Assembly (NCBI GenBank): GCA_008375315.1
Contig: CP032507.1
Span: 2,810,071 to 2,874,070 of the forward strand
Source of the DNA: Ectothiorhodospiraceae bacterium BW-2
Lineage (GTDB): Bacteria > Pseudomonadota > Gammaproteobacteria > Thiohalomonadales > Thiohalomonadaceae
Length of the DNA: 64,000 bases
Direction: 5' to 3'
Part shown: positions 1-64,000 of the stretch, piece by piece
How the letters are laid out: every line of letters begins with the position of its first letter
Position numbering within the stretch: position 1 is the stretch's first letter
The notes under the pieces: generated by a model
What the model saw: the letters and a program-made list of their open reading frames with translations, nothing else
Told to the model about the DNA's origin: nothing
Databases searched by the model: none
Translations under genes and position numbers: made by a program

Positions 1-760
1 GGACCGGAGTGAGTTCGCCGCGCAGGTAGGCGTTAAGATCAAAGGTGTGGCTGGCCCCTTTAACCAGTTCAATCTCCCCTCGTAGCTCATCGGCTAGGGT
101 GCCAATGAGCTCATCGAGACGGGGGTTATCGAGCCCCTTAATCACCTCGCCAATGGCGCGTTTACCGCCGTGTTGGGCGGAAAAGATGTGCACTTGGTCG
201 CGATAGAGATCAAAGACTCCCTTAAAGTTTTTCCCCATGCCGATAGGCCAGGAGAGGGGGGCGCAGGCAATTTTTAGGATATCTTCTACCTCATCTAGTA
301 GATCAATCGGCTCTCTCCCCTCACGATCGAGTTTATTAATGAAGGTAATAATCGGCGTATCTCGTAGGCGGCAGACCTCCATTAATTTAATCGTTCGATC
401 CTCTACCCCTTTAGCGACATCGATAACCATAAGGGCCGAATCGACGGCGGTCAGGGTGCGGTAGGTATCTTCGGAGAAGTCTTCGTGGCCGGGAGTGTCG
501 AGTAGATTGATAATCGCCTCTCGATAGGGGAACTGCATCACCGAGGAGGTGACCGAAATACCGCGCTCCTGCTCTAGTTTCATCCAGTCGGAGGTGGCGT
601 GGCGTGCCGCTTTGCGCCCTTTGACCGTGCCGGCGAGCTGAATGGCCCCTCCAAATAGGAGCAGCTTCTCGGTCAGGGTGGTCTTGCCTGCATCGGGGTG
701 GGAGATAATAGCAAAAGTTCGTCGTTTGGCGGCCTCTGCGGCGGCACTCAGGTCTGGCAT
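1..760 (-). CDS. prfC: Peptide chain release factor 3 (5' part, runs off left edge)
   Basis: Translational GTPase that recycles RF1/RF2 from the ribosome after termination. The 253 visible residues start at an ATG whose complement is at 758-760 and read into the G domain: the P-loop SHPDAGKT near residue 21, the switch II motif [20 protein letters not shown], then the NKLD specificity motif. The order and wording match E. coli RF3 closely ([38 protein letters not shown]). Domains II and III lie outside the window. No clear Shine-Dalgarno sequence precedes the ATG, but the next conserved residues begin only about 12 codons in, so the start is well placed. Confidence 0.95.
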
Positions 761-1231
761 GGCGATAGGAGTCTATGGCTGGTGGTTAAAAAGGGGGCAA
801 TTCTACTGGTTATGCGGATGAGTTACCACACTTAACCTCTTAACCTCTTTGCAGGTGTGATTCAAGCTGTATCAATCAGCCTTCAGACTGCGCTGAACTA
901 GGCGGGTTTCGTGGGGGCGGGCGTTTGGCACAGAGGGCCTTGTCACCCCCACAAAAGTAACGCTACAATTCCAGCATGAACCACGACCCCCCCTTATCTG
1001 ATCCCAAAACACTGCCGCAGCCAATGGTGCCGGATATTTAAGAGTAGGCGGGTGGGGAGAGAGGTGCAATAGGGGGCGTGGATGTAAGGGCGGGGGGAGT
1101 CTTGTTCATTTCCAACTAAGCGTGATTCAAACTGCGCTGTTGAGACGACCCATTCTACTTCCGGTAAGCCATGGCGTGTAGGGGCGGGTTTCAAACCCGC
1201 CCCTACGAAACCCGAAATTCCCCCAGCCACT
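761..1231. other. Intergenic region without a supported gene
   Basis: About 470 bases between prfC and a truncated ATPase-nuclease copy. It carries short GC-rich repeats (GGGGGCGGGCG-like near 914, the palindrome at 1178-1206) and two similar phrases containing 'ttcaaactgcgctg' or close variants near 880-900 and 1125-1140. Short open frames on the minus strand have no recognisable protein features. It probably contains the prfC promoter, but no convincing -35/-10 pair was found. Confidence 0.5.
1178..1206. repeat. 14-bp perfect inverted repeat, 1-bp centre
   Basis: Arms GTAGGGGCGGGTTT (1178-1191) and AAACCCGCCCCTAC (1193-1206) around a single C. This GC-rich palindrome is of the kind scattered between genes in many proteobacteria (REP-like). 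There is no U-run after it, so a simple intrinsic terminator is unlikely. It lies just before the breakpoint where homology to the DUF1703 genes begins, so it may mark a recombination junction. Confidence 0.7.
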
Positions 1232-1905
1232 ATCCATCCGATGCCAGCTTTATCATCTCACTACTAGTCTATTTCGGGGTATTGACGATTCAGGATGTCT
1301 CGCCACTCGGAAAGCTAAAGGTGACTATCCCTAATCAGGTAGTTCGTTCGCTCTATATCGACCGCATTCAACAGCAGCTATTAAATGGCTATGAAGATAA
1401 TAACCGTCAACAGGCGGTGGCAGAGCAGCTCTATACCGAGGCCGACTTTGAGCCCCTAGCTGACTTTATCGAACAGCGTTTTTATAGCGTGCTTGATAAT
1501 CGTGATATGCGCTGGAGTAATGAGTTGACGCTCAAAACCACGCTACTACTACTGCTGACCAATGACCTCTACTACCTGCCGCGCTCAGAATTATCCTTAG
1601 GCGGTGGCTATAGTGACCTCCTATTTGAGATTCGCCCCGATAAACGGCAGGCACCGCTGTATGACCTGCTATTTGAACTGAAATATCTGTCGCTCAAAGA
1701 TCTCAAATTGAGCGCAGAGCAGCTAAATGAGATGAGTCGGGAGCAGCTAGCTGAGTTGGCACCGGTAAAAACGCTACTGGATGAGGCAGAAGGGCAGTTA
1801 GCCTCGTATCAGCCGACATTAGAGCAACTTTTTCCGGCGGTGGCGTGGAAGATAAAATCGTTTGCGGTGGTGAGTCTTGGAACGCGACGGTTGGTGTGGC
1901 GTTAG
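1232..1905 (+). pseudogene. Truncated AAA-ATPase-like/PD-(D/E)XK (DUF1703) gene, C-terminal part only
   Basis: From about 1232 the sequence is nearly identical to the last ~224 codons of the genes at 7601 and 9540, starting at SDASFIISLLVYFG and ending at the same LVWR stop. The whole ATPase half, with its Walker motifs, is missing; the nuclease half is complete (GGYSDLLFEIR, then FELKYL). The open frame extends upstream to an ATG at 1171, but those first ~20 codons are translated from the adjacent palindrome and match nothing in the family. Most likely it is a 5'-deleted copy left by recombination. Expression as a stand-alone nuclease domain cannot be excluded. Confidence 0.85.
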
Positions 1906-1909
1906 GGGT

Positions 1910-1935
1910 GTCGGGTTACGCTGCGCTAACCCGAC
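1910..1935. repeat. 26-bp palindrome, copy 1 of 4
   Basis: Arms GTCGGGTTA and TAACCCGAC around CGCTGCGC. It lies 4 bp after the stop of the truncated copy. The tract after it (CTACGGTAGGCGCTTTT) recurs after copy 3. The same palindrome follows each DUF1703 gene and also follows the 1804-residue gene in inverted orientation. Confidence 0.85.
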
Positions 1936-2060
1936 CTACGGTAGGCGCTTTTCTGGTTCCCATGCTCCGGCGTAGGAGTGCGGATATAGGGGTTGTTTTA
2001 TTAAGCCTATGACAGGTAGAATGGCCGCTCTCCTGTTAATTACCCAAAGAGACCTACACT

Positions 2061-5000
2061 ATGCCTGCCATCGTGCTCTATCTGCTGCTCATTCCCTTTA
2101 CACTCTACGCTGAGTGGTTCACTCAACCGCTGAATGACACCGGCATCACTTGGGGTGGTAACTACTCATCCGGCAATAACACCACCTGTATCGGCGAAAC
2201 CATCGACGAGCAAGACTGCTCCCACGGTCGCGATGCCGACCCTGCCACTAATGACGATAGCGACGGTCACGCCGGTTTCAACTTTACCAAAATCAGCGCC
2301 ACAGGCGAAGAGCTACCCGCCGATGCGACTGAGTGGAGTTGTGTTAAAGATAATGTCACCGGTCTGATGTGGGAGGTCAAAACCGATGATGGCGGGATTC
2401 ACGATAAAGATAATACCTATCGGTGGGGAGGGAAAACAGCGCTGATTCAGGAGGGAGTTGAGTTTGGTACTCGCTACGACGACTGGAACACCTTAGTCGA
2501 TGGGGCTAATAACAGTAACTTCTGCGGCTATAGCGACTGGCGGGTGCCTTCGCGGGAGGAGCTGCGCTCGATTGTTAACTATAGCCGTACCAATCCTGCT
2601 ATCGATACGGCCTATTTTCCCAATACGGCAAACAGCTTGTATTGGAGTTCGTCGCCGTACGCTAGCTACTCTGACTATGCGTGGCGACTCTACTTCAACA
2701 ATGGCTACGATGGCCTCAACGATCGCGATCTTAGTTATCGCGTGCGGTTGGTGCGTGCCGGACAGTACTTTGGCAATTTGGGGGTGGAGGCAGAGGCCGC
2801 ACAAGGAGGTAGTTGCCCTAATGGGTTGATAGCCACCGCCCCCGATAGCCGCTACAGCGATAATGGCGATGGCACCGTGACCGACCTGCAGACGGGGTTG
2901 ATGTGGCAGCAGTGCATGGTCGGCCAAAGCGGTGGTGACTGTAGCAGCGGTAGCGCCACCTTTATGACTTGGGATGCGGCGCTACAAACGCCGCAAGCCT
3001 TAAACAGCAGTGGCGGTTTTGCTAGTTACACTGACTGGCGTCTGCCCAACATTACTGAGCTGGCCAGTTTGGCGGAGTTGGCTTGTTATAACCCTGCTAT
3101 TAACCGAAACATCTTTCCCAATACTCCATACTCATCCAGTGATGGATATGGCATTACCTGGAGTTCGTCGCCGAACGCTTACAACTCTAACGTTGCGTGG
3201 CAACTCTACTTCAGCAATGGCAACGATCTCATCAGCGATCGCAATAATAGTTATCGCGTGCGGTTGGTGCGTGCCGGACAGTACTTTGGCAATTTGGATA
3301 GCGACGAAGACGGGGTAAGTGATACCGACGACAACTGTCCGGCAGTGGTGAATGCGAATCAGGCCAACCGCGACGGCGATAGCGCCGGCGATGCCTGCGA
3401 TGCTTTTCCCGACGACCCCAATGAGATAGCCGATAGCGATGGCGATGGAGTAGGGGATAACAGCGACGCCTTCCCCAATGATAGCTCTGAAACGACCGAC
3501 TCCGACAACGACGGCATCGGCGACAACAGCGACAACTGCCCCACAGTCGCTAACGCCAGCCAAGACCCAGTGGCCTGTAATGCGGCACCCATAGTTAACG
3601 CCGGTAGTGACCTCAGCGTCAACGAAAACAGCAGCGTCACCCTTAGCGGTACCGCCAGCGACCCCGATGGCACCCTAACCTCCATCCAATGGATCCAAAC
3701 CAGCGGCAGCCCAACGGTAACCCTCACCGACGCCAACAGCGCCACCGCCAGCTTTACCGCGCCAGCTGTCACGAGCACTATCTCCCTTACCTTTAGCCTC
3801 ACCGCCACCGATAACCTCGGTGCCAGCCGTAGCGACAGTATCACCCTCACCATTAACGACACCAACCGCGCCCCGACCCTCAGCGGCAGCCCCGCCACCG
3901 ACCTCTACAGCGGTCAAAACTACCGCTTCACCCCAACAGCGAGCGATGCCGATGGCGACTCGCTCACCTTCAGTATTAGCAATAAACCGGCCTGGGCCAG
4001 CTTCGATACCAGCAGCGGCACACTGAGCGGCACTCCGACTACCTTATCAACATACAACAATATCACCATTCGCGTTAGCGACGGCTACCTTAGCGCCAGT
4101 TTACCCCCCTTTAACCTTACCGTGACCGTCCGCCCCGACCTGACCCCGCCACAACTGGAGATAGTCTCGCCAGAAGATGGGCGGCTCGATTATAGACGCA
4201 TGGCAAACATTATAGCTGACGCCACAGATGAACAGAGTGGCATAGCCGAAGTTGAAGTACAGTTAATCGATATTACTGAACCCACCCCCTCCTACTGGGG
4301 GTTCGCCTTCGGCGACTATACTTGGATTGAGAGCGAATTTTGGCTACCGCTTACCTATGATAGCGCTCAGGAAAGGTGGGGTATGGCTAGTACCACCAAT
4401 AATTTGACTAATAACCTCACCGATGGCCACACCTACAGCCTCGTCGCTCGCGCCACCGATAATGCCGGCAACACCACCGAACAGAGCCTCATCTTCGCCA
4501 AAGCGGGCACACAAGCCCATACCGAACTGAGCCTCAACCTCAATAGCCACTCGATCCTCTTTGGTGAAGCGCTCACCGTCAGCGGCCAACTCAAACGCCT
4601 GCCCGACATCGGCCTCAACCTAGCTGGCCGCACCATTCGCCTCACCCTCACCTCCCCAGCGGGAGACAATCTCACCTACGAGATCCAAACCCACAACGCC
4701 AGCGGCGAATACCTTTTTAACAACCTAGGCAGCGCCCTCACCACCCCTGGGCGCTACACCCTCACCATCCTCTCCCCCGAAACCCCACTCCTAGCATCGA
4801 GCCAACAGAGCGCCGACCTCGTCGTCGGGCAGGCGGCGGGATATGCCATCCTAGTGCAAGGGAGTCGTGACGACGACCCCACCAGCATTCCCGCCTACAA
4901 CCGCACCGCCAACACCCTCTACCACACCCTCAAACGGCGCGGTTTTGAAGATAGCCACATCACCTACCTCAACGACACCCCCAACCAGAGCGGTATCGAA

Positions 5001-7475
5001 ATCGATGCCACCCCCTCAGTTCCAACCACCCTAGAGGCGATTACCGCCCCCGCCCTTATCGAACAACTCAACGCCTCGCCGGCACCGCTGACCCTAATTC
5101 TAGTTGACCACGGCGGTCGGGACGAATTCTATATCCACGACCAAACACTCACCGCCAGCGCCCTTAACGACGCCCTGACCCAACTCGAAAACCAGCTCAC
5201 CCCCGAAGCGCTTAGCCACCCGCGCACCATTATCTACGGTGCTTGCAAAAGCGGCAGCTTTATCAATGACCTCAGCCAACGCTCATCAGACGACAACGCC
5301 GGTCGCATTATCATCACCGCCTCAGCCGTTAACGAAGATAGCTATCGCGGTGAACGGGATGAGAACAACATCCAAGAGGGCGAAGCGTTCCTCGCCGCTC
5401 TATTTAACCAACTCGGACGCGGCAAGAGCTACCGCGAAGCATTTGAACTAGCGACCGAAGAGATAGAGAACTTTACCCAAACTAAAAACAGCAACCGTCT
5501 CAACCGCCCCTTGCCACCATTTCTCGACTTTGCTACCCAACACCCACACCTTGACGACATCGGCGATGGTCGCGGCGAAAACGAACTGCTCCGTCATGGA
5601 CAAAGAGCCGCCAACTACTACCTTGGCGCTGGACTTATCGAAACCAACTCCGCCGAATTTCCAGCCGAAGTGGCCGCCACCGCCCCGCCCCAAATACTGA
5701 GCGATACCGCCATCACCCTCTGGGCCAGAGCCACCAACCCCACCGATGCCGAGGGCGCTTGGGTCGATATCCGCTCCCCGAGTCTGATTCTCGAACAGAG
5801 CGACAGCGGCCAACAACAACAAGTGGACATCCCGCGCCACCCACTCACCCCAACAGAGGAGGGGCGCTGGGAACTCACCCTCGACCCCAACAACCCCGCC
5901 TACAGCGAAGCGGGAATGTACGAAGTACGCTACACCATCAAAGATATCGATAACATCCTCTCCCCAGCCGTGAGCGCCATCTTCTACCGCCCATTAGCGG
6001 GCAACAACGCCCCCAGCGCCCCCACCCCCCACCCCGTTACCGAGGCCACCACCAGCCTGATCCTGCGCTGGAACGACACGACCGACCCCGAAGAGCACCT
6101 CTTTAGCTACTCGATTCGCATTAGCAGAGATAACCGCACCGACAGTGACGGGGCGCTACAGAGTCCCGTTTACCAACAACACCTTCTCACCACCCCGTTT
6201 GCACTCATAGATCAGAGTGCGGGGCTAGAAGATATCACCCCCTACTACTGGCAAGTCAGCGTAACCGACCAGTATGGCGCAACCAGCCACAGCCCCCTCC
6301 AAAACTTCACCCCCAACAACAGCAATGGCGTTCGTAGCCTGATAAGTGGCGACCTCTACCGTGACGACAACGGCAACTACACCCCGTTAGCCAGCGCCAA
6401 CCTGCTGCTAGACCAAAACCAACTGACCCTCCTTAGCGACAGCTCAGGGCGCTTTGCCATCGAAACCGCCCCGCTGACCCAAAACCAGAGTGACACCTTC
6501 ACCATCAACAGCGACACCACCATCACCTACCAACGGAACATTGAGCTGCAACCCGGGCAGAGCCAACGACTCTACCTCACCCTAAACCCGCCTACCGGCA
6601 ACGATACCATCCTGCCGCAGATCACCCTTCATGGCGAGCGCACGATTACCCTCACTGCCGGAGAGAGCTTCACCGACCCCGGAGCTACCGCCAGCGATAA
6701 CATCGACGGCGACCTAACCGCCAACCTCACCACTAGCGGCACAGTGAACCACAACGCCCCCGGAACCTACACCCTAACCTATGTCGTCACCGACAGCAGC
6801 GGCAATATCAGCTCAACCAGCCGCACCATCATCGTAGAAGCCGACCCCAACGCCACCGCAACAGCGGTTGATACCTCGACCGATACCGATGCCAATACCG
6901 CCACCGATACAGCGACCGATACTGCGACCGATACTGCGACCGATACCGCCACCGATACCGCCACCGATACCAACACCCCTAACAGACAAACCCTCAACCT
7001 GACTGAAGGCTGGAACCTCATCGCCCTCCACACCACCCCCGACGATAGCACCACCGTTGCCAACCACTTCACCGACAGCGCCATTGAGCGACTGTTTGCT
7101 TTTATTGATAATAGCTGGCAGTTCTATGATCGAGCTAGCAATAGCGGCTCACTCGGCATAATGCCACTCAATCAGCTACGCAATCGCGGCGTATGGGTTA
7201 AGATAGCCAACGGCGGCATGACCGGCGTCACCCTAAACGGCAGCAGCCAAAACCTCGATATCACCACCCTCAGCAGCGGCTGGAATCTAATGGGTGCCGG
7301 CAGCAGTGATATCACAGTCACCGACTTTGTCGCCCAATTCAGCAGCCAAGCTCTACAACCGCAGCGCCTGTTCGCATTTATCAATAACAGCTGGAGCTTT
7401 GCCGATGTGGCCGGCAGCAGTGGCTCACTCAACACCATCACCGCCGGACAGGGAGTATGGGTCTACCTACAGTAG
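2061..7475 (+). CDS. Giant secreted multidomain protein with caspase-fold (C13-like) peptidase domain
   Basis: 1804 residues. A signal peptide (first ~18 residues) is followed by two Lcl/DUF1566-type domains (about 91-235 and 266-410, each with GLMW and WR(V/L)P motifs). Next come acidic thrombospondin type-3-like calcium repeats (about 413-500), PKD/Ig-like and He_PIG-like domains (about 507-690) and further Ig-like segments. A caspase-fold region follows (about 925-1140) with the likely catalytic pair H1017 (VDHGG) and C1062 (GACKSG), as in peptidase C13/clan CD. Then come Ig/FN3-like modules, a DUF5011-type domain (about 1520-1595), a Thr/Asp-rich tandem repeat, and two C-terminal repeats with GWNL and LFAFI(D/N)NSW. 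It is probably a surface or exported adhesin/protease. No anchor motif was seen. The DNA phrase encoding YRVRLVRAG is repeated exactly at ~2737 and ~3252. Confidence 0.85.
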   Translation: MPAIVLYLLLIPFTLYAEWFTQPLNDTGITWGGNYSSGNNTTCIGETIDEQDCSHGRDADPATNDDSDGHAGFNFTKISATGEELPADATEWSCVKDNVTGLMWEVKTDDGGIHDKDNTYRWGGKTALIQEGVEFGTRYDDWNTLVDGANNSNFCGYSDWRVPSREELRSIVNYSRTNPAIDTAYFPNTANSLYWSSSPYASYSDYAWRLYFNNGYDGLNDRDLSYRVRLVRAGQYFGNLGVEAEAAQGGSCPNGLIATAPDSRYSDNGDGTVTDLQTGLMWQQCMVGQSGGDCSSGSATFMTWDAALQTPQALNSSGGFASYTDWRLPNITELASLAELACYNPAINRNIFPNTPYSSSDGYGITWSSSPNAYNSNVAWQLYFSNGNDLISDRNNSYRVRLVRAGQYFGNLDSDEDGVSDTDDNCPAVVNANQANRDGDSAGDACDAFPDDPNEIADSDGDGVGDNSDAFPNDSSETTDSDNDGIGDNSDNCPTVANASQDPVACNAAPIVNAGSDLSVNENSSVTLSGTASDPDGTLTSIQWIQTSGSPTVTLTDANSATASFTAPAVTSTISLTFSLTATDNLGASRSDSITLTINDTNRAPTLSGSPATDLYSGQNYRFTPTASDADGDSLTFSISNKPAWASFDTSSGTLSGTPTTLSTYNNITIRVSDGYLSASLPPFNLTVTVRPDLTPPQLEIVSPEDGRLDYRRMANIIADATDEQSGIAEVEVQLIDITEPTPSYWGFAFGDYTWIESEFWLPLTYDSAQERWGMASTTNNLTNNLTDGHTYSLVARATDNAGNTTEQSLIFAKAGTQAHTELSLNLNSHSILFGEALTVSGQLKRLPDIGLNLAGRTIRLTLTSPAGDNLTYEIQTHNASGEYLFNNLGSALTTPGRYTLTILSPETPLLASSQQSADLVVGQAAGYAILVQGSRDDDPTSIPAYNRTANTLYHTLKRRGFEDSHITYLNDTPNQSGIEIDATPSVPTTLEAITAPALIEQLNASPAPLTLILVDHGGRDEFYIHDQTLTASALNDALTQLENQLTPEALSHPRTIIYGACKSGSFINDLSQRSSDDNAGRIIITASAVNEDSYRGERDENNIQEGEAFLAALFNQLGRGKSYREAFELATEEIENFTQTKNSNRLNRPLPPFLDFATQHPHLDDIGDGRGENELLRHGQRAANYYLGAGLIETNSAEFPAEVAATAPPQILSDTAITLWARATNPTDAEGAWVDIRSPSLILEQSDSGQQQQVDIPRHPLTPTEEGRWELTLDPNNPAYSEAGMYEVRYTIKDIDNILSPAVSAIFYRPLAGNNAPSAPTPHPVTEATTSLILRWNDTTDPEEHLFSYSIRISRDNRTDSDGALQSPVYQQHLLTTPFALIDQSAGLEDITPYYWQVSVTDQYGATSHSPLQNFTPNNSNGVRSLISGDLYRDDNGNYTPLASANLLLDQNQLTLLSDSSGRFAIETAPLTQNQSDTFTINSDTTITYQRNIELQPGQSQRLYLTLNPPTGNDTILPQITLHGERTITLTAGESFTDPGATASDNIDGDLTANLTTSGTVNHNAPGTYTLTYVVTDSSGNISSTSRTIIVEADPNATATAVDTSTDTDANTATDTATDTATDTATDTATDTATDTNTPNRQTLNLTEGWNLIALHTTPDDSTTVANHFTDSAIERLFAFIDNSWQFYDRASNSGSLGIMPLNQLRNRGVWVKIANGGMTGVTLNGSSQNLDITTLSSGWNLMGAGSSDITVTDFVAQFSSQALQPQRLFAFINNSWSFADVAGSSGSLNTITAGQGVWVYLQ
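6900..6971 (+). repeat. Six tandem 12-bp repeats coding for Thr-Asp-Thr-Ala
   Basis: Six units of the form GCSACCGATACN in frame within the giant secreted protein, giving an ATDT linker just before the C-terminal repeat pair. A length that is a multiple of three per unit allows copy number to vary without a frameshift. Such linkers are common in secreted multidomain proteins. Confidence 0.85.
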
Positions 7476-7501
7476 GTCGGGTTAGCGCAGCGTAACCCGA
7501 C
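7476..7501. repeat. 26-bp palindrome, copy 2 of 4 (inverted)
   Basis: Reverse complement of the copies at 1910, 9384 and 11323, with the asymmetric centre reading GCGCAGCG. It begins at the base after the stop codon of the giant secreted protein gene, so it could act as a 3' hairpin for that mRNA. Confidence 0.85.
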
Positions 7502-7523
7502 GGTCTGCATTCCCACGCCGGAG

Positions 7524-7600
7524 TTTCTGGTTCTCACGGTCACCGTGGGAATCGATATTGGCACTTATTTTGGAGTAGGTCTACAAATTAAGGATCGCAC
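7524..7600 (+). repeat. Repeated leader upstream of DUF1703 gene, copy A
   Basis: The segment from TTCTGGTTCTC through GGTCACCGTGGGAATC to AATTAAGGATCG and the start codon recurs, diverged, at 9437-9539. Copy A contains a hairpin CACGGT-C-ACCGTG (7535-7547). AAGGAT about 7 bases before the ATG is the likely ribosome binding site. The leader seems to have been duplicated together with the gene. Confidence 0.65.
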
Positions 7601-9403
7601 ATGGTAAACATCTCATATGGTTTAGGTCACTTTAAAACCCTCAGAGAGGAGGGTGGACTCTATTTTGATCGTACCGACCTGCTGCACGAATTAGAGGCGG
7701 CAGGACGGCAGCTACTATTTCTACGCCCGCGCCGCTTTGGCAAAACGCTGTGGCTAACGCTGCTAGAGAGCTACTATGACATTGACGCAGCCGAACAATT
7801 TGAGCCCCTGTTTGGCGATTTAGCGATAGGGCAAAACCCGACCCCGAATCGTAACCGCTACTTTATGCTGAAATGGAACTTTTCTGTCATCGATCCAAGT
7901 GGCGATTTAGCCCATATTAGCCGCTCTTTACATAACCATCTGAACAGCTCAATTGAACGCTTTTGCAACAGATATCGTCAATGGCTGAACCGGTCGGTTC
8001 AAATTGACCCGCAAGATGGGATACACAGTTTTGAGAATCTGTTAGGTGAGTTGGCGGCGTATGATACTCCGCTCTACCTGCTGATAGACGAATACGACAA
8101 CTTTGCTAACGAGGTGTTAACCAGTCGTGAGCATGGCAGAAAGCGCTATAACGAACTGGTAAAAGGCGAAGGGGTGATTAAAACCGTCTTTAAAGCGGTT
8201 AAAGCGGCGACCGATGGCCTAGGCTTAGAGCGAGTCTTTATCACCGGCGTCTCACCGGTGGTGATGAGCGATATCACCAGCGGCTACAATGTGGCGAAAA
8301 ACATCAGTCAGCGGCCACACTTTGCCAAACTCTGCGGTTTTACCGGTGAAGAGGTGATGCAGCTTAATCGCCAAATAGCGCTAGAGTGCGAGCTGCCAGA
8401 GGGTGCGGCAGAGGAGGCGATGTCGCTGATGCAGAACTTCTATAACGGCTACCGTTTTAGTGTTGATGATACCACCCGACTCTACAACCCGACACTCTGC
8501 CTCTACTTTTGGGATGAGTGGCAGCAGCTGTGTCGCTACCCTAATGAGCTGTTAGATGACAATTTAGCGATGGACAAAAACCGGCTACGCTATATCGCCG
8601 CACTACCGCATGGGGCTGAGGTAATTGAAGCAGCGCTCAATCCGCAGCAGTCGCTATGGGTAGCTAAGCTTGCACAAAATTTTGGCGTTAAAGCGATGCT
8701 AAACGATCCGCCTGATGCCAGCTTTATCATCTCACTGCTGGTCTATTTCGGGGTATTGACGATTCAGGATGTCTCGCCACTCGGAAAGCTAAAGGTGACT
8801 ATCCCTAATCAGGTAGTTCGTTCGCTCTATATCGACCGGATTCAGCAGCAGCTGCTCAATGGCTATGAAGATAATAACCGGCAGCAGGCGGTGGCGGAGC
8901 AGCTCTATACCGAGGCTGACTTTGAACCCCTAGCCGACTTTATCGAACAGCGTTTTTATAGCGTGCTCGATAATCGTGATATGCGCTGGAGTAATGAGCT
9001 GACGCTCAAAACTACGCTACTGTTGCTGCTGACCAATGATCTCTACTACCTGCCGCGCTCGGAGCTCTCCTTAGGCGGCGGCTATAGTGACCTGCTATTT
9101 GAGATTCGCCCCGATAAACGGCAGGCACCGCTGTATGACCTGCTATTTGAGCTGAAATATCTGGCACTTAAAGATCTCAAATTAAGCGCAGAACAGCTAT
9201 CTGATATGAGCCGAGAGCAGCTAGCTGAGTTGAAACCGGTAAAAACGCTACTGGATGAGGCAGAGCGGCAGTTGGCCACCTATCAGCCGACATTAGAGCA
9301 GCTCTTTCCGGCGGTGGAGTGGAAGATAAAATCGTTTGCGGTGGTGAGTCTTGGAATACGACGACTGGTATGGCGCGAGGGTTGTCGGGTTACGCTGCGC
9401 TAA
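7601..9403 (+). CDS. AAA-ATPase-like protein with C-terminal PD-(D/E)XK nuclease domain (DUF1703 family)
   Basis: 600 residues. The N-terminal half is the AAA-ATPase-like fold (PF09820 type): a Walker A variant RPRRFGKT at 42-49 lacking the usual first Gly, and Walker B LYLLIDEYDN around 158-167. The C-terminal half carries PD-(D/E)XK residues D497, E517 and K519 (GGYSDLLFEIR, FELKYL). Members are often multicopy in a genome; their role is not established, and defence or mobile-element functions have been suggested only by association. Compared with the paralogue at 9540, near-identical and diverged blocks alternate (about 96-155 and 235-300 differ strongly). Its last eight residues (EGCRVTLR) come from read-through into the 26-bp palindrome. 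Confidence 0.88.
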   Translation: MVNISYGLGHFKTLREEGGLYFDRTDLLHELEAAGRQLLFLRPRRFGKTLWLTLLESYYDIDAAEQFEPLFGDLAIGQNPTPNRNRYFMLKWNFSVIDPSGDLAHISRSLHNHLNSSIERFCNRYRQWLNRSVQIDPQDGIHSFENLLGELAAYDTPLYLLIDEYDNFANEVLTSREHGRKRYNELVKGEGVIKTVFKAVKAATDGLGLERVFITGVSPVVMSDITSGYNVAKNISQRPHFAKLCGFTGEEVMQLNRQIALECELPEGAAEEAMSLMQNFYNGYRFSVDDTTRLYNPTLCLYFWDEWQQLCRYPNELLDDNLAMDKNRLRYIAALPHGAEVIEAALNPQQSLWVAKLAQNFGVKAMLNDPPDASFIISLLVYFGVLTIQDVSPLGKLKVTIPNQVVRSLYIDRIQQQLLNGYEDNNRQQAVAEQLYTEADFEPLADFIEQRFYSVLDNRDMRWSNELTLKTTLLLLLTNDLYYLPRSELSLGGGYSDLLFEIRPDKRQAPLYDLLFELKYLALKDLKLSAEQLSDMSREQLAELKPVKTLLDEAERQLATYQPTLEQLFPAVEWKIKSFAVVSLGIRRLVWREGCRVTLR

Positions 9404-9409
9404 CCCGAC
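9384..9409. repeat. 26-bp palindrome, copy 3 of 4, overlapping a stop codon
   Basis: Identical to copy 1. Here the preceding gene lacks the LVWR stop of its paralogues, so its reading frame ends inside this palindrome (stop at 9401-9403). The CTACGGTAGGCGCTTTT tail follows, as after copy 1. Confidence 0.85.
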
Positions 9410-9436
9410 CTACGGTAGGCGCTTTTTGTCTGGGTA

Positions 9437-9539
9437 TTCTGGTTCTCTTGGTCACCGTGGGAATCCATACTGGCGTTATTTGAAGGTAGGTCTCCATTCC
9501 CACGCATGAGCGTGTCAACGAGTCAATTAAGGATCGTAC
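9437..9539 (+). repeat. Repeated leader upstream of DUF1703 gene, copy B
   Basis: Diverged copy of the leader at 7524-7600: TTCTGGTTCTC, GGTCACCGTGGGAATC and TCAATTAAGGATCGTAC before the ATG. It has an extra ~25 bases containing CATTCCCACGCATGAGCG. The left arm of the copy A hairpin is changed (CTTGGT), so the stem is not conserved. Confidence 0.6.
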
Positions 9540-11318
9540 ATGATAAAGATTTCGTATGGTTTAGGTCACTTTAAAACCCTCAGAGAGGAGAACGGACTCT
9601 ACTTTGATCGCACCAAGTCACTGCACGACTTAGAGGCCGCAGGACGGCAGCTCCTGTTTCTACGCCCGCGCCGCTTTGGCAAAACGCTGTGGCTAACGCT
9701 GCTAGAGAGCTACTACGATATCGGTGCCGCAGATCAATTTGAGACCCTGTTTGGCGACTTGGCGATAGGTCAAAATCCGACCCCGAACCGTAATCGCTAC
9801 TTTATTTTAAGGTGGAACTTTTCGATGATTGATCCGGGAGGTGATTATCAGCAGCTAGTGAGCCGTATTCATCGCCACATTAATAACTCAATCAGCTTTT
9901 TTTCGGCCCGCTACCACGACTTTTTACCGGAAACGGTGCCGATCGACCCAACAGATGGGCTGGGCTCATTTGAACAGCTACTGAGTGTGGCGAAACGGTT
10001 TAATTTTCCGCTCTACCTGCTAATTGATGAGTACGATAACTTTGCTAATGAGGTGCTAACCAGTCGCGAGCAGGGTCGGCAGCGCTATAACGAGCTAGTT
10101 GAGAGTGAAGGGGTGATTAAAACGGTATTTAAAGCGGTCAAAGCAGCGACTGATGGCTTAGGCTTAGAGCGAGTCTTTATCACCGGCGTCTCACCGGTGG
10201 TGATGAGCGATATCACCAGCGGCTACAATGTGGCCGAAAATATCAGCCACTGGCCCGAATTTCATGCCCTGTGCGGCTTAACCGCTGAGGAGCTGCAGCC
10301 GGTGTGTCACCAAATAGCGCAACATTGCCAGCTACCTGAGAGCGCGGCAGACGAGGCGCTGGCGATGATGCGAAACTTCTATAACGGCTACCGCTTCTGT
10401 CGCGAAGAGGAGCAGCGACTCTATAACCCGACTCTCACCCTCTACTTTTTGAAACATTGGCAGCGGCGCTGCAGCTATCCTGCCGAGCTGTTAGATGACA
10501 ATTTAGCGATGGACAAAAACCGCCTGCGCTATATCGCCTCACTACCCCATGGCGCGGAGGTGATTGAGGCGGCGCTCAATCCGCAGCAGCCACTACAGGT
10601 AGAAAAATTGGTACAGGATTTTGGCGTAGCAGCGATGCTCAAAGATCCATCCGATGCCAGCTTTATCATCTCACTGCTGGTCTATTTCGGGGTATTGACG
10701 ATTCAGGATGTCTCGCCACTCGGAAAGCTAAAGGTGACTATCCCTAATCAGGTAGTTCGTTCGCTCTATATCGACCGCATTCAGCAGCAGCTATTAAATG
10801 GCTATGAAGATAATAACCGCCAACAGGCAGTGGCCGAGCAGCTCTATACCGAGGCTGACTTTGAGCCCCTAGCCGACTTTATCGAACAGCGTTTTTATAG
10901 CGTGCTTGATAATCGCGATATGCGCTGGAGTAATGAGCTGACGCTCAAAACTACGCTACTGTTGCTGCTGACCAATGATCTCTACTACCTGCCGCGCTCT
11001 GAGCTCTCCTTAGGCGGCGGTTATAGTGACCTTCTATTTGAAATTCGCCCTGATAAGCGGCAGGCACCGCTATATGATCTGCTATTTGAACTGAAATATC
11101 TGGCACTTAAAGATCTCCAATTGAGTGCAGAACAGCTGAATGAGATGAGTCGGGAGCAGCTAGCTGAGTTGGCACCGGTGAAAAAGCTGCTGGATGAGGC
11201 AGAAGGGCAGTTGGCCTCGTATCAACCGACATTAGAGCAGCTTTTTCCGGCGGTGGCGTGGAAGATAAAATCGTTTGCGGTGGTGAGTCTTGGAACGCGA
11301 CGGTTGGTGTGGCGCTAG
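9540..11318 (+). CDS. AAA-ATPase-like protein with C-terminal PD-(D/E)XK nuclease domain, second full copy
   Basis: 592 residues, colinear with the gene at 7601. Walker A RPRRFGKT and Walker B LYLLIDEYDN are unchanged, and the nuclease residues fall at the same positions (D497, E517, K519). It ends with the ancestral-looking LVWR stop. The block after the first ~95 residues (DYQQLVSRIHRHINNSISFFSARY) and the block around 240-300 are clearly different from its paralogue. The last ~225 codons match the truncated copy at 1232 almost base for base, so this gene is the closer relative of that fragment. An RBS-like AAGGAT lies before the ATG. Confidence 0.88.
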   Translation: MIKISYGLGHFKTLREENGLYFDRTKSLHDLEAAGRQLLFLRPRRFGKTLWLTLLESYYDIGAADQFETLFGDLAIGQNPTPNRNRYFILRWNFSMIDPGGDYQQLVSRIHRHINNSISFFSARYHDFLPETVPIDPTDGLGSFEQLLSVAKRFNFPLYLLIDEYDNFANEVLTSREQGRQRYNELVESEGVIKTVFKAVKAATDGLGLERVFITGVSPVVMSDITSGYNVAENISHWPEFHALCGLTAEELQPVCHQIAQHCQLPESAADEALAMMRNFYNGYRFCREEEQRLYNPTLTLYFLKHWQRRCSYPAELLDDNLAMDKNRLRYIASLPHGAEVIEAALNPQQPLQVEKLVQDFGVAAMLKDPSDASFIISLLVYFGVLTIQDVSPLGKLKVTIPNQVVRSLYIDRIQQQLLNGYEDNNRQQAVAEQLYTEADFEPLADFIEQRFYSVLDNRDMRWSNELTLKTTLLLLLTNDLYYLPRSELSLGGGYSDLLFEIRPDKRQAPLYDLLFELKYLALKDLQLSAEQLNEMSREQLAELAPVKKLLDEAEGQLASYQPTLEQLFPAVAWKIKSFAVVSLGTRRLVWR

Positions 11319-11322
11319 GGTT

Positions 11323-11348
11323 GTCGGGTTACGCTGCGCTAACCCGAC
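11323..11348. repeat. 26-bp palindrome, copy 4 of 4
   Basis: Same sequence and orientation as copies 1 and 3, placed 4 bp after the stop of the second DUF1703 gene. The downstream tail differs (GGTGAGTTGG), marking the end of the duplicated block. Confidence 0.85.
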
Positions 11349-11467
11349 GGTGAGTTGGATTTTTTTGCTCTCTGCTGCCACCGGCCAGTGACGCTCAATG
11401 GGGCAGACGCCGTGGAGCAGGCCGAGTCAGGATCATGTGCGGGCGATCATTGATACCGAAGTTACCC

Positions 11468-11575
11468 TTGTTCGCCTTTATTAACAATAGCTGGAGCTTT
11501 GCCGATGTGGTGGGTAGTCATGGCTCACTCAATACCATTGCCTCAGGGCAGGGTGTGTAGGTCTATCTACAGTAG
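11468..11575 (+). pseudogene. Broken copy of the C terminus of the giant secreted protein
   Basis: Thirty-six codons matching the end of the 1804-residue protein (LFAFINNSWSFADV, then GSLNTI and GQGV), finishing with the same VYLQ stop. The Trp codon in GVWVYLQ has become TAG (11558-11560). No upstream part of the gene remains. It appears to be the relic of a second copy placed after the DUF1703 genes. Confidence 0.85.
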
Positions 11576-11680
11576 GTTGGGCAAAGGGCAGTATGTCTAA
11601 CGAAAAAGCAGCAGCGTCAGCTCTGCTGTTTGATTCAATTGGGTACTCTATACCCATAGAAGATAGAAGGAGAATTTAAA

Positions 11681-12232
11681 GTGAAAACTGAAAGAGTCGT
11701 CATTTTTTTAGATATTGATGGTGTTTTACAGCCTCTTGGCTCGGAAGATAGATTTGAGCATGATTTAGATGAGTTAAGGGAGACCTTAGCGAAAAAGTAT
11801 GATAATTCAGACTATCTTAGTATGGATCGTTACGATCTTGGGGCTGTCTTCTTTGATTGGGATAAAAAAGCTGTTGAGAGATTGCGTAGATTGTGTATTG
11901 AAGCTCAGGCGGACATTGTTATTTCTTCAGATTGGCGTAGCTATAGTCCTCTCTCTAGGTTAAAAGATTATTTTAGATTGCACGATTTAGAACAGTATGT
12001 GGTGGATGTAACTACTGAAATAAAAAGTGGAAAAAGATATAAAGAGATTGCACTCTATTTAGAACAATACCCAAACATAAACCGATTTGTAATTATCGAT
12101 GATCGCCATGTCACTGATTTTACTGAACATTATCCTGATAATTTTGTTAGATGTATTACTATTTTTGATGATGACTGTTTACAAAAGGCATTAAACATTT
12201 TATCTAAGCCGGTCGCTACTGGCCTATGCTAG
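11681..12232 (+). CDS. HAD-superfamily protein (Swiss Army Knife RNA-repair HAD type)
   Basis: 183 residues. HAD motif I is VIFLDIDGVL with D11 and D13. A second motif ISSDWR and a late FVIIDD acidic motif fit the small HAD domain found in, or related to, Swiss Army Knife RNA-repair proteins (PF18143 type); the substrate is unknown. Start GTG at 11681 has AAGGAG seven bases upstream. The gene is visibly richer in A+T than its neighbours and has different codon use, suggesting recent acquisition. It sits alone between gene remnants. Confidence 0.7.
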   Translation: MKTERVVIFLDIDGVLQPLGSEDRFEHDLDELRETLAKKYDNSDYLSMDRYDLGAVFFDWDKKAVERLRRLCIEAQADIVISSDWRSYSPLSRLKDYFRLHDLEQYVVDVTTEIKSGKRYKEIALYLEQYPNINRFVIIDDRHVTDFTEHYPDNFVRCITIFDDDCLQKALNILSKPVATGLC

Positions 12233-12314
12233 ATTGACACAGAGGATTCTGTGGATGACTTGCTAGCTAGGTTTGTGTTATACCTTGCCAAAGTTAGAGG
12301 CAGAGGAGCGATTT

Positions 12315-12545
12315 ATGCGAACGGTAGTGATGAGGGCTGTTGGGGCGGCAGAGCAGGTATTGGACTATGTGGATAACTGGCCGGAGCCGCCCGAAGCGGC
12401 TGCCGGAGAGGTAACGGTGGCGCTGGCCGCCGCTGGAGTGGATCCGATTGATACTAAGAACCGTAGTCGGGGGCTCTTTTTTGGAGCTAAACCGTCGGCG
12501 ATTCTTGGGGGTGATGGGGCCGGTGAGATGACTGCCGTATGCTAG
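12315..12545 (+). pseudogene. Truncated zinc-type alcohol dehydrogenase/quinone oxidoreductase
   Basis: Seventy-six codons resembling the GroES-like N terminus of MDR-family NADPH:quinone oxidoreductases (VTVALAAAGVDPIDTKNRS, AILGGDGAGEMTAV). The family is normally about 330 residues; catalytic and nucleotide-binding parts are absent. The ATG at 12315 has GAGGAG about seven bases upstream. The frame ends at a TAG that overlaps the start of the next gene (ATGCTAG), so a deletion seems to have joined the two. Confidence 0.75.
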
Positions 12546-13681
12546 AACTTCACTCTCCCCCCCCGTTTGCCTATGCTCATGCTAGCAACGCTTCAGTACA
12601 ACGGCTGTTAGAGAGCTGTTTGCAACAGCTCAGTCCGCCGCAGGCGACTCAAACTATCGGTATCGCCTATTTTAGTGATAGCTTAACCGAATCGTTGGAG
12701 AGTCTGTTACAGCAGCTACGGCACCACTATCCAGAGCTACTCTGGCTCGGTACGGTCGGTATGGTGATCTGTGCGACCGGCGAGGAGTACTACGGCGAGA
12801 ACCACGCGATGGCGTTAATGCTGTTAGAGATCGAACCGAGCCACTTCCACCCGTTGCCGCCCCCTGTGGATATGAACTACCCTTGGTCAGAGCCGACGCT
12901 GGCTTGGCTGCAACAGCATGAACAATATTTTGGCTTTATTCATGGCGATCCGATGGATAGACTGACGCTACGACTTATCAAGTCGTTGACTGCGGTGGCT
13001 GGGAATGGCTTTATTAATGGCGGGTTGAGCTCATCCCATCAGCACCACTACCAGATTTTTGCCGATGAGGTGCGCCAAGGGGGAATATCGGGGGTGCTGT
13101 TTGATGAGCAGGTTCCCCTCTGGACAACGCATACCCAAAGCTGCCTACCGGTTGGCACGAGCCATCGGATCACCCGAGCGAGTGGTAATCTGCTGCTAGA
13201 GTTAGATCAGATCCCAGCTGCCGAGGTGTTACAGAGTGAGGTAGATTTTAATCAGTTTAGCTCTGCGAGCGAGATTGGGGAGCAGGTGCACGCAGCTCTA
13301 TTGCTGCCAGGCGATGAGAGTGGCGACTATTTGGTGCGTAATCTGTTAGCGCTCGATAGTGAGCGGGGGATTGTGGCGGTCGCGGAGAATATGGAGGCGT
13401 ATCAGCGGATGCGCTTTTGTCGTCTCGATAGCGAGAGTGCTAAGCTCGACATGGAGCAGCGGTTACAGCAGCTAAAACAGCGTATTGGTGGTCGCCAAAT
13501 TCGGGGCGGACTCTATATTAGCTGCCTAGGACGGGGACGAAACCAGTTTGGTGTCGGTGTGGAGCTGGCTCTCATTCAAGCGCAGTTGGGGGAGTTTCCG
13601 TTAATCGGATTTTTTGCTAATGGCGAGATCTACCGTAACCAGCTCTATGGCTATACCGGCGTCTTGACGCTGTTTGGATAG
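12539..13681 (+). CDS. FIST-domain sensory protein
   Basis: 380 residues with the FIST_N region (about 30-215, including LLWLGTVGMVICATGEEYYGENHAMALMLLE) and FIST_C (about 225-365, including RGGLYISCLGRG and a final GEIYRNQLYGYTGVLTLFG). FIST domains are proposed small-ligand sensors, often near signalling genes; no output domain is attached here. The start overlaps the stop of the truncated oxidoreductase by 7 bases. With no ribosome binding site of its own clearly visible, it may depend on the remnant's translation. Confidence 0.82.
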   Translation: MLELHSPPPFAYAHASNASVQRLLESCLQQLSPPQATQTIGIAYFSDSLTESLESLLQQLRHHYPELLWLGTVGMVICATGEEYYGENHAMALMLLEIEPSHFHPLPPPVDMNYPWSEPTLAWLQQHEQYFGFIHGDPMDRLTLRLIKSLTAVAGNGFINGGLSSSHQHHYQIFADEVRQGGISGVLFDEQVPLWTTHTQSCLPVGTSHRITRASGNLLLELDQIPAAEVLQSEVDFNQFSSASEIGEQVHAALLLPGDESGDYLVRNLLALDSERGIVAVAENMEAYQRMRFCRLDSESAKLDMEQRLQQLKQRIGGRQIRGGLYISCLGRGRNQFGVGVELALIQAQLGEFPLIGFFANGEIYRNQLYGYTGVLTLFG

Positions 13682-13691
13682 CGAAAAATTA

Positions 13692-13720
13692 TTGTCAAGC
13701 GGGAGAGACTCTGTTATAAC
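13692..13720 (+). promoter_or_regulatory. Sigma-70 promoter for dksA
   Basis: -35 TTGTCA (13692-13697), a 17-bp spacer, and -10 TATAAC (13715-13720). It lies 40 bases before the dksA ATG and just after the FIST gene stop. Confidence 0.7.
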
Positions 13721-13759
13721 GCGCCTCTTTTTTACCAGATGTGACGGAGAATAAAGAGT

Positions 13760-14218
13760 ATGCAGCCATCTGATCAGGAGACCGCTAGCAATCCGCCGCT
13801 GACTGCGCAGCAGAGCACCAGTCTAGGCGCCTATCAGGGATATGAGGGCGAGGAGTATATGAGCCGAGAGATGGAGGCTCACTTTCGTCAACTGCTGAAC
13901 GACTGGAAGGGGCAGTTGATGGGGGAGGTGGATCGTACTGTCCACCACATGCAGGATGAGGCGGCCAACTTTCCCGATCCGAATGATCGCGCCACTCAAG
14001 AGTCTGAGTTTACTATTGAGCTACGCACTCGGGATCGGGAGCGGCGTCTGATTAAGAAGATCGATGAGTCGCTCTCTATGCTAGATACCCACGAGTATGG
14101 CTACTGCGAGTCGTGTGGGGTCGAGATTGGTGTGCGTCGCTTAGAGGCTCGCCCAACGGCGACGCTCTGTATTGAGTGCAAAACGCTAGATGAGTTGCGC
14201 GAGCGGCAGGGGCGTTAG
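13760..14218 (+). CDS. dksA: RNA polymerase-binding transcription factor DksA
   Basis: 152 residues. Binds the RNA polymerase secondary channel and, with ppGpp, controls rRNA and biosynthetic promoters. The coiled-coil tip aspartates D73 and D76 (FPDPNDR) correspond to E. coli D71 and D74. The zinc finger cysteines are C116, C119, C137 and C140 (CESC, CIEC). Similarity to E. coli DksA is high from VDRTV onwards. GGAG lies about 10 bases upstream of the ATG. It has its own promoter and ends 14 bases from the convergent HDOD gene. Confidence 0.96.
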   Translation: MQPSDQETASNPPLTAQQSTSLGAYQGYEGEEYMSREMEAHFRQLLNDWKGQLMGEVDRTVHHMQDEAANFPDPNDRATQESEFTIELRTRDRERRLIKKIDESLSMLDTHEYGYCESCGVEIGVRRLEARPTATLCIECKTLDELRERQGR

Positions 14219-14232
14219 CAGCGTGGGTTAGT

Positions 14233-15087
14233 TTAATAGAGTTGTCTGAAGAGCTGCTGGATATCGGTTTCAGCCTCCTCCAGAAGTTGTAGGCTCGCAC
14301 CTGGGCCGAGTTTGCTAATGCTTAGTCTGTGGTAGGCGGGCATCATATCGAGATCTTTTAACAGAATATCGCGATTGCTCTCGCTCATCATCGCATGTAT
14401 TTTGGCGATAAGGACTAGATCGGCTAGATCGGGGTATTCGCCGCCTGAATCGTAGAGTGGATTGGCGCAACGATTGGGAACATCGACAAAGATCGGGTCA
14501 AACTTCCAAAATTTGAGCAGCATGGCACCGAGCTGCCCCTTCTGCTGTTCAGATATTTTACGCAGCTTATTTTGGTCGATTAGCCGTGGGTGCTTCTCCA
14601 GATAGCGCACTAGCGGTAGGGTGCCGATGTTGTGAATCATCCCCGCTAACATCGCCGATTCGGCATCGACACTGGTACAGGAGTAGGCGAGAACATGGCA
14701 GATCGCCCCCACTTTACAGCTCTGGTACCAGGCCTGTTTTACCAAGCGGCTAATGACCGCATGGCGGTTGCGTTGATAGGCGTGTTTTAGCGCAATACTG
14801 GTGACTAGATTGCGGGTGAATTTTAGCCCTAGTTTGACAATGGCGCTACGACAGTCGGTGGTTTTGGTCGAGCCGCGAAAGTTGGCGCTGTTGGCGATAT
14901 GGATTAGGCGCGTGGTGAGCGAGGCGTCGAGCTGAATGAGTCGAGCTGCGGAGTTAAAGTTGACCTCCTCTTCGTAGAGTCTGGTGCGAATACGAAAGGT
15001 GAGTTCGGGAATGGCGGGTAGATCGATCTCACCACGGTTAAAGTCGCGTTTTAGCTGTTCAATGAGTGATCCTGCCTCTTCGGTCAT
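14233..15087 (-). CDS. HDOD-domain signalling protein
   Basis: 284 residues with an HDOD domain, a catalytically degenerate relative of HD phosphohydrolases: LPAIPELTFRIR near the start, then LIQLDASLTTRLIHIANSANFRG, AIVKLGL and MLAGMIHNIGTLPLVRYL. HDOD proteins act in signalling and regulatory networks rather than as known enzymes. No receiver or cyclic-di-GMP domain is attached. It lies downstream of msrP on the same strand (33-base gap) and convergent with dksA. Confidence 0.88.
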   Translation of the reverse strand: MTEEAGSLIEQLKRDFNRGEIDLPAIPELTFRIRTRLYEEEVNFNSAARLIQLDASLTTRLIHIANSANFRGSTKTTDCRSAIVKLGLKFTRNLVTSIALKHAYQRNRHAVISRLVKQAWYQSCKVGAICHVLAYSCTSVDAESAMLAGMIHNIGTLPLVRYLEKHPRLIDQNKLRKISEQQKGQLGAMLLKFWKFDPIFVDVPNRCANPLYDSGGEYPDLADLVLIAKIHAMMSESNRDILLKDLDMMPAYHRLSISKLGPGASLQLLEEAETDIQQLFRQLY

Positions 15088-15120
15088 GGGGACTCCTTAG
15101 TGAGGGGGAAGTGAGGAAGA

Positions 15121-16059
15121 TTAGTAGTCGCGTGTTAGATCCATACCGCGATAGAGTGAGGCGACCTGCTCGCCGTAGCCGTTAAAGGGGAGGGTATCGC
15201 GTTTAAAAAACTCGCCGATACGGCGCTCTCGGCGCTGGCTCCAGCGGGGGTGATCGACTTCGGGATTGACATTGGCATAAAAACCGTACTCATGGGGTGC
15301 CTGCTGATTCCAACTGGTGGGGGGCTGCTGTTCGGTTAGGGTGATTTTTACAATCGATTTGATACTCTTAAAGCCATACTTCCACGGCACCACTAGCCGA
15401 ATTGGGGCACCATTTTGGCTCGGCATCGGTTTATCGTAGAGTCCGGTGGCTAGTATTGTGAGTGGGTGGGTCGCCTCATCAAGACGCAACCCTTCGCGGT
15501 AGGGCCATCTGAGGATAGGGCGTTTTTGACCCGGTAGCTGCTCTGGATCGTGCAGCGTTTCGAAGGCGACAAAGTTAGCTGCCGAGAGGGGCTTAACCTG
15601 CTGCAATAGCTGCCCTAGTTCAAACCCTATCCAAGGGATGACCATCGACCACCCTTCGACGCAGCGCAGGCGGTAGATGCGCTCCTCCTGAGTATTATTT
15701 CGGAGCAGATCGTCTATGGTAAACACCGCCGGCTGTTCGACTAGGCCATCGATAGTGATCGACCAAGGGTGTGGTTGTAGGTGGTGGGCGCGTTCTGCCG
15801 GATCGCTTTTTGAGCTACCTAGCTCATAGTAGTTGTTATAGGTGGTAATCGCCTCATAGCTGTTAGGCGCTTCATCGCTACTTAACGGGCTCGGGGGTCG
15901 ATTCAAAAAGAGTTTGGGGTCGATAGCAGCGACCGCCGAAGCGCCACTTAACATGAGCGCTCCGGCGGCGGCGGTGCGTAAAAAGCGGCGGCGCTCTCTA
16001 TAGATAGACTCGGGGGTGATGTCGGCAGAGGAGAGCGGTTCAGGGGGGAAGATAGGCAT
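15121..16059 (-). CDS. msrP: Periplasmic methionine sulfoxide reductase, molybdenum catalytic subunit MsrP
   Basis: 312 residues. The molybdopterin subunit that repairs oxidised methionine in periplasmic proteins. A Tat signal with RRRFLR (residues 23-28) and a following hydrophobic stretch mark export after folding. C133 in LRCVEGWSMVIPW is the expected molybdenum ligand. The C terminus matches YedY (WKYGFKSIKSIVKI, NGYGEQVASLYRGMDL). The usual haem membrane partner msrQ is not next to it; the neighbours are an HDOD gene and hppA. Confidence 0.93.
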   Translation of the reverse strand: MPIFPPEPLSSADITPESIYRERRRFLRTAAAGALMLSGASAVAAIDPKLFLNRPPSPLSSDEAPNSYEAITTYNNYYELGSSKSDPAERAHHLQPHPWSITIDGLVEQPAVFTIDDLLRNNTQEERIYRLRCVEGWSMVIPWIGFELGQLLQQVKPLSAANFVAFETLHDPEQLPGQKRPILRWPYREGLRLDEATHPLTILATGLYDKPMPSQNGAPIRLVVPWKYGFKSIKSIVKITLTEQQPPTSWNQQAPHEYGFYANVNPEVDHPRWSQRRERRIGEFFKRDTLPFNGYGEQVASLYRGMDLTRDY

Positions 16060-16114
16060 GCAGGGGCTCCTTGAGAGTGGCTGTTAGCCAGTTTGATTTA
16101 CTATGCTATCTAGT

Positions 16115-16147
16115 AAAAAAGGCCACCCCTCTGAAGAGGCAGCCTTT
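16115..16147 (-). terminator. Intrinsic terminator of pfp-hppA
   Basis: On the minus strand, stem AAAGGC / GCCTTT with an inner CCTCT / AGAGG stem, followed by a run of six T. It is 21 bases beyond the hppA stop. Confidence 0.75.
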
Positions 16148-16168
16148 GCGGGTGATTAAACTTTTGCT

Positions 16169-18232
16169 CTAGAGCAGCGGTACAATCATCAACGCGACGA
16201 TGTTAATAATCTTAATTAACGGATTAATCGCCGGCCCTGCGGTATCTTTGTAGGGATCGCCGACGGTATCGCCGGTGACTGCGGCTTTATGGGCATCGGA
16301 GCCCTTACCGCCAAAGTTACCATCTTCGATATACTTTTTGGCGTTATCCCATGCCCCACCACCGGTAGTCATGGAGATAGCGACAAAGATACCGGTAATA
16401 ATGGTACCTATCAGCAGGCCGCCGAGCGCTTTAATGCCGGCCCCTTCTCCCATAAGTGCCTCCATTCCGAAAGCGACCACAATCGGGGCTAATACCGGTA
16501 GCATGGAGGGGATAATCATCTCCTTAATTGCTGCGATAGTCAGCATATCGACCGCTTTACCGTAGTCGGGCTTGTCGCTGTAGTCCATAATGCCCGGTTT
16601 TTCACGGAACTGACGCCGAACTTCGTTCACAATACCGCCGGCAGCGCGACCGACCGCCTCCATCGACATCGCGCCGAAGAGGTAGGGGATAAGACCGCCG
16701 ATAAAGAGACCAATCAGTACTGCCGGATCGTTGAGCTCAAAGCTGACCAGCTTACCGGCACTGGTGAGGCTGTTGGTAAAGTCGGCAAAGAGTACCAACG
16801 CGGCCAGTCCTGCTGAACCGATCGCGTACCCTTTGGTGACCGCTTTGGTCGTATTGCCGACCGCATCGAGTGGATCGGTGATATTACGGATCTTATCATC
16901 TAGCTCCGCCATTTCGGCGATACCACCGGCGTTATCGGTAATCGGCCCATAGGCATCGAGGGCGACGATAATGCCAGTCATCGATAGCATAGAGGTGGCG
17001 GCAATAGCGATACCGTAGAGGCCGGCTAGCTCATGAGCCCCCCAAATCGACAGACAGACGGCCAGCACCGGTGCGGTAGTCGATTTCATCGAGACGCCCA
17101 GACCGGCAATGACATTCGTTCCATCGCCAGTCGTCGAGGCCTCAGCGATATGGCGCACCGGGCTATACTCGGTCGCGGTATAGTACTCGGTGATAATGAC
17201 CATTGCGGCGGTGAGCGCCAGACCGATCATCGCCGACCAGAAGAGGTTAATATTGGCCACCTCCATCCCGCTGATTAGCATAGTGTCGGGCATCGCAATC
17301 GCGGTGACGATATAGAAAGCGATAGCGGCTAGCACGCCAGAGACAATCAGGCCGCGATAGAGTGCCTTCATAATCTTGGTATCGCCCTCTTTAACGCTGA
17401 CAAAGTAGGTGCCGATAATCGACGCAATGATCGAGACACCCCCTAAAATCAGCGGATAGATAACCGCCTGTAGCGCCTGTTCACCGGAGAGCATTAGCCC
17501 GCCGAGCAGCATCGTGGCCACGACAGTTACCGCATAGGTCTCAAAGAGATCGGCGGCCATACCGGCGCAGTCACCGACATTGTCACCGACATTATCGGCG
17601 ATAACGGCCGGATTGCGTGGATCATCTTCGGGGATCCCCGCTTCGACCTTGCCGACGATATCGGCACCGACATCGGCCCCTTTAGTAAAGATACCGCCAC
17701 CGAGACGGGCAAAGATGGAGATTAGCGAGCCACCGAAGGCGAGACCGACCAGTGCGTGGAGGGTATCGTTCATTGAGGTGCCGGAGAGGGTCAAAATGGC
17801 GTAGTAGCCGGCAACCCCTAACAGACCAAGACCGACCACCAACATACCGGTAATGGCGCCGCCTTTAAAGGCGACCTGCATGGCGGCGTTCATCCCCTGA
17901 TTCGCAGCTTCAGCGGTACGCACATTGGCGCGAACCGAGATGTTCATGCCGATATAGCCAGCCGCACCAGAGAAGATAGCACCGATGGCAAAGCCTACTG
18001 CCGTCGCCATACCGAGCGAGAGGGCGATAACAATGAGTAGTACCACGCCGACAATCGCAATGGTGGTGTATTGGCGGTTAAGGTAGGCGCTCGCCCCCTC
18101 TTGTATCGCTTGGGCGATTTCGCGCATACGATCATTGCCGGTTGGCAGACTCAATATCCACTTAACCGATATGGCACCATAAGCTAGCGCCACACCGGCG
18201 CAGACTAGGGCAAAAAAGAGACCAAAAGTCAT
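16169..18232 (-). CDS. hppA: K+-insensitive proton-translocating pyrophosphatase
   Basis: 687 residues, a polytopic inner-membrane protein that couples PPi hydrolysis to proton pumping. The catalytic motif [11 protein letters not shown] and the acidic [21 protein letters not shown] are present. K463 in [10 protein letters not shown] is the lysine that marks the K+-independent subclass, as in Rhodospirillum rubrum; K+-dependent enzymes have Ala there. It follows pfp by 15 bases on the same strand, so both are probably co-transcribed and end at the terminator near 16130. PPi made by biosynthesis, or by pfp running in reverse, could feed the pump. Confidence 0.96.
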
Positions 18233-18247
18233 AGAATTTTCCTCAGT

Positions 18248-19501
18248 TTATAGTTCAAATTCTGGTAGCTTTTTAGCGACCAGTTCGTTTTTCATGGTGA
18301 CATACTTTGGCATGCCGTTTTCATCGTAGGGCGGATAGGCCTCGCCTTTAATTAGCGGATAGAGGTACTCCTTACAGGCGGCGGTAATACCGTAGCCATC
18401 TTCAGTAATAAACTCCATCGGCATCATCTTTTCGACATTAGCGACCTCTGATAGCGGCGCTTTGCCGATCTCCCACTCGTATGGGCTGCTCGATTTGCGC
18501 ACCACGGTGGGCATAATCGAGTTTTCACCGGCTAGCGCATACTCGACCGCCTTTTGACCTAGCGCATAGGCCTGCTCCACATCTGACTCGGAGGCGAGGT
18601 GGCGGGCAGCGCGTTGTAGATAGTCGGCGACAGCCCAGTGGAACTTGTAGCCGAGGTTATCTTTAATCATGTTGGCGACCACGGGGGCGGCACCACCGAG
18701 CTGGGCGTGGCCAAAGGAGTCACGAGTCCCTTGCTCGGCGAGAAATCTACCATCGGGCCAGTGGCACCCTTCGGAGACGACAATGGTGCAGTAGCCGTGC
18801 TCTTTCACTTTAGCCTCTACTGCGGCGAGGAACTTCTCTTGATTAAACTCAATTTCAGGGAAGAGGGTGACGACCGGAATGCCGTAATCTTCAACTAAGG
18901 CACCGGCTGCTGCAATCCAGCCGGCGTGACGCCCCATCACTTCGATAACGAAGATTTTAGTCGAAGTTTTGGCCATAGAGCGGACATCGTAGCTCGCCTC
19001 TAGGGTGGAGACGGCGATATATTTGGCCACCGAACCGAAGCCGGGGCAGTTATCGGTAATCGGCAGATCGTTATCGACCGTCTTTGGTACATGAACCGCT
19101 TGCACCGGAAAGCCCATCTTTTCAGATAGTTGTGAGACTTTGTAGCAGGTATCGGCCGAGTCGCCGCCGCCGTTATAGAAAAAGTAGCCGATATCGTGCG
19201 CTTTAAAGACCTCAATCAGGCGCTCATATTCGCGTTTGTTATCCTCTAAGCTTTTGAGCTTAAAACGGCAGGAGCCGAAGCCCCCTGAAGGGGTATGTTT
19301 GAGGGCGGCAACATCGTCGGCCGACTCTTGACTAGTATCGACTAGCTCCTCAGTCAGTGCGCCGATAATACCGTTACGGCCAGCATAGAGGGTGCCTATT
19401 TGGTCTGGATTGGCGCGGCAGGCCTCAATAACTCCTGCTGCCGAGGCGTTAATAACGGCGGTCACCCCGCCCGATTGTGCGTAGAAGGCATTTTTTGCCA
19501 T
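18248..19501 (-). CDS. pfp: Pyrophosphate-dependent 6-phosphofructokinase
   Basis: 417 residues. Catalyses the reversible PPi + fructose-6-phosphate to fructose-1,6-bisphosphate reaction. GGGD at 111-114 replaces the GGDG of ATP enzymes, and K140 with PKTVDND gives the PPi-type active site. The neighbour hppA strengthens the assignment. In autotrophs this enzyme has been proposed also to act on sedoheptulose bisphosphate in a PPi-conserving Calvin cycle; that role here is inference. GGAG about ten bases before the ATG serves as ribosome binding site. Confidence 0.95.
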   Translation of the reverse strand: MAKNAFYAQSGGVTAVINASAAGVIEACRANPDQIGTLYAGRNGIIGALTEELVDTSQESADDVAALKHTPSGGFGSCRFKLKSLEDNKREYERLIEVFKAHDIGYFFYNGGGDSADTCYKVSQLSEKMGFPVQAVHVPKTVDNDLPITDNCPGFGSVAKYIAVSTLEASYDVRSMAKTSTKIFVIEVMGRHAGWIAAAGALVEDYGIPVVTLFPEIEFNQEKFLAAVEAKVKEHGYCTIVVSEGCHWPDGRFLAEQGTRDSFGHAQLGGAAPVVANMIKDNLGYKFHWAVADYLQRAARHLASESDVEQAYALGQKAVEYALAGENSIMPTVVRKSSSPYEWEIGKAPLSEVANVEKMMPMEFITEDGYGITAACKEYLYPLIKGEAYPPYDENGMPKYVTMKNELVAKKLPEFEL

Positions 19502-19586
19502 AACTTTTCTGCTCCTTAAGTTGAGTTCGGTTAAGTGAAAAAAAAATATCGTGACCTGCTGTTCGCGGCCACGCGCCTAAAGCTCG

Positions 19587-19961
19587 CTAGGTTGTCTGAG
19601 ATGGGGCGCTCCCCTCCTGCTCCTCCCGTTGCATCGCCTCATGATCGGCCTGTACCTGTAGTAGCGTGACTACGCACTCGGTCAGATCGTCATAGTCGGG
19701 TACGCCGGTGCCATACTGCTGGTGTACTCGGTAGAAGAATTGACAGCGGTAGCGCCCCTCAGCCACTTTCACGATAACAAAATGGGCCCCTTTACTGTCA
19801 CTCCAGAAGAGAGTCGGGCAGTCGGTTAATGCGGTCGAGTGGGGATCGAGCCGCATTTCGGTTTCGGCGAACTGAATGTCGATCTCAGTGCCGTAACGCT
19901 GTTTGAGCGTATCGTTAACGATCCACATCTCATTTTTATTGAAATCGGCAATGGCAGGCAT
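19587..19961 (-). CDS. Conserved-looking protein of unknown function
   Basis: 124 residues, soluble, no signal peptide or membrane segment. It starts MPAIADFNKNEMWIVNDTLKQRYG, has an aromatic-rich middle (YRCQFFYRVHQQYG), and ends in a charged Glu/Gln-rich tail. No family was recognised. It lies 85 bases upstream of pfp on the same strand, so it could be the first gene of that transcript. Codon use is like the neighbours', which supports a real gene. Confidence 0.6.
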   Translation of the reverse strand: MPAIADFNKNEMWIVNDTLKQRYGTEIDIQFAETEMRLDPHSTALTDCPTLFWSDSKGAHFVIVKVAEGRYRCQFFYRVHQQYGTGVPDYDDLTECVVTLLQVQADHEAMQREEQEGSAPSQTT

Positions 19962-20050
19962 AGTTAGATTCCTGTTGGCTAAACAGATTTAGCATAAAGC
20001 TTGAGTGTGGTGGCGACTAATATAAAAAACCTATAGGGGTATTAAATAAA

Positions 20051-20704
20051 TTAGCGTAAAGAGAGCTGCTGCCAGCCGCGCTCTAGCGCTATTTGGGTCA
20101 GTGTCGCATCGGCATCGACGGCGACCGGGTGGCTGACTCGCTCTAATAGCGGCAGATCGTTGTGGGAGTCGCTATAAAACCAGCTCCCCGCCAAGCTCTG
20201 CTGCTGTTCGCTCAGCCACTGCTGTAGCCGCTCTACCTTGCCGTGCTGAAAACAGGGCGTCCCCCACACCTCACCGGTATAGCGCCCCTCGACTCGCTCC
20301 GGTTCGGTGGCGATAAGATCCTCAACGCCATAGGCATTAGCGATAGGCTCGGTCACAAAGCGGTTGGTGGCGGTAATGATAATCACTCTATCGCCCTGCT
20401 GTCGATGGTGCTCTAGTCGCTGTCGCGCCTTAGGTAGCAGTTGGGGGGCTATCTTTTGTGCAAAAAACTGCTCACGCCACTGTTCTAGTTGTGCGAGTGG
20501 GTGTTGTGAGAGCGGTTTAAGGCTAAATCGAAGAAATTGGTAGATATCGAGCGTCCCTTCACGGTACTGGGCATAGAAGTGATCGTTTTGTTGGCCATAG
20601 TACTCTCGGTCAACAACGCCTCTCTCCACCAAAAACTCCCCCCATAGGTGATCGCTATCAGCGGCAATGAGGGTGTTATCGAGATCAAACAGGGCAAGTG
20701 GCAT
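20051..20704 (-). CDS. HAD-IB family phosphatase (SerB-like)
   Basis: 217 residues. HAD motif I is FDLDNTL with D7 and D9, motif II VIIITATNRF, and motif III/IV FYSDSHNDLPLL. The cap insertion and length fit subfamily IB enzymes such as phosphoserine phosphatase-like and histidinol-phosphatase-type proteins common in gammaproteobacteria. The substrate cannot be deduced. It is 32 bases downstream of the PilZ gene. Confidence 0.85.
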   Translation of the reverse strand: MPLALFDLDNTLIAADSDHLWGEFLVERGVVDREYYGQQNDHFYAQYREGTLDIYQFLRFSLKPLSQHPLAQLEQWREQFFAQKIAPQLLPKARQRLEHHRQQGDRVIIITATNRFVTEPIANAYGVEDLIATEPERVEGRYTGEVWGTPCFQHGKVERLQQWLSEQQQSLAGSWFYSDSHNDLPLLERVSHPVAVDADATLTQIALERGWQQLSLR

Positions 20705-20736
20705 CTATTTTTTAGGCTCCTAAGTCTAGTTTCGCA

Positions 20737-21318
20737 TTAGTCACTATCTTGATAACGATTGTCGGCATCACGGTTGCGTTGCTGGCGAATCTGCTCCGAT
20801 TGGCGCTCAATCAGGTGGCGCATTAGCTGCTCCTGAGCGGTCTCATCTAGGTCGATAAACTCTATCCCCATCCGAAAGCGCTTATTCTCTGGCCGACAAT
20901 AGACCACCTCCGCCACACACTCAATGGTGAGATAGGAGGGGAAAAAGAGCATGTAAGCGCTAAGTTGGGAGCCGGGCTTAACGCTACACTTAGCCATGCG
21001 CAGCGAGAGTCCGGTGGAGCTAATATTGACCTGATGGTTCGGCTCCATCGGCTGAGTAAACTGCTCGGCGGAGACGATACGGGTCAGGATGTTAATTTTT
21101 TTATCGATAATCGCTAAGTATTGGGCAATATCGGGGTTACTTTTGCGAATCTGCGCTAGCATGTGGTTCGATTGAAAACAGAACTCTCGGAGATTTTTTA
21201 GCTCTTTTTCGACCTGACCCTGACTTTCGCGCTCCTTCTCCGCCTTGGTGAGCGAGGTCAGACGCAGATAGATATTATCATCGATACGAAAACTGCGGCG
21301 GCGATCATCTTCTGCCAT
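20737..21318 (-). CDS. PilZ-domain protein, probable c-di-GMP receptor
   Basis: 193 residues. DDRRRSFR near the N terminus supplies the Arg-rich half of a c-di-GMP site, and NISSTGLSLRM around residue 95 matches the (D/N)xSxxG half. The domain ends with a typical GIEFIDLDETAQEQLMRHL. A helical linker of about 65 residues separates the N-terminal motif from the barrel. It lies between rpiA and the HAD phosphatase, 16 bases from rpiA, so an rpiA-pilZ-HAD transcript is likely. Confidence 0.8.
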   Translation of the reverse strand: MAEDDRRRSFRIDDNIYLRLTSLTKAEKERESQGQVEKELKNLREFCFQSNHMLAQIRKSNPDIAQYLAIIDKKINILTRIVSAEQFTQPMEPNHQVNISSTGLSLRMAKCSVKPGSQLSAYMLFFPSYLTIECVAEVVYCRPENKRFRMGIEFIDLDETAQEQLMRHLIERQSEQIRQQRNRDADNRYQDSD

Positions 21319-21334
21319 GGGGGGCAGTGCTCGG

Positions 21335-21988
21335 CTATAGCGTGGTCACGCCACTAGGGCTGCCGACGAGGACGACATCGGCGGGCCGTAGCGCAAAGAG
21401 ACCGTTGGTGACAACGCCGGTAATATCGTTTAGCTGCCGCTCTAGTTCAGTCGGTGCCATGATCTCTAACCGGTGGACATCAAGAATCACATTGCCGTTA
21501 TCGGTGATAACTCCCTCACGATAGACCGGCTGGCCGCCTAGTTTGACTAGCTGTCGCGCCACATAGCTGCGGGCCATCGGAATCACCTCTACCGGTAGGG
21601 GAAACTGGCCTAGCATCGACACCACTTTGGTCTCATCGACAATGCAGAGAAATTTTGTCGCTACCGCCGCGACGATCTTCTCCCGAGTCAGAGCCCCACC
21701 GCCCCCCTTGATGAGATGGGCGTGGTGGTTGGTTTCGTCGGCGCCGTCGATATAGACCGAGATCGCATCGACGCTATTGAGATCAAGCACTTCAATCCCA
21801 TGGCTTCGTAGCCGCTTGGCGCTCGCCTCAGAGCTGGCCACGGCACCGTTAATTTTGTGTTTAATGGCGGCGAGCTCGTCAATAAACATATTGGCAGTTG
21901 AGCCGGTACCGATACCGATGATGGTATTGGGGACGACATACTCTAGCGCAGCCCGGGCCACGGCGCGTTTCATCTCATCTTGGGTCAT
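21335..21988 (-). CDS. rpiA: Ribose-5-phosphate isomerase A
   Basis: 217 residues. Interconverts ribose-5-phosphate and ribulose-5-phosphate in the pentose phosphate and Calvin pathways. Typical motifs are [35 protein letters not shown] and [14 protein letters not shown]. An upstream in-frame ATG at 22009 exists, but the ATG at 21988 has AGGAGTG five bases before it and matches the family start ([11 protein letters not shown]). It is divergent from ilvA, as in many gammaproteobacteria. Confidence 0.95.
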
Positions 21989-22060
21989 AATCACTCCTGT
22001 TTGGTTCATCTTCTGTTATGATGGCTAATCGTTGCTGAGTCGTTCAGTAGAGTTTAGGCT

Positions 22061-22089
22061 ATTATAGCCGATGCGCGAAGTAAAACAGT
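22061..22089 (-). promoter_or_regulatory. Likely rpiA promoter
   Basis: A perfect TATAAT (complement of 22061-22066) lies about 70 bases before the rpiA start on the minus strand. The -35 is weak (CTGTTT about 16 bp further upstream), so only the -10 is convincing. Confidence 0.45.
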
Positions 22090-22152
22090 TTTTTGCAGCC
22101 AAGAGTCGCTCCGCCCTCTCCCCCTCCCGCTAGAGTATTGTGAAATAACCCT

Positions 22153-23664
22153 ATGTTTGATGACTATATTCGTAAAATTTTGACCGCACGGGTCTATGAT
22201 GTTGCGCAAGAGACCCCGCTCGATTGGGCTCCCAATTTGAGTCGCCGCTATCGTAACCAGATATGGTTTAAACGCGAAGATCTGCAACCGGTCTTCTCTT
22301 TTAAGCTGCGTGGTGCCTATAACCGTATGGTAAAGCTAACTGCGGCGCAGCGCCAGCCCGGGGTGATTACCTCATCGGCCGGTAATCACGCCCAAGGGGT
22401 GGCGCTATCGGCTCGCTATCTAGGCATTGATGCGCTGATTGTGATGCCGCAGACGACGCCAGAGATCAAAGTGAGTGCGGTAAGGCGCTACGGCGCACGG
22501 GTGACGCTCCACGGTAGCAGCTATAACGAGGCGTTCGACTACGCCCTCAAGTGTGCTAAAGAGAGTGGCAAAACCTATATCCCCCCCTATGACGATCCCG
22601 ATGTGATTGCCGGACAGGGGACGATCGCGATGGAGCTGCTGCGCCAGCACCAAGACCCGTTAGATGCGATCTTTGTCCCGGTCGGCGGAGGGGGGCTGAT
22701 CGCCGGTATCGCCGTCTATGTGAAGGCGATACGGCCCGACATTAAGATCATTGGGGTCGAGCCTGAAGATGCCGCCTCTCTCAGAGCTGCGCTGCTAGCT
22801 AACGAGCGGGTGGTACTCGATCAGGTAGGGCTCTTCGCCGATGGCGTCGCTGTTAAGCAGGTCGGAGAGGAGCCCTACCGCATCGCCCGCGAGTGTGTCG
22901 ATGAGGTGATTACGGTCACCGCAGATGAAATTTGTGCGGCAATTAAAGATGTCTTTGAAGATACTCGCTCGGTTAGTGAACCGGCCGGGGCTCTCGCTGT
23001 GGCAGGTATGAAGCGCTATCTGCAGCAACATAACCTGACCGAGCAGAACCATATCGCCATCATTAGCGGGGCAAATATGAACTTCGATAGGCTGCGCCAT
23101 GTGGCCGAAAGGGCGGAGCTTGGGGAGCGGCGCGAGGCGGTGCTGGCGGTGACGATTCCTGAAAAGCCGGGCAGTTTTCGCCACTTTTGCCAACTTTTGG
23201 GCAGTCGGGCGATTACCGAATTTAACTATCGTATGGCCGATTCCCGGCAGGCCCATATCTTCGTCGGTATTCAACTCACCGGAGCTGAGCAGGAGCTAAG
23301 TGAGCTGCTGCAACAGCTACAGCACAACGATCTGCCCGCCATCGATTTAAGCGATAACGAAGCGGCCAAACTCCATGTGCGCTATATGGTCGGCGGACGG
23401 GCTAAGGTCGATCATGAGCGGCTAATGCGGTTTGAGTTTCCCGAGCGCCCCGGCGCACTGCTCCACTTTTTGAACCGCACCGGAGGCCACTGGAATATCA
23501 GCCTGTTTCACTACCGCAACCATGGTGCCGCCTACGGTCGAGTCTTGGTGGGGATGCAGGTGCCGCCGGGGGATGAGGCTGCCTTTAGGGACTTTCTGGA
23601 GCAGGTGGGGTATCGCTGGTGGGATGAGGCGGCGAATCCGATCTATGGGCTGTTTTTGCAGTGA
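22153..23664 (+). CDS. ilvA: Biosynthetic threonine deaminase
   Basis: 503 residues. PLP enzyme making 2-oxobutanoate from threonine, first step to isoleucine. The PLP lysine is K51 in FSFKLRGAYN; SSAGNHAQG and VGGGGLIAG are the phosphate-binding loops. Two ACT-like regulatory domains follow (about 325-415 and 420-503), with EKPGSFRHFCQLLG and ERPGALLHFLNRTGGHWNIS. This full length marks the isoleucine-feedback-controlled form rather than the short catabolic enzyme. Its last 80 bases overlap the antisense end of the histidine kinase gene. Confidence 0.96.
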   Translation: MFDDYIRKILTARVYDVAQETPLDWAPNLSRRYRNQIWFKREDLQPVFSFKLRGAYNRMVKLTAAQRQPGVITSSAGNHAQGVALSARYLGIDALIVMPQTTPEIKVSAVRRYGARVTLHGSSYNEAFDYALKCAKESGKTYIPPYDDPDVIAGQGTIAMELLRQHQDPLDAIFVPVGGGGLIAGIAVYVKAIRPDIKIIGVEPEDAASLRAALLANERVVLDQVGLFADGVAVKQVGEEPYRIARECVDEVITVTADEICAAIKDVFEDTRSVSEPAGALAVAGMKRYLQQHNLTEQNHIAIISGANMNFDRLRHVAERAELGERREAVLAVTIPEKPGSFRHFCQLLGSRAITEFNYRMADSRQAHIFVGIQLTGAEQELSELLQQLQHNDLPAIDLSDNEAAKLHVRYMVGGRAKVDHERLMRFEFPERPGALLHFLNRTGGHWNISLFHYRNHGAAYGRVLVGMQVPPGDEAAFRDFLEQVGYRWWDEAANPIYGLFLQ

Positions 23665-26600
23665 GGGTGGCGAGCCGGTTGAGCTGCGCTAGCGCACTCT
23701 CGAAATCGAAACTCTCTACCGCATCGATAAACGGGTCGTAGTCTGCACCAAAATAGCTCTGTAGCAGCGCCGTATGCCTCTCGACCGTCTTTAGGCTGGC
23801 GATGTTACTCATCTCTAGCTGCTGGGTCAATTCGGCGCGGAGAGGCTCAAAGGCGGTTAAATCGATGCGGGCACCACGCTCGGGTGTCGCGCTCCCCTGT
23901 GGCGGCGGTAGGTGGCGCAAGATAGCGTGAATAAGCTGATCTAGAACGGGGGTGAGGTCGGCTAGCGGCTGCTCTAGCAGCGGTAACTCTTTACCGCTTG
24001 TTATCGCCGTTTCGATAGTTGCCGCCATTTGGCTCAGCTCGCGAAGCCCAATTTGTGCGGCACTCCCCTTTAGCGTGTGGGCGATACGGCGGGCGCTCTC
24101 TCGGTCACCCTTTTGCAGCGTTTGAGTCAGTTCGGTCATAAAAGAGCGGTGGTTGCGGGCGAATTTATGTATCAATTTGAGTAGCAGCGCCTCCTTGCCC
24201 ATGGTATGGCTCAACGCTATGCTGGCATCGATTCCTGGTAGCTGGCGCCAGTCGAGGCTAGGAGCCGACTCAGGCGATGGCGGGGCGGGGGGTGGGGCGG
24301 GAGCCTGGGAGGTTGGCCGTTTGGCAAGTTGTAGTAGCTGTTGCCATAACTCTGCCGGCACAATCGGTTTGGCAAGATAGCCGCTCATGCCGGCTTGCAG
24401 ACAGCGTTGGCGATCTTCCGCTAGCGCATTGGCGGTCATCGCGATAATTGGCGTCTGCTTCCCTTGGGGGAGTTTGAGGATCTCAGTGGTTGCCGTTAAG
24501 CCATCCATCACCGGCATCTGTATATCCATTAAGATAGCGCTATAGCCTGCCGCCCCCTTTTGGGCCACCTTTTGCACCGCAACGGCACCATTTTCGGCCC
24601 AATCGACCCCAAAGCCGCCCTCTTGTAGCAGTTCGGTCGCTACATCGCGATTTATCTCATTATCCTCTACCAGTAGCAGGGTAGCCCCTTTGAGGGCGCT
24701 AAGCGCTTTTGGGTTCTCCTCTAGCGCTAGGGATGACTCTGTAGCGTGCAGCTCCTCCAGTGCCATCTTGCTTAGGCTAAACGGCAATGTCACCCAAAAG
24801 GTTGAACCCTTACCCAAAGCGCTGTGCACCCCTACCTTGCCCCGCATCAGCTCTACTAGTTGTTTCGATATCGCTAGCCCCAATCCGGTGCCGCCATGTT
24901 GACGGGTGGTACTCGGGTCGGCCTGTTCAAACTGCCGAAATAGCCGCCGCTGCTGTTCAGGGGAGATGCCGATACCGGTATCGCTAATCTCAAAACGGAG
25001 CTCTACCTGTTCGCTCGTACGGGTTAGGCTTGAGAGGGTGAGGCTGATTCGACCTTGATCGGTAAATTTAACCGCGTTAGTGCCAAAGTTAATTAAAATT
25101 TGTCCTAAACGGAGCGGATCCCCCACCAGTGCTCGCGGCACATCAGGGTTAATCCATACCTGTAGCTGTAGCTCTTTAGTCCGGCTCTGATCGTAGATGA
25201 GTGTCGTGACGCTCTCAATGACCTGATTGAGGTTAAACGACCGCTGCTCTAGCTCCAGTTTGCCCGCTTCGATTTTAGAGAGATCGAGAATATCGTTAAT
25301 CAGCCCCAATAGGTGGCGCCCCGAGAGCTGAATCCGCTCCAAATAGTTACGCTGTTTGGGGGTTAAAGAGCTCTTTAGCGCTAAGTGGGTGGTGCCGATA
25401 ATCGCATTCATCGGGGTGCGAATCTCATGGCTCATATTGGCCAGAAAGTCCGATTTAAGTTGCGCTGCCGATTCGGCCAGCGCTTTAGCTTCGGCAAGCT
25501 GCTCTAGCGCCTCATGTTCGGCGCTAATATCGTCAACGACCCACACCGTCCCCTTGTCGGGATCGTCAACGCTGACGGCAGCGCCGGCTAATCGTGCCCA
25601 AAAGCGGCTGCCGTCACGGCGCAGTAGCTGCTGCTCTCGCTTGTGGGTCTCTCCGTTCCAGATCAGCGTGTAGGAGGCCGTGTCGATCTGAGCCTCCTCT
25701 TCACTGGTGTACCAAATGCGTGTTTTTTGTCCCACCATCTCCCCCTCAGGCCAGCCGAATATCTCATGGAGGCGCTGGTTACAGCGGATTAACACCCGAT
25801 GTTGAATAAGGGCGATGCCGGAGCTGGCGGTCTCAAAAATCGCCTGCTGCTCTTGGTAGGCTAGCAGCAGTGCATCGGCGGCCATGCGATCTTCGGTGAT
25901 ATCGTCAATCACCCAGACCGAACCCTTATCGGGGTGGTGGTGGTCGATGGCGCGGCCGGTGATACGAGTCCAAAAGCGGCTGCCGTTGTGGCGCACCATC
26001 TGGCGCTGACAGGCGAAGGCGTGGCCGGCCCAGATTTTGGGGTAGGCTTGCTGGCTAAACTGCTCATAGCCATCCTCGTCGGCAAACAGGACCCTGGTCG
26101 AGCGGTGAATCAGATCGCCCTCATGCCAGCCAAAGATGCCGTAGGTACGCTGATTGCAGCTAACGATGCGCCGATCGATCACCAGCATAATGCCGGAGTT
26201 GGCAGAGTCGAGGATCGCTTGCTGCTCGGCGGTGCGTTGAGTAACGACATCCTCTAAATGGTGACGGTGGCGCTCTAGCTCCTCCTGTAGCTCTATCCGT
26301 TGGGTAATATCCTCTTTAATGGCTAGGTAGTGGCTAATTTGGCCACTTTCGAGACGAACGGGTGAGATGCGGGCGTGTTCAATATACTCACTGCCATCTT
26401 TGCGTTGATTAATGAGCTCCCCTTGCCAGGTCATACCTAGTTGTAGTCGTGCCCACATCTCCCGATAGACCGATTGGGGAGTGCGCCCCGACTGTAGTAT
26501 GCGCGGATTTTGGCCTAGCGCCTCCTCACGACTGTAGCCGGTCGCCTCGGTAAAGGCGGCGTTGACATACTCAATTTCGGCCTCCAGATTGGTGATCACG

Positions 26601-27799
26601 ATGCTTTCGGAGCTCTGCTCTACCGCTAGATAGAGTCTATTGAGCTGATTTTGAACTCGCTTTTCAGCGCTAATATCGCGCCACATTGCTAACATATAGG
26701 TGTGTTGGCGCAGTGTGAGGGTGCCGATATTGACATGAACATCGATAACATGCCCCTCTTTGTGCCGATGCTGGGTGACAAATGAGCTGTGGCCATGTTG
26801 CTGCACCTCTGCGGCAATATGATCGAGCTGATCTTGAGTCAACTCAGCTTGAAACGCCGCAACTGCCTGACCGATGCGTTCGTGGCGGTGATAACCGAGC
26901 ATGTTACAGCTAGCTGGATTGGCCTCAATAATGGTCATGCTCTTTGGATCGGCAAGCTCAATCGCATCGGGTGCCTGCTCTAAAATGGCTGACATTAGGG
27001 CGAGGTTATCCTCTAGCTGCTGCTGTTCTTGGTGTCGTTTAACGCTCTCTGCTAACCGCTTAGCAATCGCTTCGAGCAGGGTGATCTCTTCGGGAATAAA
27101 CGCTGGCACCTCCCCCTCTGGCGGCGGCAGGCGATAGCTAACAGAGAGGGTGCAGTTGTGGTCGCTATCGCGGCAAAAGCGCTGATGAATCGTCGGACCA
27201 TCGTACTTGCGGCCGTAGCGGCTATCGGCGCACTCGATTAGCGCAGCGCACTGTGCCGGATAGCGCATCGCCGCCGGCAGACGCTTGACGATGGCGCTAA
27301 ACATCGATGCGAGTTCGGTATGCTCTTCGGTGATACGAAAAATATCGTATAGACAGGAGAGCTCCTTCATCCGTTCGGTCAGTTCGTACTCTGATTGTGT
27401 GAGTTGATGGTGCTGCTCAGAGAGCCGCTGTAGCATCTGGTTAAAGGCGATCGCTAGCTGGCCTAACTCACCGAGCCACTGCTCCGGTAGTGGCCGCTCT
27501 CGCTCTGTACCGATAGTGCGACTGGCCTGTATTAGCTGCTGTAGCGGGATAACCAGATGGTAGTGTAACCAGAGGCTGAGGGCGGTGGCCAGTAGCAGTA
27601 GCGTGGCGATGAGCGGTAGCTGAAACAGGAGTTCGTTATGGCGCAGCCGCTGCAATTCAGGTGCTAAATCGACCTTAAGGTAGATAAAGCCGTACTCTTG
27701 ACCCTCGCTCTTATCTCCTAACGAGGGCGGCCAGCGCAGCGGTTGTCGTAGCTGTAGAGTCTCCCCGTTCAGCTCTAGCGAGGGGGTGGGGGGCGGCAC
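23585..27799 (-). CDS. Hybrid sensor histidine kinase, main part (HAMP, GAF-like, PAS x4, kinase, receiver, Hpt)
   Basis: 1404 residues from a GTG. In order: end of a periplasmic region, a membrane helix (about 39-62), HAMP, a GAF-like region (about 145-260), four PAS/PAC units (about 265-690), HisKA with H791 (MSHEIRTPMN), HATPase with DTGIGIS and GTGLGLAI, a receiver with phospho-Asp D1092 (LMDIQMPVMDG), and a C-terminal Hpt with H1241 (AHTLKGSA). This forms a complete phosphorelay, probably of the BarA/ArcB-like type; the output partner is unknown. The missing N-terminal helix and sensor start are encoded one frame away at 27802-28152, so the real gene appears split by a frameshift. Confidence 0.88.
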   Translation of the reverse strand: MPPPTPSLELNGETLQLRQPLRWPPSLGDKSEGQEYGFIYLKVDLAPELQRLRHNELLFQLPLIATLLLLATALSLWLHYHLVIPLQQLIQASRTIGTERERPLPEQWLGELGQLAIAFNQMLQRLSEQHHQLTQSEYELTERMKELSCLYDIFRITEEHTELASMFSAIVKRLPAAMRYPAQCAALIECADSRYGRKYDGPTIHQRFCRDSDHNCTLSVSYRLPPPEGEVPAFIPEEITLLEAIAKRLAESVKRHQEQQQLEDNLALMSAILEQAPDAIELADPKSMTIIEANPASCNMLGYHRHERIGQAVAAFQAELTQDQLDHIAAEVQQHGHSSFVTQHRHKEGHVIDVHVNIGTLTLRQHTYMLAMWRDISAEKRVQNQLNRLYLAVEQSSESIVITNLEAEIEYVNAAFTEATGYSREEALGQNPRILQSGRTPQSVYREMWARLQLGMTWQGELINQRKDGSEYIEHARISPVRLESGQISHYLAIKEDITQRIELQEELERHRHHLEDVVTQRTAEQQAILDSANSGIMLVIDRRIVSCNQRTYGIFGWHEGDLIHRSTRVLFADEDGYEQFSQQAYPKIWAGHAFACQRQMVRHNGSRFWTRITGRAIDHHHPDKGSVWVIDDITEDRMAADALLLAYQEQQAIFETASSGIALIQHRVLIRCNQRLHEIFGWPEGEMVGQKTRIWYTSEEEAQIDTASYTLIWNGETHKREQQLLRRDGSRFWARLAGAAVSVDDPDKGTVWVVDDISAEHEALEQLAEAKALAESAAQLKSDFLANMSHEIRTPMNAIIGTTHLALKSSLTPKQRNYLERIQLSGRHLLGLINDILDLSKIEAGKLELEQRSFNLNQVIESVTTLIYDQSRTKELQLQVWINPDVPRALVGDPLRLGQILINFGTNAVKFTDQGRISLTLSSLTRTSEQVELRFEISDTGIGISPEQQRRLFRQFEQADPSTTRQHGGTGLGLAISKQLVELMRGKVGVHSALGKGSTFWVTLPFSLSKMALEELHATESSLALEENPKALSALKGATLLLVEDNEINRDVATELLQEGGFGVDWAENGAVAVQKVAQKGAAGYSAILMDIQMPVMDGLTATTEILKLPQGKQTPIIAMTANALAEDRQRCLQAGMSGYLAKPIVPAELWQQLLQLAKRPTSQAPAPPPAPPSPESAPSLDWRQLPGIDASIALSHTMGKEALLLKLIHKFARNHRSFMTELTQTLQKGDRESARRIAHTLKGSAAQIGLRELSQMAATIETAITSGKELPLLEQPLADLTPVLDQLIHAILRHLPPPQGSATPERGARIDLTAFEPLRAELTQQLEMSNIASLKTVERHTALLQSYFGADYDPFIDAVESFDFESALAQLNRLATLTAKTAHRSDSPPHPTSDTPPAPESP

Positions 27800-27801
27800 C
27801 G

Positions 27802-28152
27802 TCAGAGTGAGGCGAGGGGAGGGGGGGATGTTAACTCTACCTCCATGCGGGGGTTCATTAACTGCACTACCGTCCCCGGTATGAGACGGGCGGTCAACTG
27901 CAACTCCTGCTGTACGATCTCGGGGTGTTGGGCAATAATAGTCTCAGCCATCTGGGCAAGATGCTCGACTCGCCCCTGCAATCGCTTGCTATTTTCGGTG
28001 ATATAGTTTTCGGTATGGTGCTGCAGTGTCAATAAGATCACCACTAGGGCGCCGACTAGCAGTGTTAGTATTAGCCCTAGCGGTAGCAGGACAAAAATTG
28101 AGCGAAACTTAGGTTCTCTCCCCGGCCTATTTTTTTGGAGGGGGTGTCTCAT
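27802..28152 (-). CDS. N-terminal piece of the hybrid kinase, separated by a frameshift
   Basis: 116 codons: a cytoplasmic basic start (MRHPLQKNRPGREPKFRS), a first membrane helix (about 21-43) and the beginning of a periplasmic sensor region. Such a short protein is not a known family, but it is exactly what the downstream kinase lacks. The two frames overlap through a run of seven C on the coding strand (complement of 27821-27827). One more C there would join them as TSPP-SPRLTLTVPPP. Either a real single-base deletion, a sequencing error, or slippage at the homopolymer explains it. Confidence 0.75.
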   Translation of the reverse strand: MRHPLQKNRPGREPKFRSIFVLLPLGLILTLLVGALVVILLTLQHHTENYITENSKRLQGRVEHLAQMAETIIAQHPEIVQQELQLTARLIPGTVVQLMNPRMEVELTSPPPLASL

Positions 28153-28239
28153 TATCGTTATCTCTGGCGTATCTATTTTGTGACTGGTTAAACGGGGTGA
28201 TTCAGGGGAGTGAATGATCGGGGTATATGGATACCTTGA

Positions 28240-29346
28240 TTAACAATAGATCGCCCCTAACGGCGCGGCCTCTCTAGCACCGGTGACCGATGGTAAGTTA
28301 CCGGCTCTGCCATGCACTCTCTGGCAGGCGAGCCAAGCAAACGCACTCGCTTCAATCCATTGCGGATCGAGTCCGTAGTGATCGCTGCTCTGTACGGGGC
28401 AGCTTAGCCGTTCGGTTAACTGCTGACGAAGTAGTGGGTTGGCAGCACCGCCACCACAGACGATGACCTCTTGGCAGTCGGGGGCATGGCGCTCTACTGC
28501 GGTAGCCACACTCTCAACGGTTAGTTGATAGAGTGTTCGCTGCACATCGACTGCCGCCTCCTGTTGCCACTGGGGGAGGAGCCAGTCGAGATTAAATAGC
28601 TCTCGGCCACAGCTCTTCGGCGGTGTGCGCTGGAAATAGGGCTCCTGACAGAGTCGTTGCAGCAGTTCGGGTATCAGGCGACCTTGATTGCCCCAGTGGC
28701 CATTGTGATCGTAGTGGTATGGCGATTCGGGGTGGTGGCGGCGATACCACTGATCGAGTAGCGTATTGGCTGGGCCGGTATCGAAACCGGTAATCGTACC
28801 CGCCGACTCAGCTGGGGGGAGCAGGGTTAAGTTGGCGATGCCACCTAAATTGAGTACGGCTCGGTGGCGCTGAGGGTGGTGCCATAGATATTGGTGGAAG
28901 GCGGGAACTAGGGGAGCCCCTTCGCCCCCTAAAGCGATATCGCGCCGGCGTAGATCGGCAACCACCGTGATGCCACAGCGAGTGGCAACCCGATTAGGAT
29001 CGCCTAGTTGCAGTGTAAAGGGGTAGGGGGCTTGCGGATAGTGGGCGATCGTTTGACCGTGGAGGCCGATGGCGGCAATGTCGCTCGGCGAGAGTTGGGT
29101 TTGCTGTAATAGCGCTGTCACGGCGTCAGCGTAGCTCTCGCCGAGTAGAGCATCGGTTTGACCTAGTTCGGTTAGCGCGATCTTAGGCTGCTGAATGAGC
29201 TGCTCTAGCCGCTGGCGCAGTTCGGGGCCAAAGGGGGTGTGGTGGGTGGCTAAGAGCGCAAAACGGGGCTCGAATCGAGTTAGCGCTAGATCGATACCAT
29301 CGACACTAGTGCCAGACATCACGCCTATATAGAGCGATTGGGTCAA
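28240..29346 (-). CDS. anmK: Anhydro-N-acetylmuramic acid kinase
   Basis: 368 residues. Phosphorylates and opens 1,6-anhydro-MurNAc during cell-wall recycling. The signature MSGTSVDGIDLAL is at residues 9-21; LHGQTIAHYP, GGIANLT, GFDTGPANTLLDQW and VCGGGAANP are all present. It follows nadA by ten bases on the same strand, suggesting aspS-nadA-anmK are transcribed together. Confidence 0.95.
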   Translation of the reverse strand: MTQSLYIGVMSGTSVDGIDLALTRFEPRFALLATHHTPFGPELRQRLEQLIQQPKIALTELGQTDALLGESYADAVTALLQQTQLSPSDIAAIGLHGQTIAHYPQAPYPFTLQLGDPNRVATRCGITVVADLRRRDIALGGEGAPLVPAFHQYLWHHPQRHRAVLNLGGIANLTLLPPAESAGTITGFDTGPANTLLDQWYRRHHPESPYHYDHNGHWGNQGRLIPELLQRLCQEPYFQRTPPKSCGRELFNLDWLLPQWQQEAAVDVQRTLYQLTVESVATAVERHAPDCQEVIVCGGGAANPLLRQQLTERLSCPVQSSDHYGLDPQWIEASAFAWLACQRVHGRAGNLPSVTGAREAAPLGAIYC

Positions 29347-29356
29347 CAGGGTGGCC

Positions 29357-30448
29357 CTAAATAGTTAACATTCTCTCTAGCGCGATTTTGGCCTCAGCCG
29401 CCGTCGCGGCGGGGACTTGAATGGGGTTGACCACCACGCCTTCGACCAGATTCTCCAGTGTCCAGGCCAGATGTTGCGGGTCGATACGAAACATGGTGGA
29501 GCACATACAGATAGTCGGCGACATAAAGTGGATCGCCTTATTCTCTGCTGCAAAACGCTGATTGAGGCGGTTAACCAGATTTAGCTCGGTGCCGACTAGC
29601 CAGCGAGTGCCAGCGGGGGAGTCGGCGATGGTTTGAATAATCATTTCGGTCGAGCCGACCGCATCAGAGGCTTGACAGACCTCAAACGACGATTCAGGGT
29701 GAGAGATCACTTTGGCTTCGGGGTATTTGGCTCGAAACCGCTCAATATGTTGTGGCTGAAAGAGCTGATGCACCGAGCAGAACCCTTTCCAGAGGACTAT
29801 TTTGGCCTGCTGAATCTGTTCTGGAGTGAGGCCGCCTAGCGGCTGATCAAAATCCCAAATAACCATCTGTTCTAAAGGGATTCCCATGCGGTAGCCGCTA
29901 TTACGACCTAAGTGTTGATCGGGGAAGAATAGCACCTTCTCCCGCCGTTCAAACGACCACGCTAAGACCCGACTCGCATTGGAGGAGGTACAGACTACCC
30001 CCCCATGGCGACCGCAAAAGGCTTTTAGATCGGCTGCCGAGTTAATATAGGTTACGGGAGTGAGCTGCTCATCGGGGGTAAGATAGTCGCTTAACTCCTG
30101 CCAAGCGCGTTCAACTGCCGGTAGGTTGGCCATATCAGCCATGGAGCAGCCGGCCCCCATATCGGGCAAAATGGCGATCTGGCTATCGCGGGAGAGGATA
30201 TCGGCTACTTCAGCCATAAAGTGGACGCCGCAGAAGATAATATACTCCGCCTCCGATTCAGCCGCCTGACGCGACAGCTTGAGTGAGTCGCCCGAGTAGT
30301 CGGCGAAGAGGAATACCTCATCGCGCTGGTAGTGGTGGCCGAGGATCACCACCCGACTGCCGAGGGTCGCTTTAGCCGTTGCAATCCGTTCGGCGCACTC
30401 ACTGTCGGAGAGGGAGATATAGGCTTGAATCGGCAGTGGTGAGCTCAT
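29357..30448 (-). CDS. nadA: Quinolinate synthase A
   Basis: 363 residues. [4Fe-4S] enzyme that condenses iminoaspartate with dihydroxyacetone phosphate in NAD synthesis. Cluster cysteines are expected in GAGCSMAD, VVCTSSNA and the CMCSTM region. GHHYQRDEVF and YINSAADLKAFCG are family motifs. The gene sits six bases after aspS. No nadB is visible within the window. Confidence 0.95.
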   Translation of the reverse strand: MSSPLPIQAYISLSDSECAERIATAKATLGSRVVILGHHYQRDEVFLFADYSGDSLKLSRQAAESEAEYIIFCGVHFMAEVADILSRDSQIAILPDMGAGCSMADMANLPAVERAWQELSDYLTPDEQLTPVTYINSAADLKAFCGRHGGVVCTSSNASRVLAWSFERREKVLFFPDQHLGRNSGYRMGIPLEQMVIWDFDQPLGGLTPEQIQQAKIVLWKGFCSVHQLFQPQHIERFRAKYPEAKVISHPESSFEVCQASDAVGSTEMIIQTIADSPAGTRWLVGTELNLVNRLNQRFAAENKAIHFMSPTICMCSTMFRIDPQHLAWTLENLVEGVVVNPIQVPAATAAEAKIALERMLTI

Positions 30449-30454
30449 AGCGAG

Positions 30455-32245
30455 TTACTCCTTGCCGCTAGGGGGGCGCTGAATGCGGATACCGAGCTCG
30501 ACTAACTGCTCGTTACTGACCGCAGCCGGCGCATCGGTCAGGAGGCAGGCGGCTGTTTGGGTTTTAGGGAAGGCCATTACATCGCGAATCGAGCGGGCAC
30601 CGGTCATGAGCATCACTAGCCGATCAAGCCCAAAGGCGATGCCGCCATGGGGGGGGGCACCATACTGCAGGGCTTTTAGCAGAAAGCCGAACTTATCTTC
30701 CGCCTCTTCTGGCGTAATTCCTAAGGCGGTAAAGACCGTTTTTTGCACCTCAGGCTGGTAGATCCGCAGCGAGCCGCCACCGATTTCGGTGCCGTTAAGT
30801 ACCATGTCGTAGGCGCGGGAGAGGGCGGCACCGGGATCGTGGCTCAATGTGTCGATATCCTCATCCCGTGGCGCCGTGAAGGGGTGGTGCAGTGCGTGCC
30901 AGCGGTTAGCCTTCTCATCCCACTCAAACATCGGAAAATCGACCACCCATAGCGGCTGCCAGCCGCGCTCGACTAGCTCTCTATCGTGGCCGAGTTTTTC
31001 ACGCAGGGCACCGAGCGCCTCATTGACAATTTTGGCTCTATCGGCCCCAAAAAATATTAAATCGCCATCTTCAGCACCGACTCGCGCCATGATGGCGTTA
31101 ATGACCTCATCGGGGAGGAATTTTAGAATCGGTGACTGTAGCCCCTCACGACCCTTAGCTAGCTCGCCCACTTTAATGTAGGCTAGCCCCTTAGCGCCGT
31201 AGATGGCGACAAATTTGGTGTAGTCGTCGATCTCTTTACGGCTTAGGCGGCTACCGGAGGGTAGGCGTAGCGCGGCGACGCGGCAGGCGGGGTCGTTCGC
31301 AGGTGCGGAGAAGACTTTAAACTCGACTTCACGCATTAAATCGGCAATTTCGACTAGCTGTAGCGGAATACGCAGATCGGGTTTATCGGAGCCGTAGCGA
31401 GCCATCGCCTCGGCATAACTTAGTCGGGGAAAGGGGTTAGGGAGATGTTCGTCCAGTACATGGAGGAAGATATGGCGAATCATCTCCTCCATTAGCCCCA
31501 TAATATCCTCCTCATCGAGGAAGGTGGTCTCAATATCGAGCTGGGTAAATTCGGGTTGGCGATCAGCGCGTAGATCCTCATCACGAAAACAGCGTACCAC
31601 CTGATAGTAGCGATCAATACCTGCTACCATGAGTAGCTGCTTAAAGAGTTGTGGCGACTGCGGCAGGGCGAAGAAGTTGCCGCGGGAGGTGCGGCTAGGA
31701 ACGATGTAGTCTCTAGCCCCTTCGGGGGTCGCTTTGGTGAGCATGGGGGTTTCGACATCTAAAAAGCCGTGACTATCGAGATAGTGTCGTAGCTGACTGG
31801 TGAGCTGGGAGCGAATTTTGAGCCGTTGTAGCATCTGCGGACGGCGCAGATCGAGATAGCGGTAGCGCAGCCGTAGCTCCTCATTGACCTCATCGTCGTG
31901 AATATCGAGCATAAAGGGGGGCGTCTCGGAGCGGTTAAGGATGGTCAACTCCTTGCCGAGTACCTCAATGCGGCCAGTTTTTAGATCTAAGTTATCAGTC
32001 CCTTCGGGGCGGCGGCGAACGATCCCTTTTAGCTGTAGGACAAACTCATTACGAACCTGCTCTGCGGTGGCAAAGATATCGGGCGTATCGGGGTCATAGA
32101 CGACTTGAGTCAATCCTTCACGATCTCGTAGATCGATAAATATCACCCCGCCATGGTCGCGGCGACGGTGGACCCATCCGGTGAGTTCGACTTCTTGACC
32201 AATCATGGTCTCATTGAGATCACCACAGTAGTGGCTACGCATCAT
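30455..32245 (-). CDS. aspS: Aspartyl-tRNA synthetase, probably non-discriminating
   Basis: 596 residues, bacterial-type class II synthetase: N-terminal OB-fold anticodon domain, motif 2 [18 protein letters not shown], the GAD insertion domain, and motif 3 [14 protein letters not shown]31 (VHRRRDHGG) and G82 (RPEG) are the residues found in non-discriminating enzymes such as that of Pseudomonas aeruginosa, rather than the Leu/Lys type. It may therefore charge both tRNA-Asp and tRNA-Asn, which would require GatCAB; that is inference. AAAGGAT lies eight bases before the start. Confidence 0.95.
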
Positions 32246-32295
32246 GGGCTAAGATCCTTTTGGTAGTTGTGCAAAGCAGGTGGTTGATAGATTGC

Positions 32296-32318
32296 TATCG
32301 GGACAAAAAGTCCCGATA
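32296..32318. repeat. Perfect 9-bp hairpin between the FmdB-type gene and aspS
   Basis: Arms TATCGGGAC and GTCCCGATA around a five-base A (or T) loop. It lies 38 bases after the zinc-ribbon gene stop and 51 bases before aspS. There is no T-run after the stem on the minus strand, so it is a weak terminator candidate or an mRNA stability element. Confidence 0.6.
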
Positions 32319-32356
32319 ACGCAGTTCAAAGTGTGGCATTAGGCCGATAGGGTAGC

Positions 32357-32653
32357 CTAACTCGCAGCGGCAGCACAACCTCCGGCTGTCGCACACGGTT
32401 TGGAGGCCGGCTCTTTTTGCTCCTTTTTGGGCTCACTTTTGCCCTCGTTAGCAACCAGATTTTTCTTGTTGCCGCTCTTAAAGTCGGTCTCATACCAGCC
32501 ACCTCCCTTGAGGCGAAAGCCGCTAGCGGAGATCAGTTTAGTCAGTGTCGCCTGTTGACACTCGGGGCAGTCGGTGAGCGGATCGTCACTCATCTTCTGT
32601 ATCGCTTCCATCTCGTGGCCGCAACGGGTGCAGGCATATTCATAAATAGGCAT
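32357..32653 (-). CDS. FmdB-family zinc ribbon protein
   Basis: 98 residues. The N-terminal zinc ribbon MPIYEYACTRCG ... CPEC binds one zinc through two CxxC pairs; GFRLKGGGWYETDFK is the standard family continuation. The tail is Lys/Glu-rich and ends with two more cysteines. The gene commonly lies upstream of aspS in gammaproteobacteria, as here. Its function is unresolved, although it is often called a putative regulatory protein. Confidence 0.9.
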   Translation of the reverse strand: MPIYEYACTRCGHEMEAIQKMSDDPLTDCPECQQATLTKLISASGFRLKGGGWYETDFKSGNKKNLVANEGKSEPKKEQKEPASKPCATAGGCAAAAS

Positions 32654-32768
32654 CTTTATCTTTCACCTCGATAAATTGATATAGTGCAGCTATCTTACGG
32701 TATATTACCGGTGGCGATAATATCCATTCAGTAATAGGCCGCTACCGGCCTGGGTGGAACATAGGAGC

Positions 32769-33653
32769 ATGGCTTTGAAAAAACAATCTCAATCGCAGGT
32801 GGTGGTGATTACCGGCTGCTCTAGCGGAATCGGTCTAGCCACGGCGCAGTTGCTGCATGAGCGAGGGCATCAGGTCTTCGCGACCGCTAGACGGGCGGAC
32901 GATGTGGTGCGACTGCAGCAGCAGGGGTGGGCGTCACTGCTGCTCGATCTGGACGACTCGGCCTCTATTTCGTCGGCGCTACAGCAGATAGTACAGTATA
33001 GCGGTGGCCGAATTGATGTGCTGTTCAATAATGGTGCCTATGGGCAGCCGGGGGCGGTGGAAGATCTCCCCCGAGAGGTGCTGCAGCAGCAGTTTCAGAC
33101 CAATCTGTTTGGCACCCATGAGTTGACTCGGCAGGTGATTCCGTTGATGCGCCAGCAGGGGTATGGTCGTATTATTTTCAATAGCTCGGTATTGGGGCTG
33201 ATTGCACTGCCGTTTCGGGGGGCCTATAACGCGAGTAAATATGCCCTAGAGGGGCTGGCCGATACCTTGCGGTTGGAGCTCTACGGTAGCGGGATTGAGG
33301 TGAGTCTCATCGAACCGGGGCCGATTGAGAGCCGTTTTCGGGCCAATAGCTATGCCGCTTGGCAACGGACGATAGCGGGAGCGCCGTCACACTTTACTCC
33401 CGCTTACACTGGTATGATTCAACGGTTGACCAAAGAGGGGGCGGCGGCGCCATTTACCCTGCCAGCCGAGGCGGTCGCCCGCAAAGTCGTGCATGCGGTA
33501 GAGAGTCGTCGTCCAAAAGCACGCTACTTTGTTACCTTTCCGACTTGGCTGTTTGGTCTGTTACGGCGATTGTTGACCACCCGCCAGCTCGATTGGGTGC
33601 TGCGGCGGGTGTCGGCGGATGAGTTGGTAAGAGGAGAGAGTCGTGATGATTAG
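32769..33653 (+). CDS. Short-chain dehydrogenase/reductase
   Basis: About 294 residues. The cofactor motif TGCSSGIG is near the N terminus, NNGAYG follows, and the catalytic set is S (NSSVLG), Y and K (YNASKYALEG). The C-terminal extension with WLFGLLRRLLTTRQLDWVLRR suggests peripheral membrane contact. Start is uncertain: the ATG at 32769 sits only one base after AGGAG, a TTG at 32775 has better spacing, and the frame opens at GTG 32754. It overlaps the CHAT gene start by 11 bases. Confidence 0.85.
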   Translation: MALKKQSQSQVVVITGCSSGIGLATAQLLHERGHQVFATARRADDVVRLQQQGWASLLLDLDDSASISSALQQIVQYSGGRIDVLFNNGAYGQPGAVEDLPREVLQQQFQTNLFGTHELTRQVIPLMRQQGYGRIIFNSSVLGLIALPFRGAYNASKYALEGLADTLRLELYGSGIEVSLIEPGPIESRFRANSYAAWQRTIAGAPSHFTPAYTGMIQRLTKEGAAAPFTLPAEAVARKVVHAVESRRPKARYFVTFPTWLFGLLRRLLTTRQLDWVLRRVSADELVRGESRDD

Positions 33654-36600
33654 ATGGGGAGAGTTTTGGGTCGCGTTAGGATTACTTATCGGGGGCAGTG
33701 GTGTTGGCGTTAGCGTCGCACAACAAGAGAGGGCCAACCCCTTTAGCCTCTTCTATCAGCAGGCGCAGCAGGGGGAGTATGCCGCAGCTGTTGCGACGGC
33801 AGAGCAGCTACTGCCGCTACTTAAACAGCAGCTAGGGGAGCACCACCCCGATACACTAGCGTTTCGGTTACAGGCGCTACAGATGGCGCTATTGAGTGAG
33901 AGCCGCTCGATCGATGAGCCGCTACAGCAGCTACAGCAGCTAATCGAGCTCTTACAACAGCAGCAGCAGCCCGAGCTACAGTTAGAGGCGATGCAGTTCT
34001 ATGCCGATATTAGCTGGCAGCGACAGCGTGTTGAAGAGGCGCGGCAGGGGTATCGTGCCTTAACTGAGTGGTTGTTAACCCGGCAGCCGCCCTCGAAAGA
34101 GCTGCTCTACGCTAATCTCTGGCGTGAGGGGGAGGTGCTACTACAGAGCGTTGTGCCCCAGCAGGCTACTGAGCGCTGGGAGTCGGTCTGTGAGCAGCTC
34201 GAACCGACTATTAGCTGTCAACTGGAGTATGGTCAGTGGCTGTTGCAGCAGCAGCAGTTAGCGCCATTAGAGTCGCTGTTGCAGCAGCTTGAGTCTCTCT
34301 CGGCATGGGAGCAAGAGCCGCTACGGCAGTATCAACTGCTGCAGGCGCGTTACTGGCGCTCAGTCGGGGAGCTAGCAGCAGCAGAGCCACTACTACAAGC
34401 GATAGTGAGCGGCACTGAGCCGATGGCTAGTGAGACGATCCTGCACGGCTGGTTAGAGTGGCTGGAGGTGGTGTTAGCGCAAGGTCGGCTAGAGAGCGCC
34501 ACCGAACTGGTTGCAGAGCTGCTACCGTTAGCCGGAGCGCTGCCTGAACCGTTGAGCCACTGGGAGCCGAGATTGGCCGATAATCTAGGGCAATATTATC
34601 AGCAGCTAGGGGCGTTTGAGCCGGCCGAGAGCTTCTATCGGCTCGCCTACCAGCGCTACACCGAGCAGCAGGGGGAGGGGGCACCGGCGACCCTCAGTAG
34701 TGGTAATAATTTAGCGCTGCTACTAGAGGAGGCGGGGCTGTATGATGAGGCCGAGCCGCTGCTCTCCCAAGGATTGCTATTGGCGCGGCAGAGTTTGGGT
34801 GATGAGCATCCTACCACTTTGGCCTATATGAATAATCTGGCCATGCTCTATGAGAGTCAGGGCAAATTTACCGACGCCGAGGCCCTTTATCAGAGCAGCA
34901 TTGCGACGCTAGAGGAGAGTTTGGGGGGGGAGCACGATCAGACCCTCATTCGGATCAATAATCTCGCCTACCTCCATCTGTTGCAGGGCCATAACCGGCT
35001 GGCGGCTGATCTATTTGGGCAGATCTATGCTCAGTGGCAGGTGACGCTAGGTGAGTCTCACCCTAATACGCTAAAGGCGTTAAATAGCTGGGGGCGGGCG
35101 CTGTTTGGTGTCGGTGAGTCGGCGCTAGCGGCGCAGAAGTTGCAGCTAGCGCTACAGGGGCGGCAGCAGCAGTTAGGGGCTGGGCATCGAGATACGATTC
35201 GCTCTCGTATCGATCTGCTTCGGCTACAGCAGCAGCTCGATGCAGAACCGTTAGTCGCGCTAACTGAACAGCTACAGCTCGACTGTGAACAGAGTCTTAG
35301 TGAGGGGCACCCCTACTGCTTTGAGGCGCTGGGGTTGCGTATTGAGACGCTTACCGCAGCGGGTCTGATCGATGCGGCAGCGACATGGCACCAAATTCGC
35401 TATCAACGCCGCAACCAGTTTTTAGAGCGAATGTTGTGGGTGACGGGGGAGAATAGTCGTGAAGGCTATATTCGCCGTCATCGCGCCGAACTCGATAGCT
35501 ACTACACCTTTTTGCTCGATTACCAGCGTCCCGATGCCGCGACGCAACTGTTACAGATGAGTCTAGATCGTAAGGGTTTACTGCTGGCTATCTCGGCGCA
35601 AATTCAGCAGGCGGGTCGCTTTAGTAACAATCCGGAGCTGGCTTCGCGAGTGGCGCGATTAATACAAGCGAGGAAAGATCTTGCCAGTTTAACCCTCTCT
35701 GGGCCGCAGGGGATGGCCGACCAGCAGCATCTACAGCTCCTGGAGGAGCTAGAGGTGGAGATTCAACGACTAGAGGCGGAGCTAGGGCGCTTTAGCCGCC
35801 TCTGGGCCGAACGGGCCGAGCCGCCGCAGTTAGTCCAGCTATGGCAGCAGCTCCCCCCAGAGACGGTGTTAATCGACTACACTCTCTACTATCGTGCCCA
35901 AGAGGCCTATCTGGTGGCGGTGGTCGTTCGGCGTGACGAGGACGGTACGATCGACAGCCAATGGGTCGATCTAGGCCGTTATCAACCGATAGCTGAGGCG
36001 GTGGTTGCCTTTCGCACCACGATTCAGGATGTCGATGCCTATGATGATGAGATTCTCGATGCCGGCTACCGCCTCTATCGCCAAATTTGGCAGCCCTTAG
36101 AGCCGCTGTTAGTCGGAACAGAGGCTAGCTATATCGTGCCTGATGGCCAGCTCAATATTCTCCCCTTTGCGGCGATTAATGATGCTGAGGATCGCTACTT
36201 AATTCAAAAATACAATTTGACACTGCTCACCTCTTTGCGCGATCTATTGCCAGATGAGCCGCAGCGGCGTGAGTTAGATATGCTCATTTTGGCCGGTCCC
36301 GACTATAACGCCGGCAGTGAATTGAGCGAAGCGCAGGTGGAGCAGCAGCGGCAGCAGCGAAATCGTGCTATCGCCTCTCGTAGCTTAGGCAGTCGCGCCG
36401 CTACGCTGGAGTCGAGCCGTTCGCTCATGCGTAGCTTACGCGGCCTCTCTCGTGGGATGCGTGGCTTACAGTTTACCCCGCTGCCCGGCGCTGAAAGTGA
36501 GGGCGAGCTAATCAATGAGCAGTTTAGTCGGGGAGTGGGGGAGGTAACGCTCTATACCGGTGCTGAGGCCTCCGAGGCTAAACTACAAGGGCTATCCCGT

Positions 36601-37143
36601 TCGCCGGCAATTCTCCATCTAGCGACCCACGGCTTCTTTTTGAAGATAGATGAGGCGATACGGGAGCGGGTGGTGACGACCCAGCGAGGGGGGGGGATCT
36701 CCTCACCGCCACCGGGCGATAATCCGCTGTTGCGGGCGGGCTTGGCCTTTGCTGGCGTTAACCATAACGCCCCCTTTTTAGGCGAGCTCAATACCGATAA
36801 TGATGGTATTTTGACCGCGCTGGAGGTGTTAAATCTGCCACTAGAGGGGACAGAGCTGGCGGTACTGTCGGCCTGCGAAACAGGACTAGGCGAGATCCAT
36901 GAGGGGGAGGGGGTGTATGGTCTGCGGCGCTCATTTTTAGAGGCGGGTACCGACAGTTTAATCACCTCATTGTGGGAGGTGAGCGATGCCGGCACCCAAG
37001 CGTTAATGTCGCGCTTTTATGAGCTGGTGTTTGAGGGGAGGGAGGTGCATCAGGCATTTCGCCAGACCCAGTTAGAGATGATCGACTCCTATCGCTGGGG
37101 CTACCCCTATATCTGGTCGGCGTTTATGATGACTGGGCTTTAG
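33643..37143 (+). CDS. Secreted TPR-CHAT caspase-like protein
   Basis: 1166 residues. An N-terminal hydrophobic signal (about 8-26) suggests export. TPR-type repeats follow (about 50-540; clear Kinesin-light-chain-like units such as LSSGNNLALLLEEAGLYDEAEPLLSQ). The C terminus is a CHAT domain (about 800-1166) with the catalytic pair H996 (LATHGFF) and C1078 (SACETG) and the typical finish YIWSAFMMTGL. CHAT proteins are caspase relatives; known members include separase-like and Craspase-type proteases. Partners and substrate are unknown here. Its start overlaps the SDR stop, so the two are translationally coupled; its end overlaps cheV by 20 bases, convergent. Confidence 0.9.
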   Translation: MMIRWGEFWVALGLLIGGSGVGVSVAQQERANPFSLFYQQAQQGEYAAAVATAEQLLPLLKQQLGEHHPDTLAFRLQALQMALLSESRSIDEPLQQLQQLIELLQQQQQPELQLEAMQFYADISWQRQRVEEARQGYRALTEWLLTRQPPSKELLYANLWREGEVLLQSVVPQQATERWESVCEQLEPTISCQLEYGQWLLQQQQLAPLESLLQQLESLSAWEQEPLRQYQLLQARYWRSVGELAAAEPLLQAIVSGTEPMASETILHGWLEWLEVVLAQGRLESATELVAELLPLAGALPEPLSHWEPRLADNLGQYYQQLGAFEPAESFYRLAYQRYTEQQGEGAPATLSSGNNLALLLEEAGLYDEAEPLLSQGLLLARQSLGDEHPTTLAYMNNLAMLYESQGKFTDAEALYQSSIATLEESLGGEHDQTLIRINNLAYLHLLQGHNRLAADLFGQIYAQWQVTLGESHPNTLKALNSWGRALFGVGESALAAQKLQLALQGRQQQLGAGHRDTIRSRIDLLRLQQQLDAEPLVALTEQLQLDCEQSLSEGHPYCFEALGLRIETLTAAGLIDAAATWHQIRYQRRNQFLERMLWVTGENSREGYIRRHRAELDSYYTFLLDYQRPDAATQLLQMSLDRKGLLLAISAQIQQAGRFSNNPELASRVARLIQARKDLASLTLSGPQGMADQQHLQLLEELEVEIQRLEAELGRFSRLWAERAEPPQLVQLWQQLPPETVLIDYTLYYRAQEAYLVAVVVRRDEDGTIDSQWVDLGRYQPIAEAVVAFRTTIQDVDAYDDEILDAGYRLYRQIWQPLEPLLVGTEASYIVPDGQLNILPFAAINDAEDRYLIQKYNLTLLTSLRDLLPDEPQRRELDMLILAGPDYNAGSELSEAQVEQQRQQRNRAIASRSLGSRAATLESSRSLMRSLRGLSRGMRGLQFTPLPGAESEGELINEQFSRGVGEVTLYTGAEASEAKLQGLSRSPAILHLATHGFFLKIDEAIRERVVTTQRGGGISSPPPGDNPLLRAGLAFAGVNHNAPFLGELNTDNDGILTALEVLNLPLEGTELAVLSACETGLGEIHEGEGVYGLRRSFLEAGTDSLITSLWEVSDAGTQALMSRFYELVFEGREVHQAFRQTQLEMIDSYRWGYPYIWSAFMMTGL

Positions 37144-38071
37144 AGCTGTTTTGGGCACTTAACTGCTGCAACACCACTTCGGCGAGATCATTCGGATCAT
37201 ATTTTTGGATAAAGCGGTTGGCACCGGTCTTTTTGAGCATATCCATATTAAACTCACCACTAATGGAGGAGTGGAGCAGAATATAGATATCACTATATCG
37301 GGGCTGGCTGCGTAGGGCGGTGGTTAACATATAGCCATCCATCTCTGGCATCTCGATATCTGAGATAATCATCTTAATATGCTGCCTCGGATCGATGCCG
37401 GCCTGCTCCATCTGTTGCAGTAATGTTAGAGCTGCTTTGCCATCTTCGGCTGTCTCGCACTCGACCCCAATCTGCTCTAGGGCGCGTCGAATCTGGTTTC
37501 TAGCGACACTCGAATCATCGACCACTAGGACAGTATTACCGGCAACCGAGTGGTTAGCCGTGAGGGTCTCATTCACCGCGGTGCTAGCGTGAACGACTTG
37601 ATCTAGCACCTTTTCGACATCGAGGATTTCGACCATCGCCCCATCGATAACGGTAACGGCGGTCACAAAACTCCCCTTGCCGATGCCACCGGGGTTAGGT
37701 CGTACCTCCTCCCAACGGGTATTGACGATTTTGTCAACCGAGCGAACCAAAAAGCCGTGTACCGAGCGGTTATATTCGGTAATGATGATATTCCCCTCCT
37801 CACGCTTTTTCAGTGGCGGACCGCCGACGGCGACCGAGAGATCCATAATCGGCATCGTAATACCGCGCAAAGTGGCGATGCCGAGTACCATCGGATGGGA
37901 GCCAGGGGTACGGGTGAGGTGGGTATAGGGAATCACCTCCTGCACTTTAAAGACATTAATGCCGAACTGCTGCCGACCGTCAAGACGAAACAGCAGCAGC
38001 TCTAATCGAGTACCGGCGAGTCGATTCGACTCAAGAACTGCACTGCTGCTACTAGCTGGCGATTGACTCAT
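37124..38071 (-). CDS. cheV: Chemotaxis coupling protein CheV
   Basis: 315 residues. A CheW-like domain (about 20-165; LLLFRLDGRQQFGINVFKVQEVIPY) is followed by a receiver (about 175-300) with phosphorylatable Asp in IISDIEMPEMDG. CheV couples chemoreceptors to CheA and may buffer phosphate. No other chemotaxis gene is in the window. It is preceded by an outer-membrane protein gene ten bases upstream on the same strand. Confidence 0.92.
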   Translation of the reverse strand: MSQSPASSSSAVLESNRLAGTRLELLLFRLDGRQQFGINVFKVQEVIPYTHLTRTPGSHPMVLGIATLRGITMPIMDLSVAVGGPPLKKREEGNIIITEYNRSVHGFLVRSVDKIVNTRWEEVRPNPGGIGKGSFVTAVTVIDGAMVEILDVEKVLDQVVHASTAVNETLTANHSVAGNTVLVVDDSSVARNQIRRALEQIGVECETAEDGKAALTLLQQMEQAGIDPRQHIKMIISDIEMPEMDGYMLTTALRSQPRYSDIYILLHSSISGEFNMDMLKKTGANRFIQKYDPNDLAEVVLQQLSAQNSSKAQSS

Positions 38072-38081
38072 GGCGCTTGGT

Positions 38082-39395
38082 TTAAAACTTATAGCTGCTG
38101 CCTAAAAAGAGATTGGTGGAGAGAAACTCAGTCGCCTGATTAGCCCCCTCAATCACCGAAGCGGTACCGCTCCCCTGCTCAATAATGAGACCGAGGGTGA
38201 GAGAGGAGTTACGGGTGAAGCGGGTAATACTGCCGCTAAGACCGATACGATCAATGTCTTCAGTAAAGAGTCCCTCTAACTTGCTGTTATTGGAGTTATT
38301 GCTAAACAGACCGCTTCGTAGTGCCCAGCTATTGGTGAGGTAGTACTCCATCCCCAGTGCCAAATTGGTGACTGAGTCGCGGTCAGTGTTATCAAACTCG
38401 GTGGCAGAGGTGGCGCTAAAGTGGTTAAGATCGGCTGACAGCAGCAGCTTATCGGAGTAGAACCAAGCCGCACCGAGACCGAGATGGAGCGGTAGATCGC
38501 GTTTGGCGTCGATATGGGTGAGCACGGGGGCTTGGGTGGTGCCGTTGGCTAACGCACAGAGCCCGACTGCCTCCTCGCGGTCACTGCTACAGCTCTGTTG
38601 CTGGATCATTTCGCTGGAGAAGAGCAGCGGTTGGCGCAGCGTCATCCCGATTGAGAGCCGCTCAATGGGAGCCCACATCACCCCTAATACCGGCTCTATA
38701 CCGCTCTCTTCCGACTCAATGTAGGTGTTGCTCCACTCAAAGCGAGTGTGGCCGTCATCAAATTGATCTTTTGTCGCCACCTTGCCGATCCACTGATTAA
38801 GGATAATTTGACTCTGGTGGAGGTAGAAGTAGAGAGTCATACCGACGGCGAGGCGATCGTTAATCTCCATCGCCAATGACGGGCCGATCTTATACTCATC
38901 GTTTTGGAAGTTGGAGTTAATAATCGCATCACTGGTGGTGGTGTTCGCGAGATTGGTGAAGAGCTGATCTTGATCGAGCTTGAGCGAGTCGGTCACCGCG
39001 TAGGAGAAGCCGAAGGTCCAACTCTGCATCGGTTGCACCATCCCAAAGAAGTTAGGTAGCAGCGAGGAGGTCTCGCGCTCGTAGTCGTTACTCAATAGCG
39101 CATTCTTATAGGTGGTGGTCGCGAGGGAGTAGGTGTTAACCGCGCCTGAGAGGGTGAGATCTTGCGAATAGACAATGCCAGCCGGGTTATAGTAGAGCCC
39201 TGAGACATCATCGCTAATACCGATGTAACTCCCCCCCATACCGGAGGCTCGTTCACCTAAGAGCGCATTATTGTAGTGGTTTATATCGCCATAGGCGTTG
39301 GGGGTAACGAGCGACAACAGCAGCACAATAGGGGCTATGGTATAGGGGAGGGGGGGTGGAACATGCTTTCTACTCACTAAGGTTAGGTGAAACAA
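38082..39395 (-). CDS. FadL/OmpP1-like outer-membrane beta-barrel protein
   Basis: 437 residues. A signal peptide (about 17-36, ending NAYG) precedes GERASGMGGSYIGISDDVSGLYYNPAG, the N-terminal signature of FadL/TodX-type transport porins and related barrels. Alternating hydrophobic strands and a C-terminal phenylalanine (SSYKF) fit an outer-membrane barrel. Two cysteines in a loop (QQSCSSDREEAVGLCAL) could form a disulfide. It overlaps the M48 protease start-side gene by 26 bases, indicating one operon with the protease and SH3 genes. Confidence 0.8.
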   Translation of the reverse strand: MFHLTLVSRKHVPPPLPYTIAPIVLLLSLVTPNAYGDINHYNNALLGERASGMGGSYIGISDDVSGLYYNPAGIVYSQDLTLSGAVNTYSLATTTYKNALLSNDYERETSSLLPNFFGMVQPMQSWTFGFSYAVTDSLKLDQDQLFTNLANTTTSDAIINSNFQNDEYKIGPSLAMEINDRLAVGMTLYFYLHQSQIILNQWIGKVATKDQFDDGHTRFEWSNTYIESEESGIEPVLGVMWAPIERLSIGMTLRQPLLFSSEMIQQQSCSSDREEAVGLCALANGTTQAPVLTHIDAKRDLPLHLGLGAAWFYSDKLLLSADLNHFSATSATEFDNTDRDSVTNLALGMEYYLTNSWALRSGLFSNNSNNSKLEGLFTEDIDRIGLSGSITRFTRNSSLTLGLIIEQGSGTASVIEGANQATEFLSTNLFLGSSYKF

Positions 39396-40218
39396 TCAGG
39401 GTAAAGCGGGGGCGCATTGTCACCCCCTCTATTTGATCCAGCCTCTGCTGCTGGCGCTGCTGTTGCAACGCTTCGAGCCGGACTGAGAAGCTCGGGTGGG
39501 TCTGATTTAGTATCGCTGCCTGATCCTCTTTATGGTGCGAGACCTTCTGGAGATAGCGCTCTAGCGCCTTAGGATCGTAACCGGCTAGGGTACTAAGTAA
39601 CATCCCGCTCTGGTCGGCCTCTAACTCATCTTGCTGTTTTAAGCCGTTGCCGAACAGTAACCCAAACGCCTTATCGAGCGTCTGTTGCAGCGCGACTCGG
39701 GCGGTATCGCTAAAACCGCCGAGTAGCTGGCCGACCATACTGCCGGCATCGAGGGTGTTGCCGCGAATTTTCAGCTCTTTGACGATATGTTTATGGTTAA
39801 TATGGGCGATTTCGTGCGCGAGTACAGCGGCGAGTTCCGCCTCATCCTCCATCTGTAGTAGAGCGCCGCGGGTGATGAAAATATAGCCTCCGGGGGCGGC
39901 ATAGGCGTTAATCTCTTCGCTATCGACTAGCGCAACGCGATAGGTTAACTCACTGCGACCCCCATGCTCGGTCAAGTAGCGCCCCACCATGGTGAGGTAG
40001 CGGTTAATCTGCTGGCGCTGATCGAGCGGGTGACGACCTAAAATCAGCGCCGCTAACTGACGCCCAAAGGCGATTTCGGCCTTAACATCCTCCTCCAGCT
40101 CCTCAGCACTCGCCTCTAGCTGCTGCGAGGCGCGACCCCGAAAGGCGTGGCTCGGGGCGATAGCGCTCAACAGTAGGATAAACAGTAGCGTCATCCAGAG
40201 GGGGCGGCTACTTACCAT
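39370..40218 (-). CDS. Periplasmic M48-family metalloprotease
   Basis: 282 residues from the ATG at 40218, whose position overlaps the SH3 gene stop by 11 bases. An earlier in-frame ATG at 40257 would add 13 residues that weaken the signal peptide. Signal peptide about 1-25. The zinc motif is HEIAHINHKH (H135, E136, H139), with the third ligand expected in ELEADQSG. BepA/LoiP-like M48 proteases act in outer-membrane protein quality control, which suits the adjacent barrel gene. A 98-base piece of this gene (39487-39584) is found again at 54969. Confidence 0.88.
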   Translation of the reverse strand: MVSSRPLWMTLLFILLLSAIAPSHAFRGRASQQLEASAEELEEDVKAEIAFGRQLAALILGRHPLDQRQQINRYLTMVGRYLTEHGGRSELTYRVALVDSEEINAYAAPGGYIFITRGALLQMEDEAELAAVLAHEIAHINHKHIVKELKIRGNTLDAGSMVGQLLGGFSDTARVALQQTLDKAFGLLFGNGLKQQDELEADQSGMLLSTLAGYDPKALERYLQKVSHHKEDQAAILNQTHPSFSVRLEALQQQRQQQRLDQIEGVTMRPRFTLIVSPNLSE

Positions 40219-40690
40219 GCTGGATCTGATCGATAAACTGTTGATATTCAGCGGCATCGAGCTTTAACTGCTCCATCTGCTGTAGATCGTCATAGTTGGC
40301 TGGGCGGTCAGTCTCCTCCTCAGAGTCGGCGCTTAATCCCCGAGCCGCCCCGGCTGTCGTAACCACGGAGGCACGGGTGCGGGCGCTCTGATTTAAATCG
40401 ACGCTACTTTGGTCAAGGGGTGAGAGGTTATTGAGCGGTGGGTGGGAGGTGAACATAAATTTAGAGAGCCATCCTTGCTGCGATCCCGATGTCACCTCTA
40501 TCCAGGCGGTCTGTCGGCTGACGACGGTGACCTCATCGCCGCGATTGAGGGTGGCAATCTTATTGGCATTAAAGGCGGGTTGAGCAAACAGGGGAGCCTG
40601 TTGACTCTGAATGTAGCCGGTTTCAGCCTGTAAAGTGGCGCTGAGTGTGAGTGCTGCGAGCAGCGTGTGAAGACGCATAGTCATCATCAA
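40208..40690 (-). CDS. Exported bacterial SH3-domain protein
   Basis: 160 residues. A signal peptide (about 1-22) precedes an SH3b domain (about 25-82) with GDEVTVVSRQTAWIEVTSGSQQGWLSKFM. The rest is polar and probably unstructured. AGGAGT lies about four bases before the start. SH3b domains bind peptidoglycan or protein partners. It is first in a run with the M48 protease and barrel genes, and before the island insertion it was probably directly downstream of the CHASE2 cyclase gene. Confidence 0.8.
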   Translation of the reverse strand: MMMTMRLHTLLAALTLSATLQAETGYIQSQQAPLFAQPAFNANKIATLNRGDEVTVVSRQTAWIEVTSGSQQGWLSKFMFTSHPPLNNLSPLDQSSVDLNQSARTRASVVTTAGAARGLSADSEEETDRPANYDDLQQMEQLKLDAAEYQQFIDQIQHGK

Positions 40691-40975
40691 GACTCCTGTG
40701 TGGGACGGGAACTATTTGCTGGTTAAATTATACACCCCATCCCACCCCTTTTCAGGGGGATTTTGCAAGAAAGTGTGGCCGCGCTCCTGCATCAGTTGAC
40801 TATAGGCGGGCAGAGGGAGCTGCTGGTAGGCCTCAATCGTCGCCTACCACTGCTTCTCTAGGTAAAATTTGAAGAGCAGAGGTGGGAGTGGGTCGCGATC
40901 GCCGTGGCTCGATTTAAGGTCTCGCTATCGCTGTCGGGAGGACAGAGTGGGGCGAAGATCATAATCGGGTGCGCT
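40686..40975. repeat. Left direct repeat of the island (~290 bp)
   Basis: Matches 55065-55352 in the same orientation with scattered substitutions and a 2-bp length difference. It contains the intergenic region upstream of the SH3 gene and the 3' end of the cyclase gene. Homology stops sharply at 40975, where unrelated DNA begins. Confidence 0.9.
40712..40975 (-). pseudogene. 3' fragment of the CHASE2/adenylate cyclase gene
   Basis: Corresponds to the last ~88 codons of the gene at 55091 (AHPIMIFAPLCPPDSDSETLNRATAIATHSHLC, then the tail), ending at the same stop. A 2-base insertion near 40870 destroys the frame relative to the intact copy. The catalytic part is absent. Confidence 0.85.
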
Positions 40976-41259
40976 GACGATCCGGTTGAACGGATGAAGC
41001 ACATCGAGGCGCAGCAGTTGGCGAAGGTCGATCCGCGACTCAAGGGGGGATATGATGAGCGAGTGAATCCATCCGATGCCGAACAGATCATCCTGCAAAC
41101 GCTGGCCAATGCCCTAGTGGTGGCTGATGCTGCTCAGAGCTTTGGTGATGTGTGGCGGGGTGGAGAGAGAAATTATCAGTCCAGAAAGAGGATGATATTG
41201 AAACTTTTACCCAGCATTATCGGCGCTTAAAGTGGACAGTAAACGAGTTTGCAACCTAA
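40976..41259 (+). pseudogene. Coding remnant of unknown origin
   Basis: From the end of the direct repeat, the plus strand reads as protein-like sequence (MKHIEAQQLAKVDPRLKGG, NPSDAEQIILQTLANALVVADAAQSF). After about 41165 the sense continues in another frame (DDIETFTQHYRRLKWTVNEFAT, stop 41257-41259). This is a frameshifted C-terminal fragment of an unrecognised protein, probably brought in with the island. Confidence 0.45.
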
Positions 41260-41305
41260 ATATCATCATCCGCTATTCAGCTATTGAGTCAAGAGGAGGC
41301 ACACC

Positions 41306-42910
41306 ATGCCGCTGACCGAAAAATTTTTTAACACCGCCGGCCCGCAGATAGCGACCGACCACTACACCATCGCACCGCTACAGCGGATTAACTGGGAGGA
41401 GATTAGCCATCTCATTGACCAAAAACGCTACTTCCTGCTCCACGCCCCGCGCCAAACCGGCAAAACCACCACCCTGTTGAGCATTGTTGAGGCGCTCAAT
41501 AACGAAGGGCGCTATACCGCCCTCTATGTCAACCTAGAGCGGTCGCAGATAGCGCGCAATAATGCGGAGTTGGGAGACCGGCAGTTTTGCGATGCGCTGC
41601 TGCAATCGATTCGCGCAACAGCGCCCCACCTCATCGAGAGCACTGAGGCGCGGCAAGTGATTGCCGAAGCCGAAGCGATGCAGCGCTTTGGTGCGCTACT
41701 GAGCTGGTGGTCATCGGTGCACCCCAAACCGATTATCCTGCTGCTCGACGAAGTCGATGCCCTTATCGGTGATACCTTAGTGTCGTTATTGCGCCAACTG
41801 CGCGCCGGCTACACCCAGCGCCCGCAGGCTTTTCCGCAATCGGTACTGCTCTGTGGTGTGCGCGATATAAAAGATTATCGCATCCACCAAAGTGATGGCG
41901 ACATCATCACCGGCGGCAGCGCCTTTAATGTTAAAGCCGAGTCGTTGACGATGGGTAATTTCACCGAAGTGGAGTGCCACGCCCTCTATCAACAACACAC
42001 CGATGCTACCGGCCAGCCCTTTGCTGAGGCGATATTCCCTGAGCTGTGGCTCGATACCGCCGGCCAGCCGTGGCTGGTTAATGCCCTTGCTCACCAATTG
42101 ACATGGAAAGAGTCCGCCCTGCGCGACCGCAGCCAGCCCATCACCCTTAACCACTATTTCGCCGCCCGTGAACGGCTGATTCAATCCCGCGCTACCCACC
42201 TTGACCAGCTCACCGACAAACTTAAAGAGCCACGAGTGCGCGGCGTGATTGCGCCGATTCTCTCCGGTGAGGGTGAGCCGGAGCAGCTACCGGTCGATGA
42301 TGTCGATTATTGTGTCGATTTAGGGCTCATTCGCCGCCGCCCTAATCTGGCCATCAGCAACCGCATCTATCGCGAGATATTGCCGCGTGAACTCACCTAC
42401 ACCACCCAAGAGACCATCACCAATCAAGAGCAGAGCTGGTATCTCACCCCCGACCACCGCCTCGATATGATCAAACTGCTGCAAGCATTTCAGCCATTCT
42501 TTCGCGAACATAGCCAGAGCTGGATTCAACGCTTCGACTACCACGAAGCGGGGCCACAACTGCTGCTGCAAGCCTTTTTACAACGCATTATTAACGGCGG
42601 TGGGCGCATTAACCGCGAATATGCCCTCGGCCGCCGCCGCACTGACCTTATCATCGAATGGCCGGTCGATGAGGCAGTAGGGCTATTTGGCGAAGTGCAG
42701 CGCATTGTGATTGAGCTAAAAATCTTGCGTAGTAACCTAAAAAAGACCCTGCAACAAGGCATTGAACAGAGCCGCGCCTATGCCGATAGCTGTGGTGCCG
42801 CAGAGGTGCATCTGATTATCTTTAACCGCAACCCCAAAATAAGCTGGGGTAAGAAGATTTGGTATCGCGCCGCCGCCGCGCAGAATGGGGTGCATTGTTG
42901 GGGTTGTTAG
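41306..42910 (+). CDS. AAA+ ATPase/PD-(D/E)XK protein, array copy 1 (blocks a-1-x)
   Basis: 534 residues. ATPase domain with Walker A APRQTGKT at 47-54 (Ala in place of the first Gly) and Walker B ILLLDEVDAL around 144-153. A conserved CGVRDIKDYR and a winged-helix-like region (about 290-375) follow. The C-terminal PD-(D/E)XK nuclease-like domain has D447, E470 and K472 (RRRTDLIIEW, IVIELKIL). It resembles AAA-like (AAA_35/AAA_14-type) proteins that are multicopy in some filamentous sulfur bacteria and cyanobacteria; function unknown. AGGAGG lies nine bases before the ATG. It is the only copy with the middle block VNLERSQIARNNAELG. Confidence 0.85.
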   Translation: MPLTEKFFNTAGPQIATDHYTIAPLQRINWEEISHLIDQKRYFLLHAPRQTGKTTTLLSIVEALNNEGRYTALYVNLERSQIARNNAELGDRQFCDALLQSIRATAPHLIESTEARQVIAEAEAMQRFGALLSWWSSVHPKPIILLLDEVDALIGDTLVSLLRQLRAGYTQRPQAFPQSVLLCGVRDIKDYRIHQSDGDIITGGSAFNVKAESLTMGNFTEVECHALYQQHTDATGQPFAEAIFPELWLDTAGQPWLVNALAHQLTWKESALRDRSQPITLNHYFAARERLIQSRATHLDQLTDKLKEPRVRGVIAPILSGEGEPEQLPVDDVDYCVDLGLIRRRPNLAISNRIYREILPRELTYTTQETITNQEQSWYLTPDHRLDMIKLLQAFQPFFREHSQSWIQRFDYHEAGPQLLLQAFLQRIINGGGRINREYALGRRRTDLIIEWPVDEAVGLFGEVQRIVIELKILRSNLKKTLQQGIEQSRAYADSCGAAEVHLIIFNRNPKISWGKKIWYRAAAAQNGVHCWGC

Positions 42911-43003
42911 GGCAACGAAATCCGACATTGGCCGCATCTTCATATTAATCTCTTTTGATCTAATATATTATTCGATTTTTAAGTTAAAGATAGCGGAGGC
43001 GTG

Positions 43004-43027
43004 ATGGCGTTAAGCATCACCGATTGA
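43004..43027 (+). other. Conserved seven-residue mini-ORF in each spacer
   Basis: ATG to TGA encodes MALSITD, with GGAGG four bases upstream. It is repeated exactly at 44747-44770 and 46490-46513, ending 18 bases before each array gene's ATG. It could be a leader peptide coupling translation to the main gene, or simply part of the duplicated unit. Confidence 0.35.
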
Positions 43028-43045
43028 GCTAGGAGGAGGCACACC

Positions 43046-44653
43046 ATGCCACTGACCGAAAAGTTTTTTAACACCGCCGGCCCGCAAAAGGCGGAAATTA
43101 ACTACACCATTAACCCGCTACAGCGGATTAACTGGGAGGAGATACGCCACCTTATCGACAGCCAGCGCTACTTCCTGCTCCACGCCCCGCGCCAAACCGG
43201 CAAAACCACCACCCTGTTGAGCATTGTTGAGGCGCTCAATAACGAAGGGCGCTATACCGCCCTCTATGCCAATATCGAAACGGCGCAAACCGCACGCAGC
43301 GATGTAGCTATGGGAGTCGAGGGGATCTGTCGCGCCATTGCCAATCAAGTGGAGCTCTATTGGGGTGAGCAGCGGCTAAAAACTTGGCTTAATAACGAAG
43401 GCAGCCAAGAGTCGCCCCATCAAAAATTACAGGCACTGTTACAGATGTGGGCGCGTCACCACCCCAAACCGATTATCCTGCTGCTCGACGAAGTCGATGC
43501 CCTTATCGGCGATACCTTAGTGTCGTTATTGCGCCAACTGCGCGCCGGCTACACCCAGCGCCCGCAGGCTTTTCCGCAATCGGTACTGCTCTGTGGTGTG
43601 CGCGATATAAAAGATTATCGCATCCACCAAAGCGACGGCGACATCATCACCGGCGGCAGCGCCTTTAATGTTAAAGCTAAGTCGCTCACCATGGGCAACT
43701 TCACTGAAACAGAGTGCCATGTCCTCTACCAACAACACACCGCTGCCACCGGCCAGCCCTTTGCGGAGGCGATATTTCCTGAACTGTGGCTCGATACCGC
43801 CGGCCAGCCGTGGCTGGTTAATGCGCTCGCGCACCAGCTTACTTGGGAAGAGGGAGTATTGCGCGACCGCAGCCAGCCCATCACCCTTAACCACTATTTT
43901 GCCGCCCGTGAACGGCTGATTCAATCCCGCGCTACCCACCTTGACCAGCTCACCGACAAACTTAAAGAGCCACGAGTGCGCGGCGTGATTGCGCCGATAT
44001 TGGCGGCTGAAGATGAGTTAGAGATACAGGTGCCCATAGATGACCGGCAATACTGCGAAGATTTAGGTCTGGTTATCTCCCGCCCCTCACTACGAATTAG
44101 CAACCGTATCTACCAAGAGGTGATACCACGCGAACTCACTTGGATGACCCAAACCTCCATCACCAACCAAGAGCAGAGCTGGTATCTCGCCCCCGACCAC
44201 CGCCTCGATATGATCAAACTGCTGCAAGCATTTCAGCAATTCTTTCGCGAACATAGCCAGAGCTGGATTCAACGCTTTGACTACCACGAAGCGGGGCCAC
44301 AACTGCTGCTGCAAGCCTTTTTACAACGCATTATTAACGGCGGTGGGCGCATTAACCGCGAATATGCCCTCGGCCGCCGCCGCACTGACCTTATCATCGA
44401 ATGGCCGGTCGATGAGGCGGTAGGGCTATTTGGCGAAGTGCAGCGCATTGTGATTGAGCTAAAAATCTTGCGTAGTCACCTAAAAAAGACCCTGCAACAA
44501 GGCATTGAACAGAGCCGCGCCTATGCCGATAGCTGTGGTGCCGCAGAGGTGCATCTGATTATCTTTAACCGCAACCCCAAAATAAGCTGGGGTAAGAAGA
44601 TTTGGTATCGCGCCGCCGCCGCGCAGAATGGGGTGCATTGTTGGGGTTGTTAA
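43046..44653 (+). CDS. AAA+ ATPase/PD-(D/E)XK protein, array copy 2 (blocks b-2-y)
   Basis: 535 residues. It alone has the N-terminal block KAEINYTINPLQRINWEEIRHLIDS (block b). Its middle block (ANIETAQTARSDVAMG, about 75-140) and its winged-helix block (LAAEDELEIQVPIDDRQYC, about 318-375) are shared with copy 3. Nuclease residues are D448, E471 and K473, shifted by one because the winged-helix block is one residue longer than in copy 1. From about codon 45 to the stop it is identical, or nearly so, to copy 3. Confidence 0.85.
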   Translation: MPLTEKFFNTAGPQKAEINYTINPLQRINWEEIRHLIDSQRYFLLHAPRQTGKTTTLLSIVEALNNEGRYTALYANIETAQTARSDVAMGVEGICRAIANQVELYWGEQRLKTWLNNEGSQESPHQKLQALLQMWARHHPKPIILLLDEVDALIGDTLVSLLRQLRAGYTQRPQAFPQSVLLCGVRDIKDYRIHQSDGDIITGGSAFNVKAKSLTMGNFTETECHVLYQQHTAATGQPFAEAIFPELWLDTAGQPWLVNALAHQLTWEEGVLRDRSQPITLNHYFAARERLIQSRATHLDQLTDKLKEPRVRGVIAPILAAEDELEIQVPIDDRQYCEDLGLVISRPSLRISNRIYQEVIPRELTWMTQTSITNQEQSWYLAPDHRLDMIKLLQAFQQFFREHSQSWIQRFDYHEAGPQLLLQAFLQRIINGGGRINREYALGRRRTDLIIEWPVDEAVGLFGEVQRIVIELKILRSHLKKTLQQGIEQSRAYADSCGAAEVHLIIFNRNPKISWGKKIWYRAAAAQNGVHCWGC

Positions 44654-44788
44654 GGCAACGAAATCCGACATTGGCCGCATCTTTATATTAATCTCTTTTG
44701 ATCTAATATATTATTCGATTTTTAAGTTAAAGATAGCGGAGGCGTGATGGCGTTAAGCATCACCGATTGAGCTAGGAGGAGGCACACC

Positions 44789-46396
44789 ATGCCACTGACC
44801 GAAAAGTTTTTTAACACCGCCGGCCCGCAGATAGCGACCGACCACTACACCATCGCACCGCTACAGCGGATTAACTGGGAGGAGATTAGCCATCTCATTG
44901 ACCAAAAACGCTACTTCCTGCTCCACGCCCCGCGCCAAACCGGCAAAACCACCACCCTGTTGAGCATTGTTGAGGCGCTCAATAACGAAGGGCGCTATAC
45001 CGCCCTCTATGCCAATATCGAAACGGCGCAAACCGCACGCAGCGATGTAGCTATGGGAGTCGAGGGGATCTGTCGCGCCATTGCCAATCAAGTGGAGCTC
45101 TATTGGGGTGAGCAGCGGCTAAAAACTTGGCTTAATAACGAAGGCAGCCAAGAGTCGCCCCATCAAAAATTACAGGCACTGTTACAGATGTGGGCGCGTC
45201 ACCACCCCAAACCGATTATCCTGCTGCTCGACGAAGTCGATGCCCTTATCGGCGATACCTTAGTGTCGTTATTGCGCCAACTGCGCGCCGGCTACACCCA
45301 GCGCCCGCAGGCTTTTCCGCAATCGGTACTGCTCTGTGGTGTGCGCGATATAAAAGATTATCGCATCCACCAAAGCGACGGCGACATCATCACCGGCGGC
45401 AGCGCCTTTAATGTTAAAGCTAAGTCGCTCACCATGGGCAACTTCACTGAAACAGAGTGCCATGTCCTCTACCAACAACACACCGCTGCCACCGGCCAGC
45501 CCTTTGCGGAGGCGATATTTCCTGAACTGTGGCTCGATACCGCCGGCCAGCCGTGGCTGGTTAATGCGCTCGCGCACCAGCTTACTTGGGAAGAGGGAGT
45601 ATTGCGCGACCGCAGCCAGCCCATCACCCTTAACCACTATTTTGCCGCCCGTGAACGGCTGATTCAATCCCGCGCTACCCACCTTGACCAGCTCACCGAC
45701 AAACTTAAAGAGCCACGAGTGCGCGGCGTGATTGCGCCGATATTGGCGGCTGAAGATGAGTTAGAGATACAGGTGCCCATAGATGACCGGCAATACTGCG
45801 AAGATTTAGGTCTGGTTATCTCCCGCCCCTCACTACGAATTAGCAACCGTATCTACCAAGAGGTGATACCACGCGAACTCACTTGGATGACCCAAACCTC
45901 CATCACCAACCAAGAGCAGAGCTGGTATCTCGCCCCCGACCACCGCCTCGATATGATCAAACTGCTGCAAGCATTTCAGCAATTCTTTCGCGAACATAGC
46001 CAGAGCTGGATTCAACGCTTTGACTACCACGAAGCGGGGCCACAACTGCTGCTGCAAGCCTTTTTACAACGCATTATTAACGGCGGTGGGCGCATTAACC
46101 GCGAATATGCCCTCGGCCGCCGCCGCACTGACCTTATCATCGAATGGCCGGTCGATGAGGCGGTAGGGCTATTTGGCGAAGTGCAGCGCATTGTGATTGA
46201 GCTAAAAATCTTGCGTAGTCACCTAAAAAAGACCCTGCAACAAGGCATTGAACAGAGCCGCGCCTATGCCGATAGCTGTGGTGCCGCAGAGGTGCATCTG
46301 ATTATCTTTAACCGCAACCCCAAAATAAGCTGGGGTAAGAAGATTTGGTATCGCGCCGCCGCCGCGCAGAATGGGGTGCATTGTTGGGGTTGTTAA
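44789..46396 (+). CDS. AAA+ ATPase/PD-(D/E)XK protein, array copy 3 (blocks a-2-y)
   Basis: 535 residues. The first ~45 codons carry block a (IATDHYTIAPLQRINWEEIS), as in copy 1, while everything after equals copy 2 at the base level as far as can be compared by eye. The join lies in the conserved stretch around YFLLHAPRQTGKTT. D448, E471 and K473 are intact, so the product should be as functional as its neighbours. Confidence 0.85.
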   Translation: MPLTEKFFNTAGPQIATDHYTIAPLQRINWEEISHLIDQKRYFLLHAPRQTGKTTTLLSIVEALNNEGRYTALYANIETAQTARSDVAMGVEGICRAIANQVELYWGEQRLKTWLNNEGSQESPHQKLQALLQMWARHHPKPIILLLDEVDALIGDTLVSLLRQLRAGYTQRPQAFPQSVLLCGVRDIKDYRIHQSDGDIITGGSAFNVKAKSLTMGNFTETECHVLYQQHTAATGQPFAEAIFPELWLDTAGQPWLVNALAHQLTWEEGVLRDRSQPITLNHYFAARERLIQSRATHLDQLTDKLKEPRVRGVIAPILAAEDELEIQVPIDDRQYCEDLGLVISRPSLRISNRIYQEVIPRELTWMTQTSITNQEQSWYLAPDHRLDMIKLLQAFQQFFREHSQSWIQRFDYHEAGPQLLLQAFLQRIINGGGRINREYALGRRRTDLIIEWPVDEAVGLFGEVQRIVIELKILRSHLKKTLQQGIEQSRAYADSCGAAEVHLIIFNRNPKISWGKKIWYRAAAAQNGVHCWGC

Positions 46397-46531
46397 GGCA
46401 ACGAAATCCGACATTGGCCGCATCTTTATATTAATCTCTTTTGATCTAATATATTATTCGATTTTTAAGTTAAAGATAGCGGAGGCGTGATGGCGTTAAG
46501 CATCACCGATTGAGCTAGGAGGAGGCACACC

Positions 46532-48136
46532 ATGCCACTGACCGAAAAGTTTTTTAACACCGCCGGCCCGCAGATAGCGACCGACCACTACACCATCGCA
46601 CCGCTACAGCGGATTAACTGGGAGGAGATTAGCCATCTCATTGACCAAAAACGCTACTTCCTGCTCCACGCCCCGCGCCAAACCGGCAAAACCACCACCC
46701 TGTTGAGCATTGTTGAGGCGCTCAATAACGAAGGGCGCTATACCGCCCTCTATGCCAATATCGAAACGGCGCAAACCGCACGCAGCGATGTAGCTATGGG
46801 AGTCGAGGGGATCTGTCGCGCCATTGCCAATCAAATGGAGCTCTATTGGGGTGAGCAGCGGCTAAAAACTTGGCTTAATAACGAAGGCAGCCAAGAGTCG
46901 CCCCATCAAAAATTACAGGCACTGTTACAGATGTGGGCGCGTTATCACCCCAAACCGATTATCCTGCTGCTCGACGAAGTCGATGCCCTTATCGGTGATA
47001 CCTTAGTGTCGTTATTGCGCCAACTGCGCGCCGGCTACACCCAGCGCCCGCAGGCTTTTCCGCAATCGGTACTGCTCTGTGGTGTGCGCGATATAAAAGA
47101 TTATCGCATCCACCAAAGTGATGGCGACATCATCACCGGCGGCAGCGCCTTTAATGTTAAAGCCGAGTCGTTGACGATGGGTAATTTCACCGAAGTGGAG
47201 TGCCACGCCCTCTATCAACAACACACCGATGCTACCGGCCAGCCCTTTGCTGAGGCGATATTCCCTGAGCTGTGGCTCGATACCGCCGGCCAGCCGTGGC
47301 TGGTTAATGCCCTTGCTCACCAATTGACATGGAAAGAGTCCGCCCTGCGCGACCGCAGCCAGCCCATCACCCTTAACCACTATTTCGCCGCCCGTGAACG
47401 GCTGATTCAATCCCGCGCTACCCACCTTGACCAGCTCACCGACAAACTTAAAGAGCCACGAGTGCGCGGCGTGATTGCGCCGATTCTCTCCGGTGAGGGT
47501 GAGCCGGAGCAGCTACCGGTCGATGATGTCGATTATTGTGTCGATTTAGGGCTCATTCGCCGCCGCCCTAATCTGGCCATCAGCAACCGCATCTATCGCG
47601 AGATATTGCCGCGTGAACTCACCTACACCACCCAAGAGACCATCACCAATCAAGAGCAGAGCTGGTATCTCACCCCCGACCACCGCCTCGATATGATCAA
47701 ACTGCTGCAAGCATTTCAGCAATTCTTTCGCGAACATAGCCAGAGCTGGATTCAACGCTTCGACTACCACGAAGCGGGGCCACAACTGCTGCTGCAAGCC
47801 TTTTTACAACGCATTATTAACGGCGGTGGGCGCATTAACCGCGAATATGCCCTCGGCCGCCGCCGCACTGACCTTATCATCGAATGGCCGGTCGATGAGG
47901 CGGTAGGGCTATTTGGCGAAGTGCAGCGCATTGTGATTGAGCTAAAAATCTTGCGTAGTCACCTAAAAAAGACCCTGCAACAAGGCATTGAACAGAGCCG
48001 CGCCTATGCCGATAGCTGTGGTGCCGCAGAGGTGCATCTGATTATCTTTAACCGCAACCCCAAAATAAGCTGGGGTAAGAAGATTTGGTATCGCGCCGCC
48101 GCAGGAGAGGGTGGGGTGCATTGTTGGGGCTGTTAG
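46532..48136 (+). CDS. AAA+ ATPase/PD-(D/E)XK protein, array copy 4 (blocks a-2-x, chimera)
   Basis: 534 residues. The 5' part follows copy 3 (block a, middle block 2). From the Walker B region (GGTGATACC at ~46996) to at least ~47764 it follows copy 1 (AESLTMGNFTEVECHALY, LSGEGEPEQLPVDDVDYC). Later positions (QQFF, SHLKK) agree with copies 2 and 3. The last codons differ from all others (RAAAGEGGVHCWGC), because the unit ends here. Nuclease residues are D447, E470 and K472. Confidence 0.85.
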   Translation: MPLTEKFFNTAGPQIATDHYTIAPLQRINWEEISHLIDQKRYFLLHAPRQTGKTTTLLSIVEALNNEGRYTALYANIETAQTARSDVAMGVEGICRAIANQMELYWGEQRLKTWLNNEGSQESPHQKLQALLQMWARYHPKPIILLLDEVDALIGDTLVSLLRQLRAGYTQRPQAFPQSVLLCGVRDIKDYRIHQSDGDIITGGSAFNVKAESLTMGNFTEVECHALYQQHTDATGQPFAEAIFPELWLDTAGQPWLVNALAHQLTWKESALRDRSQPITLNHYFAARERLIQSRATHLDQLTDKLKEPRVRGVIAPILSGEGEPEQLPVDDVDYCVDLGLIRRRPNLAISNRIYREILPRELTYTTQETITNQEQSWYLTPDHRLDMIKLLQAFQQFFREHSQSWIQRFDYHEAGPQLLLQAFLQRIINGGGRINREYALGRRRTDLIIEWPVDEAVGLFGEVQRIVIELKILRSHLKKTLQQGIEQSRAYADSCGAAEVHLIIFNRNPKISWGKKIWYRAAAGEGGVHCWGC

Positions 48137-48163
48137 CGCAACGAAGGGCACTGGGCTCAGACT

Positions 48164-48480
48164 ATAGTCCGTAGCTCTGTGACCATTAACAAAACACCCA
48201 ACAGTAGCTGCCTATCGGCTTTAGAGAGGGCCAAATCTTCTGCAATGGCTCTCTCAACACGCCCAATCAGCTCGTCACTGTCGGTTTTACTCAATGTTTT
48301 AAACTCTGCCATTGTCGGCTTCACTCAGCTCCTGAGTCATTTGCTCGTATTGCTCTAGCAGTTAGGCAATTTCTATACGGCTACGGCGCGGTTTCTGCTT
48401 GGGGTTTGTGATCAATTCAGTTACACTCTCTTCCGATCTGACACTTCCTCTTTTGTGGCGATAAATGGTTTTGCTCAACA
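48164..48480 (-). pseudogene. Decayed minus-strand gene pair, possibly transposon-associated
   Basis: Two overlapping minus-strand frames remain. The upstream one reads LLSKTIYRHKRGSV, then TNPKQKPRRSRIEIA, a TAA, and LLEQYEQMTQELSEADNG. The downstream one starts at an ATG (complement of 48311-48313), MAEFKTLSKTDSDELIGRVE, and stops after about 50 codons. The second resembles short helper proteins that accompany some transposases, but this is a weak impression and no transposase core is present. Confidence 0.35.
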
Positions 48481-48537
48481 GATTTGACGCATCAGGGGTG
48501 TAGGTGTCATGTCTCTTGTAAAACCGAACAAGCTAAC

Positions 48538-48675
48538 GCCGATAATGATGATGATAATGATGGGTTTAGTGATGCCGAAGAGCAATTTTATGGTACCAAT
48601 CTGTTAGTCAAAGACTGCGCAAGTTTCATCTGCGGTAAGGGCAAGAGCTGGTTATACGGGATTCAACAACCATAA
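48538..48675 (+). pseudogene. C-terminal fragment of a TSP3/calcium-repeat secreted protein
   Basis: An acidic DNDDDNDGFSDAEEQFYGTN is followed by a Cys-containing tail CGKGKSWLYGIQQP and stop. The first part is a thrombospondin type-3-like calcium motif. The tail recurs at 50301-50438, again just before an array gene. No start or upstream domain is left. Confidence 0.6.
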
Positions 48676-48703
48676 CCGGGTCAATGGCTAAAAGAGCAAA
48701 CTA

Positions 48704-50284
48704 ATGGAGAAATTTTTTAACACCGAAGGGCCGATGAAGGCCGATATGCACTATCTTATTCCCTCATTTCAACGATTTGACTGGGAGGAGGTTCGGGTCT
48801 TGATTGAGCGGCAGAAATATTTTCTGCTCCACGCACCGCGCCAAACCGGTAAGACTACGGCACTGATGGAGATGGTGACAGCCCTCAATCAAGAGGGACG
48901 CTATCTGGCGCTCTATGTCAATATCGAAGCGGCGCAGACGGCACGCAATGATGCCGACAAGGGCAATCGAATTATTTGTGATATTTTACTGCAAAGTGGC
49001 GAACTCTTTTTTAGCGAACCGCTACCATGGAGTGAAGCCCGAGATAAACTGCGTCCGACAGAGCCGCAACAGCGACTAAATCAGCTACTTAGTTGGTGGG
49101 CAAAGCACAGCTCCAAACCCATTGTCCTGTTACTGGACGAAGTTGATGCACTCATCGGCGATACCCTAGTGTCACTGCTACGACAGCTACGCACCGGCTA
49201 TATGCAACGCCCCGAAGCGTTTCCTCATAGTATTATTCTCTGTGGTGTGCGCGATTTAAAAGACTACCGCATTCACCAGAGCAATGGCGATATTATTACC
49301 GGCGGTAGTGCCTTTAATGTGAAGGCAGAGTCGCTGACACTGGGTAACTTTACCCCACAAGAGATACGAACACTCTATCAGCAACATACCGAGGCCACCG
49401 GCCAGTACTTCGATGAGGCTATTTTTGAACTGCTATGGCAAGACACCTATGGCCAGCCGTGGCTGGTCAATGCTATCGGTAACGAATTAACCTGGAAAGA
49501 TCGTGCACTGCGCGATCGCAGCGTAGTGATTAACCTGCCTCACTATCTGGCAGCGCGGGAGCGACTGATACAGTCGCGGGCAGTGCACTTAGATCAGCTG
49601 GCCGATAAATTACGCGAAAACAGGGTGCGGCGGGTGATTGCGCCGATATTAGCAGGAGAACCGTCGCCACAACAACGACAGGATGATTTAGAGTATTGCG
49701 AAGATTTAGGTTTGATTCGGCGTAAGCCGCTGGAGATAAGTAATCGCATCTACCGCGAAATATTGCCACGAGAGTTAACCAGCGCCCTGCAAGATTCCAT
49801 AACCAACCAGCAGCAGAGCTGGTATCTGACCGAAACAAACCGGCTCGACATGGTTAAACTGCTACAGGCGTTTCAACAGTTTTTTCGGGAGAACTCCGAA
49901 AGCTGGCTACAGCGCTTTGCCTACAAAGAGGCGGGGCCACAGCTACTGATGCAGGCGTTTTTACAGCGCATTATCAATGGCGGCGGACGCATTAACCGCG
50001 ACTATGCGCTCGGACGGCGTCGTACCGACCTGCTCATCGAGTGGCCGGTGAGAGAACATAACGGTCAGTGGCAGGAGGTACAAATTGTGGTGATAGAGCT
50101 AAAGATTTTGCACGGATCACTGGAGAAGATAGTGGAGGAGGGGATAGCACAGACCCTCGACTACAGTGATAAGTGTGGCGCAGAGGAGAGCCATTTGGTG
50201 ATTTTTGACCGCGATGCGACCACCTCGTGGGAGGAGAAGATTTGGCACTGGCCGTGCCGTTTGGTGAGTGTGTGGGGCTGTTAG
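48704..50284 (+). CDS. AAA+ ATPase/PD-(D/E)XK protein, array copy 5 (blocks c-p)
   Basis: 526 residues, in a second subfamily clearly diverged from copies 1-4 but colinear with them. Walker A APRQTGKT is at 44-51, Walker B IVLLLDEVDAL, nuclease D442, E465 and K467. N-terminal block c (MKADMHYLIPSFQRFDWEEVR) is shared with copy 7. Its winged-helix block (LAGEPSPQQRQDDLEYCEDLG ... SALQDSITNQ) is unique. No AGGAGG is seen; AAAAGAGC lies ten bases before the ATG. It ends WPCRLVSVWGC like copies 6 and 7. Confidence 0.85.
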   Translation: MEKFFNTEGPMKADMHYLIPSFQRFDWEEVRVLIERQKYFLLHAPRQTGKTTALMEMVTALNQEGRYLALYVNIEAAQTARNDADKGNRIICDILLQSGELFFSEPLPWSEARDKLRPTEPQQRLNQLLSWWAKHSSKPIVLLLDEVDALIGDTLVSLLRQLRTGYMQRPEAFPHSIILCGVRDLKDYRIHQSNGDIITGGSAFNVKAESLTLGNFTPQEIRTLYQQHTEATGQYFDEAIFELLWQDTYGQPWLVNAIGNELTWKDRALRDRSVVINLPHYLAARERLIQSRAVHLDQLADKLRENRVRRVIAPILAGEPSPQQRQDDLEYCEDLGLIRRKPLEISNRIYREILPRELTSALQDSITNQQQSWYLTETNRLDMVKLLQAFQQFFRENSESWLQRFAYKEAGPQLLMQAFLQRIINGGGRINRDYALGRRRTDLLIEWPVREHNGQWQEVQIVVIELKILHGSLEKIVEEGIAQTLDYSDKCGAEESHLVIFDRDATTSWEEKIWHWPCRLVSVWGC

Positions 50285-50300
50285 CAGTGCATACATTGGT

Positions 50301-50438
50301 GTTCAAGATGAGCATTGGATATATTCAGAAAGTCAGCTGGTTGGAAGATTTAGCGGAACTAATCCGTTAGTTAAAGCGTACCCGGGCTTTATCTGCGGTA
50401 AAGGCAAGAGTTGGCTATACGGGATTCAACAGCCGTAA
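50301..50438 (+). pseudogene. Second copy of the CGKGKSWLYGIQQP tail
   Basis: Reads GTNPLVKAYPGFICGKGKSW to the same IQQP stop (50436-50438) as the fragment at 48538. The acidic repeat upstream of it is lost. The following 20 bases, including CTAAAAGAGCAAACTA before the next ATG, also match, so this tail was duplicated together with the ATPase gene. Confidence 0.55.
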
Positions 50439-50465
50439 CGAGGGAAGAGCTAAAAGAGCAAACTA

Positions 50466-52052
50466 ATGGAAAAATTTTTTAATACCGAAGGGCCGATGAT
50501 AGCAGCGGACCACTACCTTATCCCCTCTTTCGGGCGCATTGATTGGGAGGAAATGCAGACGCTAATTGATCGCAAACGCTACTTTCTGCTCCACGCACCG
50601 CGCCAAACCGGTAAGACTACGGCACTGATGGAGATGGTGACAGCCCTCAATCAAGAGGGACGCTATCTGGCGCTCTATGTCAATATCGAAGCGGCGCAGA
50701 CGGCACGCAATGATGCCGACAAGGGCAATCGAATTATTTGTGATATTTTACTGCAAAGTGGCGAACTCTTTTTTAGCGAACCGCTACCATGGAGTGAAGC
50801 CCGAGATAAACTGCGTCCGACAGAGTCGCAACAGCGACTAAATCAGCTACTTAGTTGGTGGGCAAAGCACAGCTCCAAACCCATTGTCCTGTTACTGGAC
50901 GAAGTTGATGCACTCATCGGCGATACCCTAGTGTCACTGCTACGACAGCTACGCACCGGCTATATGCAACGCCCCGAAGCGTTTCCTCATAGTATTATTC
51001 TTTGTGGTGTGCGCGATTTAAAAGACTACCGCATCCACCAAAGCAATGGCGATATTATTACCGGCGGTAGTGCCTTTAATGTGAAGGCTAAATCGCTGAC
51101 ACTGGGTAACTTTACCCCACAGGAGATACGAGCACTCTATCAGCAACATACGGATGCCACCGGGCAGCGCTTTGATGAGGCGATTTTTGAGACGCTATGG
51201 CAGGACACCTATGGCCAGCCGTGGTTAGTCAATGCCATGGGTAACGAATTAACCTGGGAGGATCGCAGCCTGCGGGATCGCAGCGTCATCATTACCACGC
51301 ACCACTATCAGGCAGCGCGGGAGCGACTGATACAGTCGCGGGCGGTACACTTAGATCAATTGGCCGATAAACTACAGGAGGAGCGGGTTCGCGGGGTGAT
51401 TGCGCCGATTCTAGCAGGAGAAGGTATGCCCGACCATTTACCGCAGGACGATCTGCTCTACTGTCACGATTTGGGTTTAATACGGATTAAACCAACGCTG
51501 CAGATTAGCAATCGCATCTATCAGGAAGTGATCCCGCGAGAGTTGACCTTTACCACCCAGGCGACGATAAGTAACCAGCAGCAGAGCTGGTATCTGACCG
51601 AAACAAACCGGCTCGATGTGGTTAAACTGCTACAGGCGTTTCAACAGTTTTTTCGGCAGAACTCCGAAATCTGGCTACAGCGTTTTGCCTACAAAGAGGC
51701 GGGGCCACAGCTACTGATGCAGGCATTTTTACAGCGCATTATCAATGGCGGCGGACGGATTAACCGCGAATATGCGCTCGGACGGCGTCGTACCGACCTG
51801 CTCATCGAGTGGCCGGTGAGAGAACATAACGGCCAGTGGGATGAAGTACAAATTGTGGTGATAGAGCTAAAGATTTTGCGCGGCTCACTGGAGAAGGTAG
51901 TGGAGGAGGGGATAGCACAGACCCTCGACTACAGTGATAAGTGTGGCGCAGAGGAGAGCCATTTGGTGATTTTTGACCGCGATGCGACCACCTCGTGGGA
52001 GGAGAAGATTTGGCACTGGCCGTGCCGTTTGGTGAGTGTGTGGGGCTGTTAG
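50466..52052 (+). CDS. AAA+ ATPase/PD-(D/E)XK protein, array copy 6 (blocks d-q)
   Basis: 528 residues. It has a unique N-terminal block d (MIAADHYLIPSFGRIDWEEMQTLIDRK). The stretch from YFLLHAPRQTGKTT through CGVRDLKDYR is almost base-identical to copies 5 and 7. The winged-helix block (LAGEGMPDHLPQDDLLYCHDLG) is shared with copy 7 only. Nuclease residues are D444, E467 and K469. It also differs around 212-285 (AKSLT, WEDRSLRDRSVIITTHHY). Confidence 0.85.
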   Translation: MEKFFNTEGPMIAADHYLIPSFGRIDWEEMQTLIDRKRYFLLHAPRQTGKTTALMEMVTALNQEGRYLALYVNIEAAQTARNDADKGNRIICDILLQSGELFFSEPLPWSEARDKLRPTESQQRLNQLLSWWAKHSSKPIVLLLDEVDALIGDTLVSLLRQLRTGYMQRPEAFPHSIILCGVRDLKDYRIHQSNGDIITGGSAFNVKAKSLTLGNFTPQEIRALYQQHTDATGQRFDEAIFETLWQDTYGQPWLVNAMGNELTWEDRSLRDRSVIITTHHYQAARERLIQSRAVHLDQLADKLQEERVRGVIAPILAGEGMPDHLPQDDLLYCHDLGLIRIKPTLQISNRIYQEVIPRELTFTTQATISNQQQSWYLTETNRLDVVKLLQAFQQFFRQNSEIWLQRFAYKEAGPQLLMQAFLQRIINGGGRINREYALGRRRTDLLIEWPVREHNGQWDEVQIVVIELKILRGSLEKVVEEGIAQTLDYSDKCGAEESHLVIFDRDATTSWEEKIWHWPCRLVSVWGC

Positions 52053-52088
52053 CAGTGCATACGAGAGAGGTTAATTAAAAGCAGGCTG

Positions 52089-53675
52089 ATGGAGAAATTC
52101 TTTAACACCGAAGGGCCGATGAAGGCCGATATGCACTATCTTATTCCCTCATTTCAACGATTTGACTGGGAGGAGGTTCGGGTCTTGATTGAGCGGCAGA
52201 AATATTTTCTGCTCCACGCACCGCGCCAAACCGGTAAGACTACGGCACTGATGGAGATGGTGACAGCCCTCAATCAAGAGGGACGCTATCTGGCGCTCTA
52301 TGTCAATATCGAAGCGGTGCAGACGGCACGCAATGATGCCGACAAGGGCAATCGAATTATTTGTGATATTTTACTGCAAAGTGGCGAACTCTTTTTTAGC
52401 GAACCGCTACCATGGAGTGAAGCCCGAGATAAACTGCGTCCGACAGAGCCGCAACAGCGACTAAATCAGCTACTTAGTTGGTGGGCAAAGCACAGCTCCA
52501 AACCCATTGTCCTGTTACTGGACGAAGTTGATGCACTCATCGGCGATACCCTAGTGTCACTGCTACGACAGCTACGCACCGGCTATATGCAACGCCCCGA
52601 AGCGTTTCCTCATAGTATTATTCTTTGTGGTGTGCGCGATTTAAAAGACTACCGCATCCACCAAAGCAATGGCGATATTATTACCGGCGGTAGTGCCTTT
52701 AATGTGAAGGCTGAATCGCTGACTTTGGGCAACTTTACTCCACAGGAGGTGCGGGCGCTCTATCAGCAACATACCGATGTTACCGGGCAGCGCTTTGATG
52801 AGGCCATTTTTGAACCGCTATGGCAAGACACCTATGGCCAGCCGTGGCTAGTCAATGCTATCGGTAACGAATTAACCTGGAAAGATCGTGCACTGCGCGA
52901 TCGCAGCGTAGTGATTAACCTGCATCACTATCAGGCAGCGCGGGAGCGACTGATACAGTCGCGGGCGGTACACTTAGATCAATTGGCCGATAAACTACAG
53001 GAGGAGCGGGTTCGCGGGGTGATTGCGCCGATTCTAGCAGGAGAAGGTATGCCCGACCATTTACCGCAGGACGATCTGCTCTACTGTCACGATTTGGGTT
53101 TAATACGGATTAAACCAACGCTACAGATTAGCAATCGCATCTATCAGGAAGTGATCCCGCGAGAGTTGACCTTTACCACCCAGGCGACGATAAGTAACCA
53201 GCAGCAGAGCTGGTATCTGACCGAAACAAACCGGCTCGACATGGTTAAACTGCTACAGGCGTTTCAACAGTTTTTTCGGCAGAACTCCGAAATCTGGCTA
53301 CAGCGTTTTGCCTACAAAGAGGCGGGGCCACAGCTACTGATGCAGGCGTTTTTACAGCGCATTATTAATGGCGGCGGACGGATTAACCGCGAATATGCGC
53401 TCGGACGGCGTCGTACCGACCTGCTCATTGAGTGGCCGGTGAGTGAACATAACGGCCAGTGGCAGGAGGTACAGATTGTGGTGATAGAGCTAAAGATTTT
53501 GCACGGATCACTGGAGAAGATAGTGGAGGAGGGGATAGCACAGACCCTCGACTACAGTGATAAGTGTGGCGCGGAGGAGAGCCATTTGGTGATTTTTGAC
53601 CGCGATGCGACCACCTCGTGGGAGGAGAAGATTTGGCACTGGCCGTGCCGTTTGGTGAGTGTGTGGGGCTGTTAG
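52089..53675 (+). CDS. AAA+ ATPase/PD-(D/E)XK protein, array copy 7 (blocks c-q)
   Basis: 528 residues. It combines block c of copy 5 with the winged-helix block q of copy 6, and otherwise has a few private changes (EAVQTARN, PQEVRALY, VTGQRF). It follows copy 6 by only 36 bases with no remnant between. D444, E467 and K469 are intact. The region before the ATG (TTAATTAAAAGCAGGCTG) gives a weak AGG ribosome binding site. Confidence 0.85.
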   Translation: MEKFFNTEGPMKADMHYLIPSFQRFDWEEVRVLIERQKYFLLHAPRQTGKTTALMEMVTALNQEGRYLALYVNIEAVQTARNDADKGNRIICDILLQSGELFFSEPLPWSEARDKLRPTEPQQRLNQLLSWWAKHSSKPIVLLLDEVDALIGDTLVSLLRQLRTGYMQRPEAFPHSIILCGVRDLKDYRIHQSNGDIITGGSAFNVKAESLTLGNFTPQEVRALYQQHTDVTGQRFDEAIFEPLWQDTYGQPWLVNAIGNELTWKDRALRDRSVVINLHHYQAARERLIQSRAVHLDQLADKLQEERVRGVIAPILAGEGMPDHLPQDDLLYCHDLGLIRIKPTLQISNRIYQEVIPRELTFTTQATISNQQQSWYLTETNRLDMVKLLQAFQQFFRQNSEIWLQRFAYKEAGPQLLMQAFLQRIINGGGRINREYALGRRRTDLLIEWPVSEHNGQWQEVQIVVIELKILHGSLEKIVEEGIAQTLDYSDKCGAEESHLVIFDRDATTSWEEKIWHWPCRLVSVWGC

Positions 53676-53832
53676 CGGTAGATGGAGCTGAGTCAGTAGC
53701 GGAGGTGAACGATGCGGTTTACTCGCCTAGTTGCTCCGGCAGTCATGTTTGTCGATGATAGGGGTGGGTGATGAATCGGTGGTGGCTAGTTTCGGCGCGG
53801 GCTTTGATCAACACTGTGGAGAGCACCCAACA

Positions 53833-54888
53833 ATGAATATTCGACAACGCAGTCGTGGTTTACTGCTCGGCCTCGCGGTCGGCGATGCCTTGGGACTGCC
53901 AGCGGAAGGTTTGACGGCGCGGCGGATTCGCAAGCACTGCGGCGGGCCGTGGCGGCACCGTTTCCTGTTCGGTCACGGTATGGGTAGCGACGATACCGAA
54001 CACGCCAGTTTCGTCGCCCAGTCCTTGCTGGTCTGCGGCGCTGACGCACACGCTTTTGCCCATCGGCTGGGTTGGTGTCTGCGTGGCTGGTTCATCGGCT
54101 TGCCGGCCGGCATCGGCTTGGCGACGCTACGCGCCTGCCTCAAGCTGTGGCTGGGTTTTCCGCCTGCGCGCAGTGGCGTGTTTTCCGCCGGTAATGGCCC
54201 GGCGATGCGCGTCGCGCCCATTGGCCTGCGCTTCGCCCATGAACCCGACCAACTCGACGCCTGCGTTGCCGCGTCTACTCGTCTCACCCACACCGACCCC
54301 AAAGCCATGACCGGTGCGCTGGCGATTGCCCGCCTTAGCGCTTGGATTGTACGGGAGGATTTGCAAGCGCGTCCGGCGGCGACGGATTTTCTTGCGCTAT
54401 TGCATGGCTGCGGTGACGACGCCGACTGGCAACGCTGCGTCAGCGCGATTGATGAGGGGCTGCAAAACCATCTCAGCGTCGCCGAATTCGCTGCCAGTCT
54501 CGGTTTGCACACCGGCGTCAGCGGCTACATGTATCACACCGTGCCGGTTGCCGTGTATGCTTGGTATCTGCACTATGGCGATTTTGCGCTGAGCTTGGAA
54601 AGCGTGCTCAATTGCGGCGGCGATACCGACACCGTCGGCGCGATTGTCGGCGCGCTAGCAGGCGCGGTAACGGGCGAGGCCGGTATTCCCGCGCCGTGGC
54701 GCGACGGTTTATGGGACTGGCCGCGTGGCGTAGCGTTTTTAACCCAACTCGCCGACGCCCTAGCTGATGTGGCGACAACGCGGCAGACACGGCCTGCGGT
54801 GCGCTATGTCTGGCCGGCGCTGCTAGTTCGCAACGCCGTGTTTATGGTGATTGTGCTGGCGCATGGGTTTTATCGGCTTATTCCATAA
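53833..54888 (+). CDS. ADP-ribosylglycohydrolase family protein
   Basis: 351 residues from the ATG at 53833, chosen because family similarity begins at once (RSRGLLLGLAVGDALGLPAEG). Metal-binding motifs are GSDDTEHASF near the N terminus and NCGGDTDTVGAIVGALAGA near the C terminus, which together ligate the Mg ions of DraG-type hydrolases. It removes ADP-ribose from proteins or related adducts; the target is unknown. A hydrophobic C-terminal helix (about 330-347) is unusual for the family. The gene is markedly richer in G+C than its neighbours, suggesting a separate origin. GGAG lies about 12 bases upstream. Confidence 0.88.
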   Translation: MNIRQRSRGLLLGLAVGDALGLPAEGLTARRIRKHCGGPWRHRFLFGHGMGSDDTEHASFVAQSLLVCGADAHAFAHRLGWCLRGWFIGLPAGIGLATLRACLKLWLGFPPARSGVFSAGNGPAMRVAPIGLRFAHEPDQLDACVAASTRLTHTDPKAMTGALAIARLSAWIVREDLQARPAATDFLALLHGCGDDADWQRCVSAIDEGLQNHLSVAEFAASLGLHTGVSGYMYHTVPVAVYAWYLHYGDFALSLESVLNCGGDTDTVGAIVGALAGAVTGEAGIPAPWRDGLWDWPRGVAFLTQLADALADVATTRQTRPAVRYVWPALLVRNAVFMVIVLAHGFYRLIP

Positions 54889-54968
54889 ATATATCAATAT
54901 ATTCTGTTATTCTTCTTGATAAGCCAGCCTGATTCGATAATGATTCTGCTATGTCACATCAGCGTAAT

Positions 54969-55064
54969 GAAGCTCGGGTGGGTCTGATTTAGTATCGCTG
55001 CCTGATCCTCTTTATGGCGAGACCTTCTGGAGATAGCGCTCTAGCGCCTTAGGATCGTAACCGG
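54969..55064 (-). pseudogene. 96-bp remnant of the M48 protease gene
   Basis: Matches 39487-39584 except for a 2-base deletion (TATGGCGAG versus TATGGTGCGAG). It is joined directly to ATCAAGACTCC, which in the intact locus lies 1.1 kb further on (40686). The piece therefore shows the same gene order as the left flank, with an internal deletion. Confidence 0.85.
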
Positions 55065-55352
55065 ATCAAGACTCCTGTGTGGGACGGGAACTATTTGCTG
55101 GTTAAATTATATACCCCATCCCACCCCTCTTCAGGGGGATTTTGCAAGAAAGTGTGACAGCGCTCCTGCATCAGTTGACTATAGGCGGGCAGAGGGAGCT
55201 GCTGGTAGGCCTCAATCGCCGCCTGCCACTGCTGTTCTAGGTAGAGTTTAAAGCAGAGGTGGGAGTGGGTTGCGATCGCCGTGGCTCGATTTAGGGTCTC
55301 GCTATCGCTGTCGGGAGGACAGAGTGGGGCGAAGATCATAATCGGGTGCGCT
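55065..55352. repeat. Right direct repeat of the island (288 bp)
   Basis: Counterpart of 40686-40975. Here the cyclase sequence continues into the full gene beyond 55352, so this copy keeps the native junction on its right side, whereas the left copy keeps the native SH3 gene on its left. Confidence 0.9.
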
Positions 55353-57253
55353 TTCCCCTTAACTCTTACCATATCGATAACGGCGCAGGGGATAAAGCAG
55401 CTCAGTGCAAGATAGGTGGTCTCAGAGATAATAATGCGGCAGTGATAGGGCTTGGTTAGCCCCTCTAGGCGGGAGGCGAGATTAACGCTATCGCCAATAA
55501 TGGTGTAGTCGAGCTTATGTTCCGAGCCGATATTACCCAAAATCGCTTCACCAGTATGGATCCCCATGCCGACATCGATAGTCGGCAGCCCCTTATCAAG
55601 CAGCGTCTGGTTCACCTGAATGAGCGCCTGCTCCATCTTTAGCGCCGCGCTAACGCACTCGGTAGCGTGGTGCTCAATCTGTAGCGGTGCCCCCCAGAAG
55701 GCCATGATCGCATCGCCAATATACTTATCGAGCGTCCCTTTGTGGCTGTAGGCGATCTCGGCCATCACCCCAAAGTAGGTATTGAGGAGCTCGACCACCC
55801 GCTGCGCCGGTAGAGACTCTGAGATAGAGGTAAAGGAGCGAATATCGGAGAAGAAAATAGTTAACTGCTCGCGGTTACTGAGCGTTATCTCCTGCCGTAG
55901 CTGCTCATCATCTAGAATCTGATTGAGTGCCGCCGGCGAGAGGTAGCGGCCAAAGGTGGCGCGAACTCGCTGCCGTTCACGAATTTCGCTAAACGACAGA
56001 TAAGCAAAACTGCTAAAAAAGGTGAGTAAAATAGCAATAATCGGCGTGGTAATATTGACCACCCAGTGGTAAGCAAACAGCAGTAACCCCAGCGCTCCCC
56101 AAAGGCTAATTAGCATCAGTGGCAGCAGGGTGCGCCCGGCCATGCGCTGCTGTAACAGTACCGCAGCTAGGGTCACAATAATGAACAGTAGGCTGATAAG
56201 GTAGGTCGCACCCACCGGTAGATGGTGCAGAAGGCTATCTTGTAACAGATTGCTCAATAGCGAGACATGCAGCATCACCCCCGGTGTTTTGGGGGAGAGG
56301 GGGGTCGCCTTTAGATCTTGCAGTCCGATAGCGCTCGCGCCGATAAAGACATATTTGCCGGCGAACTGATCGGGCATCACTTTGATCTGATCTAGTTTGC
56401 CTTGATAGAGCTGCTGAATCGATGCAAATACCCCGCCGGCCGAGTAGGCGGTGACCTTTTTTAGCTGCTTTATCATCACCCGACCGTCGCGATCGAGTGG
56501 TAGTGGGGGGAGTGATGAGTTGAGGCCAATGCGCTGCGACTGCTTGATCACCACCGTATTGGTGGGGATGAGCGGGGCAAGGCCGAGAGAGGCGAAAAGG
56601 TTGCCCTGATAGAGGTGGAAGGGGCGAATGCGACGATAGATGCCGTCAGCGTCGGGTTCGACCTCCACAATACCTAGCCCCTTAGCTGCCTGATAGAGTT
56701 CGGGATAGGGGTAGAGGGCGCTATTATTGCCGCGATCACTAAATCCTTGGTAGGCGAAGGCGTGCTGTGCCACCAGATCTTGTGGGAGTGGGTGGTGCAG
56801 CGTGTGTTGATCCTGACCCTCTAGCTCCTCACGAATAAATTGTAGTGCGTGATAGGTGATGCCGCTACTGGCGGTTGCCGCCGCTAGGCGGGCGTCATCG
56901 CTAGAGAGCGATTCGTTTATGATCTGCTGATTTTCGGTAAAGAGGATATCGAAGATGATCGCCTTAGCTCCCCCCATGACGAGATAGTCGATAAGATCCC
57001 CATAGAGCGCTCTTGGCCAGGGGAAGCGGCCAACTAGCGGGTTCATCGTCTGTAGTGAGGCTTCATCAATCATAATTACCACGATATCGGGGTGGGCTTC
57101 GCTCTGCTGCTGATGGTAGAGGGTGCGCAGATCAAATGTTATATACTCCAGCCGATTGAGAGCGCCGGAGATATCGAGCAGCAGCGTAAGGCCAAATAGG
57201 GCAGTGATAATCGTTGTGGTGGCTAGGGGGCGCTGTTTGAAAAGTTGCCGCAT
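55091..57253 (-). CDS. CHASE2-domain class III adenylate/guanylate cyclase
   Basis: 720 residues. After an N-terminal helix (about 10-28), an extracytoplasmic CHASE2 sensor domain runs to about 330 (DLRTLYHQQQSEAHPDIVVIMIDEASL, FPWPRALYGDLIDYL, KYVFIGASAIGLQDLKATPL). Three membrane helices follow (about 345-425), then the class III catalytic domain (about 470-650) with the metal Asp in TIFFSDIRSFTS, and LDYTIIGDSVNLASRLE. The nucleotide specificity is uncertain. It lies 16 bases after dnaG on the same strand. Its 3' end is duplicated at 40712-40975. Confidence 0.9.
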   Translation of the reverse strand: MRQLFKQRPLATTTIITALFGLTLLLDISGALNRLEYITFDLRTLYHQQQSEAHPDIVVIMIDEASLQTMNPLVGRFPWPRALYGDLIDYLVMGGAKAIIFDILFTENQQIINESLSSDDARLAAATASSGITYHALQFIREELEGQDQHTLHHPLPQDLVAQHAFAYQGFSDRGNNSALYPYPELYQAAKGLGIVEVEPDADGIYRRIRPFHLYQGNLFASLGLAPLIPTNTVVIKQSQRIGLNSSLPPLPLDRDGRVMIKQLKKVTAYSAGGVFASIQQLYQGKLDQIKVMPDQFAGKYVFIGASAIGLQDLKATPLSPKTPGVMLHVSLLSNLLQDSLLHHLPVGATYLISLLFIIVTLAAVLLQQRMAGRTLLPLMLISLWGALGLLLFAYHWVVNITTPIIAILLTFFSSFAYLSFSEIRERQRVRATFGRYLSPAALNQILDDEQLRQEITLSNREQLTIFFSDIRSFTSISESLPAQRVVELLNTYFGVMAEIAYSHKGTLDKYIGDAIMAFWGAPLQIEHHATECVSAALKMEQALIQVNQTLLDKGLPTIDVGMGIHTGEAILGNIGSEHKLDYTIIGDSVNLASRLEGLTKPYHCRIIISETTYLALSCFIPCAVIDMVRVKGKAHPIMIFAPLCPPDSDSETLNRATAIATHSHLCFKLYLEQQWQAAIEAYQQLPLPAYSQLMQERCHTFLQNPPEEGWDGVYNLTSK

Positions 57254-57269
57254 CGTCTTATTGGTCGTG

Positions 57270-59072
57270 TTATCGAATGAGTTGGGTTAATTGGCGGTAG
57301 CGCTCTCGATCACTGTCGCTTAGGGAGCCTTGGCGCTGAAACAGCTCTAGTAGCTGATTATGCTCCTGTTTGAGCCGTTGGCGATCGAGTTTTGTTACCA
57401 CTTCGTTAAACTCTAGCTCACGCGCTGCGCCACTCTCTATCAGTAGCGGGGGTTGGGCCAGTAGCTGTTGTAGATGGGGGGCCTCAGAGCGATCACGCCA
57501 GTGTTCGAGCAGCGATGCCGCTGAGGCGTCGGGGTGGTGGTGGATAAAGTCGATAATCTCTGCTAATAACGGCGCACCGATGAGATCAAGTTGATCAAGG
57601 TTATGATTTTCGCCGATAGTGTGGGCAAGCTGCGGCTGGTGGAGTAGTAGCCAGATAGCCCGTTTAACCAGACTCATCGGCTGGTGGGCCTCTGCTTGGT
57701 GCGGCGCGCGCCCGGCGCTGGTGTGGGGGTAGGGGCGGCTCGGGCGGTGGGTAGCCTGTGGCAGCGGCAGATCGGGGCGTTCGAGCAGGATCGCCATCTT
57801 AGCTGCATCGGCTTGAATTTTACTACCGCAGCGCTCTAGGAGTAGTTGGCTAAAGGGGGAGCGTTGCAGCTCGGCAAAGAGCGGCTTTAGGCGGGCGATA
57901 TAGCGACTTCTCCCCTCAATTTGGCGTAGATCACACTTATCGCTCACCTGCTGTAGCAGAAACTCCGCTAGCGGTGTGGCCTGTTGTAGCTGCTGCTGTA
58001 GCGCCTCGACACCGTGCTGGCGCACAAAGCTATCGGGGTCTTCTCCTGCGGCTAGAAACAGAAATTGGATTTGGCGCTCTCCTTGTAGCTGTTTTAGACC
58101 GTACTCCAGCCCGCGCCAAGCGGCTTTGCGTCCCGCCTCATCGCCATCAAAGCAGAAGATAATATGCTCGCTCACTCGAAATAGCTGCTGTAGGTGGTGG
58201 TCAGTGACGGCGGTACCGAGGGTGGCCACCGCGTTATGGATCCCAAATTGCGCTAGTGCTACCACATCCATATAGCCCTCTACCACCATCACGCTCTCTA
58301 ATTGGCGCTGCTGCTGTCGCGCCTCATAGAGGCCATAGAGCTCGCGTCCCTTACTAAAAATCGCCGTTTCGGGGGAGTTGAGATATTTTGGCTTGCTATC
58401 GTCTAGTACACGGCCCCCAAAGGCGATCACCCGACCGCGACGGTCGCGGATCGGGAAGATAATTCGCTCCCGAAAGCGGTCGTACCAGCTATTGCGATCA
58501 GTGTTATGAATAGTTAGCCCTAACTGTTCGAGATCGTGATGGGGATAGGAGAGTGCTTTGAGCAGATTATCCCATCCAGGCGGCGCGTAGCCGATAGCGT
58601 AGCGGCGACATATCTCCCCCGATAGACCGCGCTGTTGTAGATAGCTGACCGCTGTGGCCGCCTGAGTGTGGTGCCGTAGCTGCTGCTGAAAGTATTGGCT
58701 AGCCTGCGCCATTATTTGGTAGGGATCGATCGAGGTGGTCACCCCAGAGCTCGGGGTGGTCGAGAGCTTCTCCGGTTGTGGTAGGGTCATCCCCGCCATG
58801 GGCGCGAGCGTCTGTAGCGCCTCGATAAAGCTCATACCATCATACTCCATCAGAAAAGTGATGGCGCTACCGGAGGCTTTGCAGCCGAAGCAGTGGTAGA
58901 ACTGTTTTTCGGGGTTGACGCTAAATGAGGGGCTCTTTTCGTTATGAAATGGGCAGCACGCACTATAGTTTCTACCGGCCCGTTTGAGTGGCACCCGAGC
59001 ATCAATCACCTCAACGATATCGACCCGTTGAATCAGATCATCGATAAAGCTCTGTGGAATGCGCCCCGACAC
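57270..59072 (-). CDS. dnaG: DNA primase
   Basis: 600 residues. The zinc-binding domain has C40, H43, C61 and C64 (CPFHNEKSPSF, YHCFGC). The Toprim core has VVEGYMDVVAL and FDGDEAGRKA, and a DnaB-binding helical C terminus follows. It starts with a GTG immediately after the TAA of the preceding gene (no spacer), so translation is probably coupled. Neither rpsU nor rpoD is adjacent here; instead it sits downstream of the formyl-THF cyclo-ligase gene. Confidence 0.95.
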   Translation of the reverse strand: MSGRIPQSFIDDLIQRVDIVEVIDARVPLKRAGRNYSACCPFHNEKSPSFSVNPEKQFYHCFGCKASGSAITFLMEYDGMSFIEALQTLAPMAGMTLPQPEKLSTTPSSGVTTSIDPYQIMAQASQYFQQQLRHHTQAATAVSYLQQRGLSGEICRRYAIGYAPPGWDNLLKALSYPHHDLEQLGLTIHNTDRNSWYDRFRERIIFPIRDRRGRVIAFGGRVLDDSKPKYLNSPETAIFSKGRELYGLYEARQQQRQLESVMVVEGYMDVVALAQFGIHNAVATLGTAVTDHHLQQLFRVSEHIIFCFDGDEAGRKAAWRGLEYGLKQLQGERQIQFLFLAAGEDPDSFVRQHGVEALQQQLQQATPLAEFLLQQVSDKCDLRQIEGRSRYIARLKPLFAELQRSPFSQLLLERCGSKIQADAAKMAILLERPDLPLPQATHRPSRPYPHTSAGRAPHQAEAHQPMSLVKRAIWLLLHQPQLAHTIGENHNLDQLDLIGAPLLAEIIDFIHHHPDASAASLLEHWRDRSEAPHLQQLLAQPPLLIESGAARELEFNEVVTKLDRQRLKQEHNQLLELFQRQGSLSDSDRERYRQLTQLIR

Positions 59073-59708
59073 TTAGCCGCCCCTAGGAGGAGGGGTTGGA
59101 GGCGAGCTGTGATAGCAGTGGCTATCGGTAATAATGGTGTCGGCGGGAATATCCCACTCCCGTCTTGGTAGCTGGGCTACTTTTTGAAACTCAAAGGCGA
59201 CGCCGATAAGTTTTGGACGCCCTAACGCCGACTGACGCGCACGATAGCTAAAGGTGCGATCATAGTACCCTTTCCCCATACCTAAACGGGTACCCTTGGG
59301 GTGGAAGCCGACTAGCGGCATGAGCACTAGATCGAGCCGTAGCTGCTCGCGTCGGTGGGGAAGATCGATGTGACAAGGCTCTAAGATGCCAAAACGGTTC
59401 GGTTGCAGCCGCGTTTGGGGGGTAAAGCGGCTAAAGCCGAGTTGACAGCGATGGGGGAGGGGGTAGAGGTGGGGGAGGTAGAGCTCTTTTCCGTGTTGCC
59501 ATAGCTGTTCGATTAACGAAGTCAGCGCCGGTTCGCCATCGTTGGCAAGGTAGAGGGCAATTCGCTGACTGTAACGCAACGGAGGGTAGTGCCATAACCG
59601 GCGGCAGAGAGCCTGTTCGAGCTTGGCCCGTTGCGGAGGGGGGAGAGTTCGTCGCAGCTGGCGTAACTGTTGACGCAGCGAGCGCTCAAAGGCGTTGTGA
59701 CTATTCAT
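59073..59708 (-). CDS. fau: 5-formyltetrahydrofolate cyclo-ligase
   Basis: 211 residues. Converts 5-formyl-THF to 5,10-methenyl-THF with ATP. Family motifs are LRQLRRTLPPPQR near the start, PLVGFHPKGTRLGMGKGYYDRTF in the active-site region, and GVAFEFQKVAQLPRREWDIPAD towards the C terminus. The position directly downstream of 6S RNA and zapA is the classic gammaproteobacterial order (ygfA in E. coli). The stop abuts the dnaG start. Confidence 0.93.
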   Translation of the reverse strand: MNSHNAFERSLRQQLRQLRRTLPPPQRAKLEQALCRRLWHYPPLRYSQRIALYLANDGEPALTSLIEQLWQHGKELYLPHLYPLPHRCQLGFSRFTPQTRLQPNRFGILEPCHIDLPHRREQLRLDLVLMPLVGFHPKGTRLGMGKGYYDRTFSYRARQSALGRPKLIGVAFEFQKVAQLPRREWDIPADTIITDSHCYHSSPPTPPPRGG

Positions 59709-59727
59709 GGGGGAGCTAGATTAGGGT

Positions 59728-59909
59728 GGATACACCCAGACTGCCGCCACTACCATTGTCCTTGAACCCTTGGTTCAAGTGGGAATCGCATCCGTCTCAT
59801 TAGGTTTTCCGGCTAGCGGACATACACACAGAGCCAGCGGTTGATCCCCAAGGTATAAAATAGGCTCAAGAAAATACCCGGTAGAAGAGCGTACAGCGCA
59901 GGCGTATCC
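59728..59909 (-). ncRNA. ssrS: 6S RNA
   Basis: About 182 nt (E. coli 184). On the minus strand the 3' half contains TTGAACCAAGGGTTCAA followed by AAGGAC and GGCGGCAGTCTGG, the characteristic 6S signature. The 5' end GGATACGCC pairs with GGTGTATCC at the 3' end as the closing stem, which sets the boundaries. It lies between zapA and the formyl-THF cyclo-ligase gene, its standard location. It binds sigma-70 RNA polymerase holoenzyme as a promoter mimic in stationary phase. Ends are inferred from pairing and could be off by a few bases. Confidence 0.88.
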
Positions 59910-59933
59910 ATTGCTTGAACGACGGGGAGTAGT

Positions 59934-60230
59934 TTAGTTTTGTTTCAGCTCCTTTTCAATCTTTTTTGACAGTTTGACGATCGCCTCGGCCACTTCAGGA
60001 CTGCTGCCGCTGCTGCGCCGCTCTAACAGCAGTTCGTGGGCAATGTTAAGCGCCGCGATGACCGCGATGCGTTCGGTGCCGACGATTTTGTCAGTATCGC
60101 GAATATGACGCATCCTATCATCTAGCATCGCCGCCGACTCTAGTAGCGCTAACCGCTCCTCTGGGGTACAGGCGATAGTGTAGCTTTTATCGAGGATATA
60201 GATCTGTTCTTGGTTTATCGGGGAGCTCAT
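59934..60230 (-). CDS. zapA: Cell division protein ZapA
   Basis: 98 residues. FtsZ-ring-associated protein that bundles FtsZ protofilaments. IYILDKSYTIACTPEERLALLESAAMLDDRMRHIRDTDK and the RIAVIAALNIAHELL helix match the family; a coiled-coil C terminus follows. Its start overlaps the stop of the upstream coiled-coil gene by four bases (ATGA). Confidence 0.92.
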   Translation of the reverse strand: MSSPINQEQIYILDKSYTIACTPEERLALLESAAMLDDRMRHIRDTDKIVGTERIAVIAALNIAHELLLERRSSGSSPEVAEAIVKLSKKIEKELKQN

Positions 60231-60436
60231 GATTCGGCCTCCATCTCCTTCAGACGGTTAATTATCGTCTCAACGCGGGCGCGAGCCTGCTCGGTTTTCT
60301 CGATCAGACCGGTCCGCTCCTTCAGTAGGGCGGCCTGACTCTCCCGTAGTGACTGGTTATCACTCTTTAGTTGACGCACCCGTTTAAGCAAAGCGTCAAT
60401 CTGTTGTTCTAAATGCTGCAGTTCGTTCTGTTTCAT
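60227..60436 (-). CDS. ZapB-like small coiled-coil protein (TIGR02449 type)
   Basis: 69 residues from the ATG at 60436, almost entirely a heptad-type coiled coil (LEQQIDALLKRVRQLKSDNQSLRE). Small proteins of this kind precede zapA in pseudomonads and relatives and are thought to be ZapB-like division factors. A TTG at 60451 in frame would add five residues, but neither start has a strong ribosome binding site. Confidence 0.78.
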   Translation of the reverse strand: MKQNELQHLEQQIDALLKRVRQLKSDNQSLRESQAALLKERTGLIEKTEQARARVETIINRLKEMEAES

Positions 60437-60665
60437 GACCGTAAGTGGCAAAGTTGGAGCAGGGCTAGCCGGGTCACAGTCGTTGACGCTGAGGCGGTGG
60501 CTAACGCAGTAGTGGCGAGACTATAAGGGATTCGATCACTTTTGGTCAATGGCCATTTAGCTGAATTGTCAGCATATTACGCCGCTTTTTTTCCAAATTG
60601 GTTTAGAAGTGGCGGTGAATTGAGCCGCGGAGCAATTGAAATGTAGCGAATTTTACCTATCTACA

Positions 60666-60687
60666 TTAGAATATGCTTTAATTCTAA
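60666..60687. promoter_or_regulatory. Inverted repeat upstream of fnr, possible operator
   Basis: TTAGAAT (60666-60672), 8-bp spacer, ATTCTAA (60681-60687), 35 bases before the fnr ATG in an AT-rich stretch. It does not fit the FNR consensus TTGAT-N4-ATCAA, so the binding protein is unknown. Confidence 0.4.
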
Positions 60688-60722
60688 ATTTTAATAGAGC
60701 GGTAGCATACCGGGAGCGTCAA

Positions 60723-61475
60723 ATGAATTCAGAGAGTTATTCTATGGGGGGGCGATGTAGCGCCTGTTCGTTACAGCGGGTCTGTCTGCCGGCAGGCTCC
60801 CCTCATGCGGCAGTTGCCGAGTTTGAAAAGTTGGTGGAGCAGCCGACAATGATAGAGAGTGGTGCTGAGCTATTTGCCCAAAATGAGCCGCTGCGGGCGA
60901 TCTTTACCATTCGCTCCGGTGCGGTTAAGGCGGTGCGAGGTGGGGCGGAGGAGCAGCAGATTGTCGGTTTTGTGTTACCGGGGGAGCTGTTAGGATTTCA
61001 TGCCATCCATACTGGCCGCCACCCCTTTCGAGCGGTGGCGATTGAGCCGGTCTATCTCTGCCGTATCGACTTTGGGCGGTTAATGCAGCTACTACACCAG
61101 TATCCAACCCTAGAGCAGCAGCTATTGATGCTGATTAGCCGCCAGTTAATGCAAGAGCAAAATACGATCCGTTCGCTGAGTCTAAAGTCGGCCGATGCTC
61201 GTCTAGCGGCACTGTTAATCGGTTTTTCTGATCACTATCGAATGCGAGGGTTTTCACCGTTCGACTTCTGGCTGCCGGTCTCAAGGCAGGAGATGAGTAG
61301 CTACCTCTCGTTAGCGGTAGAGACCGTTAGCCGTATCTTTAGTCGCTTTCAGCAGCAGGGCTATTTGAGGGTAAAGGGGCGGCGCATTGAGGCGCTCAAT
61401 CTGACCGCCCTATCGGCGATGGCGGGGATTCCGATGGTGCTAGAGCCATCGCGCTCTACCGGAACCTTAGGCTAA
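60723..61475 (+). CDS. fnr: FNR-type oxygen-sensing transcription regulator
   Basis: 250 residues from the ATG at 60723, which has GGGAGC about five bases upstream and gives the same length as E. coli FNR. The [4Fe-4S] ligands are C12, C15 and C21 (CSACSLQRVC) plus C113 (YLCRIDF). A cyclic-nucleotide-type beta-barrel, dimer helix and winged helix follow. E200, S203 and R204 (VETVSRIFSRF) are the DNA-contact residues for TTGAT half-sites. It controls the switch to anaerobic or low-oxygen respiration. It is convergent with hemJ. Confidence 0.93.
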   Translation: MNSESYSMGGRCSACSLQRVCLPAGSPHAAVAEFEKLVEQPTMIESGAELFAQNEPLRAIFTIRSGAVKAVRGGAEEQQIVGFVLPGELLGFHAIHTGRHPFRAVAIEPVYLCRIDFGRLMQLLHQYPTLEQQLLMLISRQLMQEQNTIRSLSLKSADARLAALLIGFSDHYRMRGFSPFDFWLPVSRQEMSSYLSLAVETVSRIFSRFQQQGYLRVKGRRIEALNLTALSAMAGIPMVLEPSRSTGTLG

Positions 61476-61483
61476 ATTTTCAC

Positions 61484-61912
61484 TTAAAACGGCTTGGCAA
61501 CGGCCAAAATGACTACGGTAATCAGAATGAGCACTGGAAACTCATTAAACCAGCGATAGAAGAGGTGGGATCGCTGGTTTTGATCGTCACGAAACTGGCG
61601 CACAATCTGACCGCACCAAAAGTGGTAGCCGATAAGTAGCGTCACCAAAACCAGTTTTAGGTGGAGCCACTCCATGTGGGCATAGGCGCTCCAAGCGTAA
61701 CTCTGTAGTAGCCACAATCCTAATAGGGTCGCGACCACCATGCTAGGGGTCATAATGCCACGATAGAGCTTGCGCTCCATCACCTTAAAGCGCTCGTTAC
61801 TCACCTCATCTTGACTCATGGCGTGATAGACAAATAGCCTCGGCAGATAGAAGAGAGCGGCAAACCAGGTAATGACCGCAACAATATGCATCGCTTTGAT
61901 ATAGAGCATCAT
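61484..61912 (-). CDS. hemJ: HemJ-type protoporphyrinogen oxidase
   Basis: 142 residues with four membrane helices. MMLYIKAMHIVAVITWFAALFYLPRLFVYHA and the conserved WLHLKLVLVTLLIGYHFWCG helix are family signatures. It oxidises protoporphyrinogen IX in haem synthesis. The ATG at 61912 was preferred over 61927 because AAGGAG falls just before it (the next ATG, 61909, is equally possible). It is divergent from argC. Confidence 0.9.
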   Translation of the reverse strand: MMLYIKAMHIVAVITWFAALFYLPRLFVYHAMSQDEVSNERFKVMERKLYRGIMTPSMVVATLLGLWLLQSYAWSAYAHMEWLHLKLVLVTLLIGYHFWCGQIVRQFRDDQNQRSHLFYRWFNEFPVLILITVVILAVAKPF

Positions 61913-62095
61913 CTTCTCCTTAAACATTTAATTGGGAAACATTTCATTGGCCAAGCGCGGACAGTCTATCACACCGAACTGTTGCTGAGGTGGGGGCTCT
62001 CTATTCGCTAGAGTGCAGTTCTGCTAATATGTGGGGGCATTGATAACACAATGGGGTCAAGTTGTAACCCACAACCCACCATAAGGAGTGAACGC

Positions 62096-63127
62096 ATGGT
62101 AAGAGCAGGTATTGTTGGCGGCACCGGATATGCCGGGGTCGAGTTGCTGCGGCTGTTAGCGCAACATCCGCAGGTAGAGCTGGAGGTTATCACCTCTCGC
62201 TCCGAAGCGGGGATGAGGGTGGATGAGCTCTTTCCTAATCTGCGTAACTCGGTCGATCTAAAATTTACTGAGCCCGATACGGCCCGTCTAGGGCAGTGCG
62301 ATGTGGTCTTTTTTGCCACCCCTAATGGGATTGCGATGCAGATGGCCCGACAGCTATTGCAGCAGGGGACGCGAATTATCGATCTGGCGGCCGACTTTCG
62401 GTTGCAAGATGTGGAGCTGTGGCAGCAGTGGTATGGCATGGAGCACGCCTCTCCCGAACTGATCTCAGAGGCCGTTTATGGCCTGCCGGAACTAAATCGC
62501 AGCCAAATTGCCACAGCCGTCCTAGTGGCCAACCCCGGCTGCTACCCTACCGCAATACTGCTCGGTCTGCTGCCGCTAGTAGAGACACGGCTCATCAACC
62601 TAGAACGAATTATCGCCGATGCCAAATCGGGCGTTAGCGGTGCCGGTCGTGGAGCGAGCGTTGGCACACTGTTTAGCGAGGTCGATGGTAGCTTTAAAGC
62701 CTATGCCGCCCGAGGGCATCGCCACCTGCCGGAGATTAGACAGATGTTAGAGAGCGTTGCTGGCGAGGAGATCGGCCTAACCTTCGTTCCCCATCTAGTG
62801 CCGATGGTGCGTGGCATTCATGCGACCCTCTATGCCGAGATGCCGGATGACTCGATCGATCTACAACATATGTACGCCAAGCGCTACGCCAATGAGCCGT
62901 TTGTCGATCTGATGCCGGTCGGCTCCCACCCCGAGACCCGTTCAGTGCGCGGCTCCAACTTCTGTCGTATCGCCCTGCATCGTCCCCAAAGTGGCGATAT
63001 TGTGGTCATACTGTCGGTGATCGACAATCTGACCAAAGGGGCCGCGGGTCAGGCGGTACAGAATATGAACATCATGTTTGGTTTAGATGAAAAGAGCGGC
63101 ATCGACTCGCTCGCTACTCTCCCCTAG
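62096..63127 (+). CDS. argC: N-acetyl-gamma-glutamyl-phosphate reductase
   Basis: 343 residues. Third step of arginine synthesis. The NADP motif [19 protein letters not shown] is at the N terminus; the catalytic Cys lies in [18 protein letters not shown]; the substrate loop is [11 protein letters not shown]. The ATG at 62096 has AAGGAGTG seven bases upstream, whereas the longer frame from 62051 adds unrelated residues. Confidence 0.96.
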
Positions 63128-63132
63128 AACCG

Positions 63133-63768
63133 GTGAGACTACCGCTGCTAATCTCTGCGCTGCTGTGTGGCTGGCTCGGCTACTTTATGGCGCAAATGTG
63201 GGACACCCGACAGCTAGAGGGGAAGCTTAATCCGCAGCAGCAGCTTAGCGAACTGAAGCAGCAGCTACGACGGCTGGAGCGCCAAAATCGGTCACTGCAA
63301 CAGCAGCAGCAGATCGATCAGGCGGCGGCTGAACAGAGCGCGGTAGAGCTGCGACAGCAGCAGCAGCAGCTAAAGGCACTGCAGCAGGAGCTCGGTTTCT
63401 ACCGTACCGTGACAGGCGCGGTGAGTCGGGGGGAGGGGATCGCGCTGCATCGGGTCGAATTGGCCTCGCTAGGCGGGGGGTGGTACCGTTTTCTAGCGCT
63501 GTTTAACCGTCGTCCTAATGATGGCAAAGCGGTTAGCGGCCAGTGGCGGTTAGAGCTGCTCGATAGTGAGGGGCGGGTAGGGGAGAGACTGAGCGCCGAG
63601 TTTGAGTTCGACTATTTCGGTACCCTTGATATGCGTTTCAAACTGGCCGAGGACTTTACACCACAACAGTTGGCGCTTACAGTAGCGCCCTCCGGTGAGG
63701 CCGAGCCGGAGCAGTTTCTATTTTATTGGGCCGAACTGGTTAACGGAGAAGAGGGGCGTGTGGAGTAA
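63133..63768 (+). CDS. Membrane-anchored coiled-coil protein (DUF6776-like)
   Basis: 211 residues from a GTG six bases after the argC stop. One N-terminal membrane helix (about 3-20) precedes a Gln-rich coiled coil (about 35-90) and a C-terminal beta-rich domain (RGEGIALHRVELASLGGGWYRFLALFNRRPNDGKAVSGQWRLELL). It is a protein of unknown function that recurs between argC and a bactofilin gene in this group. Its end overlaps the bactofilin start by 11 bases. Confidence 0.72.
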   Translation: MRLPLLISALLCGWLGYFMAQMWDTRQLEGKLNPQQQLSELKQQLRRLERQNRSLQQQQQIDQAAAEQSAVELRQQQQQLKALQQELGFYRTVTGAVSRGEGIALHRVELASLGGGWYRFLALFNRRPNDGKAVSGQWRLELLDSEGRVGERLSAEFEFDYFGTLDMRFKLAEDFTPQQLALTVAPSGEAEPEQFLFYWAELVNGEEGRVE

Positions 63769-64000
63769 CAGACAGACGAAAGGGAGACGAGCGACCCGTC
63801 TCGATACGCTAATAGGGAGAGATAGCGAACTCAGAGGTGACCTCCACTTTCGAGGGGGGGTGCAGATAGATGGCAAAGTGGTGGGCAATGTACGGGCACC
63901 TAACGGCTCTGGTGCCGTCTTAAGTCTCAGCGAGCAGGGCAAAATAGAGGGGGAGGTGACTGTCCCTAATATCGTGCTCAACGGCGAAGTGGTGGGCGAT
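63758..64000 (+). CDS. Bactofilin-family cytoskeletal protein (5' part, runs off right edge)
   Basis: 81 codons visible from a GTG at 63758 preceded by GAGAAGAGG. After a short basic tail, the repetitive beta-helix begins: TLIGRDSELRGDLHFRGGVQ, VVGNVRAP, SEQGKIEGEVTVPNIVLNGEVVGD. Bactofilins polymerise without nucleotides and act in cell shape, polarity or stalk formation. The overlap with the upstream coiled-coil membrane protein suggests the two act together at the envelope. Confidence 0.88.
   Translation, partial: MWSNRQTKGRRATRLDTLIGRDSELRGDLHFRGGVQIDGKVVGNVRAPNGSGAVLSLSEQGKIEGEVTVPNIVLNGEVVGD

Follow-up and report, generated by a model that had tools for sequence, protein, structure and literature searches.

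Why should a bacterium keep, side by side, seven copies of one gene that are nearly identical in some segments and strongly divergent in others, and what could the divergent segments be for? The question is raised by array M, found in a window of 64,000 nucleotides (the whole stretch of DNA analysed here) within the single 4,074,140-bp contig that makes up the genome of Ectothiorhodospiraceae bacterium BW-2. Seven intact and complete open reading frames (ORFs) lie head to tail on the plus strand (Table 1), exactly where the earlier note had placed seven tandem AAA+/nuclease paralogues, a description that is borne out. In the reading that we consider fairly probable, the copies are mosaics of one gene for an AAA+/predicted winged-helix/predicted PD-(D/E)XK protein, produced by gene conversion among paralogues, whether in tandem or dispersed, and recognition of a trigger, target or partner subunit is set by the blocks that are swapped.

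Four of the proteins (M1, M2, M5 and M7) were scanned for known domains. All four carry the P-loop domain AAA_22 (PF13401), at 28.2-32.5 bits against a cut-off of 27, and AAA_35 (PF14516, cut-off 27) scores 29.4 bits in copy 2 and 21.3-24.9 in copies 1, 5 and 7. An SSO1545-like fold of ATPase plus winged helix is predicted, and this modelled fold would also resemble CED-4 and the NLRs; the nSTAND Pfam model scores below its cut-off, and no sensor repeats were recognised. The predicted C-terminal domain has the PD-(D/E)XK superfamily core fold with D ... E-x-K. Membership of DUF1703 was rejected, since PF09820 scores 18.0-21.7 bits in the four proteins (cut-off 26.1); matches to this model at E up to 0.1 are found in 56 of 67 family members (best 1.7e-5). 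PDDEXK_9 (PF08011) was not found at the C terminus of any of the four at E <= 1, and both models recognise a genuine DUF1703 gene close to array B. Membership of the archaeal ATPase family PF01637 was likewise rejected (20.4-26.2 bits in the four proteins, cut-off 33.2), and Methylase_S target-recognition domains (PF01420) are absent from them at E <= 1. No solved structure is convincingly close in sequence (best E 0.0084). Two of the proteins matched none of the known defence families in NCBIfam, and their best match among the anti-phage models of PADLOC-DB 2.0.0 is partial (E 7.4e-4).

Table 1. Features of array M and its surroundings, and location of the other close copies. Positions are those of the window; values in kb refer to the window's genome.
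Feature	Position	Strand	Description
Left direct repeat	40690..40975		286 bp, 95% identical; displaced 3' end of cyclase-type gene
Array M (M1-7)	41306-53675	+	in the window
M1	41306..42910	+	534 aa; AAA+, predicted winged helix, predicted PD-(D/E)XK; blocks a-1-x; D18-K40, E212-K268
N block of M1	41345..41425	+	residues 14-40; contains coevolving pair 18-40
MID block of M1	41531..41716	+	residues 76-137; helices from strand 2 to Walker B strand
X (lid) block of M1	41930..42154	+	residues 209-283; strand 5 and lid; contains charge-switch pair 212-268
WH (predicted winged-helix) block of M1	42227..42436	+	residues 308-377
Predicted PD-(D/E)XK domain of M1	42461..42907	+	invariant E, D, E-x-K, Q, Y
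M2	43046..44653	+	535 aa; blocks b-2-y; I18-Q40, K212-E268
M3	44789..46396	+	535 aa; blocks a-2-y; N block is the sole difference from M2 (24 sites)
M4	46532..48136	+	534 aa; blocks a-2-x
M5	48704..50284	+	526 aa; blocks c-p; E-K at 212-268 equivalents
M6	50466..52052	+	528 aa; blocks d-q; K-E at 212-268 equivalents
M7	52089..53675	+	528 aa; blocks c-q, fine M5/M6 mosaic; E212 (GAA) in M6-like tract, K268
Right direct repeat	55069..55352		3' end of intact cyclase-type gene (55091-57253, - strand)
Array A (A1-9)	274.6-292.2 kb		largest array
Array B (B1-3)	889-896 kb
Single copies	S1 975 kb; S2 1,585 kb; S3 3,803 kb

Altogether, 22 close full-length copies occur in the window's genome, in three arrays and at three single sites. 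A further array, D, has four more distant copies, 43% identical to M1, and several other copies are broken or partial. In block comparisons, with residues numbered as in copy 1 (M1), DNA identity in the Walker A, Walker B, 284-304 and nuclease segments is 98-100% among M1-4 and 92-100% among M5-7, and the near-identity of the Walker A, Walker B and nuclease segments within each group extends to synonymous sites. Segment by segment, this agrees with the fixed ATPase and nuclease cores and intervening variable blocks that had been described from the sequence, and comparison of block identities also places the joining points in the conserved Walker A and B stretches, as claimed. The proposed combinations (a1x, b2y, a2y and a2x for copies 1-4; cp, dq and cq for copies 5-7) were reproduced, with two amendments. 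The segment called x or y is indeed variable, but instead of one winged-helix block it consists of two blocks, X (209-283) and WH (308-377), separated by conserved sequence. Copy 7 is indeed a c/q mosaic, but a finer one than first described: its N block and part of X are copy-5-like and its WH block is copy-6-like.

The swaps are sharply delimited. All 24 aligned sites that distinguish copy 2 from copy 3 fall in nt 23-101 (79 bp) of the trimmed gene, in the N block (log10 P about -29.8 for the clustering), and 40 of the 43 sites that differ between A2 and A3 are at the N end; in both pairs the N differences end at the same codon (residue 40). In array D, it is mainly WH that differs between D1 and D2 (0.68, with 0.97-1.0 elsewhere) and mainly MID that differs between D3 and D4 (0.84, with 0.99-1.0 elsewhere). 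Some blocks are common to arrays A and B, which lie about 600 kb from each other, and the MID block of M1 is 74% like those of A1-A4 and 36% like that of M2.

With copies 5 and 6 taken as the parents of a mosaic copy 7, and copies 1 and 2 as those of a mosaic copy 4, the observed value was reached in 0 of 20,000 permutations in each case. PHI is 0.119 for A1-A9 (0.660 +/- 0.006 permuted, 0/1,000) and 0.577 for all 22 copies (0.814 +/- 0.005 permuted, 0/1,000). For copies 1-4 the observed and permuted values are both 0, and the test is uninformative there and on D1-4; the case for recombination in M1-4 thus comes from blocks that occur in a single copy and have their nearest relatives in other arrays, such as the MID block of M1. 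Recombination among paralogues, for which the earlier note had suggested breakpoint detection, is supported by the permutations and by PHI on A1-9. The reshuffling among tandem genes that it described does take place within the array, but is not confined there, as distant arrays exchange blocks too and the pattern recurs in other genomes. Its suggestion that the reshuffling might be "deliberate" found no support: no recombinase was recognised by eye among the neighbouring ORFs, the nearest reverse transcriptase (RT) match is more than 350 kb from array M, and gene conversion suffices. A diversity-generating retroelement was rejected as well, since no RT lies beside the variable genes and the blocks are shared alleles. 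There are eight RT matches in the genome and none in the window; one is about 17 kb from array A and others are about 20 kb from B and S1, none being adjacent.

In the conserved segments pS is 0-0.07 within M1-4 and 0.40-0.63 between M1-4 and A, and in the blocks it is 0.43-0.85 between M1 and M2. Thus, the cores are homogenised within arrays, with old alleles persisting in the blocks. Within arrays dN/dS is highest in MID (0.55-0.62), with 0.14-0.32 in N, 0.22-0.31 in WH and 0.09-0.17 in X, and where pS is 0, in Walker A of M1-4 and in MID of M5-7, the ratio is undefined. Positive selection on the blocks was rejected: the proposed comparison of dN/dS inside and outside the variable blocks gave values below 1 in every block where the ratio is defined, and the blocks are old alleles.

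Eight other genomes with at least two copies were compared, and swaps at the same block positions, with block identity far below that of the neighbouring segments, were found in five of the eight, in two phyla; as the eight had been chosen from 18 for nearby or multiple copies, this fraction is not a rate. One Tepidimonas pair differs in N (0.69) and WH (0.70) with MID at 0.98, and a second in N (0.67) and MID (0.49) with WH at 0.96. MID is at 0.57-0.61 in Vreelandella and at 0.61 in Thiothrix (0.98-1.0 elsewhere; N 0.81), and in Latescibacteria, which belong to another phylum, two tandem pairs have MID at 0.69 and other segments at 0.95-1.0. N, MID and WH are swapped less cleanly in Thiosymbion, the block signal is weaker in Desulfotignum and Thiodictyon, and the Desulfobacteraceae pair among the eight genomes has no block swap. 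At the level of sequence, the mosaic structure and its recurrence in other genomes are established, and gene conversion, as the simplest cause, is the most likely one.

Covariation was analysed in 191 sequences, a biased sample made up of 106 of the 120 best-scoring database hits and 85 sequences from named loci, all from outside the window's genome (14 of its own proteins were excluded). By corrected mutual information over 122,760 residue pairs, 18-40 ranks first and 212-268 second, and both lie within swapped blocks (N and X, respectively). The commonest states in this set are D-K (71), L/I/M-Q (46) and x-E at 18-40, and K-E (62), E-K (61) and E-R (21) at 212-268. At the latter pair the charges are opposite in 151 of the 191 sequences and like in four; in the remainder one or both residues are neutral or there is a gap. 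Among the 51 reciprocal-swap pairs in 124,750 scanned, 212-268 has the fewest same-residue exceptions (2 vs 123). The states of the two pairs are mutually independent (p = 0.54). On a FastTree tree of the conserved segments, which may themselves have recombined, 212 and 268 change at 0.87 times the shuffled-label rate, that is, their state is almost independent of the tree; the median for 66 two-state positions is 0.405, and the I/V position 33 alone is as high (0.89).

The same states are seen in the window's genome, where 18-40 is D-K or L/I/M-Q in 22 of 22 close copies and 212-268 is E-K or K-E in 21 of 22, the exception being S1 (E-H). In copy 7, codon 212 is GAA in copy-6-like sequence (AAA in copy 6, GAG in copy 5), and K268 is copy-5-like, which is consistent with point repair of a would-be K-K clash after recombination. 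We infer that 18-40 and 212-268 may be contacts, within or between chains, whose states must match.

A mechanism can be proposed from these observations. Homologous recombination would very likely start where the sequence is conserved, at Walker A, at Walker B and in the nuclease, and homogenise these stretches, and divergent old alleles of N, MID, X and WH would meanwhile persist. The need for matching states (D-K, hydrophobic-Q or x-E at one pair, E-K or K-E at the other) would make the blocks travel as co-adapted units. The proteins are predicted to bind ATP via the Walker motifs and to assemble via AAA+ and lid faces; MID and WH would engage the trigger, and the C-terminal domain would then cut nucleic acid. 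What a given protein recognises or binds is probably determined by its blocks. Among possible uses of the blocks, such specificity of recognition or of an interface has the best support, because the blocks are old, persist as alternative forms and contain the two top-ranking coevolving pairs, and the presence of these pairs inside the blocks strengthens the earlier suggestion that partner or target specificity resides there. Conflict with phages or mobile DNA would be the likeliest use of such a repertoire, and a role in defence is plausible.

A wider version of this reading is put forward as a tentative possibility. The family would be a prokaryotic combinatorial recognition repertoire, with one motor-nuclease frame whose four cassette slots recur unchanged across at least two phyla and are refilled by gene conversion from long-lived allele pools. 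The two residue pairs would act as keyed locks, one of them a freely flipping charge switch, and new combinations would yield mutually insulated nucleases, in a way comparable to clusters of NLRs or the specificity genes of restriction systems. Should block identity determine recognition, the arrays would amount to a naturally occurring combinatorial library showing which segments to swap, and the 212/268 switch would offer a two-residue test of paralogue insulation. The arrays would also be a bacterial case in which recombination can keep co-adapted contacts while making new specificities.

Neutral concerted evolution, in which similar tandem copies exchange DNA without purpose and the blocks merely tolerate change, would account for the coincidence of homogenised and conserved segments and for dN/dS being below 1 wherever defined. 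The nine combinations in array A, all distinct, are also unsurprising under random assortment (P = 0.65, with block labels assigned by hand). However, block boundaries recur in other genomes, the alternative alleles predate the arrays that share them, as the MID block of M1 indicates, and a charge pair whose rate of flipping is matched by just one of 66 two-state sites is not what drift by tolerance would predict. This explanation is considered somewhat unlikely.

It is also unlikely that the block code mainly insulates paralogues, with the N and lid pairs as subunit interfaces that give each copy its own ring, and without variable recognition of a trigger. The reciprocal E-K and K-E states, about equally frequent and nearly tree-independent, are what such a code would lead one to expect, as is the independence of the N and X states. 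However, two or three states per pair are too few to insulate 22 copies by themselves, the variation in MID and WH goes beyond what the pairs require, and a contact within one chain would produce identical covariation.

The surroundings of the copies bear on a further alternative. Array M and an ADP-ribosylglycohydrolase-like gene sit between CHASE2-type cyclase and SH3-type genes (these three gene names are sequence impressions), in an insertion whose two edges carry a 286-bp direct repeat corresponding to the 3' end of the cyclase gene. In two relatives (L152 and L153) the site is empty, and the cyclase, SH3-type, M48-type protease and next genes adjoin; in a third relative (L154) the cyclase alone was found in the stretch read. 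The family is large, with at least 8,000 protein-database relatives (every scored candidate matched), and archaeal members are present among the matches listed (80 loci, which are not a census). It is also patchy, being found in 3 of 39 sampled relatives including the window's own genome (besides this one, in 2 of 38, G004 and G012, assemblies of 220 and 490 contigs) and, at E <= 1e-50, in 5 of 185 genomes across the class, again with its own. A gene family that multiplies through self-copying as a selfish or mobile element, recombination being a by-product, would fit this distribution, the repeat-bounded insertion with its two empty sites, the place of S2 after an IS66-type ORF and the broken copies. 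Such a family is nevertheless improbable as the explanation, since the copies are mostly tandem and have long-lived alternative alleles.

S2 is also near type I restriction-modification (RM) and Cas3/Cas5 genes, and S1 is near type III RM and C5-methylase genes. No RM- or Cas-type island was recognised around arrays M, A, B and D or around copy S3 among the selected flank proteins scanned. For the named genomes, 130 nearest neighbours, from those of 80 listed loci where the ORF caller found the family gene (5 dropped), were set against 130 far genes drawn from 245. At E <= 1e-10, 42 PADLOC models are found beside the gene and six at least 6 kb away; the near models are largely redundant and represent few systems, and enrichment of neighbours in defence islands is not clear in these genomes. 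Four of the 130 neighbours match DUF4143 and four match AAA_14. One ATPase beside array A has weak PADLOC matches.

That array M is an assembly artefact, as near-identical repeats of about 1.74 kb might suggest, is very unlikely, since the genome is one 4.07-Mb contig, all seven copies are open and each differs from the others, and the same pattern is seen elsewhere, including tandem pairs in the single-contig assemblies of Thiothrix and Latescibacteria.

In the literature available to us, which was in part only excerpts, no paper was tied to this exact array family, the nearest being those on Cardinium DUF1703 and arCOG03166. DUF1703 proteins (PF09820 AAA-ATPase_like plus PF08011 PDDEXK_9) form 25 recombining paralogues of unassigned function in Cardinium cCpun (PMC6387759). 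Recombining paralogues of a related family are thus already published, and, as far as the excerpts go, Cardinium is the closest such case. Both families have an N-terminal P-loop ATPase, a C-terminal PD-(D/E)XK domain, large lineage-specific expansions and intragenic recombination among paralogues, but they differ in Pfam domains, the four scanned proteins being below the PF09820 cut-off and without PF08011. The portions of the Cardinium report that were available describe recombination events without fixed cassettes, block positions shared across genomes or coevolving switch pairs (PMC6387759). Relative to those portions, fixed cassettes common to genomes of at least two phyla, together with the switch pairs, set the present family apart. 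The archaeal arCOG03166 is annotated, in the part of its source at hand, as "AAA+ superfamily ATPase fused to HTH and RecB nuclease domains" and "likely involved in defense (or some plasmid gene)" (PMC4158269); by this annotation alone it has the same domain order and the same suggested function. The archaeal AAA+ ATPases SSO1545 (2FNA) and PABY2304 (2QEN) are 12-14% identical to the array proteins, which are below the PF01637 cut-off. Compared with STAND NTPases and NLRs (RPP1, CED-4, Apaf-1) and with Cdc6/Orc1, no repeat sensor domain was recognised in the array proteins, and the predicted effector is a C-terminal nuclease. In type I restriction, HsdS has a conserved frame with exchangeable recognition segments, which are swapped via homologous flanks. 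The arrays resemble HsdS shuffling in this working principle; however, the protein is unrelated, and motor, nuclease and variable blocks are combined in one many-copy polypeptide.

A direct repeat of 286 bp, its copies 95% identical, brackets the entire array M (the seven tandem mosaic genes M1-M7), and the repeated sequence is the 3' end of a cyclase-type gene. In two relatives the site is empty, with the cyclase-type gene adjoining the SH3-type gene without array M. One gene within the inserted segment has a G+C content of 62%, versus 54% window-wide, which hints at a separate origin.

Location of features in the window, the genome and extracted genome stretches (L045-L050)
Feature	Position	Stretch
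Flanking repeat, first copy	window 40690-40975	
Flanking repeat, second copy	window 55069-55352	
Gene of differing G+C	window 53731-54888	
Array D	genome 1768060-1774374	L046
Partial or broken family copies	genome 278195-279785, 292500-293030, 718380-719278, 3175130-3175249	
Six tandem ORFs	1-6025 of stretch	L050
DUF1703 gene	296-2047 of stretch	L045
Reverse transcriptase matches	genome 257128, 867846, 996667	
Surroundings of S1	genome 968000-984000	L048
Surroundings of S2	genome 1577000-1595000	L049

Elsewhere in the genome, partial or broken copies of the AAA+/nuclease family point to birth and death of genes within it. Six tandem ORFs with identical first 60 residues adjoin a broken copy; five encode 315-341 aa and the sixth is truncated by the end of the stretch. 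A Pfam scan of one of them gave no match at E <= 0.001. These ORFs are another tandem family, besides the AAA+/nuclease genes.

The single copy S1 has type III RM genes (methylase, ResIII) on one side and a C5 DNA methylase gene on the other. Single copy S2 stands between type I RM and Cas3/Cas5 genes, and its ORF is preceded, at a distance of 11 bp, by that of an IS66-type transposase. Arrays A and B and copy S1 each have a reverse transcriptase match at a distance of approximately 17-21 kb, and a genuine DUF1703 gene (PF09820 + PF08011) lies approximately 7 kb from array B.

The four-copy array D belongs to a distant subfamily, with 43% identity to M1. One-block exchanges are also seen there, of the predicted winged helix (WH) in D2 and of MID in D4, and in the nuclease part D1 and D2 differ from D3 and D4.
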